NCBI GenBank assembly: GCA_947627955.1
Contig: CANQXZ010000015.1
Coordinates: 1 to 34,829, forward strand
Direction: 5' to 3'
Origin: an uncultured Clostridia bacterium
Lineage (GTDB): Bacteria > Bacillota > Clostridia > Christensenellales > Borkfalkiaceae
DNA: 34,829 nucleotides
The notes under the pieces: model-generated
What the model saw: the letters and a program-made list of their open reading frames with translations, nothing else
Databases searched by the model: none
Told to the model about the DNA's origin: nothing
Position numbers and translations under genes: made by a program
In this document: in pieces, positions 1 through 34,829 of the stretch
Layout of the letters: each line of letters opens with the position of its first letter
How positions within the stretch are numbered: the stretch's first letter is position 1

Positions 1-428
1 TCCTTTGCCTTTTCCTCGTACACGGCGCGCTGTTCGGGTGTGGCTTTCATGTAAGCCCTCATGTAGTCGGGGTCGTCCGAGAACTTCTTATCCGTCACCT
101 CATAGCATATGGGCTGTAACCTGTTGGCGACCTCGTCCTTTATATACCTCACCTTAAACTTGGAGAGGGCTTTGCCGAAATGGGCTTCGGGCTCGTTGCC
201 GTCTATCTCCGCGGCTTTTGAATACGAAGTCATAGCTCCCTCGAAATCTCCCTTATCCAGCGAGAGCTCGCCCGAATCGAGAAAATTCAGAAGTCTGTCG
301 TCCGCGGTCTCCTTGGGCAGGGTATACATAGTCCCGCAGTAGCCGCACTGCACGGCTCCGCCGACCGCTTTCGTGATATCCAGCGGCTCGCCGCAGAGTT
401 TACATTTGTGTAGTTTGAGTTCAGCCAT
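1..428 (-). CDS. Partial zinc-ribbon / TPR-like protein (C-terminus off the window)
   Basis: The frame is open from an ATG at 428-426 to the window edge (142 codons seen, no stop). The N-terminus holds two Cys-x2-Cys knuckles, CKLC near residues 9-12 and CGYC near residues 33-36, typical of a small zinc ribbon. A helical stretch follows (SLDKGDFEGAMTSYSKAAEI) that reads like one tetratricopeptide repeat, with a NEPEAHFGKAL continuation. A GAGG ribosome-binding site lies about 8 nt upstream. From memory, Clostridial proteins with this opening often continue into a TIR-like or other C-terminal domain, but that part is outside the window, so the function is open. The downstream-facing neighbour is a TerB-like gene on the same strand, about 85 nt upstream. 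Confidence 0.75.
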   Translation of the reverse strand, partial: MAELKLHKCKLCGEPLDITKAVGGAVQCGYCGTMYTLPKETADDRLLNFLDSGELSLDKGDFEGAMTSYSKAAEIDGNEPEAHFGKALSKFKVRYIKDEVANRLQPICYEVTDKKFSDDPDYMRAYMKATPEQRAVYEEKAK

Positions 429-492
429 AGTTTTTACCTCACTAAAATTTATATATTAAAATTTATATTATTGAGTTTCCGCAGACAACATA

Positions 493-508
493 CAGCCCCG
501 AAGGGCTG
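493..508 (-). other. UUCG-capped hairpin between two minus-strand genes
   Basis: On the minus strand, cagccc and gggctg pair around a TTCG tetraloop, immediately downstream of the TerB-like stop codon. No T-run follows, so it is a weak terminator at best. It could instead be an mRNA 3'-end stabiliser or processing stem. Confidence 0.45.
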
Positions 509-513
509 CGGCG

Positions 514-969
514 TCAGCTATTGCACAACTGCATTATGTAGCGTTTTTCTTTAAGCGACACCTTGCCGTCGGCGGAGGTTATCAGCAGACAGAGCATAAC
601 TATGTCCCCCGCGAGCTTTTCGTCCGCCGCGGCGATTATCTGCTGCAACAGCCTCGTATAGCCGATTATCTCCTTTTTTACGTCCTTGGAGACCTTGTAA
701 ACGCGCTCTACGCCCACGATATCGCACAGATCCCCCAGAGCCTTTACGAGGTCGGGGTGGATATTGAGCAGATCCTTTTCGCTTATCTTGCCGTCGGACA
801 CGACGGAGCCTACGATAAACGAAGCCAGCACCTCAACGGGGTTTATCCCCTGCAAGTTGAGGGCGGCAAGCCCCTCGGTTACGCTGAGCGCCCTGTCGGC
901 GAGCATGAGCCCCCTTTCGGCGGGAGTTAAAGCCTCCACTTCGCTACACAGTTTTTGAAATTCAAACAT
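514..969 (-). CDS. TerB-like (tellurite-resistance/DjlA-type) helical protein
   Basis: A 151-residue, mostly alpha-helical cytoplasmic protein without signal peptide. Two acidic loops, SDGKISEKD near residues 58-66 and SADGKVSLKEKRYI near residues 132-145, resemble the paired Asp-Gly metal-binding loops of TerB/DjlA-type domains (typically about 120-150 residues). The family is known from tellurite-resistance and stress operons, but many members are uncharacterised, so no activity is assigned. The start is set by GGGAG about 9 nt upstream of the ATG. It lies 66 nt downstream of radC on the same strand and could be co-transcribed with it and with the zinc-ribbon gene that follows. No Ter-operon partner (TerC, TerD, TerZ) is visible. 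Confidence 0.6.
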   Translation of the reverse strand: MFEFQKLCSEVEALTPAERGLMLADRALSVTEGLAALNLQGINPVEVLASFIVGSVVSDGKISEKDLLNIHPDLVKALGDLCDIVGVERVYKVSKDVKKEIIGYTRLLQQIIAAADEKLAGDIVMLCLLITSADGKVSLKEKRYIMQLCNS

Positions 970-1035
970 GATTTTTATCTCCCTTTTTATATTTTGCCGC
1001 CCGACCGCCTAAGCGGAGAGCGGATATTCGCCCGT

Positions 1036-1752
1036 TTAAGGTTTTTGGTTCTTTATGAGCGCGTTGACGTTGTACGCGTCGCGAATGCGGTCTATCTTGC
1101 CCGTATCGAAATAGCTGAACACGTTGTTGTCGGAAGCGTAGATGCAGTGGTCGTAGAGCGTGACTCCGTTCAGACTGCAAAGCACCTCCATTTCCCCCGT
1201 GAACTTGTCGTCCTGCGCGGAGGGCGAGCTGTCGCCCGTGAGGTGATTATGCGCTATCAGCAGCCCGTAGGGCTTGCGCGCGGCGATAAGGGCGGAGAGC
1301 TCCTTGCTCTGCGCCGTGACCTTGTGCTTGTCGAAATCGGTGCGCGAATAGATATATTTGACCCTGCCGCCCTTGTCGAAAAAGTACAGTTCGAGGGTCT
1401 CCTCCGTCTTTTTTCTCAGTCTGCGGGCGACGAATTCCTTGAAATCGCCGTAGTTTTTGAGATATACGTCCTGTCCCTCGTCGCAGTAAGCGGGCATGGC
1501 GCACGCCGCCACGCATTTGAGGTAACACGCCACGCTCTCGCCCACGCCGTAAATTTCCGTGAGCGCGGAAATATCCGCGTCGAAAACTCCCCGCAAAGAG
1601 CCGAACGCGTCGAGCAGGGAATGCGCTATGGCGTTTGTGTTCCTCCTCGGGTAGGCGTTGAAGAGCAGCATTTCCAACAACTCGTGTTCATGCAGATAGC
1701 CGCCCGTTTTCAGCTTTTCGTAAAGCCGCTGTCTGTGTCCTTCATGATTCAT
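1036..1752 (-). CDS. radC: RadC/JAB-domain protein
   Basis: A 238-residue cytoplasmic protein of usual RadC length. The N-terminal third (about residues 20-85) carries a helix-hairpin-helix-like region with IYGVGESVACYLK. The C-terminal half is the MPN/JAB domain with metal-binding motif HNHLTGDSSPSAQDD: His168, His170 and Asp181 are the expected zinc ligands, and a Glu near 119-121 fits the JAMM acid. The Leu in HNHL replaces the usual Pro. RadC proteins are linked to recombination and repair, but the biochemical role of the family is unsettled. GGAG lies about 7 nt before the ATG. It sits 48 nt downstream of the O-antigen-ligase-like gene and upstream of the TerB-like gene, all on the minus strand. 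Confidence 0.88.
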   Translation of the reverse strand: MNHEGHRQRLYEKLKTGGYLHEHELLEMLLFNAYPRRNTNAIAHSLLDAFGSLRGVFDADISALTEIYGVGESVACYLKCVAACAMPAYCDEGQDVYLKNYGDFKEFVARRLRKKTEETLELYFFDKGGRVKYIYSRTDFDKHKVTAQSKELSALIAARKPYGLLIAHNHLTGDSSPSAQDDKFTGEMEVLCSLNGVTLYDHCIYASDNNVFSYFDTGKIDRIRDAYNVNALIKNQKP

Positions 1753-1800
1753 ATCCGTCTCCGTAAAATATAGGCAAAAAGCGATAGCCCGCGACAGGCG

Positions 1801-3285
1801 TCACGATCCCATTATCGTGCACTCGGCAGAGAGCCCGTAGCGCGGCTTGCGGTTAAGAAGCGCCCTGCCCTCCGAGGTCTGCCCGAGCGCGAAAGGCAGT
1901 ATCGCGCTGTATATTATCGTGGGGAATATATAGAAAATGTGATTGTCGAAAAGGCACATCAGAAGCAGCGCGAATATCGACAACGCGACGTATACTTTGT
2001 TTACGTTTGGCTTGCGGGCAAAGAATATCACCGTCTGCACGCGGTGCACGATGTACGCGATAAAGCCCACCAAGCCGCATGCCGCCAGCAATTCGGCAAA
2101 AGTGTTGTGCGCCATAAGCGGAATGAAGTCGAGCCCGACGAATCCGGGGTCGTTGCCGTAGTTGACGTGGAAGCCCTGCCCGAACACGGGCGCGCCGAAG
2201 AAGTAGCCGAGCGCGTCCTGTATGAGCGTAGTTCTGCCGTTGCCCGTGAACTCCCCCTCCGCATTGAAGAGGTTGTCCTTTACGTTGTTGAAGAGCCGCC
2301 ACACCGTTTTCCACTTGAAGATCAGCACGGCGACGACCGCGAGCACGAGGACTGAGGTGAGAGTTATGGCGGCTTTTCTGTTTTTGCCCTTCACGCACGC
2401 CGCCACGAGGGAGGCGGGGAACACGACAGCCACCGCGAGCATCGCCTGACGGCTCGTGGTGCAGACAGCCGCGACGGCGAGAGCCGCGGCATAGAATATT
2501 ATCAGATATCCGTGCTTATAGTAGGACGCTATCACCATGACGATGGGGATACTTATGACGAGCAGCATTCCCATGGTGTTCCATATGCCCCAGCCGAACA
2601 CGAGCATGTTCTTTATTATCTCTCCGTTCCCGTCGAACATATCCGCGCCGTTGGCTATGTACTTTGCGGCGACTTCCACCGCGAGCGCGAGCGAAAACGC
2701 CACAAATCCCCACGCGAGCTTGACGTAATTCCGCTTATCCGCGCGCACGTTGCAGGAGATCAGAACGTACACCCCGAGGAAGAAGAAGGCGAGGACGGCG
2801 CCGAAGAGCAGGTTGTTGAAATCATATCCCTTAGTGAACGCGCCGTTCAGAATGAGCGCGCCCGAAAACGCGCAAAGCCCCCAGAACACGGGAGTGGGCT
2901 TGAAATATCTGTCCCTGCCCATGAAAAATAGCCTCGCGATTATCGCCGCGACGTACAGCCCGACCACGGCGAATATCTGCGCGAGAACGTAGGGCTGCGT
3001 ATAGAACACGTTGGAATTGTCGTAGACGTGCGTGGGCGTGTTCTTCATGGACACCAATATGTGCAGAAAGGTCAAAGGGGACACAAGAGGGGTGAGATCG
3101 TCCAAAAACAGCAGCATCAGAATGCCCGTCGCCGCAAGATAATATATAGTGACAAGGTCCCATCCGAGATAGTAGCATGCGAGGACTACCGCAGCAGTAA
3201 AAAAGGGAAAGGCGTCCGCAGACAGGATACCCGAGATGATATCCTTCAACGCCTTCCCCCTTGTTTTCGAATTGGTTACGTTCAT
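1801..3285 (-). CDS. O-antigen ligase / Wzy-like polytopic membrane protein
   Basis: A 494-residue protein with ten or more hydrophobic segments. The signature of the O-antigen ligase/polymerase family (Wzy_C) is visible: NGRTTLIQDALGYFFGAPVFG, a conserved Gly-rich external loop, then MAHNTFAELLAACGLVGFIAY, with the conserved His-Asn and Gly-Leu-Val-Gly. Such proteins join or polymerise glycan repeats at the outer face of the cytoplasmic membrane; in a monoderm this would mean capsule, teichuronic or glycoprotein glycans. No glycosyltransferase or flippase gene is adjacent, so the glycan is unknown. A perfect consensus promoter lies 37-65 bp upstream, yet the region before the ATG (acggtaaaacaa) has no good Shine-Dalgarno sequence. 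Confidence 0.8.
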   Translation of the reverse strand: MNVTNSKTRGKALKDIISGILSADAFPFFTAAVVLACYYLGWDLVTIYYLAATGILMLLFLDDLTPLVSPLTFLHILVSMKNTPTHVYDNSNVFYTQPYVLAQIFAVVGLYVAAIIARLFFMGRDRYFKPTPVFWGLCAFSGALILNGAFTKGYDFNNLLFGAVLAFFFLGVYVLISCNVRADKRNYVKLAWGFVAFSLALAVEVAAKYIANGADMFDGNGEIIKNMLVFGWGIWNTMGMLLVISIPIVMVIASYYKHGYLIIFYAAALAVAAVCTTSRQAMLAVAVVFPASLVAACVKGKNRKAAITLTSVLVLAVVAVLIFKWKTVWRLFNNVKDNLFNAEGEFTGNGRTTLIQDALGYFFGAPVFGQGFHVNYGNDPGFVGLDFIPLMAHNTFAELLAACGLVGFIAYIVHRVQTVIFFARKPNVNKVYVALSIFALLLMCLFDNHIFYIFPTIIYSAILPFALGQTSEGRALLNRKPRYGLSAECTIMGS

Positions 3286-3321
3286 TTGTTTTACCGTTTA
3301 AGTTATTTAATGACGGACATA

Positions 3322-3350
3322 ATTATATACTTTAACGGCGGATTTGTCAA
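3322..3350 (-). promoter_or_regulatory. Consensus sigma-A promoter for the O-antigen-ligase-like gene
   Basis: Read on the minus strand: TTGACA (3350-3345), 17-bp spacer, TATAAT (3327-3322). Both hexamers are perfect. The predicted transcript starts near 3315 and has a leader of about 30 nt. Confidence 0.85.
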
Positions 3351-3419
3351 TAGAACGGCGGCAATATGGGATAACGGGCGGGCGCGGGCGCGCGGCGGCG
3401 TGTTTTTTTGCCGTGGCTA

Positions 3420-3448
3420 TTGACTTGCAGGCGGGTTTTTGTTACAAT
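3420..3448 (+). promoter_or_regulatory. Sigma-A promoter abutting the phosphatase start codon
   Basis: TTGACT (3420-3425), 17-bp spacer, TACAAT (3443-3448). Initiation 6-8 nt downstream would fall at 3454-3456, essentially on the second in-frame ATG at 3456. This predicts a leaderless transcript. Confidence 0.78.
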
Positions 3449-3455
3449 AATGTAT

Positions 3456-4253
3456 ATGCATATAGAAAAACTGCACCTGAAAAAGACCAAAAACATGCGC
3501 GATATGGGCGGTTTTCCCGCCGCGGACGGCAGGAAGATAAAGCATTGCAGGCTGATAAGGAGCGGCAGGCTATACAAACTGCCAAAGTCCACCGTAAAGG
3601 CGCTTGCGGACATGAAGGTCGACTCGGTCATAGACATGCGCACCGAAAAGGAGATAGAGGAACACACCCCCACCATTTTGGAGGGCGTCAACTATTACTA
3701 TATCCCCCTCGTGTGCACCGCCACCCCCGGAATAACCGCCGAGGGCAGCATGGCGCGCACGATGCTCAGGCAGAGCAAGCGCATAAAGGAGGAATTCGGG
3801 ACGGCGGAGAGATATATAGCGCAGATGTACGAATACATACTCTTCGAACCCGGATCGCGCGCAAAGCTGAAAGAGATTTTCGACATCCTCGAACGGGAGC
3901 AGAACTGCGTAATTTTCCACTGCAACTCGGGAAAGGACAGAACGGGGCTTTTGGCGATGCTCATCGAGGGCGCGCTCGGGGTGGACAGGGAGCTGATCGT
4001 AGAGGACTATATGGCGAGCCGCCGCTTCCAGCTCCGCCGCAGGACGATGCAGAAGATAGGGCTGTTCATAATGCCCATACCGCTCCGCTTCAAGCGCCTT
4101 CTGCGCGCCATGATGGACACCAAACCACAATACATAACGGACGTTCTGGACGAGATAGACAGGCGTTACGGCAGCATAACAGGCTATCTCAAAGAGGGGC
4201 TCGGCGTAGACGAAAGGCAGATAGCCGCCCTGAAAGAGAACTACCTCGAATAG
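3456..4253 (+). CDS. Tyrosine-protein phosphatase family protein (Y_phosphatase3-like)
   Basis: The catalytic P-loop HCNSGKDRTG, with nucleophile Cys and phosphate-binding Arg in a C-x5-R arrangement, is the hallmark of the bacterial tyrosine/dual-specificity phosphatase family. The N-terminal KNMRDMGGFPAADGRKI and SVIDMRTEKEIEEH motifs are also standard. The protein is 265 residues from the ATG at 3456, or 267 from the ATG at 3450; neither has a Shine-Dalgarno sequence. The promoter position favours 3456. It is cytoplasmic, with no signal peptide. Substrates may be protein phosphotyrosine or phosphoinositide-like molecules; the sequence does not decide. It is a single-gene unit closed by a terminator directly after the stop. 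Confidence 0.85.
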   Translation: MHIEKLHLKKTKNMRDMGGFPAADGRKIKHCRLIRSGRLYKLPKSTVKALADMKVDSVIDMRTEKEIEEHTPTILEGVNYYYIPLVCTATPGITAEGSMARTMLRQSKRIKEEFGTAERYIAQMYEYILFEPGSRAKLKEIFDILEREQNCVIFHCNSGKDRTGLLAMLIEGALGVDRELIVEDYMASRRFQLRRRTMQKIGLFIMPIPLRFKRLLRAMMDTKPQYITDVLDEIDRRYGSITGYLKEGLGVDERQIAALKENYLE

Positions 4254-4256
4254 AAT

Positions 4257-4286
4257 ACGCCCTCCGCGCGGGAGGGCGTTTTTTTA
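4257..4286 (+). terminator. Intrinsic terminator of the phosphatase gene
   Basis: A 9-bp GC-rich stem (4257-4265 with 4271-4279) is followed by a seven-T run. The stop codon of the convergent glmS lies inside this T-run, so the two convergent genes share their 3' ends. Confidence 0.85.
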
Positions 4287-6053
4287 TTCCACAGTGACGC
4301 TTTTTGCGAGGTTGCGCGGCATATCGGGATCCCTCCCGAGCGCCACAGCCGTGCGGTAGGCGAGCATTTGCAGGGCAGCCGCCGCTACGAAAGGCGCAGC
4401 CGTGCGCCCGCATTCGGGTATCTCGACCACCTCCGCCCTGCCGCGGAACTGCTCCTTTAAAGCGGGGATCCACGTGACCACGGCGCACTGCCCTCCCCGC
4501 GAGAGCACCTGTTCGGCGGAAGCCGCGTCCTTTGCGGCGAACGCGGGGTCCGTCGCGAGGAATACGGAGAGTATATCGCCGTCCACCACGGCGAGCGTGC
4601 CGTGCTTCAATTCGCTCGCGGGGAAGCCGCCGCCCTGAATGTAGCTCACTTCGCGGAGCTTTAAGCTCGCTTCGAGAGCCGTGGGATAGTCCGCTCCCCG
4701 CCCCATGAAATATACTCCCCGCGCGCGGGCGCACTTCATGGCGAGGGGATACATGTCTGCTTCCGAGAGCGTGCGCTCTATGAAGGCGGGCACGGCGAGG
4801 AGCTCTTCCGTGGCGGCAAGGCGTTTATTGCCGTCCGCAAAGAGGAGAGCCATGCAGTGCAGCGCGGCAAGCTGCCCCAGATAGCTCTTCGTGGCGGCTA
4901 CGCATATCTCGGGGCCCGCGCACACGGGCGCAACGGCGTCTGCCAAGTCGGTTATCGCCGAGCGCGGCGAATTGGTCACGGCTATCACCCTTGCGCCCAG
5001 CCCCTTATACAGCCTCGCCGCCTCCACCGTGTCCGCCGTTTCCCCGCTCTGCGTGACGGCGATGAGGGCGGTATCCGCACCCGCAAGGGGCGTTTTGCAG
5101 CGCAGTTCCCCCGCGAACTCGGCTTCGGAAGGGATCCCCGCCAGCTCCTCGGCGTACCGCCTGCCCGCAAGCGCGGCGTGATACGCCGTTCCGCACCCCG
5201 TGAACACGAGCTTGCGCACGTCTTTGAGGGCGTTAAAGAGCTCCTTTTCCGCCCGCGGGAACTCCTCCGCCGTCCTTTTTACGGCGGTCGGCGATTCGGA
5301 GAGTTCCTTTGCCATGAAGTGCGGATATCCGCACTTGCCCACGCTTTCACGCGTGAACACGTCCGCGGTGAACTCCCTTTCAACGGGCGCGCCGCTTATA
5401 TCTGTTATCTCTACCGAATTTGCGCATACGTAGGCAAAATCGCCGTCGCGGAGGGCGCAGACGGAGGAACACTTCCCCGCGAGCGCGGGTCTGTCGCTCG
5501 CGATAAAATTTTCGCCGCAGCCCCTGCCTATGATCATGGGAGAGCGCATTCTGGCGACGGCTATCCCGCCGCACCCCTCGCGCACGACGGCAAGCGCATA
5601 TGAGCCCTTTAAAAGGCGGGCGCACCGCCGCACGGCTTCGCAGAGGTCGCCCGAAAAGAACTTCTCGATAAGGTGCGCAGCCACTTCGCTGTCCGTATCC
5701 GAAGTAAAGAGATCGCCCTCTTCTTCCAGCCGCCGCCTGAGCTCGGCATAGTTTTCTATTATCCCGTTGTGCACGACGGCGGTCTTTTTGTATATATGGG
5801 GGTGGGCGTTCGCGTCCGAAGGTCTGCCGTGCGTAGCCCAGCGGGTGTGCCCTATCCCCAAAGAGCCGCCGCACCTTCCGGCGAACTCCCTGAGCACGGA
5901 AACCCGCCCGAGCCGCTTGAAGCAACTCAGTTTATCCCCGCATATCACGGCTATCCCCGCCGAATCGTAGCCCCTGTATTCCAATTTTTCGAGTTCGGAG
6001 TAAATTATACGGGCGGCTTTTCCGCCGCCCGCGTAACCGGCTATCCCGCACAT
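4284..6053 (-). CDS. glmS: Glutamine-fructose-6-phosphate aminotransferase
   Basis: Converts fructose-6-P and glutamine to glucosamine-6-P, the first step to UDP-GlcNAc for peptidoglycan. The start is placed at the ATG giving MCGIAGY, because Cys2 must become the N-terminal nucleophile of the glutaminase domain; a GTG two codons upstream would bury it. Visible motifs are GYDSAG, HTRWATHG, HNGIIENY and TDSE in the glutaminase half (about 1-230). The isomerase half has two SIS domains with TGCGTAYHAAL, TQSGETADT and ATKSYLGQLAA. The C-terminus DPDMPRNLAKSVTVE is canonical. Length is 589 residues against about 600 in the family. It lies 31 nt after glmM. There is no room for, and no sign of, a glmS ribozyme. 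Confidence 0.95.
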   Translation of the reverse strand: MCGIAGYAGGGKAARIIYSELEKLEYRGYDSAGIAVICGDKLSCFKRLGRVSVLREFAGRCGGSLGIGHTRWATHGRPSDANAHPHIYKKTAVVHNGIIENYAELRRRLEEEGDLFTSDTDSEVAAHLIEKFFSGDLCEAVRRCARLLKGSYALAVVREGCGGIAVARMRSPMIIGRGCGENFIASDRPALAGKCSSVCALRDGDFAYVCANSVEITDISGAPVEREFTADVFTRESVGKCGYPHFMAKELSESPTAVKRTAEEFPRAEKELFNALKDVRKLVFTGCGTAYHAALAGRRYAEELAGIPSEAEFAGELRCKTPLAGADTALIAVTQSGETADTVEAARLYKGLGARVIAVTNSPRSAITDLADAVAPVCAGPEICVAATKSYLGQLAALHCMALLFADGNKRLAATEELLAVPAFIERTLSEADMYPLAMKCARARGVYFMGRGADYPTALEASLKLREVSYIQGGGFPASELKHGTLAVVDGDILSVFLATDPAFAAKDAASAEQVLSRGGQCAVVTWIPALKEQFRGRAEVVEIPECGRTAAPFVAAAALQMLAYRTAVALGRDPDMPRNLAKSVTVE

Positions 6054-6084
6054 ATTCACACCCGCCTTATGACGATATATTCCA

Positions 6085-7431
6085 TTAAAACCGCGAGTCG
6101 TTGGCGCGTATCTTTTCGTCCAGCAGCCTGAGAGCCCGCGCGCAGTCCTCCATGGAGCCGCCCTCAGCCATGAGCCTTATCACGTTTTCCGTGCCCGAGG
6201 GGCGGACGATCATCCTGAGCCCGCTCTCCCGCAGGGACGTGATCAGCCCGTCAAGGTCCCGCACGGCGGCAGCCTTGTCGCTCACGGGAACGCTGCAATT
6301 GAGCTGGGGAAGGGGGACGTAGCCCTTTAAGAGTTCATCCGCGCCGCATTTTTTTGCGCACAGCGCCTCCATGAGCATTATCGCGGTGACGAGCCCGTCT
6401 CCCGTGGTCTCGTACTTGGAGAACACAATATGCCCGCTCCGCTCCCCGCCGAGAGCCGCCCCCGAGGCGTTCATCTCCTTCCACACGTTGCTGTCGCCCA
6501 CGCCGCAGACGCGGCACTCTATCCCACGCGCTTTCAGGGAGGATATCAGCCCGCCGTTGCTCATCTCGGTGCAGACCACCCTGTCCCCCGTGAGCTCGCC
6601 GCGCGATCTTAAAAAGTTGGCGCAGATATACAGTATCTCGTCGCCCGTGGCTATCCGGCCGTCGGGCAGCACAACTATGCACCTGTCCGCGTCGCCGTCG
6701 AAGGCGAAACCTATGTCGAGTGATTCTTCCGAAACGAGCTTCAAAAGAGCCTCTATGTGGGTGGAGCCCACGCCGCCGTTGACGTTGGTGCCGTCGGGGT
6801 CGCCCCCAATGAGAAAGGTCTTTGCGCCGAGGGCGTCGAAGACGCTCCTTGCTATCCTGAACGCGCTGCCGTTGGCGCCGTCGAGCCCGATCTTCAGCCC
6901 CTTATACGAGCAAGTGGAGAGGGAGACGAGGTGACCTATATATCTGTTCCTGCCCGAGACGTAGTCCACCGTTTTCCCCACTTCCCGCCCCGAGGCAAAG
7001 GGGATATCCCCGCCGAAAGGCGACTTGTCGCCGTCCAGATAGCGCTCTATGAGGGAGATGACCCCGCCCGTCAGCTTTTCGCCCTGCGAATTGAAGAGCT
7101 TTATGCCGTTGTCGCGGTAGCCGTTGTGGCTCGCCGAGATCATCGCCCCGCAGTCGAAGCCGTCGCACCTCGTCACATACGAGACTGAGGGCGTGGTGGT
7201 GACGTGCAGGATATAGGCGTCCCCGCCCGAGGCGGTTATGCCCGCCGCCAGCGCGTATTCGAGCATATATGAGGAGAGCCGCGTATCCTTGCCTATCACG
7301 GCGCGGCACTTTTTGCCCATGTTCACGCCGAAATACCACCCGAGCACCCGCCCGCACCTGAACGCGTGCTCGGCTGTTATGGTGACCCCCGCTTCGCCGC
7401 GGAAGCCGTCCGTTCCGAAATATTTACCCAT
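6085..7431 (-). CDS. glmM: Phosphoglucosamine mutase
   Basis: Interconverts glucosamine-6-P and glucosamine-1-P. It is 448 residues, the usual GlmM length. Motifs: the N-terminal [10 protein letters not shown]; the phosphoserine loop [14 protein letters not shown] with catalytic Ser101; the Mg-binding DGDADR; the sugar-binding GGERSGHI; and the phosphate-binding RPSGTEN near the C-terminus. The start overlaps the end of the upstream acetyltransferase gene by 8 nt, so translation is probably coupled. Together with glmS downstream this forms an amino-sugar operon. Confidence 0.95.
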
Positions 7432-8062
7432 TGCGCTCCCCGCCGCCCGCGTATCTTCCCGCGGCGCCGCCCCTTTTGGCGCTCTGGCGCGCCCTGCCTA
7501 TCACAAAATCGGCGTTTTCCACGTCCTCGGTGACGGTGGTCCCCGCCGCGATATACGCGCCCGCTCCTATCTTTACCGGCGCGACGATGTTGCAATTGGC
7601 GCCGATAAACGCGCCGTCGCCCACTACCGTTTCCGACTTGACTTTTCCGTCGTAGTTGCAGAACACGGCGCCGCAGCCGATATTTACCCCTTTCCCCACG
7701 ACGGCGTCGCCGACGTACGCGAGATGCGCCGCCTTGCTCCCGTCGCCTATGCGGGAATTCTTTATCTCCACAAAGTCGCCTATGCGGCAGTTTTCGCCCA
7801 CATATGCGCCGCCGCGGAGATATGCGTAAGGTCCCACGGCGCAGTTCGCCGAGACAAAGGAATTCTCTATAGTGCTCGAATACACCCTCGCGCCCCCGCA
7901 GACATATGCGTGCGAGAGGCGGCAAAAGGGCATTATCACTGCGCCGCTGCACACGTGCGAGCCGTCCGATATGTGCGCGGGCGCATATATCTTCACGCCG
8001 TCCTCCACAACGCTGTCCTCGGAAACGTATATCCCGTCGTAAACCTCTTTTTCAGACCGCAT
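7424..8062 (-). CDS. Stand-alone GlmU-type glucosamine-1-phosphate N-acetyltransferase domain
   Basis: A 212-residue left-handed beta-helix protein equivalent to the C-terminal half of bifunctional GlmU. Active-site elements match GlmU well: YLRGGAYVG (the Arg of RPG), IGDFVEIKN (Lys), [15 protein letters not shown] (catalytic His and Tyr), [16 protein letters not shown], and [20 protein letters not shown]. It would acetylate GlcN-1-P with acetyl-CoA. The pyrophosphorylase (N-terminal) domain is absent: 8063 onward is intergenic up to the divergent ktrB. UTP transfer must therefore be supplied by another gene. It is first in the operon with glmM and glmS. The upstream Shine-Dalgarno is poor (a G5 tract about 16 nt away), and only a weak promoter-like pair sits close to the ATG. 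Confidence 0.85.
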
Positions 8063-8067
8063 AGTAA

Positions 8068-8097
8068 AGCATATGCCCCCGTTTTTTTAAATGTTAC
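8068..8097 (-). promoter_or_regulatory. Weak candidate promoter of the glmU-like/glmM/glmS operon
   Basis: On the minus strand, GTAACA (8097-8092), 18 bp, TATGCT (8073-8068), each 4/6 to consensus. It would place initiation almost at the ATG (8062). It is listed because nothing better was found in the divergent intergenic region. Confidence 0.3.
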
Positions 8098-8142
8098 TTT
8101 CCGCTGCGGCTGCCGATTATGCGCAATGGGGAAACGCTTTGC

Positions 8143-8171
8143 TTGACAAGCGCGCCCGTCAATGCTAAAAT
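8143..8171 (+). promoter_or_regulatory. Sigma-A promoter of ktrB-ktrA
   Basis: TTGACA (8143-8148), 17-bp spacer, TAAAAT (8166-8171). Initiation is expected near 8178-8180, only 5-7 nt before the ktrB ATG, leaving no room for a ribosome-binding site. Confidence 0.8.
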
Positions 8172-8184
8172 CTATCCGTAACAT

Positions 8185-9531
8185 ATGAAACCGCGAAAAT
8201 TAAAAATATCCGTGTGGCAGACCCTTGCCCTCGGCTATCTCACGGTCGTGCTGACGGGCAGCGCGCTGCTTATACTGCCCTTTGCCACGGTCGAGGGCGA
8301 ATCCACCACCTATCTCGGCGCCCTCTTCACCTCGGCGAGCGCGACCTGTGTGACGGGGCTCACTCCTTACGCCACGGGCACGCATTGGACCCGCTACGGG
8401 CAGATAGTGATACTTATTTTGATACAGCTCGGCGGGCTGGGCTTTATGACCTTTGTTTCGAGCCTCTTTCTGCTGTTCAGAAGGGGCATGAAGCTCGGCA
8501 GCCGCCGCGCGCTCCTGACGAGCGCGGGGGGCAGTAAGTTTTCGGGCGTTTCCGTGCTCGTGAAGAGGATATTCGCGGGGACGGCTATCTTCGAGACCCT
8601 CGGCGCAGCCCTCCTTGCGATACGCTTCGTCCCCGACTTCGGCTGGGGGGACGGCATATTCTTCTCCGTTTTCCACTCCGTTTCGGCGTTCTGTAACGCG
8701 GGGTTCGATCTGCTCGCCTCGGCGGGCAGCGCCTCCCTCTCTATGTACGCCACAGACCCCCTCGTCACCCTCACTATCTGCGCGCTGATAGTCATAGGCG
8801 GGCTCGGGTTCTGCGTCTGGGGGGACGTGATGGACTGCCGCTTTTGTTTCAGAAAATTCCAGCTCAACACCAAAGTCGTGCTCGTGATGACGGGCGCGCT
8901 CATAGTCTTTTCCACGGCGCTCTTCCTCGGCTTCGAGTGGAACGGCTCGGCGGGAGGATACTCCTTCGGGCAGAAGCTCCTTTTGGCGCTCTTCAACGCC
9001 ATAACGCCCCGCACGGCGGGATTTTTCACCACCGACCCCACCGCCCTTTCGGACAGCGGATACCTCCTTACCCTCGTTCTGATGTTCATAGGCGGCAGTT
9101 CGGGCTCCACCGCGGGCGGGCTGAAAGTGGGGACATTCGCCGTGATAATAATGGGAATGTTCAACGTGTTCCGCGGGCAGAAGGAGATAAACATGGGCAA
9201 AAAGCGCATAGACTACTCCCTCGTGTCGCAGGCGCTCGCGATATTCGCCGCCTGCCTCATGCTGATAATAACCGCCACGATAGCCATCTGCGCGATAGAG
9301 CACGCGCCCGAGGCTTCCTGCAAGGCTGTAGTATTCGAATGCTTCTCCGCGATGGGCACCGTGGGGCTGACAATGAACCTCACTCCCTCCCTTTCCGCGC
9401 CGTCGCAGATAATAATAATATTTCTTATGTACGCCGGCAGGGTGGGCATTCTCACCCTCGCGCTGGCGCTCGCGAAAAAGCGGCGCGTATCCGAAATACG
9501 CTATCCGCTGGACACCCTTTTGATAGGATAA
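8185..9531 (+). CDS. ktrB: Potassium uptake channel subunit, KtrB/TrkH family
   Basis: A 448-residue polytopic membrane protein of KtrB length that forms the K+-translocating pore. Four pore loops with the selectivity Gly are visible: SATCVTGLTPY (about 53-61), FCNAGFD, TPRTAGFF and MGTVGLTMN near the C-terminus. IQLGGLGFMTF and GGSSGSTAGGLK are further family signatures. The next in-frame Met is far inside the first membrane hairpins, so the ATG at 8185 must be the start, although the promoter leaves a leader too short for a Shine-Dalgarno. The gating subunit KtrA follows after 36 nt. Potassium uptake serves osmotic balance, and regulation by nucleotide binding to KtrA is expected from the family. 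Confidence 0.92.
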   Translation: MKPRKLKISVWQTLALGYLTVVLTGSALLILPFATVEGESTTYLGALFTSASATCVTGLTPYATGTHWTRYGQIVILILIQLGGLGFMTFVSSLFLLFRRGMKLGSRRALLTSAGGSKFSGVSVLVKRIFAGTAIFETLGAALLAIRFVPDFGWGDGIFFSVFHSVSAFCNAGFDLLASAGSASLSMYATDPLVTLTICALIVIGGLGFCVWGDVMDCRFCFRKFQLNTKVVLVMTGALIVFSTALFLGFEWNGSAGGYSFGQKLLLALFNAITPRTAGFFTTDPTALSDSGYLLTLVLMFIGGSSGSTAGGLKVGTFAVIIMGMFNVFRGQKEINMGKKRIDYSLVSQALAIFAACLMLIITATIAICAIEHAPEASCKAVVFECFSAMGTVGLTMNLTPSLSAPSQIIIIFLMYAGRVGILTLALALAKKRRVSEIRYPLDTLLIG

Positions 9532-9567
9532 CAAAAAAGCCCGCCTTTGCGGACTTTCGGAGGATAT

Positions 9568-10221
9568 ATGAAATCAGTACTCTTGATAGGTATGGGAAAA
9601 TTCGGACAGCTGCTCGGCGAAAACCTGCTTGAAATGAGCGACGAGGTCATGATAGTAGACCGCGAAGAGGACATAATAAACGCCCTCGCCCCGAAATATG
9701 CGGGCGCGATAATCGCCAACGGCATGAACGCGGACAACCTGCAATCGCTCGACATTCCCTCTTTCGACGTATGCGTTGTGGCGATAGGCGAAGATTTTCA
9801 GGCTTCGCTCGAGATCACTTCCATTTTAAAGGATCTGGGCGCAAAATACGTTGTCTCCCGCGCAGACACCGAGATACAGCGCAAATTCCTGCTGCGCGTC
9901 GGCGCGGACGAGGTGGTCTACCCCAACCGCGACATAGCCGAAAAGCTCGCCGTGAAGCTGAACACCGAAAAGGTGTACGACTATTTCGAGCTGGACGCCG
10001 AATACTCCATATTCGAGATAGCGGTGCCCCAGAAGTGGTATAAAAAGACCATTCTCGAAGCCAACCCGCGCGGCACGCACGGGCTGAACGTGCTGACGAT
10101 AAAAAAGGGCACGAAGATGCTCCCCTCCCCCGGCGCGGACTACGTGTTCGAGGAGGGCGACCACATGGTCGTGTTCGGCAACACCGAACAGATAATCAAA
10201 TTCGCCAACGGCAACAAGTAA
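9568..10221 (+). CDS. ktrA: Potassium uptake regulatory subunit KtrA (RCK domain)
   Basis: A 217-residue cytoplasmic protein with an N-terminal Rossmann nucleotide-binding domain (LLIGMGKFGQLLGENL, Gly-x-Gly-x-x-Gly; VDREEDIINAL; VVAIGEDFQASLEITSILKDLGAKYVV) and a C-terminal TrkA_C module ending FEEGDHMVVFGNTEQI. It gates KtrB in response to adenine nucleotides in characterised relatives. The start at 9568 is chosen because GGAGGA ends 3 nt upstream and MKSVLLIG aligns with the family; an upstream in-frame ATG at 9547 has no ribosome-binding site. A small hairpin (aaag..ccgc / gcgg..cttt) occupies the ktrB-ktrA gap and could tune translation. Confidence 0.92.
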   Translation: MKSVLLIGMGKFGQLLGENLLEMSDEVMIVDREEDIINALAPKYAGAIIANGMNADNLQSLDIPSFDVCVVAIGEDFQASLEITSILKDLGAKYVVSRADTEIQRKFLLRVGADEVVYPNRDIAEKLAVKLNTEKVYDYFELDAEYSIFEIAVPQKWYKKTILEANPRGTHGLNVLTIKKGTKMLPSPGADYVFEEGDHMVVFGNTEQIIKFANGNK

Positions 10222-10232
10222 AGGATAATTAC

Positions 10233-10276
10233 AGCGGGCGGCGGGCGCATTTTTGCGCCCGCCGCCCGCTTTTTTT
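10233..10276 (+). terminator. Strong intrinsic terminator of ktrBA
   Basis: A perfect 17-bp GC-rich stem (10233-10249 with 10254-10270) with a TTTT loop, followed by a run of seven T. The reverse direction lacks a T-run, so it mainly serves the plus strand. Confidence 0.93.
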
Positions 10277-10284
10277 GCACCTGT

Positions 10285-11097
10285 TTAAGCCATTGCCGCC
10301 TGCCCGATCGCGCGCTTCACGAACAGGTCGAGCTCGCCGCCCTCCGAATAGTCCGCTGGCGCGGCAAAGTTTATCCTGCCGTCCCGCATGAGCGCCTCGA
10401 CCTTCCGCCTGTCGCCCGTGGCGGGGTCGAAAACGCCCACGGAATACCCGCCGTGCGAGCTCACGAGCTTCATGCAGGGCACGTCCGTCGCGCTGTCGCC
10501 TATGTATATCATGCGCTTAAAGGGCACCCTCAGCTTCTCCTCGGGGAAGTAGTCGTTCACGGCGTCGTCGTTCAGATTCAGAACGCCCTTGGATATCCTG
10601 AACAGGAACTGCGTCTTGTTGGTGTAGTTGACGACCTGCGCGGGCCACACAGCCACGCCGCGCCCGTTATAGTAAAAGGACGAGGCGTATATCCTCTCGA
10701 ATTCGCCCGCTATCTCCGTGCCCTCTATCATTTCCCTCATGCCCGAGGAAATGACGTAGTGCTCCACCTTTACGCCCAGCCCTGCGCCGAAGGCGTTTAT
10801 GCGCGCGAACCACTCCCGCACGCCCGTAAAGAGGCGCACCCGCGCTCCGTACTCGCCGAGCGCCTTTCTGTTGAGCACGAAATTCCCCTCCGCCTCCCTG
10901 ACCATTTTCAGCATATAGGCGAGGGTGAAATCCATTCCGTTGGCGAGGGCGAGCTCGTTTGATTCCTTCCAGAACTGCGCCACGTCGTAACCGACGGACT
11001 GTATGTATCCCTGCGCCTGCATGTCGTCGGGGGAGAGAGTCTTGTCAAAGTCGTACAATAGCGCGAACACGCGCCCGTTTTTTTCGTTTTCAGCCAT
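10285..11097 (-). CDS. HAD-superfamily phosphatase (phosphoserine-phosphatase-like)
   Basis: A 270-residue cytoplasmic hydrolase with all four HAD motifs. Motif I is LYDFDKTLSPD (nucleophile Asp16, acid/base Asp18), motif II is HYVISSG (Ser), motif III a Lys in YTNKTQFLF, and motif IV MIYIGDSATDVPCM (Mg-binding acids). A helical cap lies between motifs I and II (about residues 25-110). The overall arrangement resembles the SerB/PSP-like branch, but the substrate cannot be told from sequence. It has its own promoter, with a weak GGCGGA ribosome-binding site close to the ATG, and is divergent from the DUF1295 gene. Confidence 0.85.
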   Translation of the reverse strand: MAENEKNGRVFALLYDFDKTLSPDDMQAQGYIQSVGYDVAQFWKESNELALANGMDFTLAYMLKMVREAEGNFVLNRKALGEYGARVRLFTGVREWFARINAFGAGLGVKVEHYVISSGMREMIEGTEIAGEFERIYASSFYYNGRGVAVWPAQVVNYTNKTQFLFRISKGVLNLNDDAVNDYFPEEKLRVPFKRMIYIGDSATDVPCMKLVSSHGGYSVGVFDPATGDRRKVEALMRDGRINFAAPADYSEGGELDLFVKRAIGQAAMA

Positions 11098-11120
11098 TGT
11101 TCCGCCGTCCGTTTTTTAAG

Positions 11121-11149
11121 ATTATACTCTTCCGCCGCCCGAAAATCAA
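11121..11149 (-). promoter_or_regulatory. Sigma-A promoter of the HAD phosphatase gene
   Basis: Minus strand: TTGATT (11149-11144), 17-bp spacer, TATAAT (11126-11121). The leader is about 17 nt. Confidence 0.8.
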
Positions 11150-11188
11150 GGTTTTGCGCCTTTTATGCCCGCCGAGCGGAAAAAATAG

Positions 11189-11217
11189 TGTACACAGCCG
11201 CATTTTTGCGCTATAAT
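11189..11217 (+). promoter_or_regulatory. Sigma-A promoter of the DUF1295 gene
   Basis: TGTACA (11189-11194, 4/6), 17-bp spacer, TATAAT (11212-11217). Initiation near 11224 leaves a 33-nt leader containing GGGAG. Confidence 0.7.
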
Positions 11218-11256
11218 GTACGAAAAACATTCCCTTTTCGTCTGCGGGAGAAACAT

Positions 11257-12117
11257 ATGAAATTCAAAGAGAGCCGCGCCGCGGGTTATGCGGCGATATT
11301 CGTAACTTACGCGTTCGCGATAGCCTACGGTGTGGCGGCATACCTGAACCTGCCCCTCGACTTCCGCCTGAGCCTTCTCATTGCGGACGTGACCGCGACC
11401 GTAGTCACGTTTATTTTCAGCGTCATGTTCAAAAACGCCTCCGTGTACGACCCCTATTGGAGCGTGCAGCCGCTCGTGATAGCGATCGCGTTCGCGGCGA
11501 CAGCCCCCGCGCTGAAAGGGGCGCAGATACTCGCGCTTATCGCCATATCCCTGTGGTCCGTGCGGCTGACCGCGAATTGGGCTTACACTTTCAAGGGCTT
11601 GGCTTACGAGGATTGGCGTTACGTTATGCTCGCCGCAAAGACGGGCAGGCTGTATCCCGCCGTGAACTTCTTCGGCATACACCTCGTGCCCACGCTGATA
11701 GTTTACGCCTGCACCCTGCCCGCCGTGTACATACTGCGCCTCGGGCTGCCGTTCAACGCGGGGAGCGCGGTGTTTTTTGCGCTCTCTCTCGGCGCGGTGA
11801 TATTGCAGGGTGCGGCGGACGTGCAGATGCACGCCTTCAAAAAGCGGGGCGGCAAGGGCTTTATAAGGACGGGGCTATGGAAATACTGCCGTCACCCCAA
11901 TTACCTCGGCGAGATACTCTTCTGGTGGGGGATAGCTCTCATGGCGGTTTGCTCTTCCCCGAAGTTCTGGTATCTCCCTGCGGGCGCGCTCGCAAACACG
12001 CTCATGTTCCTCTTCATAAGCATTCCCCTCGCCGAAAAAAAGCAGGCGTTAAAGCCCGGATATGCGCAGTACAAAGCCGAAACGCGCATGCTCCTGCCCA
12101 TCAAAAAACGGTCATAA
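11257..12117 (+). CDS. DUF1295 / steroid 5-alpha-reductase-like membrane protein
   Basis: A 286-residue protein with about seven membrane segments. The C-terminal signature TGLWKYCRHPNYLGEILFWWGIAL belongs to the DUF1295/ICMT/steroid-reductase-like family. The N-terminal DPYWSVQPLVIA and middle NWAYTFKGLAYEDWRY are typical of DUF1295 members. Relatives include NAD(P)H-dependent reductases and isoprenylcysteine-type methyltransferases; bacterial DUF1295 proteins are mostly uncharacterised. The start is set at 11257, where GGGAG is 6 nt upstream; an upstream frame extension (11188) would begin before the promoter -10 box and is excluded. It is a single-gene unit with terminator. Confidence 0.82.
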   Translation: MKFKESRAAGYAAIFVTYAFAIAYGVAAYLNLPLDFRLSLLIADVTATVVTFIFSVMFKNASVYDPYWSVQPLVIAIAFAATAPALKGAQILALIAISLWSVRLTANWAYTFKGLAYEDWRYVMLAAKTGRLYPAVNFFGIHLVPTLIVYACTLPAVYILRLGLPFNAGSAVFFALSLGAVILQGAADVQMHAFKKRGGKGFIRTGLWKYCRHPNYLGEILFWWGIALMAVCSSPKFWYLPAGALANTLMFLFISIPLAEKKQALKPGYAQYKAETRMLLPIKKRS

Positions 12118-12134
12118 AGCCGAAAAACCCGAAA

Positions 12135-12175
12135 TGCGCCCTTCCGCTCAACGCGGAAGGGCGCACTTATTTTTT
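12135..12175 (+). terminator. Intrinsic terminator between convergent genes
   Basis: A perfect 13-bp stem (12135-12147 with 12153-12165) is followed by cttatttttt. It ends the DUF1295 gene. The minus-strand lipoprotein gene stops 8 bp beyond and may use the same stem, though its T-run is poor. Confidence 0.88.
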
Positions 12176-12182
12176 GCAGGCG

Positions 12183-13895
12183 TTACTGCGCCGCCTTAAA
12201 GATTATCACTATCTGCCATGCCATGCGGTCGTAGAGTTCGGGCACGGAGAACTCCACCGTGTTGCCCTCCTTTATTTCGAGCTCCTCGTAAACGGCGTCG
12301 CCCTCGCTGTCGGTGAGGCTCCAATTTGAGCCCGCTATGACAACGCGGCTTATCTCGTAGCCCTCCGCCGCGGTCACGGTGAGGGTCAGCTTGCCGCTGA
12401 GGTCGTAGCCGCCCGCGGGCTGGGAAGCGGGGCTTAACGTCCACGAACCGCCCTCCTCGTTCACCTCCGTGGAGGAGGTGGTGGCTTTCACGCCGAACGT
12501 GCCGCCGTAAGCGGAATAGAAGCTCATGGTCCTTGCGCCGCTCTGGATGATTATCTTGCCCGTCCCGAAGTAGGAGAAGTTCCACTCCGCGCCGTCGTAG
12601 CGGACGACGTAGTCCGTCGAATTGCCGTAAACTCCCACAGAGCACTTTTCGCCGTCTATCTGCAACTCGCTGCGGGAGACTATGTTCATGGTATGCCCGT
12701 CGCCCGAAGGGGAAGGAACGGTTTTATATTCGCCCGTCTTCACCGAAGACGACAGCGCCTTTTCCGTGAACGTGGCTTTTGCGTACGTCTTTTGGGGGAC
12801 GTTCACGTTGGGCGTGACCAGCACGAGGCGGGTGAAGTTCACGTTGTGCGTAAGCGTGTATATGCCGTCGGAAAGGAGCAGTTTATACGTCCCCGCGCGG
12901 CTGTCGTAGTCCATGACTATCGCCCCCTCTATGCCGTAAGTCAACTCGCCTGCCGAGGTTATGGTGATATTCCTCATGCCGTCGCACAGCCATTCGGCGA
13001 CGAGGTCCCCCGGGAAGTCGTAGGTGTAATACGCCTTTTTGCCCGACCTGTCGGCGCCGTCCTTTATGAAGTACAGCGAAAGTTCGTCCGATCTGAGCTT
13101 ATAGTCGAGGCGGGCGAGATATCTGCCGCCCGTGATGGGGATAAAGGAGAGCGTGAACGACGTATCCACGTCGTTGAATTCGGCGTTGAACCTGAACTCT
13201 CCGTCCTCCGCCGTAACTTCGCACTCGTCCGTGGCGCCGTCGTGCTTGAACGTGAGCGCGGTCTTCGTCACGTCCAGCTCGCTCTGCAATCCGCCCGCTG
13301 TGACTACGGAGTGCCACACTCCCGCGTACTCCTCGGCGAATATTCCCGTCTTTTCCCTGAACACTACATATATCTCCGTATCCGCGTTGACCGTGAAGCG
13401 GTATGTCGTGCCGTCGCTTGAAGAAAGGGGCTCCCCGTTCGCCCTCACCGAGCTTACGGTGTGTTCCCCGTCGGGGGTGACGGTAACGGTTATCTCCGTG
13501 CCCGCCTCCACCTCGCCCTCTGCGGAGAGGTCGCATGTGCCGCCCTTGCCGCAGGTAACGGAAACGTTATAGCGCGGCTTTTCCGCGTCGGAAAAGGTTA
13601 TTTTGAACGCTATGTCTTCCCTGACGGTAACGGAATACTTCCCCGAATCGAGGTTCACGACTTTGCCGTTTTTCGTCACCGAGCCGACCTCTTTGCCCTC
13701 GTCCGGGGTGACGGAGAGGGTTATTCTTGTTCCGTCCTCCACCTCGCCCTCGCGGGTTATGGAATAGCTGCCGCCCTCGCCGCAGTCCACGCTTACGGTG
13801 TGCTTGGGCGTTTCCCCGCCGCCGCAAGCGGCGAACGCGGCGAAAGATACCGCCAAAAGCAGGGCGAGCGCCGCCGATAAAAATTTTTTATACAT
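12183..13895 (-). CDS. Surface lipoprotein with two divergent InlB B-type repeats
   Basis: 570 residues from MYKKFLSAALALLLAV, a classic lipoprotein signal with lipobox FAAC (Cys24). Two repeats of about 70 residues follow: HTVSVDCGEGGSYSITREGEVEDG... (about 32-103) and YNVSVTCGKGGTCDLSAEGEVEAG... (about 108-178). Both match the divergent InlB B-repeat pattern (VTPD, small-residue turns), an extracellular beta-grasp-like module. The remaining ~390 residues look all-beta with no recognised catalytic motif, and the end returns to a similar fold (LSGKLTLTVTAAEGYEISRVVI). An upstream in-frame ATG (13991) is rejected because it precedes the AAGGAGG site at 13907-13913 and would hide the signal peptide. 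It is probably co-transcribed with the collagen-like lipoprotein 172 nt upstream. Ligand unknown. Confidence 0.8.
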   Translation of the reverse strand: MYKKFLSAALALLLAVSFAAFAACGGGETPKHTVSVDCGEGGSYSITREGEVEDGTRITLSVTPDEGKEVGSVTKNGKVVNLDSGKYSVTVREDIAFKITFSDAEKPRYNVSVTCGKGGTCDLSAEGEVEAGTEITVTVTPDGEHTVSSVRANGEPLSSSDGTTYRFTVNADTEIYVVFREKTGIFAEEYAGVWHSVVTAGGLQSELDVTKTALTFKHDGATDECEVTAEDGEFRFNAEFNDVDTSFTLSFIPITGGRYLARLDYKLRSDELSLYFIKDGADRSGKKAYYTYDFPGDLVAEWLCDGMRNITITSAGELTYGIEGAIVMDYDSRAGTYKLLLSDGIYTLTHNVNFTRLVLVTPNVNVPQKTYAKATFTEKALSSSVKTGEYKTVPSPSGDGHTMNIVSRSELQIDGEKCSVGVYGNSTDYVVRYDGAEWNFSYFGTGKIIIQSGARTMSFYSAYGGTFGVKATTSSTEVNEEGGSWTLSPASQPAGGYDLSGKLTLTVTAAEGYEISRVVIAGSNWSLTDSEGDAVYEELEIKEGNTVEFSVPELYDRMAWQIVIIFKAAQ

Positions 13896-14067
13896 GCGCT
13901 GTTTTACCTCCTTAAAAAGTTTCGGGGCGCAGCCCCGTCCATGCAAATCCCCTTCCCCCGTATGCACCAAAATACGGAGAAAGGGGACCATGCAAAGAAT
14001 AAGTGTGAGCGTATTTGTGGTCCGCGGGCGCAGAACGCCACGGCGTTAAACGCCCCGCGGAAATTTG
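13896..14067 (-). other. Structured intergenic segment between the two lipoprotein genes
   Basis: 172 nt with no gene. On the minus strand it holds an outer CCGCGGG/CCCGCGG pairing (about 14012-14060), a long imperfect stem at 13951-13988, and a CGGGGC-tgc-GCCCCG hairpin (13923-13937). The last is followed after AAAC by TTTTT (13918-13914), directly before the ribosome-binding site. This final element looks like a terminator or attenuator for read-through into the InlB-repeat lipoprotein gene. TTTGCATGG occurs twice, 48 bp apart. No promoter was recognised. Confidence 0.5.
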
Positions 14068-15390
14068 TCAGCCTTCCTGCTTTTCGAGTTTAAGATAGCA
14101 GCTATTAAATGAATCCGATGTGAAGAAAACTATCAGTTTGGTCGTGCCTGCGGTGAAAGTGATATCGGATATGCAAATAGTTTTTAATGTATCCGAAGCG
14201 TCTTCTACGAGGTCAGTATCGAGTGCGGTGATGTTTCCGCTTTCAGGCAGGGGGTGTTTCTCGCTTGGGTTCATTCTGACATCGTCACTCTCGGCGATAA
14301 TTTTCCCCGCTGTATAGTCGGTATCGCTGTAAACGCACAGATTATAAGCTATTTTGCTTGCCGTAATAGTCAGTTTGTATTTGGTGGTTCCGTCGCAGAC
14401 TATGCCGCTATCCAGCCCTATCGCAAATTTGCCGTCGTTTTTCACCGCTTGCCAGTGCGCTTCCGTATCGCCTTTGCTGGGGACCGAGTGAAGTCTCGGG
14501 CTTTCTACCACCTCACCCTCTGTTAGCGTTACGGGTTCGGGATCGTATTCCTCAAGCTTCAGTTTAAACGTTATATCCGATTCGCCCTTGTTGTTTTTCA
14601 ATGCCACTGGTGAGAAAGATTCAATTTCATTATTGGCTCCGCATATAAAGGGATATTTATATACGCCGCCATCTTCTGTTAATATTCCAGATGTTACGGC
14701 GGTCGACAATGAGCAATATGCTGTCCCCCGTATTAGCTGGGTATGTTCCGCGTCGCTCGTCTCTATCACGAGGTTATAAGATTTTCCCTCTACCGCGCCC
14801 GACTTGGAAAGGTCCACGACATGCTGCTCGCCTGTAGCTACGGTAAATTCGTCAAAATAGCCCGCGTCGGCGCTCGTATCCTTTATGCAGCCGAGAAGTC
14901 CCCAGCTGCCGTCCTCTTTGCCGTACACGTTCCATGTCTGCGTATCGAGATACAGATCTCCGTTTTTGCCCGTCGAGGGCGAAGGCTGTCCGTTGCCGAA
15001 AAGCCAGCCCGCGCCGTCGCTTCCGTTATCTCCTTTATCTCCCTTGCCGCCCGCTAAACTTTCCAGCCACTCACTCTCGGTAAGGGGGTCCTCGCCCTCC
15101 AATTCGCAGGCTTTTTTATATATATCATAGGCGGAATCGCCTTTATCTCCCTTGTCTCCTTTATCTCCCTTGTCGCCCTTTGCTCCCTTTATGGATTCAA
15201 GCCACTCTTCATATTCCAGCGGAGTCGTGCCCGCCTCTTCTGCATAGGCGACGTAGCTCTCGTAAATCTCCCTTATATCCGGATCGTAGTCGGCGGAATC
15301 GTTATTCCCGCAGGCGGCAAACCCAAACGCGCCGCCGAGCGCGAGCGCACCGCCGAGCGCGAGCGCCGCCAATCTCTTTTTAAATGCCAT
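14068..15390 (-). CDS. Collagen-like lipoprotein with duplicated EWLES-KGD module
   Basis: 440 residues with a lipoprotein signal ending FAAC (Cys27). Residues 41-86 and 88-128 are two copies of one module: an acidic helix (IYESYVAYAEEAG.. / YDIYKKACELEGE..), the signature PLxExEWLES, then Gly-X-Y triplets. There are six triplets at 69-86 (mostly Gly-Asp-Lys) and five at 114-128. Residues 129-172 carry the GNGxPxPxxGxxGDLYLDTxTWNVYGK pattern seen after collagen stretches in Firmicute and phage-tail proteins. The C-terminal ~260 residues are probably beta-rich and unrecognised. Only 11 triplets are present, far shorter than streptococcal collagen-like proteins. An AAGGAGAT ribosome-binding site precedes the ATG. 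Expression may be controlled by the divergent XRE regulator. Confidence 0.82.
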   Translation of the reverse strand: MAFKKRLAALALGGALALGGAFGFAACGNNDSADYDPDIREIYESYVAYAEEAGTTPLEYEEWLESIKGAKGDKGDKGDKGDKGDSAYDIYKKACELEGEDPLTESEWLESLAGGKGDKGDNGSDGAGWLFGNGQPSPSTGKNGDLYLDTQTWNVYGKEDGSWGLLGCIKDTSADAGYFDEFTVATGEQHVVDLSKSGAVEGKSYNLVIETSDAEHTQLIRGTAYCSLSTAVTSGILTEDGGVYKYPFICGANNEIESFSPVALKNNKGESDITFKLKLEEYDPEPVTLTEGEVVESPRLHSVPSKGDTEAHWQAVKNDGKFAIGLDSGIVCDGTTKYKLTITASKIAYNLCVYSDTDYTAGKIIAESDDVRMNPSEKHPLPESGNITALDTDLVEDASDTLKTICISDITFTAGTTKLIVFFTSDSFNSCYLKLEKQEG

Positions 15391-15492
15391 TTTTTTTATC
15401 TCCTTGTCGATTTTGATTAAGTTCAGTTAAATATAACTTGTCCCGCTTTGTAACCGCGTCGCCTTTTGCAGGATCTGCCCGTGCGCGTTGTA

Positions 15493-15539
15493 TCCGGATA
15501 CGCCGCAGGTCCCCACCCCGGTTTTTCCGAATACGCTGC
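15493..15539. repeat. Direct repeat pair, 14 bp, 33 bp apart
   Basis: TCCGGATACGCCGC (15493-15506) and TCCGAATACGCTGC (15526-15539) agree at 12 of 14 positions with a 33-bp period. On the minus-strand RNA, the second copy could also pair with sequence around the first. It could be a protein-binding pair or an RNA stem. Confidence 0.5.
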
Positions 15540-15644
15540 GCCGTAGCATGAACTTACAGTTATCTGAGCGGTATGCATATTCAGTTCACAATATGCGCAA
15601 AAACGATTTATATAATAATAATTATTCGTTCTGCTTATATTTAA

Positions 15645-15673
15645 TCGACCGCTATACACGCGTATTATATAAT
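15645..15673 (+). promoter_or_regulatory. Candidate plus-strand promoter inside the leader region
   Basis: TCGACC (15645-15650, 4/6), 17-bp spacer, perfect TATAAT (15668-15673). It points toward the XRE gene; a weak 4-bp hairpin with seven T follows at 15706-15728. It overlaps the inverted repeat at 15649-15686, so it may be operator-controlled or fortuitous. Confidence 0.4.
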
Positions 15674-15686
15674 GTGTATACAGCGG
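15649..15686. repeat. Imperfect inverted repeat with AT-rich centre
   Basis: ccgctatacac (15649-15659) and gtgtatacagcgg (15674-15686) are complementary apart from a 2-nt GT insertion in the right arm. The 14-bp centre is nearly all A/T. It is a candidate operator, or the stem of a hairpin in the leftward leader RNA. Confidence 0.5.
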
Positions 15687-15888
15687 CGAAAGTCAACGCA
15701 TCATTCCGTTTTCAGACGGCATTTTTTTATGGCATAAAAGCGGAAATTCCGACATTTTGCGCGCTTAACCGAGCCGAAACGCCTCTTTTTGCACCCTTTC
15801 GTACCAAAATGAATAATTACATATAATATTCATACAATAATACGAATATACAGTCATTGCAACGGGTTTATGCGCTGAATTTGGGTAT

Positions 15889-15917
15889 ATTATAGCGTTA
15901 TTTAACTACGTTGTCAA
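15889..15917 (-). promoter_or_regulatory. Consensus promoter firing toward the collagen-like lipoprotein gene
   Basis: Minus strand: TTGACA (15917-15912), 17-bp spacer, TATAAT (15894-15889), both perfect. Initiation is predicted near 15882. Its -35 element overlaps that of the opposite-facing XRE promoter. Confidence 0.75.
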
Positions 15918-15939
15918 CTAAATTATGTAAATTTATATA
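15911..15939 (+). promoter_or_regulatory. Promoter of the XRE regulator gene
   Basis: TTGTCA (15911-15916), 17-bp spacer, TATATA (15934-15939). It shares bases 15912-15916 with the -35 of the divergent promoter. The shared segment is the odd palindrome GTTGTCAAC (15910-15918), a plausible regulator site. Confidence 0.7.
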
Positions 15940-15979
15940 TAAAATTTGCGTAAAATTATTTTTGTATTGGGGTGAGAAA

Positions 15980-16297
15980 ATGGACGTCATAAAAAAGCTC
16001 GACGATTTAAGGCTTGAAAGAGGCATGAGCGTTTATCGCCTTGCCGAGCTTTCGGGGCTCAGCCAATCCACCCTTGCCAACTCCTTCTCGCGCAAGATCC
16101 AACCGTCGATAAAAAACCTCGAGCTGATACTCGCGACGCTGGGCGTTTCCATGTCGCAGTTCTTTGCCGAGGGTGAACAGCAGATGATCCTTTCTACCAA
16201 GGAAATACAGATGATCAAAAATTATCGGGTGTTGCCCGCGGAGGTACGCGATTCGCTTGCCGAGACAATAAATTTTTTACCCAAGCTCATGCGATAA
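15980..16297 (+). CDS. XRE/Cro-CI family transcriptional regulator
   Basis: 105 residues. A helix-turn-helix of HTH_3 type spans about residues 4-60: LDDLRLERGMSVYRLAELSG, then LSQSTLANSFSRKIQPS as turn and recognition helix, and LELILATLGVSMSQFF. The short C-terminal tail (ILSTKEIQMIKNYRVLPAEVRDSL) is common in small Clostridial XRE repressors and probably serves dimerisation. The ATG at 15980 follows GGGGTGAG by 3 nt; the frame opens farther upstream but inside the promoter. It is divergent from the collagen-like lipoprotein gene with overlapping promoters, so autoregulation plus control of the lipoprotein unit is the likely arrangement (inference). Confidence 0.88.
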   Translation: MDVIKKLDDLRLERGMSVYRLAELSGLSQSTLANSFSRKIQPSIKNLELILATLGVSMSQFFAEGEQQMILSTKEIQMIKNYRVLPAEVRDSLAETINFLPKLMR

Positions 16298-16368
16298 AGG
16301 CGAACTCCACCTACGGCGCCGCTTTTTCGATTTTTTTCGCCGCCGATCATATGTACTTTGTCTTTTCC

Positions 16369-16406
16369 GACGGACGCCGTAAATGCGGCTCCGTCTTTCT
16401 TTTTTG
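16369..16406 (+). terminator. Intrinsic terminator of the XRE regulator gene
   Basis: A stem of gacgg..gccg (16369-16379) with cggc..ccgtc (16386-16395), with a small bulge, followed by tttctttttt. Confidence 0.8.
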
Positions 16407-16568
16407 CGGGACTTTCCCCGCCGCCCAAAGGGCGCGCTGTGCGGCGGCTTTCCGCCGCCCGACCTCCTTTTTAAGGGTCGTCCCGATAATACAGACGTAA
16501 CGGGCGGCAAAAATGTTACAAAAAATTCAAAAAAATCTTAAAAATTTTTTTTCGGCTGTTTTTCACGC
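16407..16568. other. Intergenic segment, no gene seen
   Basis: Part of the 331-nt gap between the convergent XRE and ATPase genes. It contains a GC-rich palindromic stretch (ggcgg-cttt-ccgcc near 16442-16460) and a very A/T-rich block (16511-16568). No reading frame with a ribosome-binding site, and no promoter facing a gene. Confidence 0.5.
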
Positions 16569-16614
16569 AAAAAAACGTAACTTAAAAGGGGCTCCGCCTG
16601 TGCGGAGCCCCTTT
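16569..16614 (-). terminator. Terminator of the sugar-utilisation operon
   Basis: A perfect 13-bp stem (16585-16597 with 16602-16614), loop CTGT. On the minus strand it is followed by TTTTAAG and, 8 nt later, a second run of seven T. It lies 15 bp beyond the ATPase stop codon. Confidence 0.85.
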
Positions 16615-16628
16615 CGGCTTTGACGTAG

Positions 16629-17948
16629 TTATTCCGTTTTCTCTTCCGTCTCTTCGGGCGTTTCAGCCTCTTGCGCGGCTTCTTCCTCGCCCTCTGGCTT
16701 TTCCTCCGCGGGCTTTTCCTTTTTGGCGAACTTCTTCTTTATCGCCTCCGCCGCCCGCGCGAACACGCCCTTCTTCTGCTCGATTATCGTGACGTTGTCC
16801 TCGTCGAGGGATTGGGTGACTTCCACTTCCTCGTACGCGCAGTACTCGGGGGTGATGGCTTTTGTGGTAGTCTCGTTGAAGAACCGCGCATAACCGGGCT
16901 CTATGGCTACTTTTATCACGTCGCCTTCCTTTATCACGTACTTGTTGGGCATCTTTACTATAACGTCCGCGTCGCCCGTCTTGCCGTGCACGTTCAGAAT
17001 GTCGCCGAGGAGCTCTATTATGCCCACTTTCATTTCGAAGGAATTCGCCTTGTACTTTTCAAAGCGTTCGTCCTTTTCGTATATCAGGTTTTCGGGGCGC
17101 ACGCCGTACACGAAGCCGTGACCCTCGTAGTCCTTCAACAGCTCGCGCTGGTCGTCGGTGAGGGCGATCTTCTGGTCGCAGCCGCGGACGGCGAACACGC
17201 CGCCGCTGAGGTCGCCGTAGAGGAAATTCATTGCGGGCGTGCCTATAAAGCCTGCCACGAAGAGGTTCGCGGGGTGCTGGTATACCTCGTTGGGGGTGCC
17301 TATCTGCTGGATGAAGCCGTCCTTCATGACGACTATCCTCGAAGCCATGGTCATAGCCTCTATCTGGTCGTGGGTGACGTAAATCGTCGTCGCGCCGACT
17401 TCCTCGTGTATGCGCACGATCTCGCTGCGCATCGCGACCCTCAGTTTCGCGTCGAGGTTGGAAAGGGGTTCATCCATGAGGAACACCTTGGGTCTGCGCA
17501 CTATCGACCTGCCGAGCGCGACCCTCTGCCTCTGCCCGCCCGAGAGCGCGCGGGGCTTTCTGTCGAGATAGGGCGTGAGTTTGAGTATGGCTGCCGCCTC
17601 GCGCACGCGCCTGTCTATCTCCTCTTTGGGGACCTTGCGGAGCTTCAACGCATATGCCATATTGTTATATACGGTCATCTGCGGATAGAGGGCGTACGAT
17701 TGGAATACCATCGCTATATCCCTGTCCTTGGGCGCGGCGCTGTTCATGAGCACGTCGTCGATATAAAACTCGCCGTAGGAGATCTCTTCGAGACCGGCTA
17801 TCATTCTGAGCGTCGTGGACTTGCCGCAGCCGGAGGGCCCTACGAACACTATGAATTCCCTGTCCTTTATGTCTATCGAGAAGTCATGGACCGCATGGAC
17901 GCCGCCGTCATACACTTTGTTTACGTTTATAAGTTTAACAGATGCCAT
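16629..17948 (-). CDS. ugpC: Carbohydrate ABC transporter ATP-binding protein (UgpC/MsmX family)
   Basis: A 439-residue ATPase that powers a type-I sugar importer. Walker A is GPSGCGKST (37-45), the Q-loop Gln83, signature LSGGQRQRVALGR (135-147), Walker B VFLMDE (155-160) and H-loop THDQ (His193). The C-terminal regulatory OB-type region (about 235-375) is that of the MalK/UgpC/MsmX group. An extra tail of about 40 residues rich in Glu, Ala and Lys follows (KPAEEKPEGEEEAAQEAE...). The start overlaps the kinase gene by 14 nt. It is last in the ten-gene operon, so this importer has its own ATPase instead of depending on a shared one elsewhere. The gene symbol marks the family, not the substrate. 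Confidence 0.9.
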   Translation of the reverse strand: MASVKLINVNKVYDGGVHAVHDFSIDIKDREFIVFVGPSGCGKSTTLRMIAGLEEISYGEFYIDDVLMNSAAPKDRDIAMVFQSYALYPQMTVYNNMAYALKLRKVPKEEIDRRVREAAAILKLTPYLDRKPRALSGGQRQRVALGRSIVRRPKVFLMDEPLSNLDAKLRVAMRSEIVRIHEEVGATTIYVTHDQIEAMTMASRIVVMKDGFIQQIGTPNEVYQHPANLFVAGFIGTPAMNFLYGDLSGGVFAVRGCDQKIALTDDQRELLKDYEGHGFVYGVRPENLIYEKDERFEKYKANSFEMKVGIIELLGDILNVHGKTGDADVIVKMPNKYVIKEGDVIKVAIEPGYARFFNETTTKAITPEYCAYEEVEVTQSLDEDNVTIIEQKKGVFARAAEAIKKKFAKKEKPAEEKPEGEEEAAQEAETPEETEEKTE

Positions 17949-18909
17949 TTTCTTTTACCGCCTTATCAACATTTTCTTTATTTCCCATTGCAGAGATAGC
18001 GCCGAAATTCATTGTCGTATACGCGCCGCACTTGCACGCAAAGCTGAGCATATACATGTAGGCAAACGGAGCGGTGAGCAGATTTTCGCTCGTGGCGCCC
18101 TTTTCGAGAAGCTGTGCTATGAACGCCCCGAAAAAGGAATCGCCCGCGCCCGTGGTGTCAACGGTTTTTACCTTGTATCCGCTGCACTCCGCGCACCTGC
18201 CGTCGGCAAGATACAGTTTAGCGCCCTTGCCGCCGTTCGTCAGAAGCAGTATTTTGAGGTTGCCCGTGAACATGGCTTTCACCGCGTCGGCGCCTTCGAG
18301 CCCCGTTATGAACGAGAGCTCGTCCTCGCCGACCTTTATCACGTCGGCATACCCTGCGAATTCCCTGACGACCTGCCTCAGCTCCTCCGGGTCCTCCCAG
18401 AGGTTGAGCCTGAGGTTGGGGTCGAAGCAGACCATCGCACCCTCCTCCTTCGCCTTGTCGATGAGATACTTGTGCGTAGTCCTCGCCACGAAGGTCTTCA
18501 ATGCCACGCTGCCGAATTCGAGTATGTCGCCCTTTTCAAAGACGACGTCCTTGAAGTCGCCTATCGTGAAGTGCAGGTCCGCCGCGGCTTTTCTGAAAAA
18601 GCTGAACTCCCTCTCGCCGTCCGCCGTGAAGCTGACGAACGCGAGCGAGGTGTCGTATTCGCTGCTCTTTGAGATGTACGATACGTCCACGCCCTCGTTT
18701 TTCAGCGTTTCTATGAGGAAATCGCCGAACCCGTCGTTGCCGACCTTGGAGAGATACACCGCCTGCCCGCCGAGTTTTACGGCTTGCACGCACACGTTCG
18801 CGGGGGCTCCGCCCGCCTTTTTGACGAACTGCTGGGTATCCTTCAAAGAGGCTATGCCCACAGATTGGAAGTCGATTATCAGTTCGCCCACAGAATAGAG
18901 TTTACTCAT
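17935..18909 (-). CDS. PfkB-family sugar kinase (fructokinase-like)
   Basis: A 324-residue ribokinase/PfkB-fold kinase. The N-terminal VGELIIDF, substrate-lid motif KKAGGAPANVCVQAVKLGG (about 30-48), NDGFGDFL, CFDPNLRLNLW and the C-terminal anion-hole/catalytic motif DTTGAGDSFFGAF (Asp251-, catalytic Asp257) are present. The match to bacterial fructokinases, together with two GH32 genes directly upstream, suggests that it phosphorylates fructose released by the fructosidases. Specificity within PfkB cannot be proven from motifs. It overlaps the secreted GH32 by 8 nt upstream and the ATPase by 14 nt downstream, consistent with translational coupling. Confidence 0.88.
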   Translation of the reverse strand: MSKLYSVGELIIDFQSVGIASLKDTQQFVKKAGGAPANVCVQAVKLGGQAVYLSKVGNDGFGDFLIETLKNEGVDVSYISKSSEYDTSLAFVSFTADGEREFSFFRKAAADLHFTIGDFKDVVFEKGDILEFGSVALKTFVARTTHKYLIDKAKEEGAMVCFDPNLRLNLWEDPEELRQVVREFAGYADVIKVGEDELSFITGLEGADAVKAMFTGNLKILLLTNGGKGAKLYLADGRCAECSGYKVKTVDTTGAGDSFFGAFIAQLLEKGATSENLLTAPFAYMYMLSFACKCGAYTTMNFGAISAMGNKENVDKAVKENGIC

Positions 18910-20416
18910 AGAATTTTATGTCCTTGATCTTTGCCGCCGCCTTATTGGAGTAGAACGCAAAGTTGGTTTCTTTCATGTCGGGGATCCTCGCGGTCAGGGC
19001 AACTTCGCCGTCCAGATAGAGGGTGACCACCTCGCCGTCTATAATGACGTCGGCTTTATAGCCCTTGTCCTTTTCGAACGTGAACCCGACTTCCGCGAGG
19101 GGCGCGCCGTACCTTAAAATGCTGGACACGCCGTTGTAGCAGACAATGCGGTTATTCGCCGGCTCGAACGCGATAACCGCGCTGCCGAGCCTGTTGTTGT
19201 ATAAGCCGTCCAGCCCGAACGAGAGCCCGAAATCTCCGCTTTCGCCGCCCGCCTCAGCCGTAAAGCTCATTCTCGTGACGCCCGCCGCAAGTTCGCCCAT
19301 GCCGTGCGCCTCGAACTTTTCTCCCGTGAACTCATAGCCGACCGCGCTTCCGCCGTCCGCTGCGGGATACGCCTTTTCGTGCGAGAAGAAATCCTTATAG
19401 TTTTGCGGCATGACGGCGCAGAGTTCGCCGTTTTCCTTTTGCACGAGCTCGTGCGTGACGAGGTTGCCGCCCCAATCGAACCCGCCCGTGCTGCCGCCCG
19501 AAAGTCTGGCGCACCACGCGAACGCGTAAAGCTTATCGCCCGCCTTTTCGGGTCTGCCCGCGTAGAAGCCGCTGGCGTCTATCGTATCGCGGGGGAAGCT
19601 CTTCCACTCGCCCGACGTATCCGACTTGCTCTTATATAGATAGTGCGTGACCCTGTTTTCGCCCTGCTCGCTGAACATGAGATAGCAGTAGTCGTTGTAT
19701 TCGATATATGAGGGGCACTCCATGTTGTAACTGCCGTAGGGATTCGTGAAGTAAACGCCCTCGTCTTGCCATTCTTCCCACGTCGCCGAGAGGGTCGTGG
19801 AGGAAAACCTCTTTATCACGGCGTTGCCCCTGTCCCTCGTCATGACGAGCATATAGTAGCAGTTATCCGTACTGTCATGGTAGACGTATGGGTCGCGGAA
19901 GTCGTCCTCATAGCCGTAGAGCTTGAAATCCTCGTCCTTGACCCATCTCACCTGATCTTCGCTCGTGGCGTGGCGGATGACCTCTACAAACTTCAGATTC
20001 ACGTCATCGTCGTGCGCCTTGCCGTTGTGCCCCGTATAGAAGCAGTGATACAGCCCGTTTTCGTCCTTTATGAAGGATCCCGTGCCGAGCGCCGCGTCCA
20101 CCGAGTCCATCTCTTCCTCGAAGTCCAGCGCAACGCCCTCGTCCGTGTAGTGGACAAAGTCGGAGGTGGTGAGGCGAGCTATGGGGTGATAGAAGAGGCT
20201 GTTCGTGCCCGTGCTGTTGCGGAGGTGATAGATATTCATCACGCCGTCGTCATAGAAGGGCATAACGTCGCCCATTGCGACTTCGAGCGAATCCTCCATC
20301 GAGGAAACGGGGAAAACGTTCGCGCCGCCCTGGTCTACGCCAGCCGCCGGGGCGCATGCCGCCGCTCCGAAACATATTGCCGCCGCCAAAACGGGGATAG
20401 CCCACACTTTTTTCAT
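18902..20416 (-). CDS. Secreted GH32-type lipoprotein with atypical nucleophile motif
   Basis: 504 residues with a lipoprotein-type signal (GAAAC, Cys21). The five-bladed propeller of GH32 is supported by FRDPYVY (Arg174-Asp175-Pro176, transition-state stabiliser) and MECPSYIE (Glu233-Cys-Pro, acid/base). The usual WMNDPNG nucleophile motif is absent; at the matching place stands AMGDVMPFYDDG, with Asp50 as candidate nucleophile. A similar GDxMPFY opening is known to me from a divergent GH32 subgroup. A C-terminal beta-sandwich (about 375-504) resembles the GH32 C-domain. It is likely an exo-acting fructan hydrolase tethered to the cell surface, feeding the importer encoded in the same operon. 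Overlaps: 4 nt with the upstream GH32, 8 nt with the kinase. Confidence 0.8.
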   Translation of the reverse strand: MKKVWAIPVLAAAICFGAAACAPAAGVDQGGANVFPVSSMEDSLEVAMGDVMPFYDDGVMNIYHLRNSTGTNSLFYHPIARLTTSDFVHYTDEGVALDFEEEMDSVDAALGTGSFIKDENGLYHCFYTGHNGKAHDDDVNLKFVEVIRHATSEDQVRWVKDEDFKLYGYEDDFRDPYVYHDSTDNCYYMLVMTRDRGNAVIKRFSSTTLSATWEEWQDEGVYFTNPYGSYNMECPSYIEYNDYCYLMFSEQGENRVTHYLYKSKSDTSGEWKSFPRDTIDASGFYAGRPEKAGDKLYAFAWCARLSGGSTGGFDWGGNLVTHELVQKENGELCAVMPQNYKDFFSHEKAYPAADGGSAVGYEFTGEKFEAHGMGELAAGVTRMSFTAEAGGESGDFGLSFGLDGLYNNRLGSAVIAFEPANNRIVCYNGVSSILRYGAPLAEVGFTFEKDKGYKADVIIDGEVVTLYLDGEVALTARIPDMKETNFAFYSNKAAAKIKDIKFYE

Positions 20417-21774
20417 TGTCTTTTACCTATTTCCTTTATATGGATTTCAGATATGTTGCCTTTGGTTTCGAGGCTGTAATCGCCGTCGATGTAGATCCTG
20501 CTGCTTATGGTCTCCCTGCCGCCGTCCACGAACACCTCTATGCTCGAGACGTCGAGGAGGACGCGCACTTCGCAGTTTTTGTACCTGCCGTTGGTCTTGC
20601 GCACGCAGCCGAACAGGTTGTTTGTGCGCAGTGTGTCGAGATATATCCCGCTGTCGTTGCCGACTGTCACCTCGCCGTCAGCCCCCCTCACGGTGAGGGA
20701 GCCTTCGCCGTTGAATACGAGCGTTATGTCCGCGCACTTGGGCACGCCGCCTTCGGCAGGCTCGGTATGGTAGCCTGCGAGGCTCCCCACTGGGGTCTGA
20801 AAAATTTCGCCATCCTTTACCGACACCTCGCGCGGTATCGAGAAGGCGCCCACCCAGCCGTGGTTCTTCTCGCGCGTGGGATACTTTTTCTCCCACATCT
20901 CCAGCCAGCCTATCATTATGGGCTTTTCCGCACCCCTTATGAATTGGGGGGCGTAGAAGGAGTCGCCCTTGTCTATCTCGCGGATACAGTCTATCTTCAT
21001 CTCTCCCCTTTCGAAGTCGAGATCGCCGACTATGAAAACGCTCGAATTTATGTTCTTGAAATCGTTGCCCCTTTCGGGAACGTTGCAGCCCGAAACTATT
21101 ATCACGTCCTTGCCGTCTATCCTGTAATAGGAGGGGCACTCGCCCATGTCGCCGAGCTCGTAATAGGGTCCCAGCGTGAACGCATATTCCAGCTTATCGG
21201 GGTTTACTCCCCTGAGGACGACTATCACGCCCTTATCGGCAACGCGGTCCTTACCGCCCACGAATACGTAATAAGTATCGCCTATTTTCACGGGGCAGGG
21301 GTCGCGGAAGTCCGTCCTGCTCAGGTTTTCGGGAAGGCTCTCGTTATCGAATACCTTTGCGCCCTGCCCGAAGCAGAAGCCCGCCGCCGATTCCGCCCTG
21401 AACACCTCTTCGCGCTTGCCCGCGGCGTTTTCCGTGTGCTGCGTGTAGAACGCGCAGATCTTGCCGCCGTACTCTATCGCGCCGCCCGAATAGGCGCTCG
21501 CGTCCTCCAGATCGGGCTTTAACGCCACGCCGTCGTCGAAGTAGTTTACAAGGTCGTCCGAAACGAAGTGCCCCCAGCACATCTTCCCCGGCTCGATCGC
21601 ATACGGGTTGAATTGGTAATACAGGTGATACCTGCCCTTGAAGTATATCAGCCCGTTGGGGTCGTTGAGCCAGCCGATGGGCGGCATCATGTGATAGTTG
21701 AGCCTGTACTCGTTGTTCACCGTCCGTCTGGACTTTTCTATATAGTTGTTCGCCGTCTGAATTTTGTCCGTCAT
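20413..21774 (-). CDS. Cytoplasmic GH32 beta-fructofuranosidase
   Basis: A 453-residue enzyme without signal peptide. All three GH32 catalytic motifs are canonical: PIGWLNDPNGLIYF (nucleophile Asp38), RTDFRDPCPV (Arg157-Asp158-Pro159) and MGECPSYY (acid/base Glu212). The C-terminal beta-sandwich includes SSIEVFVDGGRETISSRIY, typical of GH32. It hydrolyses terminal beta-fructosyl bonds in sucrose or imported fructo-oligosaccharides. No phosphotransferase (EIIBC) gene is nearby, so unphosphorylated oligosaccharides brought in by the ABC importer are the likely substrate. It lies between the Ig-like lipoprotein (stop and start adjacent) and the secreted GH32 (4-nt overlap). Confidence 0.93.
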   Translation of the reverse strand: MTDKIQTANNYIEKSRRTVNNEYRLNYHMMPPIGWLNDPNGLIYFKGRYHLYYQFNPYAIEPGKMCWGHFVSDDLVNYFDDGVALKPDLEDASAYSGGAIEYGGKICAFYTQHTENAAGKREEVFRAESAAGFCFGQGAKVFDNESLPENLSRTDFRDPCPVKIGDTYYVFVGGKDRVADKGVIVVLRGVNPDKLEYAFTLGPYYELGDMGECPSYYRIDGKDVIIVSGCNVPERGNDFKNINSSVFIVGDLDFERGEMKIDCIREIDKGDSFYAPQFIRGAEKPIMIGWLEMWEKKYPTREKNHGWVGAFSIPREVSVKDGEIFQTPVGSLAGYHTEPAEGGVPKCADITLVFNGEGSLTVRGADGEVTVGNDSGIYLDTLRTNNLFGCVRKTNGRYKNCEVRVLLDVSSIEVFVDGGRETISSRIYIDGDYSLETKGNISEIHIKEIGKRQ

Positions 21775-23454
21775 TTAACCGTCCAATTGGTTGTTTTTGA
21801 GGCACACCCGCACGTCCGTTATCTCTACGGTAACGCCGTCTGAAAGCGGGTTTATCTGCCATGCTATCTTGTGCAGTCTGTCCGAATCGCTGCCGTTGCA
21901 CATGAACGTGAATATCGTCCAATCTTCCGTGACCGTGACCTGCTGCCATAAAATGGTGGGGTCCCAGCCGCCCGCAACGGGGATCGCCACTACCATGCTC
22001 ACGGGCGCGCTCGCCTTGGCTCTGAATGTTATGGCGTAGTTTGCGCCGCTTCCCGCAACGAGGAAGGACTGGCTCATTATCTCCACGTCGCCGCCCGTGC
22101 CCGTAATTATGAAGTTGCCTTTGTCCGTTGTAAGCGTTCCCGTTTTGCCGGGAGTGGAGGTGAAGTCGCCTATTTCATAGATATCCTTGCCGGCGTCGCC
22201 GAGCTTTTCATATACTTTCAGCCCGCTCAGCGTTATCATGTTCTTCTGCGTGCCCGACTGTACGTATATCCAGAGGCTGCCGACATGCGCCGCGTCGATA
22301 TTCAAAGTCTCTTCCACCTTGCCGTCCGAGGGCTTTATTGCTTTTTTTATCACCTCGGAATCATCCGTCCACTGCTCAAACTGGAACAGTATCTCGTAGT
22401 TGTTCTCTTCCTCTCTCACTTCATGTTCGCACTTTATGTCGAAGGAGACAGTGTATTCCACGCCCTCTTTCAGCGCGATCTCCGTATTTATGAACATGCC
22501 GCCGCACCATAACGCGTCGGGTTTGGTGCTCGCCTTGGTTATTTCGAGGTGCGCCTCTGCGCCGTCCTGTGAAGCGAACGCATTGCCCTCGAGCCCGGGA
22601 CCGTTTTCGGTGTCTATTCTGGGAAGCACCTTGCCCGTGAAACTGAAACCCGCCGTGCGGTCGACCTGCAATCCCTTTTTCTGCGGGTAGTCGCACTCCA
22701 CGCCCTTTACTACCCAATCCACCGAGCCGAGCCCGCCGAGGCAAAGGTCTATGACTATATCCTCGGGGTTACCGTCTTTATCGAGGGCGGGGAAACAGGT
22801 GAAACTTATCACGTTTTCCCCTCTCACGACGCGCGCCTCGGCGCAGTCGCTGCCGTCTGCCATGACCTTTATCTTGCCCTCGGCGTTGGAGTTCACCGTG
22901 TAACTGAAAGTGCAGGGCTTGCCGCTCGAAGCGTCGTATGTGTCGCTCATGGCATATGTGCGGGAGAGGACTATGTCCTCGGCTATCTGCCCGCCTTCGG
23001 CTTTGAGCACGAAGTTGCCGTTCACCATGCCGCAATTTTCTATGCTCGCCGCGCCGTAGGAAAACGCCTCGAAGCCCTCGGGCATGTTGAACGTCCTGTA
23101 CGTCTCGCGGTCGACGACGTCCACGAAGGCGCGCTTCTGCGCCGTTCTGCCCTCGCTGTCCGTTATCTTGTAGTTTACCGAGTACTCGCCCACCTCGTCG
23201 AAGCGGGCATAGCCGTCCTTTACTTCGACATGCGGGCTCACAGTTATTTCGAGCTCGGGGGTTATGTCCCCGTCCTCGGTGTCGAGCGCCGCAACGCCGT
23301 CGAGAAAGTCCACCGTGCTGTTAACAATGCACTGCACGTCCTTGACGCCCACTACGCTGGGAGCCTTGTTTGCGGGCTCCGCCGGCGCGGAAGCGCAACC
23401 GGCAAACAGCATTGCCGCGAGCACGGGAATTGTCAATATCTTAGTCTTTTTCAT
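21775..23454 (-). CDS. Surface lipoprotein with Ig-like and carbohydrate-binding-like modules
   Basis: 559 residues, lipoprotein signal with lipobox FAGC (Cys20). Residues about 32-115 form an Ig/cadherin-like module of DUF5011 type (VDFLDGVAALDTEDGDITPEL ... YSVNYKITDSEGRTAQK). Two jelly-roll-like regions follow, about 245-420 and 425-559. The second contains ANYAITFRAKASAPVSMVVAIP and VTEDWTIFTFMCNG, a pattern seen in CBM4/9-like binding modules. No catalytic motif was seen. Its place between YesL and the GH32 enzymes, and surface anchoring, suggest a glycan-binding role for the fructan system (inference). It overlaps the YesL gene by 14 nt. Confidence 0.75.
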   Translation of the reverse strand: MKKTKILTIPVLAAMLFAGCASAPAEPANKAPSVVGVKDVQCIVNSTVDFLDGVAALDTEDGDITPELEITVSPHVEVKDGYARFDEVGEYSVNYKITDSEGRTAQKRAFVDVVDRETYRTFNMPEGFEAFSYGAASIENCGMVNGNFVLKAEGGQIAEDIVLSRTYAMSDTYDASSGKPCTFSYTVNSNAEGKIKVMADGSDCAEARVVRGENVISFTCFPALDKDGNPEDIVIDLCLGGLGSVDWVVKGVECDYPQKKGLQVDRTAGFSFTGKVLPRIDTENGPGLEGNAFASQDGAEAHLEITKASTKPDALWCGGMFINTEIALKEGVEYTVSFDIKCEHEVREEENNYEILFQFEQWTDDSEVIKKAIKPSDGKVEETLNIDAAHVGSLWIYVQSGTQKNMITLSGLKVYEKLGDAGKDIYEIGDFTSTPGKTGTLTTDKGNFIITGTGGDVEIMSQSFLVAGSGANYAITFRAKASAPVSMVVAIPVAGGWDPTILWQQVTVTEDWTIFTFMCNGSDSDRLHKIAWQINPLSDGVTVEITDVRVCLKNNQLDG

Positions 23455-24124
23455 TTTCTTTCTCCATTTTATCGCGTTTTACCGCGCCCTTTTCGTCGAG
23501 ATAGTCGTCCGCGTTTTCCTTTTTTCTGAGCTCGAACACGCTCGTTTTCAGCGCCTTGGCTTTCAGGCGGTAGAAGTTTTCCGTCATCATCCGGGTGATA
23601 ACCATCGGCGCGAAGTACAGCGTTACCGCCACGAGATAGGGATAGAAGAGTATCAGCGCCACGACGCCCGCTATCAGCAGAACGGCTATTAGGCTGCGCC
23701 ACAGCGAGCCGAACAGCATCATTACGCCGTTATAGAGCAGCTGGGGGAACTTCACTTCCATGTTGACTATCACCGTGGGGGCGGTAGCCAGATACACGAT
23801 CCCGACGATCAGAGCCACAACGCTCACCGCGAGCACGAAATAATTCACGTTGGCGGGATGGGTGTTGAAGAAGTATATGTTCAGTATGGGCACGACGACG
23901 ATCACGAGCTGGAATATCGTATAGATTATGAGTATCTTCCAATTTCTGCCTATCGTCGTGAAGATATCTTTGAACCGCCGCGCGTCCATGCCTCGGGAGA
24001 AGTAGCCCGTGACCCCCACTATCATGGGGACGAAAAATATCACGCTCGCGGCGGAAAGGGCAACAAGCACCGTGATCACAAGAAATTCAAGCGCATAGTC
24101 GCCCAATATCCGCAGACCTTTCAT
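23441..24124 (-). CDS. YesL-like (DUF624) membrane protein
   Basis: 227 residues with five or so hydrophobic segments (about 10-40, 60-85, 95-120, 140-175) and a highly charged cytoplasmic tail (KKENADDYLDEKGAVKRDKM). Topology, the short cytoplasmic patch MDARRFKDIFTTIGRNWK and the genomic setting beside LplABC-type sugar transporter genes match the DUF624/YesL family, whose biochemical function is unknown. Proteins of this family recur in Firmicute oligosaccharide-uptake operons, so an accessory role in transport is likely. It starts 25 nt downstream of the solute-binding protein gene. Confidence 0.65.
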   Translation of the reverse strand: MKGLRILGDYALEFLVITVLVALSAASVIFFVPMIVGVTGYFSRGMDARRFKDIFTTIGRNWKILIIYTIFQLVIVVVPILNIYFFNTHPANVNYFVLAVSVVALIVGIVYLATAPTVIVNMEVKFPQLLYNGVMMLFGSLWRSLIAVLLIAGVVALILFYPYLVAVTLYFAPMVITRMMTENFYRLKAKALKTSVFELRKKENADDYLDEKGAVKRDKMEKENEKD

Positions 24125-24148
24125 TCCATTTCCCCCGCAGTCAGGTTT

Positions 24149-25750
24149 TTAAACCTTTTTTTCGGTAGCAGTGAGATACCTCTTATACGCGTCGTTGTTT
24201 ATCTTCAACACGGCGTCCAACGCAGACTTGTTAGTGTTCAGCATTCCCTGCCACGACTCGCGCGTGGGGTCCTCGAGCGTTATGCTCTTTGTGAACCAGC
24301 CCGAGATGTTGTTCGCGAGCATCGCCTCGTAGGTGTTGAGCTCTTTCAGCTCCTGCTCGGTGTAGTTGAGGTTGGGAATGGGCTTTATGCCCTCTATGGT
24401 GTAAGGCTTGACGTAATTTTCGAGGTTTTCGAGCCTGAGCTTTGCGCGTGATTCCATCTCCACGGAACTGTTCCACACTTCCTCTGTGAGATATACCACG
24501 CCGTAAGGGGCGTTCTTCATTCTGAAATCGTCGGCGCTCTGGTCGCCGTGGTCGTTCTGCGGAATGAGCTTGCCGCCCACTTTATTGGGCAAAAACGCCC
24601 CCGATTTTATCGAGCCGTAGTTGAGCTGCGCCGAATAGTCGGGCTCGAAAAACTTATCGAAATAGGACAAAAGGCTTTCCTTGTCCGCGCAGGTGGAGAG
24701 CACTACGCACTCCCCCTTTTCGATCTCGAGCTCGTTGCTCATGCCTACGTATCTGTTGCCGTCGTCGTCTTTAAGGGGCAGGACTATTATATAGTCGTCC
24801 CTGAGGTCCTTTGCGAGCACCGTGTCCTTTTCCCACCAATAGAACGCGCCGTATCTGCCGTCCTGCCCGCGGGCGAGGAATTCGATGTCGCTCTGCGTGA
24901 ACGACGAGGTGCGGATGAGCTTTTCCTTGTACCACTCGCGCATTTCGCACACCGCGTCGAACCACTTTTCGTCCTCTATGGTGGAGATTATCGTGTCGTC
25001 CTTTATTATCTTATGGTCCCTGTTTTCGGGAACGCCGAAGGAGGCTATGAAGTCGCTCTCGTTGCCCTGCCAATTGCCGCTGACGAACGTGAGGGGCACC
25101 GTTTTGCCGTCTCCCGCAAAGTCATGGTCGCGGAACTTCTCCAATATGGCTTTGAATTGGCTCCTCGACAGATCGAGCCCGTCTTTGAGCATATCCGCGG
25201 TGAGTTCCACGCCCGCAGGCATGTCGTTCTCCTCGATCAGCTTCTCTATCCACGCCTTGTTTATATAGAGTATGTTGGGATAGGCTTTGAGCCCCATCTC
25301 CTCCACTCTCGGCAGGGAATATATGTGATGGTCGGGGGATTCGAGCGCTTCGCGTATGTCGGGGCGCTTTTCGAGTATCTCCGAGAAGTTGGGCATCACG
25401 TCTAAATATTCGTCGATAGCCACTATCCTGCCGCGCCTGCCGTAGTCGTACAGTTTGAGGTTGGAAAAGCCCGTATGATATATCGCGTCTATGCCCTTGG
25501 TGCCGACGGGGTCGGTGGTGTTGCTGTATTGGGTGGAGTTCTTGTATATCCACTGCACCTCTATCCCCGTATCCTCGGCAAGCTCCTTGAAAACGGGCAT
25601 GGTGTTATAGTCCTTTACGGAGTCCTCTTTTACCGTGAGCACCACGAACTGCGCGCCCGAGGCTCCCGCGCGGCTCGCCGCAACCGAGAACGCCACAACT
25701 CCCACGAGCCACAGTACCGCAGCCACTACGCCTATAATTATCTTCTTCAT
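24149..25750 (-). CDS. Sugar ABC transporter solute-binding protein (LplA-like)
   Basis: 533 residues, the large type of extracellular solute-binding protein that pairs with LplB/LplC permeases for di- and oligosaccharides. The body shows the usual layout: N-lobe strand FVVLTVKEDSVKDYNTMPVFKEL, ANPNILYINKAW-like strand (AYPNILYINKAWIEKL), and FGVPENRDHK and AFYWWEKD regions. The N-terminus MKKIIIGVVAAVLWLVGVVAF is hydrophobic but has no lipobox Cys; residues 25-33 (SRAGASGA) could be a signal-peptidase-I site. The protein is thus either secreted free or held by an uncleaved signal anchor. The gene follows the two permease genes, 16 nt after the LplC-like one. Confidence 0.85.
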   Translation of the reverse strand: MKKIIIGVVAAVLWLVGVVAFSVAASRAGASGAQFVVLTVKEDSVKDYNTMPVFKELAEDTGIEVQWIYKNSTQYSNTTDPVGTKGIDAIYHTGFSNLKLYDYGRRGRIVAIDEYLDVMPNFSEILEKRPDIREALESPDHHIYSLPRVEEMGLKAYPNILYINKAWIEKLIEENDMPAGVELTADMLKDGLDLSRSQFKAILEKFRDHDFAGDGKTVPLTFVSGNWQGNESDFIASFGVPENRDHKIIKDDTIISTIEDEKWFDAVCEMREWYKEKLIRTSSFTQSDIEFLARGQDGRYGAFYWWEKDTVLAKDLRDDYIIVLPLKDDDGNRYVGMSNELEIEKGECVVLSTCADKESLLSYFDKFFEPDYSAQLNYGSIKSGAFLPNKVGGKLIPQNDHGDQSADDFRMKNAPYGVVYLTEEVWNSSVEMESRAKLRLENLENYVKPYTIEGIKPIPNLNYTEQELKELNTYEAMLANNISGWFTKSITLEDPTRESWQGMLNTNKSALDAVLKINNDAYKRYLTATEKKV

Positions 25751-25766
25751 ACATTTACCCCGCTTA

Positions 25767-26672
25767 TCACTTGAACGAGCCCACGAGCACGCCCTGTCCG
25801 AAATGCTTTTCTATCATAGGATATATGACGAGTATGGGCACGGTCGCGACGATTATCGAAGTAAATTTTATCTGCGTAGCCATGCGCCACTGTTCGAGCA
25901 TGACCTCTCCCTCTCCCGTCGCGCTGACTTCGAAAAGCGATTTGAGCACGGACTGCAGGGGATAGAAGTTCTCGTCTATGTTGAATATAAACGCGTCGAT
26001 GTAGTTGTTCCAATGTCCCACGGCATAGAACAGCACCATAACGCTTATTATCGACTTGGCTATGGGGAGAATGAGGTCGAAGAACGTCCTTATCTCTCCC
26101 GCGCCGTCTATCGCAGCCGCTTCCAGCACCTCGTTGGGAACGTTGGATTGGAAGAACGACTTGCACATGAACACGTTGTACACGCTTACGCCGCCGCCTA
26201 TTATCAGAATGAGGGGGTTCTGGTAGAGCCCCAGAGCGCGGCACACGACGAGGTAGGGCACGAGCCCGCCGCCGAAAAACATCGTTATAATGAGAAGGGT
26301 CATTATGAGCTTGCGGCAGGGGAGATAATCCCTTGAAAGCGCCCAGCCCGCGGGGATCGTGAGCGCCACGTTGAACACCGTGCCGAGCCCGGTATACGCG
26401 AGGGTGTTGAAGTACCCCCTCCATATATCGTCCCTCTTGAACAGGCTGGCGTACCCCGAAAAGGTCACCCTCACGGGATAGAGCCACGCCTCGCCGGTCA
26501 AGACCGCGTCGGGATCGGATATGGACGCTATAACTATATAATAAAGGGGATAGATTATTATCACGGCAAGCAGGAAGAGTATAAACCCGCATATTACGTA
26601 GTACACGTAGTCCGACTTGCTTTCCCTTATCCTGTTTTTCTTCTTTTCAGCTTTTAATTCCTGTACATCCAT
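25767..26672 (-). CDS. Sugar ABC transporter permease (LplC / MalG type)
   Basis: 301 residues with six membrane segments. The cytoplasmic EAA loop EVLEAAAIDGAGEIRTFFDLILPIAKS, which contacts the ATPase, lies near residues 190-216. ISDPDAVLTGEAWLYP and the C-terminal MIEKHFGQGVLVGSFK are typical of LplC/YtcP-like permeases for oligosaccharides. It forms the heterodimeric channel with the neighbouring LplB-like permease, 15 nt upstream. GGGGTGG serves as ribosome-binding site. Confidence 0.92.
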   Translation of the reverse strand: MDVQELKAEKKKNRIRESKSDYVYYVICGFILFLLAVIIIYPLYYIVIASISDPDAVLTGEAWLYPVRVTFSGYASLFKRDDIWRGYFNTLAYTGLGTVFNVALTIPAGWALSRDYLPCRKLIMTLLIITMFFGGGLVPYLVVCRALGLYQNPLILIIGGGVSVYNVFMCKSFFQSNVPNEVLEAAAIDGAGEIRTFFDLILPIAKSIISVMVLFYAVGHWNNYIDAFIFNIDENFYPLQSVLKSLFEVSATGEGEVMLEQWRMATQIKFTSIIVATVPILVIYPMIEKHFGQGVLVGSFK

Positions 26673-26687
26673 AAATCCACCCCGCTA

Positions 26688-27722
26688 TCAGAACATACTG
26701 CTTCCCGAAATTTTCTTGGAAGTGAAGTTGGCTATCACGAGCAGCACCACGTTTATTACGGAGTTGAAAAGTCCCGCCGCGGTGGCTATGCCGTACCGCC
26801 CGTCCGTCAAGCCGACCGTATACACGTATGTGGACAGAACTTCGCTCGTCACCTTGTTTGTGGTCGTCTGCATCAGCAACACTTTTTCGTAGCCGCAGCT
26901 CATGAGGTTGCCCACGGACAAGATCATCATCATTACTATCGTGGGGAGAATCGCGGGGAGGTCTACGCTGAATATCCTCCTGAACCGCGAAGCGCCGTCC
27001 ACCTTAGCCGCCTCGTGAAGGGCGGGGTCGACCCCCGAGAGAGCCGCGATATAGATTATCGCCGACCAGCCGAAGTCCTGCCAGTTGCCCGAGAAAATGA
27101 AGAGGGGTCTGAACGCTTCGGGGGAGAGGAACAGCTTCAAGCCGTTCTCGTCGCCGCCCATCTTTATGCTTAGCTGGTCCAAAAGTCCTTCCGTGCCGAA
27201 TATGAGTTTCAGCATTCCGACGAGCACCACGAGCGAGATGAAGTGGGGCGCGTAATACAGTATCTGCAAACCCTTTTTCACCTTTTTTGCGCGCAGGGAG
27301 TTCAGAAGGAGCGCCACTATTATCGGCAGAGGGAAGCCCACTATGAAGCCGAGTATGCACAGAAGGAATGTATTTTTGAAGTAGTCCCAGAAATTCGGAT
27401 GGGAGAAGAACTCCCTGAAATTGTCCCAGCCTACCCATACCGTGCTGCTGCCTATTATCTGGTCGCCTATAACATAGTCCTGAAACGCCACGAGTATGCC
27501 GTACATGGGCACATAGCAGAAGATTATAACGTATATGAGCGCGGGCAGGATAAACACGAGTATCCATCCCTTTTTCTTGAAGTTATCCTTCCACTTCTCC
27601 CACTTTGTCTGGTTGCGGGTGTCGTGCACGGGGCTGCCGTCGAGCGCTTCGTAAGCCTGCTCTATCAGCTCTTCGTCGACCGCTCCGCTTTCCGCCGCGG
27701 CGGGCATAGAGTCGTTTGCCAT
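26688..27722 (-). CDS. Sugar ABC transporter permease (LplB / MalF type)
   Basis: 344 residues: a cytoplasmic N-terminal extension of about 55 residues, then six membrane segments starting at WILVFILPALIYVIIF. The EAA loop is LHEAAKVDGASRFRRIFSVDLPAIL. QDYVIGDQIIGSSTVWVGWDNF and the C-terminal TVGLTDGRYGIATAAGLFNS are strong LplB/YteP-like signatures. It partners the LplC-like permease. A GGGGGA ribosome-binding site lies upstream of the ATG, 43 nt after the X2-domain gene. Confidence 0.92.
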   Translation of the reverse strand: MANDSMPAAAESGAVDEELIEQAYEALDGSPVHDTRNQTKWEKWKDNFKKKGWILVFILPALIYVIIFCYVPMYGILVAFQDYVIGDQIIGSSTVWVGWDNFREFFSHPNFWDYFKNTFLLCILGFIVGFPLPIIVALLLNSLRAKKVKKGLQILYYAPHFISLVVLVGMLKLIFGTEGLLDQLSIKMGGDENGLKLFLSPEAFRPLFIFSGNWQDFGWSAIIYIAALSGVDPALHEAAKVDGASRFRRIFSVDLPAILPTIVMMMILSVGNLMSCGYEKVLLMQTTTNKVTSEVLSTYVYTVGLTDGRYGIATAAGLFNSVINVVLLVIANFTSKKISGSSMF

Positions 27723-27765
27723 AAACTTTCCCCCTTTTTCAGAGTAGTTGATTTTTATTTGAAAA

Positions 27766-28857
27766 TTATTTCTTTCTGGTTTTGGATATTATCGAATACG
27801 CGGCATAGCCTATTATCGCCGTCCCGAATATAGCTATATCTATCCAGAGGAAGAGATGCGTGGATTCTTCGGGGATATCCACGAGCGTTTCCACAGCTTC
27901 GGAGACGGTTACGGAGGTATCGGGTCTGCCCTTTTTGGTGAACAGCTTCACGCTGTGCTCGCCCACCGTGAGGGTGTTCGCGTCCGCCGCCGAGAGGGTC
28001 ACGCGCGTGTCGTTCTGGGCGAAGCCGAACTGCTTTCCGTCGATCAGAAGTTTTGTCACCTCCACGCTGTCGCTCAGCTCGAACACCACGTCCGTATCCC
28101 TGTAATACTTCTCCACCGCGGGCTTAGCCGTGACGGAGGTGAAGTCCGCCGTCACGCGGAAGTTGAAATCGGTAAATGACGTTACCGCCCTGAAAAGATA
28201 TTCCCTGCCCGCTTCGAGCGTTTCGAGATAGCTCTCTTTGACGGTGAGCGCGCCGCCCTCGAACTCATAATCCGCTTTATCTGCCAACATGGTGTTGCCG
28301 TCCGTGAGGTTCACCACTTTCAGCACGTTGTAGCCGCTGCCGAAATAGATATCGCCGTAGGGCGCGTCCGTATCGGTGAAACTCTCGCCTCCGACGGTGA
28401 ACTCCCCGTCCCTTTCCGCCTTTATGCCGCCGCCGGAATACCCGTCTAACTTACAGGTGACTATCGCCACGTCGTCGTCCGCGAATATCTTAGCCACGCC
28501 CTCGTTTACGACCACCGTTAACTTCACGGCGCTCCCCGTTGAAAAGGAGTATACGGCGGATCTGAGCTCCGTTTCGCCCTCCGAATCGCGCACGAGCGCG
28601 ATCTTTCCGCCCTCCGCGTCAGCCACGGCTTTCCAATCCGAGCCATTGCCGTCCGCGCCGAATACGAGGCTCGCCTTGCGCGCCCCCGCTTCGGGAGTGA
28701 GTTCCGCCGAATAGATGAAGTTTTCCGCGTTCATGGCGTAGCTCTCCTCTTCCGCGCGCGCCGCCGTCCACGGGAAAGCTATCCCCGTGAAGAGCGCCGC
28801 GAGTATGAATGCGGCGAGGCATACAAATACGCCACTTTTGGTTTTTACAGGCTTCAT
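27766..28857 (-). CDS. Secreted, membrane-anchored protein with GH32C/CBM66-like and X2-like domains
   Basis: 363 residues, first gene of the operon. A signal peptide (to about residue 35, TAARA) precedes a beta-sandwich at about 45-155 (ASLVFGADGNGSDWKAV ... VKLTVVVNEGVAKIFADDDV) that resembles GH32 C-terminal or CBM66-type fructan-binding domains. Next comes an X2-like Ig module, about 170-235 (LADKADYEFEGGALTVKESY), and another Ig-like module, about 240-320. A single C-terminal transmembrane helix follows (LWIDIAIFGTAIIGYAAYSI) with basic tail SKTRKK. It is an outward-facing protein held in the membrane, perhaps presenting substrate to the importer. No named family was recognised. GGGGGAT acts as ribosome-binding site. 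Confidence 0.72.
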   Translation of the reverse strand: MKPVKTKSGVFVCLAAFILAALFTGIAFPWTAARAEEESYAMNAENFIYSAELTPEAGARKASLVFGADGNGSDWKAVADAEGGKIALVRDSEGETELRSAVYSFSTGSAVKLTVVVNEGVAKIFADDDVAIVTCKLDGYSGGGIKAERDGEFTVGGESFTDTDAPYGDIYFGSGYNVLKVVNLTDGNTMLADKADYEFEGGALTVKESYLETLEAGREYLFRAVTSFTDFNFRVTADFTSVTAKPAVEKYYRDTDVVFELSDSVEVTKLLIDGKQFGFAQNDTRVTLSAADANTLTVGEHSVKLFTKKGRPDTSVTVSEAVETLVDIPEESTHLFLWIDIAIFGTAIIGYAAYSIISKTRKK

Positions 28858-28915
28858 AATATCCCCCTGAGGTGGTAAAATTGTAAATATCTTTCAAAAT
28901 ATTGTAAGCATTAAC

Positions 28916-28944
28916 ATTCTATAAAAGGCAGTTTGCAATGTCAA
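28916..28944 (-). promoter_or_regulatory. Promoter of the ten-gene sugar operon
   Basis: Minus strand: TTGACA (28944-28939), 17-bp spacer, TAGAAT (28921-28916). Initiation is predicted near 28909, a leader of about 50 nt. Confidence 0.88.
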
Positions 28945-28959
28945 CGGAAGTCAACTTTT

Positions 28960-28975
28960 TTGTGCATATGCAAAC
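28960..28975 (-). promoter_or_regulatory. Operator box 1 upstream of the sugar operon
   Basis: Minus strand GTTTGCATATGCACAA: an even near-palindrome with perfect core TGCATATGCA. It starts 15 bp upstream of the -35 element; its centre is about 58 bp upstream of the predicted start site. The same box occurs beside lacI. Confidence 0.75.
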
Positions 28976-28992
28976 CGCAGGTAGCGGAATTA

Positions 28993-29008
28993 TTGTGCAT
29001 ATGAAAAA
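28993..29008 (-). promoter_or_regulatory. Operator box 2 upstream of the sugar operon
   Basis: Minus strand TTTTTCATATGCACAA, a second copy exactly 33 bp from box 1 with one weaker half-site. It overlaps the T-run of the upstream gene's terminator. Confidence 0.7.
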
Positions 29009-29035
29009 GCGCGGCGGATCTCTCCGCTCTGCGCT
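29004..29035 (-). terminator. Terminator of the 878-residue lipoprotein gene
   Basis: Minus strand: AGCGC.AGA.GCGGA - GAGA - TCCGC.C.GCGCT, followed by TTTTT (29008-29004). It separates the lipoprotein gene from the downstream operon, which has its own promoter. Confidence 0.75.
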
Positions 29036-29050
29036 CTCCATATGGTTCCG

Positions 29051-31687
29051 TCACACATTGTGCACGGTTATCTGCAACCTGCCCTGCGTCCAGCCGCCTT
29101 CATGGAACAGCACCACGTATACCGTGTCGTCCTTGCCGACGGTCAGATCGCAGTACGCGCTCCAATCGAGCGTGCCCGGATTGAGGTGCTGCACGAACTT
29201 GGTGTTGCGGTCTTTGTCCACAACGAGCACGCGCGCGCTGAAACGGGGATCGCCCGTATAGATCTTTCCGAAGTAAGATACGGTCACCTTCAAGCCGCTT
29301 CCGATATCGTCGGGCACATTGTAGCCCACTACGATATTCTTTTCGTCCATCTGGAAATAGTCTTTCTTTAAGATTATCTTGCCGTTATCGTTCTTCCATT
29401 CGTCCGCTCCGTTTTGGGTGAGCGCGCTGAAAGTGAAGGTGTTGTTGCCGAAGTCGTAACCGTCGGTATAGCCGTACAGCCAATCCCCGGGCGCCGAGGT
29501 GGAGAAATCGTTGAAGAGGTTCCCCCTCTCGGTGACTGCCCCGTTCGTAGCGGTGAGGGTTATGCTGAGCGCGAACGAGCCGCTTACGTTGCTGTCCTTG
29601 TGCTGTATGGCAAAGTATATCTTGTCGCCCGCGGCTACGTCTACCGCATCCCCGTTCACATAGTATTTATCGTATTCCTGCCCGGCGTCATAGATGCCGT
29701 CGTTGTGCTTGAAGCTGTTCTCCGCGCTGACGGTAATTATCCGCACGGTGAACCCGTTATTCTCTTCTTTGCCCTTGAAGCTGAGGTGGATATTCGCCTT
29801 GCCCGCCTCGGGAACGGTGTAGAGTATGCCCGCCATGCCTTCCTCGCAGGTTATCTCGCCGGCGGTGAGCTTTATCTTCCCTTCGTTTGCCGTCCACGCG
29901 CCGTCTGCGTACTCGCCGGGCGTGAAGTCGAAGGTCTCGCTGTTCTCGCCATTGCCCTGTATCGAATGCCCGCGCGCGTTGCCGAAATCATAGTCTATCT
30001 TGCCGTACTGCCATGCGTTGGTCGTCTGGTCGTCGTGGAAGTCCTGCGCATAGTTGGCGGTGGCGGAAGTATACGTTCTGTTGGTGACGGTGCAGGCAAA
30101 GTCGCCATTGTAGTTGTCCCCATCCGGCTCCCTGAACAGCATCACATATATCTTGTCGCCGCTGTTGAGCGCGATATTGGGGAACGTGACCTCCCACTCG
30201 TTCTTGTTCTTGTGGGAGCTGTCTATGCCGAATGTGGCAAAGTCGTAGCGGTATTTGTCTGCCGAATCGGTAACGGTTATCCTTGCGGTGAGATAGGACT
30301 TCTTGCCCTCGGGTCCCTTGAAAGCGAGCCTGAGGTCTGCCTTGGCGTCAGCTTCCGCGGTATAGAGTATAGCCGTCTTCTTGGCGTCGCCCGCGGAGAT
30401 CCAGCCCGCCTTTATCTCAACGCCGCCGTCCGCCGTCCATGCGCCGTTTTCGGCGTTATATGCCGTGGCTTCGGTGAAGTCGAAAGTCTCGCTGTTGCCG
30501 CCGTTGGCTTGTATCTGATGCCCGTGCCGGCTGTCGAAATCGTAATCGACATAGCCGTACTTCCAGCTGCCGCTTACGACGTCGTTGCCGTGGAAGGACT
30601 CAAAGAAGTCGGCATGCGCGGGCATGTATTCGTCGTACTTCGTCTCATCGGCGTGGCAGACAGAGCACTCGTAGTGCTTAACGCCCGCAGCGTTGAGCGT
30701 GGGGGCTTTCTGCACCGCGCCCTCTACTTTGTGCCCGGAAACGGGGAGCTTTTCCTCTCTGGTCTCGCCGCAGCCCTCTTTGGTGCAGGTGTAGGTTCTG
30801 GTACCCTGCACGGTGCAGCTGGATTCCGCGGTGACCTTTCCGCCGTCCCATACGTGCACGCAGGGAGCCGCGATAGTGAAACTGAGGTCGCCGCCCGCTT
30901 TGCCCGTGCCCTTGTTTTCGAACACGAGATAATATGTATAGCCCTGCTCTATGTCCTGAGCCTCTGCCGTGGAATATTCCCAATCCTTTTTGCCCTCGGC
31001 GTTGAGTTCCTCGGGCTCGCCGACTGCCTCTCCCGCGCCGTTTGTCAGCACGAGATAGGCGTCGAGATCGGTCGCGCTCTCTTCGCCCGTGAATTTCACG
31101 GTGACGTTCGCCTGTATCTTTTCGGGCATTTCATCGGCGAATCCGTAGGCTATCACGGCGTGGCTGTCCGTCTCGGAGAGAACGTATCCTCCCGCTATCT
31201 CCACGCCCTGCGCCTTCCATACGCCCTCTTCGGCGGTAGCCTCCGCAAACGTTATATCCCCCGTTTCGGAGGTAAAAGCGGAAGCGTAACCGTATTTCCA
31301 ATTGTTTTTAGCCTCTGCGGAGCCGTAGTACATCTCCTCAAAGTCCGCGTGCGCCGCAACGGGCACGACGTTGGGCTTTTCGCATACGGTGCACTCGTAT
31401 GTCTTTTCCCCGTCATGGCAGAAGTCGGGGACCTTTGTGAGCGTGCCGCCGTCCCACGTGTGCTCCGTCATGCCGATGGGCGCGGTCTTGGTCTGCTTGC
31501 AGCCCTCCACCGTGCAGGAGTACGTCCTCAAACCCTCCGAATGGCACGTGGGCTCCTTGGTGACTACGCCCTCGTTCCATACATGGTCGTGCTCAGGAAC
31601 CGAACCCTTTTCGCATGCGGTGAGCCCCATGGTGGCGCACACCGCTATCGCCGACAAAATGCTCAATACTCTGAATTTTTTCTTCAT
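29051..31687 (-). CDS. Large modular surface lipoprotein (Cys-pair repeats and four homologous beta modules)
   Basis: 878 residues, lipoprotein signal with LTAC (Cys25). Four Cys-pair repeats of the HxWxxGxxTxxPTCxxxGxxTYxCxxxxC kind occur at about 34-66, 75-105, 278-308 and 319-346, in two pairs. Four related ~160-175-residue modules follow or alternate: about 113-272, 357-535, 544-712 and 722-878. Each opens with a WxYGxxxYDF-like motif (WKYGYASAF, WKYGYVDYDF, WQYGKIDYDF, WLYGYTDGYDF) and ends in beta-strand text like GDKIYVMLF or GDKIYFAIQ. Modules 2 and 3 also share GHxIQxNGxNSETFDF. It is probably a cell-surface glycan binder. It is divergent from the LacI-type gene and shares operator boxes with the sugar operon. 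Confidence 0.8.
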   Translation of the reverse strand: MKKKFRVLSILSAIAVCATMGLTACEKGSVPEHDHVWNEGVVTKEPTCHSEGLRTYSCTVEGCKQTKTAPIGMTEHTWDGGTLTKVPDFCHDGEKTYECTVCEKPNVVPVAAHADFEEMYYGSAEAKNNWKYGYASAFTSETGDITFAEATAEEGVWKAQGVEIAGGYVLSETDSHAVIAYGFADEMPEKIQANVTVKFTGEESATDLDAYLVLTNGAGEAVGEPEELNAEGKKDWEYSTAEAQDIEQGYTYYLVFENKGTGKAGGDLSFTIAAPCVHVWDGGKVTAESSCTVQGTRTYTCTKEGCGETREEKLPVSGHKVEGAVQKAPTLNAAGVKHYECSVCHADETKYDEYMPAHADFFESFHGNDVVSGSWKYGYVDYDFDSRHGHQIQANGGNSETFDFTEATAYNAENGAWTADGGVEIKAGWISAGDAKKTAILYTAEADAKADLRLAFKGPEGKKSYLTARITVTDSADKYRYDFATFGIDSSHKNKNEWEVTFPNIALNSGDKIYVMLFREPDGDNYNGDFACTVTNRTYTSATANYAQDFHDDQTTNAWQYGKIDYDFGNARGHSIQGNGENSETFDFTPGEYADGAWTANEGKIKLTAGEITCEEGMAGILYTVPEAGKANIHLSFKGKEENNGFTVRIITVSAENSFKHNDGIYDAGQEYDKYYVNGDAVDVAAGDKIYFAIQHKDSNVSGSFALSITLTATNGAVTERGNLFNDFSTSAPGDWLYGYTDGYDFGNNTFTFSALTQNGADEWKNDNGKIILKKDYFQMDEKNIVVGYNVPDDIGSGLKVTVSYFGKIYTGDPRFSARVLVVDKDRNTKFVQHLNPGTLDWSAYCDLTVGKDDTVYVVLFHEGGWTQGRLQITVHNV

Positions 31688-31764
31688 TTCGACCCCTTCG
31701 ATCTTATTTTATTGATTACGCGGCTGCGCGTATGCGCGAATAGCCGCAAAACCTGTTCGGCAAA

Positions 31765-31793
31765 ATATTATTTAACCGCGCCTTAGGTGTCAA
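31765..31793 (-). promoter_or_regulatory. Promoter of the 878-residue lipoprotein gene
   Basis: Minus strand: TTGACA (31793-31788), 17-bp spacer, TAATAT (31770-31765). Initiation near 31758 gives a leader of about 70 nt. Spacing to the operator boxes is identical to that of the sugar operon promoter. Confidence 0.85.
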
Positions 31794-31808
31794 TGCAAAC
31801 AAAAAAAA

Positions 31809-31824
31809 TTGTGCATTTGCAAAC
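31809..31824 (-). promoter_or_regulatory. Operator box 1 between the lipoprotein and lacI-type genes
   Basis: Minus strand GTTTGCAAATGCACAA, 15 of 16 bases equal to the sugar-operon box 1 and likewise 15 bp from the -35 element. Confidence 0.75.
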
Positions 31825-31841
31825 GCCTGCCCCCGCCAGTT

Positions 31842-31857
31842 TTGTGCATTTGAAAAG
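31842..31857 (-). promoter_or_regulatory. Operator box 2 between the lipoprotein and lacI-type genes
   Basis: Minus strand CTTTTCAAATGCACAA, 33 bp from box 1 as in the sugar-operon region. The pair lies midway between the two divergent promoters, about 58 bp from each predicted start site. Confidence 0.72.
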
Positions 31858-31894
31858 TTTATTTATCAAACGGGATTTATCCGGCGATATGTTG

Positions 31895-31900
31895 TATAAT
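31895..31900 (+). promoter_or_regulatory. -10 element of the LacI-family regulator gene
   Basis: A perfect TATAAT with no recognisable -35 at 16-18 bp (GGGATT at 31872-31877). A weak -35 behind a perfect -10 suggests dependence on a bound protein, possibly the regulator itself. Confidence 0.6.
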
Positions 31901-31920
31901 ACACGCACAAGGGGGAGGCA

Positions 31921-32961
31921 ATGAAAAAGGCGGTAACCATAAAGGACATAGCCGAAAGGATTAATCTCTCGCGGAACACTGTTGCAAAGGCGCTCAACGG
32001 GCAATACGTTCCAGAGCGGACGAGGGAGCTCGTGCTCAGAAAGGCGCAGGAGATGAACTATAAATCGCTCAGTTCGACGCACTTTGCCGATGAGGGCGGC
32101 AAGTTCCGCATTCTGCTCGTCTCGGGCAAGCCCCTCAACAACATGAACTACTTCATCCCCCTCGTAAAGGGCATCGAAAATTACTGCTTCGAGAACAATT
32201 ACGAGTTCTTCCAATACACCTATAACGTGAACAGAACGCCGTTCGCTGTCTTTTCGGACTACGTAAGTGAATTGGACCCCGACGGCATAGTGGCGATAGA
32301 GTGTTTCGACAAAAACCTCATAACGAAGCTGATAAATCTCGACAAGCCCATCTGCTTCAACGACTTCACCGCTTACGACCTGCCCTCGGACAGGAATTAC
32401 GACATAATCAGCACCAACGACGAAAAGGCGGTGTGCGACCTCGTCAAACTATTGATAAACAAGTTCCGCGTGAAGTCGTTCGCGTTCGTGGGCGACAGCA
32501 GGCACTGCCTCAGCTTCCACGAAAGATACATGGGGATGCTGAAAGGGATCTTGGGCTCCCACGCGGAGCACTCCAAAAAGGACGACATGCTCTTCAACGA
32601 CGAGGGCTTCGACTACGGCAACGCCGAAGCCATAAAGACGGAGATACTCAAACTCAAAACCGTTCCCGAGTGCTTTATCTGCTGCAACGACTTTGTGGCG
32701 AGAAACGTCTGCCATGCGCTGAAAAGCCTCGGCATAGCCGTTCCCTCCGCCGCCCTCGTGGCGGGTTTCGACAACGTGTCGGAAGCGACGGCGTTCAGCC
32801 CGCGCCTGACCACCTTTTCCACGGACAAGGAATTTTTGGGGCGGGAGACGATGCGCACCCTCGTCCGCAGGATAAAAAATCCCGATACCCCATCGCGGAT
32901 GATCACCGTAGGCACGCAGCTCATACTGCGCGAGTCCACCAACAGACTGCCGCAGCTTTAA
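31921..32961 (+). CDS. LacI-family transcriptional regulator
   Basis: 346 residues, standard LacI length. The N-terminal helix-turn-helix and hinge helix are clear: VTIKDIAERINLSRNTVAKALNG (about 5-27), then YVPERTRELVLRKAQEMNYK. The remainder is a periplasmic-binding-protein-like sensor (about 62-340): FRILLVSGKPLNNMNYFIPLVKGI, DGIVAIECFD, DIISTNDEKAV, FAFVGDSR, PECFICCNDFVARNV, VAGFDNVSEATAFSPRLTTF. The inducer is unknown; context suggests fructose, sucrose or a fructo-oligosaccharide. The AVAKAL-type recognition helix differs from CcpA-like members, so it is probably a local regulator. GGGGGAGG ends 2 nt before the ATG. It is divergent from the surface lipoprotein gene and followed by a strong terminator. 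Confidence 0.92.
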   Translation: MKKAVTIKDIAERINLSRNTVAKALNGQYVPERTRELVLRKAQEMNYKSLSSTHFADEGGKFRILLVSGKPLNNMNYFIPLVKGIENYCFENNYEFFQYTYNVNRTPFAVFSDYVSELDPDGIVAIECFDKNLITKLINLDKPICFNDFTAYDLPSDRNYDIISTNDEKAVCDLVKLLINKFRVKSFAFVGDSRHCLSFHERYMGMLKGILGSHAEHSKKDDMLFNDEGFDYGNAEAIKTEILKLKTVPECFICCNDFVARNVCHALKSLGIAVPSAALVAGFDNVSEATAFSPRLTTFSTDKEFLGRETMRTLVRRIKNPDTPSRMITVGTQLILRESTNRLPQL

Positions 32962-32994
32962 GGGCGGGCAAAGAGGGTTCGGAATATAAAGAGC

Positions 32995-33036
32995 GGGGCG
33001 CCCGCGGCTGTTTTTAAAGCCGCGGGCGCCCCTTTA
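32995..33036 (+). terminator. Intrinsic terminator of the LacI-type gene
   Basis: A perfect 15-bp GC-rich stem (32995-33009 with 33018-33032), 8-nt loop, then ttt and an A/T-rich tail. Confidence 0.85.
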
Positions 33037-33188
33037 AATGTTAATTTTCAATTTTAACACTCTGGATTTTTGTTAATTTGAGATAATTTTTCAGCGAAAT
33101 CCCGTCTTTTTACAATTTTAAAATAAGTAACACGAAATAATGATAATAACTAACAAAAATCAAAATAAAAAATTTTTCATAAATGTGA
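33037..33188. other. A/T-rich non-coding segment upstream of the small-peptide unit
   Basis: About 150 bp, much richer in A/T than the rest of the window, with A- and T-tracts immediately upstream of a consensus promoter. It may act as an UP-element-like stretch. No gene was seen. Confidence 0.5.
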
Positions 33189-33217
33189 TTGACTGACAGT
33201 CTCACGCGCATTATACT
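33189..33217 (+). promoter_or_regulatory. Sigma-A promoter of the small-peptide unit
   Basis: TTGACT (33189-33194), 17-bp spacer, TATACT (33212-33217). Initiation is predicted near 33224. Confidence 0.8.
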
Positions 33218-33232
33218 GCAAGTGCGATCGGG

Positions 33233-33263
33233 AAAGGGCGGCAAAACCCTCCCGCCGCCTTTT
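33233..33263 (+). other. Leader hairpin of the small-peptide unit
   Basis: A stem of 33233-33242 with 33254-33263 (ggcggc/gccgcc core, flanking A-T pairs, one G-T), 11-nt loop, ending in TTTT. It may be an attenuator or a stabilising 5' stem in the ~100-nt leader. Not matched to a known riboswitch. Confidence 0.5.
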
Positions 33264-33327
33264 GCGGGTCGGCTAAAACTCGCGGAAGGATAAAACAGAT
33301 CAAACTTTCTTTAAAGGAGATATGAAT

Positions 33328-33429
33328 ATGATTTACGAACTTTTCGGCGAAATGGAAGAACTTGACGGCAAAAGCGGTGAAAAGAACTTCACCTGCGCCT
33401 TCTTGAACGCATTCCTGCGCACCATGTAA
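33328..33429 (+). CDS. Putative 33-residue peptide, unknown function
   Basis: A short reading frame MIYELFGEMEELDGKSGEKN continuing FTCAFLNAFLRTM. AAAGGAGA (33313-33320) is a near-perfect ribosome-binding site; its spacing (8 nt from GGAG) favours the ATG at 33328 over the ATG at 33322, which is 2 nt away and would add Met-Asn. The peptide is acidic in its first half, has one Cys and a hydrophobic, aromatic C-terminus. It is bracketed by a consensus promoter, a leader hairpin and a strong terminator, so it forms a complete unit of about 260 nt. It could be a signalling or RiPP-type precursor, a small membrane-active peptide, or a dual-function RNA. No family is recognised and translation is unproven. 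Confidence 0.55.
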   Translation: MIYELFGEMEELDGKSGEKNFTCAFLNAFLRTM

Positions 33430-33454
33430 TTTGCCGCAGAATTTAAGGCACAAA

Positions 33455-33491
33455 AAGCCGACCGCACAAAAGCGGTCGGCTTGTATTTTTT
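33455..33491 (+). terminator. Terminator of the small-peptide unit, probably bidirectional
   Basis: An 11-bp stem (33455-33465 with 33472-33482), loop acaaaa, then gtatttttta. In the reverse direction the stem is followed by TTTTTG, so it can also end the minus-strand 110-residue gene. Confidence 0.88.
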
Positions 33492-33547
33492 ATCAGCTCT
33501 ACCCCTCCCCATGGTCGTGAAGGTCGGGGCGGAAGGGCAAAACGCAT

Positions 33548-33880
33548 TCACTTTTCAAGACGTCTTGCGAAAATCAGGATGCGCTTTGTAAAACTGAGAC
33601 CGCTCCCACGTTTTAAGGGCGCAAGTTGCTCCACGAGCACAAATTCATATTCCCCGTAGTTTTTCACGCCGCGCTGTATATAGCCGGCGTATTCTTTCGT
33701 CCTGCCGTCGGAGTAAAGGGGCGTTTCGGCGGCGTAGTCGGAGCGGACTATGTCTACAAGGTTTGCCGCTCTCAGCTTGCGGTTGAGCTTACAGTTAAAA
33801 AAGCCCGCCGCCCGCAGAGCCCTCTTCATCGCCGCCAAATCGCACGTCTTTACTATATCGCCGAGTTCTTCCGCCGTCAT
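33548..33880 (-). CDS. Small protein of unknown function (110 residues)
   Basis: The start is placed at MTAEELGDIVKTCDL, where AGGAGG lies 6 nt upstream. The frame stays open far upstream, but that extension runs through the 5S rRNA gene and is rejected. The protein is basic (LKRGSGLSFTKRILIFARRLEK at the end), helical in the first half (LAAMKRALRAAGFFNCKLNRKLRAANLVDIV), with no signal peptide or membrane helix. No family was recognised. It has its own promoter directly upstream and lies about 240 bp downstream of the rRNA operon on the same strand. Confidence 0.72.
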   Translation of the reverse strand: MTAEELGDIVKTCDLAAMKRALRAAGFFNCKLNRKLRAANLVDIVRSDYAAETPLYSDGRTKEYAGYIQRGVKNYGEYEFVLVEQLAPLKRGSGLSFTKRILIFARRLEK

Positions 33881-33898
33881 ATGCGCCCTCCTGCAAGT

Positions 33899-33927
33899 AT
33901 TATAGCACCATATGCGGCTAATTTCAA
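33899..33927 (-). promoter_or_regulatory. Promoter of the 110-residue gene
   Basis: Minus strand: TTGAAA (33927-33922), 17-bp spacer, TATAAT (33904-33899). The leader would be about 12 nt and begins with the ribosome-binding site. Confidence 0.78.
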
Positions 33928-34053
33928 TTATAAAACCGCATGTTCTGCGCATATGTAAGGCACATTTTTTCGTCGTGTCGCCGCTCCTTGATATCTTAAT
34001 TGCGACAGCGGCTTGAATTGCCTTTGCACAAATCAAACTTCCGCGGCTTGCCC

Positions 34054-34068
34054 CAGAAGTTAAGCTCG
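34054..34068. repeat. 15-nt sequence complementary to the 5S rRNA core
   Basis: CAGAAGTTAAGCTCG on the plus strand is identical to 5S rRNA, whose gene is on the minus strand (34188-34174). Leftward read-through RNA would carry the complement of the most conserved 5S segment. It lies just beyond the terminator T-run. Confidence 0.7.
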
Positions 34069-34071
34069 AAT

Positions 34072-34113
34072 GGCAAAAAAATAAACAGCCCGTAAAAAAC
34101 AGACTGTCTATTT
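34072..34113 (-). terminator. Terminator of the rRNA operon
   Basis: Minus strand: AAATAGACAG (34113-34104) pairs with CTGTTTATTT (34088-34079), one G-T pair, 15-nt loop, followed by a run of T to 34074. It begins 8 nt after the 5S end. Confidence 0.75.
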
Positions 34114-34120
34114 TTTGAAA

Positions 34121-34235
<115 letters not shown>

Positions 34236-34464
34236 TGGCTATATTTACGGCTTAAAGCCGACAATATACTTATTAAATTATCTTCCTTTTACTTTTTTTC
34301 GGGAGTATTCCCAACAGGAACGGGCGGAAAAACTGCAACCCATTCCCCCTTTTTCTCGCGAAAATCGCAACGCAGCGAGATTTTCGCGAAAGAGGAGCAA
34401 TCTGCGTTTGAGGCGAGGCTTTACGCGAAGCGCAAAGCCTCGCTGACCGCGCAGTATTGCGACG
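34236..34464 (-). other. tRNA-Asn/5S spacer with two inverted repeats
   Basis: 229 nt transcribed spacer. Two strong hairpins: an 11-bp stem (34356-34366 with 34379-34389) and a 10-bp stem (34413-34422 with 34434-34443) whose loop can pair further. They probably serve pre-rRNA processing. No gene. Confidence 0.65.
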
Positions 34465-34540
34465 TGGCTCCGCTTGTTGGACTTGAACCAACGACACTTC
34501 GGTTAACAGCCGAATGCTCTACCGACTGAGCTAAAGCGGA
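34465..34540 (-). tRNA. tRNA-Asn (anticodon GTT)
   Basis: 76 nt including an encoded CCA. Acceptor TCCGCTT/AAGCGGA, D-arm GCTC..GAGC, anticodon stem TTCGG/CCGAA with loop CTGTTAA (anticodon at 34507-34505), variable loop GTGTC, T-arm GTTGG-TTCAAGT-CCAAC, discriminator G. It lies between 23S and 5S. Confidence 0.97.
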
Positions 34541-34759
34541 ATAAAATATGAAAACGTGTTGAGTTTTCAGGTTATCGCCCTTGAAAAACCAATGCGCTCC
34601 GCGCAAACGGCTTTAAGCAAGTTCGCATGCCGACGAAAATTGACAACTGCACAGTCAAGACGAAACAGAAACAGCCAAGAAGGATATGCTCGTTAAAAAT
34701 GTAGCTGATTTCTGTATAAGATTCGTAAATCTCTGTTCTGTATCTCATTTTCTATGAGA
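34541..34759 (-). other. 23S/tRNA-Asn spacer
   Basis: 219 nt of transcribed spacer without a gene. A perfect 7-bp inverted repeat ATCTCAT..ATGAGAT (34742-34760) sits at the 3' end of 23S, a likely processing stem. Confidence 0.65.
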
Positions 34760-34829
34760 TCAAGCCCTCGACCTATTAGTATCGGTCAGCTAAACGCATT
34801 ACTGCGCTTACACCCCCGACCTATCAACC
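34760..34829 (-). rRNA. rrl: 23S ribosomal RNA, 3' end (partial)
   Basis: The minus strand begins GGTTGATAGGTCGG and continues to the highly conserved GCTGACCGATACTAATAGG and TCGAGGGCTTGA of the 23S 3' terminus. The rest of the gene is off the window. The 3' end is approximate. Confidence 0.93.

Follow-up and report, generated by a model that had tools for sequence, protein, structure and literature searches.

Local LacI-family sugar regulators are usually seen as repressors that depend on a hinge helix for reading a CG-centered site, and the hinge carries a motif of the PNxxAxxL type between the helix-turn-helix (HTH) and the core. CcpA of Bacillus subtilis, at the cre sites of ackA, pta and ilvB, resembles the system described here as a LacI-family case with its site upstream of the -35 element, and the rule given for that species is that cre boxes so placed activate (PMC3463425). 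CcpA is global, needs HPr-Ser-P and reads a CG-centered site, whereas our locus has a local regulator and paired, A/T-centered sites. Our proposal is also like GalR at OE of the Escherichia coli gal operon, where a LacI-family protein upstream of the promoter acts via the alpha C-terminal domain (alpha-CTD; PMC4693257). However, OE is paired with OI at +53.5, whereas here both sites are upstream, 33 bp apart.

In a survey of the LacI family, tandem sites peak at 13, 22 and 32 bp, read as cooperative binding by two dimers, and among 1303 regulators the center is CG in 1173, a different pair in 49 and degenerate in 29 (Ravcheev et al. 2014, PMC4052901). That survey and our locus share the separation of two sites by about three helical turns; what differs here is a spacing of 33 bp with few exceptions, an additional fixed distance to -35, and a center that is not CG. 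CytR, whose linker is called flexible in a title in the reference list of PMC3454398, is a LacI-family protein reminiscent of the hinge-motif-less protein described here, but it works with CRP on weak half-sites at variable spacing, in contrast to the fixed palindrome and rigid pair spacing found here. Precedents exist both for tandem LacI sites spaced by about 32 bp and for LacI sites that activate from upstream. The conserved branch described below departs from the usual picture in that the hinge motif is gone, the predicted site is different and the promoter frame is nearly invariant.

Two paired-box promoters in a fructan locus

The window, meaning the whole stretch of DNA analyzed, covers 34,829 nucleotides from an uncultured Clostridia bacterium and contains the following features.

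31921..32961, plus strand: LacI-type regulator, 346 aa; HTH with helix LSRNTVAKAL, sugar-binding-type core, no canonical hinge motif
31842..31857, minus strand: far box of the lipoprotein promoter, CTTTTCAAATGCACAA; its other side faces the lacI promoter
31809..31824, minus strand: near box of the lipoprotein promoter, GTTTGCAAATGCACAA; full-frame pattern match
31765..31793, minus strand: promoter of the lipoprotein gene; TTGACA, 17 bp, TAATAT (10/12 matches)
29051..31687, minus strand: surface lipoprotein-like protein, 878 aa, first target unit; open reading frame with lipoprotein-like start MKKKFRVLSILSAIAVCATMGLTAC, no Pfam match
28993..29008, minus strand: far box of the operon promoter, TTTTTCATATGCACAA; full-frame pattern match
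28960..28975, minus strand: near box of the operon promoter, GTTTGCATATGCACAA; full-frame pattern match G000:C15:28940-28999
28916..28944, minus strand: fructan operon promoter, sigma-A type; TTGACA, 17 bp, TAGAAT (11/12 matches)
27766..28857, minus strand: operon gene 1, secreted protein with a CBM_X2-like stretch (open reading frame, Pfam)
26688..27722, minus strand: operon gene 2, ABC sugar permease (Pfam)
25767..26672, minus strand: operon gene 3, ABC sugar permease (Pfam)
24149..25750, minus strand: operon gene 4, probable solute-binding protein (position and secreted start; no Pfam match)
23441..24124, minus strand: operon gene 5, membrane-type protein, 227 aa (no Pfam match)
21775..23454, minus strand: operon gene 6, secreted CBM_4_9 protein (Pfam)
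20413..21774, minus strand: operon gene 7, GH32; closest NCBIfam model sucrose-6-phosphate hydrolase, under its cut-off
18902..20416, minus strand: operon gene 8, second GH32 (Pfam)
17935..18909, minus strand: operon gene 9, PfkB-family sugar kinase
16629..17948, minus strand: operon gene 10, UgpC/MalK/MsmK-type transporter ATPase

Searching the window with the pattern GTTTGCAWATGCACAA at up to three mismatches returned exactly four sites, which are the four boxes; shuffled sequences gave a mean of 0.33 sites, and 0/100 reached four. The start-to-start spacing is 33 bp in both pairs, and the TTGACA elements at 28944-28939 and 31793-31788 each lie exactly 15 bp from the near box. The first-pass annotation had described this geometry, including the 17-bp promoter spacer, and was correct to the base at all four coordinates. 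It had also tied the lipoprotein gene, the ten-gene operon and lacI together through this shared module, and our analysis agrees. The box is an even palindrome, TTGTGCA-WW-TGCACAA, whose 16 bp fall in the range of LacI-type operators (16-22 bp). Taking the transcription start as inferred from the -10 element, the box centers fall at about -58.5 and -91.5, both upstream of -35. The near box is presumably close in position to the activating cre of ackA. A looser pattern, TGTGCATNTGNAAA, matched the source genome (1.65 Mb, 74 contigs) at the four box places only, and a regulon scattered over the genome is thus unsupported.

Conservation of the frame and its link to lacI

A lacI match was found in 20 of 93 same-genus genomes, and every one of the 20 carries the box pair upstream of lacI at 33 bp. 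This answers a check proposed with the initial annotation, namely whether boxes are absent where the regulator is kept. TTGAC lies 15 bp from the near box in 18/20 of these loci, the exceptions being G120 (14 bp) and G010 (TTTACA at 15). Thirteen further pairs occur within the clusters but away from lacI; they have the same frame, with TTGAC at 15 bp in 13/13, and serve three different first genes as judged by nearest tblastn match. TTGAC is therefore exactly 15 bp away in 31/33 genus promoters, a fixed upstream placement of the kind expected of a class I activator.

Searching for the full frame (TGCANAA, 26 bp, TGCANAA, 15 bp, TTGAC) gave 24 matches in 13/93 genus genomes. These comprise 13/20 lacI carriers and 0/73 non-carriers (Fisher 3e-11, with kinship ignored, as in all our counts), bearing out the suggestion that the boxes track orthologues of this LacI protein. 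When the pattern was run with the spacing free between 18 and 48, all 12 genus matches fell at 33 and none in the 73 genomes without lacI. Counting all spacings from 12 to 80 in 357,750 bases gave 32 pairs at 33 and at most two at any other. A chance origin of the pairs is ruled out by the shuffles, the spacing-free search and the spacing counts. The 17-bp stretches between the boxes share a mean pairwise identity of 36% over the 33 genus promoters; such unrelated spacers, in a frame that recurs across genomes, rule out recent local duplication and uphold the initial view that the architecture is conserved.

The second box of each pair had been called a weaker copy, but it is not a product of random decay: its distal half reads nTTTnCA in 29/33 genus promoters. 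That half varies in further loci outside the 33. G037, G058 and G107 have near boxes in which both half-sites are perfect. Over the 33 promoters the half-sites keep one 16-bp palindrome rather than a CytR-like relaxed spacing, and the center is A/T in every near and far box, with no central CG. The box consensus for the genus, spacing and further-locus scoring was built from these same boxes, which makes box scores partly circular; spacing and distance to -35 are free of that circularity.

The frame extends to further lacI loci. There were 40 near loci, of which 17 were already among the genus genomes, so the other 23 were counted (L085/L117 and L095/L096 are near copies). Of these 23, 20 score best at a spacing of 33; T(T/A)GAC is 15 bp away in 14 loci and 14 bp away in 6. 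L100, L110, L112 and L114-L116 retain the pair even though a gene other than the lipoprotein comes next. In L111 the box spacing is 32 bp and TTGAC lies at 16, so that the sum is still 48. At L110 the pair has no TTGAC near 15 bp, the best hexamer being TTGAAA at 24, and at L104 T(T/A)GAC is missing and the pair is poor, with a 50-bp spacing scoring better under one of two consensus strings. For L106, 33 ties with another spacing in one scoring and ranks second in the later one; for L107, another spacing beats 33 in one scoring, and 33 is second in the later one.

Individual genomes add detail. G017 keeps part of the operon and yields no lacI match at E <= 1e-60; the 20 kb searched for boxes contained none, the best pair having 8 mismatches. 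The genes upstream are also gone or rearranged there, making the gene-loss comparison weak. G015 has lacI and boxes and no binding-protein match. A loose pattern gave eight single sites in 8/61 genomes without lacI (G009, G018, G021, G030, G048, G050, G057 and G059), which we take as chance, a reversed control giving 6 matches in 61 genomes. G015 and G016 each have one lone loose-pattern match away from lacI. Loci L065-L069 and L183, which are lone loose-pattern matches or spare context, were left out of the analyses. A class-wide full-frame search of 391 genomes returned the two promoters of the source and a single match each in G249 and G386, both judged chance from their sequence.

A LacI-type protein without the hinge motif

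The protein has an N-terminal LacI HTH that scores barely above the threshold (PF00356, 28.0 bits against a cut-off of 27, residues 6-48) and a periplasmic-binding-protein-like C-terminal core (Peripla_BP_3, 80.2 bits, with a fold match as well). The hinge motif is absent: all 13 aligned genus orthologues read YK(S/G/A)L... at this place. The alignment covers 13 of the 20; L005, L007, L013, L014, L015, L072 (stop flagged) and L016 (split) were omitted. A structure model has no helix at residues 50-59, where pLDDT is below 50, weak evidence from a single model. Two other LacI-type proteins of the source genome do have a hinge-like motif (PNSMAKRL and PDFYASGL). Judged by sequence, neither the protein nor its predicted box is typical of LacI.

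Among possible binders of the boxes the LacI-type protein is the strongest candidate, because the frame tracks lacI, the pair persists where a different gene comes next, and TGCACAA recurs at distant LacIs with the helix LSRNTVAK. The box DNA TTGTGCATTTGCACAA is its candidate target. The distant loci are the remainder of the best 80 of 120 confirmed matches, and they share the helix partly by selection, as LSRNTVAK was one of two search peptides. TGCACAA lies upstream in 21/39 of these LacIs (25-34% identity; L121, with too little upstream DNA, omitted), versus 30/996 control stretches, and shuffles gave a mean of 2.9 and a maximum of 8 in 300 rounds. Five of the 39 have no TGCA whatever upstream. 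The 33-bp pair was not found at L118-L157, and a consensus-free scan gave no spacing common to more than 2/40; the pair frame is seen in the fructan branch only. In several Lachnospiraceae loci whose LacI has the same helix, half-sites lie by eye downstream of -10, which is a repressor position. Tentatively, and as a possibility somewhat short of probable, a wide clostridial LSRNTVAK clade may have dropped the hinge helix and read A/T-centered TTGTGCA half-sites, with one branch having become a sugar activator that works only as a dimer pair, in a rigid cassette placed upstream of different fructan-cluster genes.

Activation or repression from upstream sites

The boxes had been labeled operators at first. 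The boxes themselves are confirmed, but the blocking sense of the word needs correction, as they lie upstream of -35 at a fixed distance; this points to contact with RNA polymerase and not to blocking. We lean slightly toward the reading that the pairs are tandem LacI-type sites from which two dimers activate by touching RNA polymerase (class I). We infer LacI binding, cooperativity, polymerase contact, activation and the sugar signal. Two dimers of the LacI-type protein would sit side by side, about three helical turns apart, in a frame of far box, 17 bp, near box, 15 bp, TTGACA, 17 bp and -10. The near dimer would contact RNA polymerase, most likely its alpha-CTD, and in the right sugar state both the lipoprotein gene and the operon for taking up and cleaving fructan would be transcribed more strongly. 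On its other side the far box looks toward the lacI promoter, and it may tune lacI as well.

The upstream position, taken with the cre rule, counts for activation. A perfect -10 occurs in 0/33 operon-side promoters versus 17/20 lacI promoters, an uneven comparison with the former read at a fixed gap of 14-15 and the latter at the best of up to 45 positions; the imperfect -10 suggests promoters that need help. Many activator-dependent promoters have a -35 that is not near consensus, and the near-consensus -35 here (perfect in 24/33) counts against activation. The cre rule has its own exception (PMC3463425): acting through the activator LevR, CcpA represses the lev operon at a cre that lies upstream of the promoter, and one activating cre in that case is placed downstream. 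In the Caldicellulosiruptor work, 12/12 mapped LacI and DeoR regulators look like repressors by site position (PMC8579813). We counted these regulators, the downstream half-sites in Lachnospiraceae and the 5/39 distant LacIs lacking TGCA against the activation reading.

The Caldicellulosiruptor regulators and the near-consensus -35 would also fit repression by contact, in which the sugar-free LacI protein on the same sites holds polymerase via the alpha-CTD until sugar frees it. GalR at OE offers a precedent, since by contacting alpha-CTD it inhibits P1 and stimulates P2 (PMC4693257), and the fixed 15-bp distance suits either sign of contact. Such an arrangement would nevertheless be unusual for a local LacI regulator, and the imperfect -10 elements speak against it; we regard it as less likely than activation but as a serious rival. 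Repression without contact, by steric block or a short loop between the sites that makes their upstream position immaterial, is improbable. The far box lies 0-1 bp from lacI's own -35 in 12/20 genus loci, so lacI could be blocked, and in the window the hexamer that scores best as the lacI -35 is poor and 14 bp away. However, this distance drifts over 0-14 bp, whereas the operon-side sites stop 15 bp before -35 and keep that distance in 31/33 promoters. It is very improbable that another regulator, such as an AraC-type protein, occupies the boxes. For that type, published work describes sites in tandem ahead of promoters and a motif search using a 21- or 32-bp period (PMC8579813), and the source genome has two HTH_18 matches. 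Both matches are on contigs other than the window's, however, and the box is palindromic, goes together with lacI and has a half-site that is found again at distant LacIs sharing the helix. For a small XRE gene (15980-16297), tblastn gave no match in the loci of 19 relatives, eight of which extend past the last operon gene.

If the pairs do serve class I activation, they would make a compact promoter part of clostridial origin that sugar can induce, and would allow a simple test of the way in which LacI-type proteins contact RNA polymerase. The full-frame pattern can serve as a specific finder of regulated fructan genes in uncultured genomes, and all 24 of its matches in the genus lie on contigs with lacI or the operon's binding-protein gene.

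Box pairs and genes in the window

The first-pass annotation had described two promoters with paired operators in identical geometry, and all four boxes, copies of the 16-bp palindrome TTGTGCA-WW-TGCACAA, do lie at 28960-28975/28993-29008 and 31809-31824/31842-31857 with the distances it claimed. Both promoters follow one frame: far box, 17 bp, near box, 15 bp, a TTGACA -35 element, a 17-bp spacer and the -10, with the boxes 33 bp apart from start to start. None of 100 shuffles reached four sites, and a looser box pattern found no further match in the own genome (1.65 Mb, 74 contigs). The window contains the following features:

15980-16297, plus strand: small XRE-type HTH gene past the operon end, assigned by sequence
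28857 down to 16629, minus strand: tight ten-gene operon
29051-31687, minus strand: surface lipoprotein-like gene
31921-32961, plus strand: LacI-type gene, divergent from the lipoprotein gene
34120-34234, minus strand: 5S rRNA
34465-34540, minus strand: tRNA-Asn
34756-34829, minus strand: 23S rRNA end

The operon encodes a secreted CBM_X2 protein, two sugar permeases, a membrane-type protein, a CBM protein, two GH32 enzymes, a PfkB kinase, a UgpC/MalK-type ATPase and a probable binding protein. The lipoprotein contains repeated Cys/His-rich motifs and repeated stretches. In relatives, tblastn matches it at 23-44% identity, against 72-88% for the permeases alongside. The XRE-type gene had no match in the cluster loci of 19 relatives, 8 of which extend past the last operon gene. 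The rRNA operon (34120-34829) forms the contig end.

Conservation of the frame

A LacI orthologue (E <= 1e-60) is found in 20 of the 93 genomes of the genus, and all 20 carry the pair upstream of lacI, where 33 bp was the best of 42 spacings tested. The near box lies 15 bp from the divergent -35 at 19 of these loci and 14 bp from it in the remaining genome, G120; in another, G010, the hexamer at that position is TTTACA. A pattern open to spacings of 18-48 bp returned 12 pairs in 11 of the 93 genomes, every pair at 33 bp and every genome a lacI carrier, and its reversed control gave no match. Within the 20 lacI loci (357,750 bases), 32 pairs stand at 33 bp, and no other spacing between 12 and 80 bp has more than two. 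A box-independent search for 14-mer repeats (at least 12 matches) recovered spacing 33 in 26 of 40 near lacI loci, and any other spacing in at most three. The full-frame pattern matched 24 promoters in 13 of the 93 genomes, all 13 with lacI, and its control matched none. In one genome (G047:C10:4425-5455, loci L016/L019) the lacI orthologue is broken into two matches that overlap and lie in different frames, and the box pair is intact.

Thirteen of the 33-bp pairs are located away from lacI. In every one of them exactly 15 bp separate the near box from TTGAC, and the -10 follows after a 17-bp spacer. By nearest tblastn match, the downstream genes are (G000 being the own genome):

Secreted CBM_X2 gene: G000, G054, G051, G038
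GH32-like gene: G006, G016, G127 (where the pair overlaps the end of a lipoprotein match)
First permease: G016, G051, G027, G008, G001, G046

Over all 33 genus promoters, these 13 and the 20 upstream of lacI, TTGAC stands 15 bp from the near box in 31, and the 17-bp inter-box stretch is weakly conserved except for A/T richness at one edge. One locus (L182, G017:C1:1-20000) holds an operon remnant without a lacI match, first permease or boxes; its second permease lacks its start, and the reading frame opens with a different, signal-like sequence.

Of 23 additional lacI loci from other MAGs, 20 have 33 as the best of 42 spacings and two (L106, L107) as the second best. T(T/A)GAC stands 15 bp from the near box in 14 of the 23 and 14 bp from it in six, and is elsewhere or absent in three (L104, L110, L111). 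The frame holds at L106-L109, which carry the label Christensenella or Christensenellaceae. Departing from it are L104 (labelled Bacilli), with a poor pair; L110 (labelled Anaeroplasmataceae), where the pair is kept and TTGAC is missing near 15 bp; and L111 (labelled Erysipelotrichaceae), where the box spacing is 32 bp and 16 bp separate the near box from TTGAC. Because the distance from far box to -35 in L111 is the same as in the standard frame, this may be a compensating shift.

The LacI-type protein as candidate binder

By domain and fold the regulator is a member of the LacI family, and three lines of sequence evidence point to it as the candidate box binder. The frame is present in 13 of 20 lacI carriers versus 0 of 73 non-carriers, a count that ignores kinship. 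The pair is also retained where the lipoprotein is not the next gene: transporter genes of the same kind adjoin instead in L100, L110 and L114-L116, and in L112 the operon genes are unmatched next to the pair except for a 31% PfkB. Finally, among 39 loci of distant LacIs (25-34% identity), which are mutually related and were fetched partly by the shared peptide LSRNTVAK, 21 have the half-site TGCACAA within the 260 bp that precede the gene; 300 rounds of shuffling gave a mean of 2.9 and never more than 8, and the half-site occurred in 30 of 996 control stretches from the same loci. In an unguided 7-mer count over the 39 loci, ATGCACA (22) ranked first and TGCACAA (21) second; TGCA is wholly missing upstream in five. 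By eye, half-sites follow the -10 at several of these loci. The distant LacIs (L118-L157) are mostly labelled Lachnospiraceae or other Clostridia, share the LSRNTVAK helix and, by eye, lack the usual hinge motif; their TGCACAA half-sites occur at other spacings. Two AraC-type matches were found in the own genome, neither on the window's contig.

The regulator's Pfam HTH score is barely above the cut-off. After the HTH, all 13 aligned orthologues read YK(S/G/A)L in place of the usual PNxxAxxL. Two further LacI-type proteins were found in the own genome, and both retain a PNxxAxxL-type hinge motif. The structure model, which has low confidence in this stretch and no control model, shows no helix after the HTH. 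Throughout the 33 genus promoters, the boxes have an A/T centre. Since the hinge usually reads the central pair of a LacI site, the missing hinge motif and the A/T centre fit together. A LacI survey gives CG for 1173 of 1303 regulators (PMC4052901, section 9).

Tandem LacI sites are also covered by that survey: their spacings peak at 13, 22 and 32 bp, and it reads the latter two as two dimers binding cooperatively (PMC4052901); activating LacI-family sites upstream are likewise known (PMC3463425). Searches of open-licence PMC papers, covering listings and selected passages, yielded no described local LacI regulon with such a fixed frame and no LacI branch described as hinge-less.

Promoter geometry and direction of regulation

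Assuming a start site 7 bases past the -10, the box centres fall near -58.5 and -91.5, upstream of the -35, and we infer that the boxes are within alpha-CTD reach. The far box lies 0 to 14 bp from lacI's own -35, whereas the near box maintains its distance from the operon-side -35; selection thus seems to hold the operon-side contact.

Upstream placement has precedents in both directions: for B. subtilis, activation is stated as the rule for a cre site that lies upstream of -35, the lev operon being a named exception (PMC3463425), and GalR at OE is described as inhibiting P1 and stimulating P2 (PMC4693257). Contact repression of the GalR type is a real but less likely alternative here. We lean slightly towards activation, on the cre rule and on the operon-side promoters themselves, which combine a strong -35 (perfect in 24 of 33) with an imperfect -10 (perfect in 0 of 33). 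The lacI promoters, scored differently from these, have the reverse pattern, with a perfect -10 in 17 of 20.
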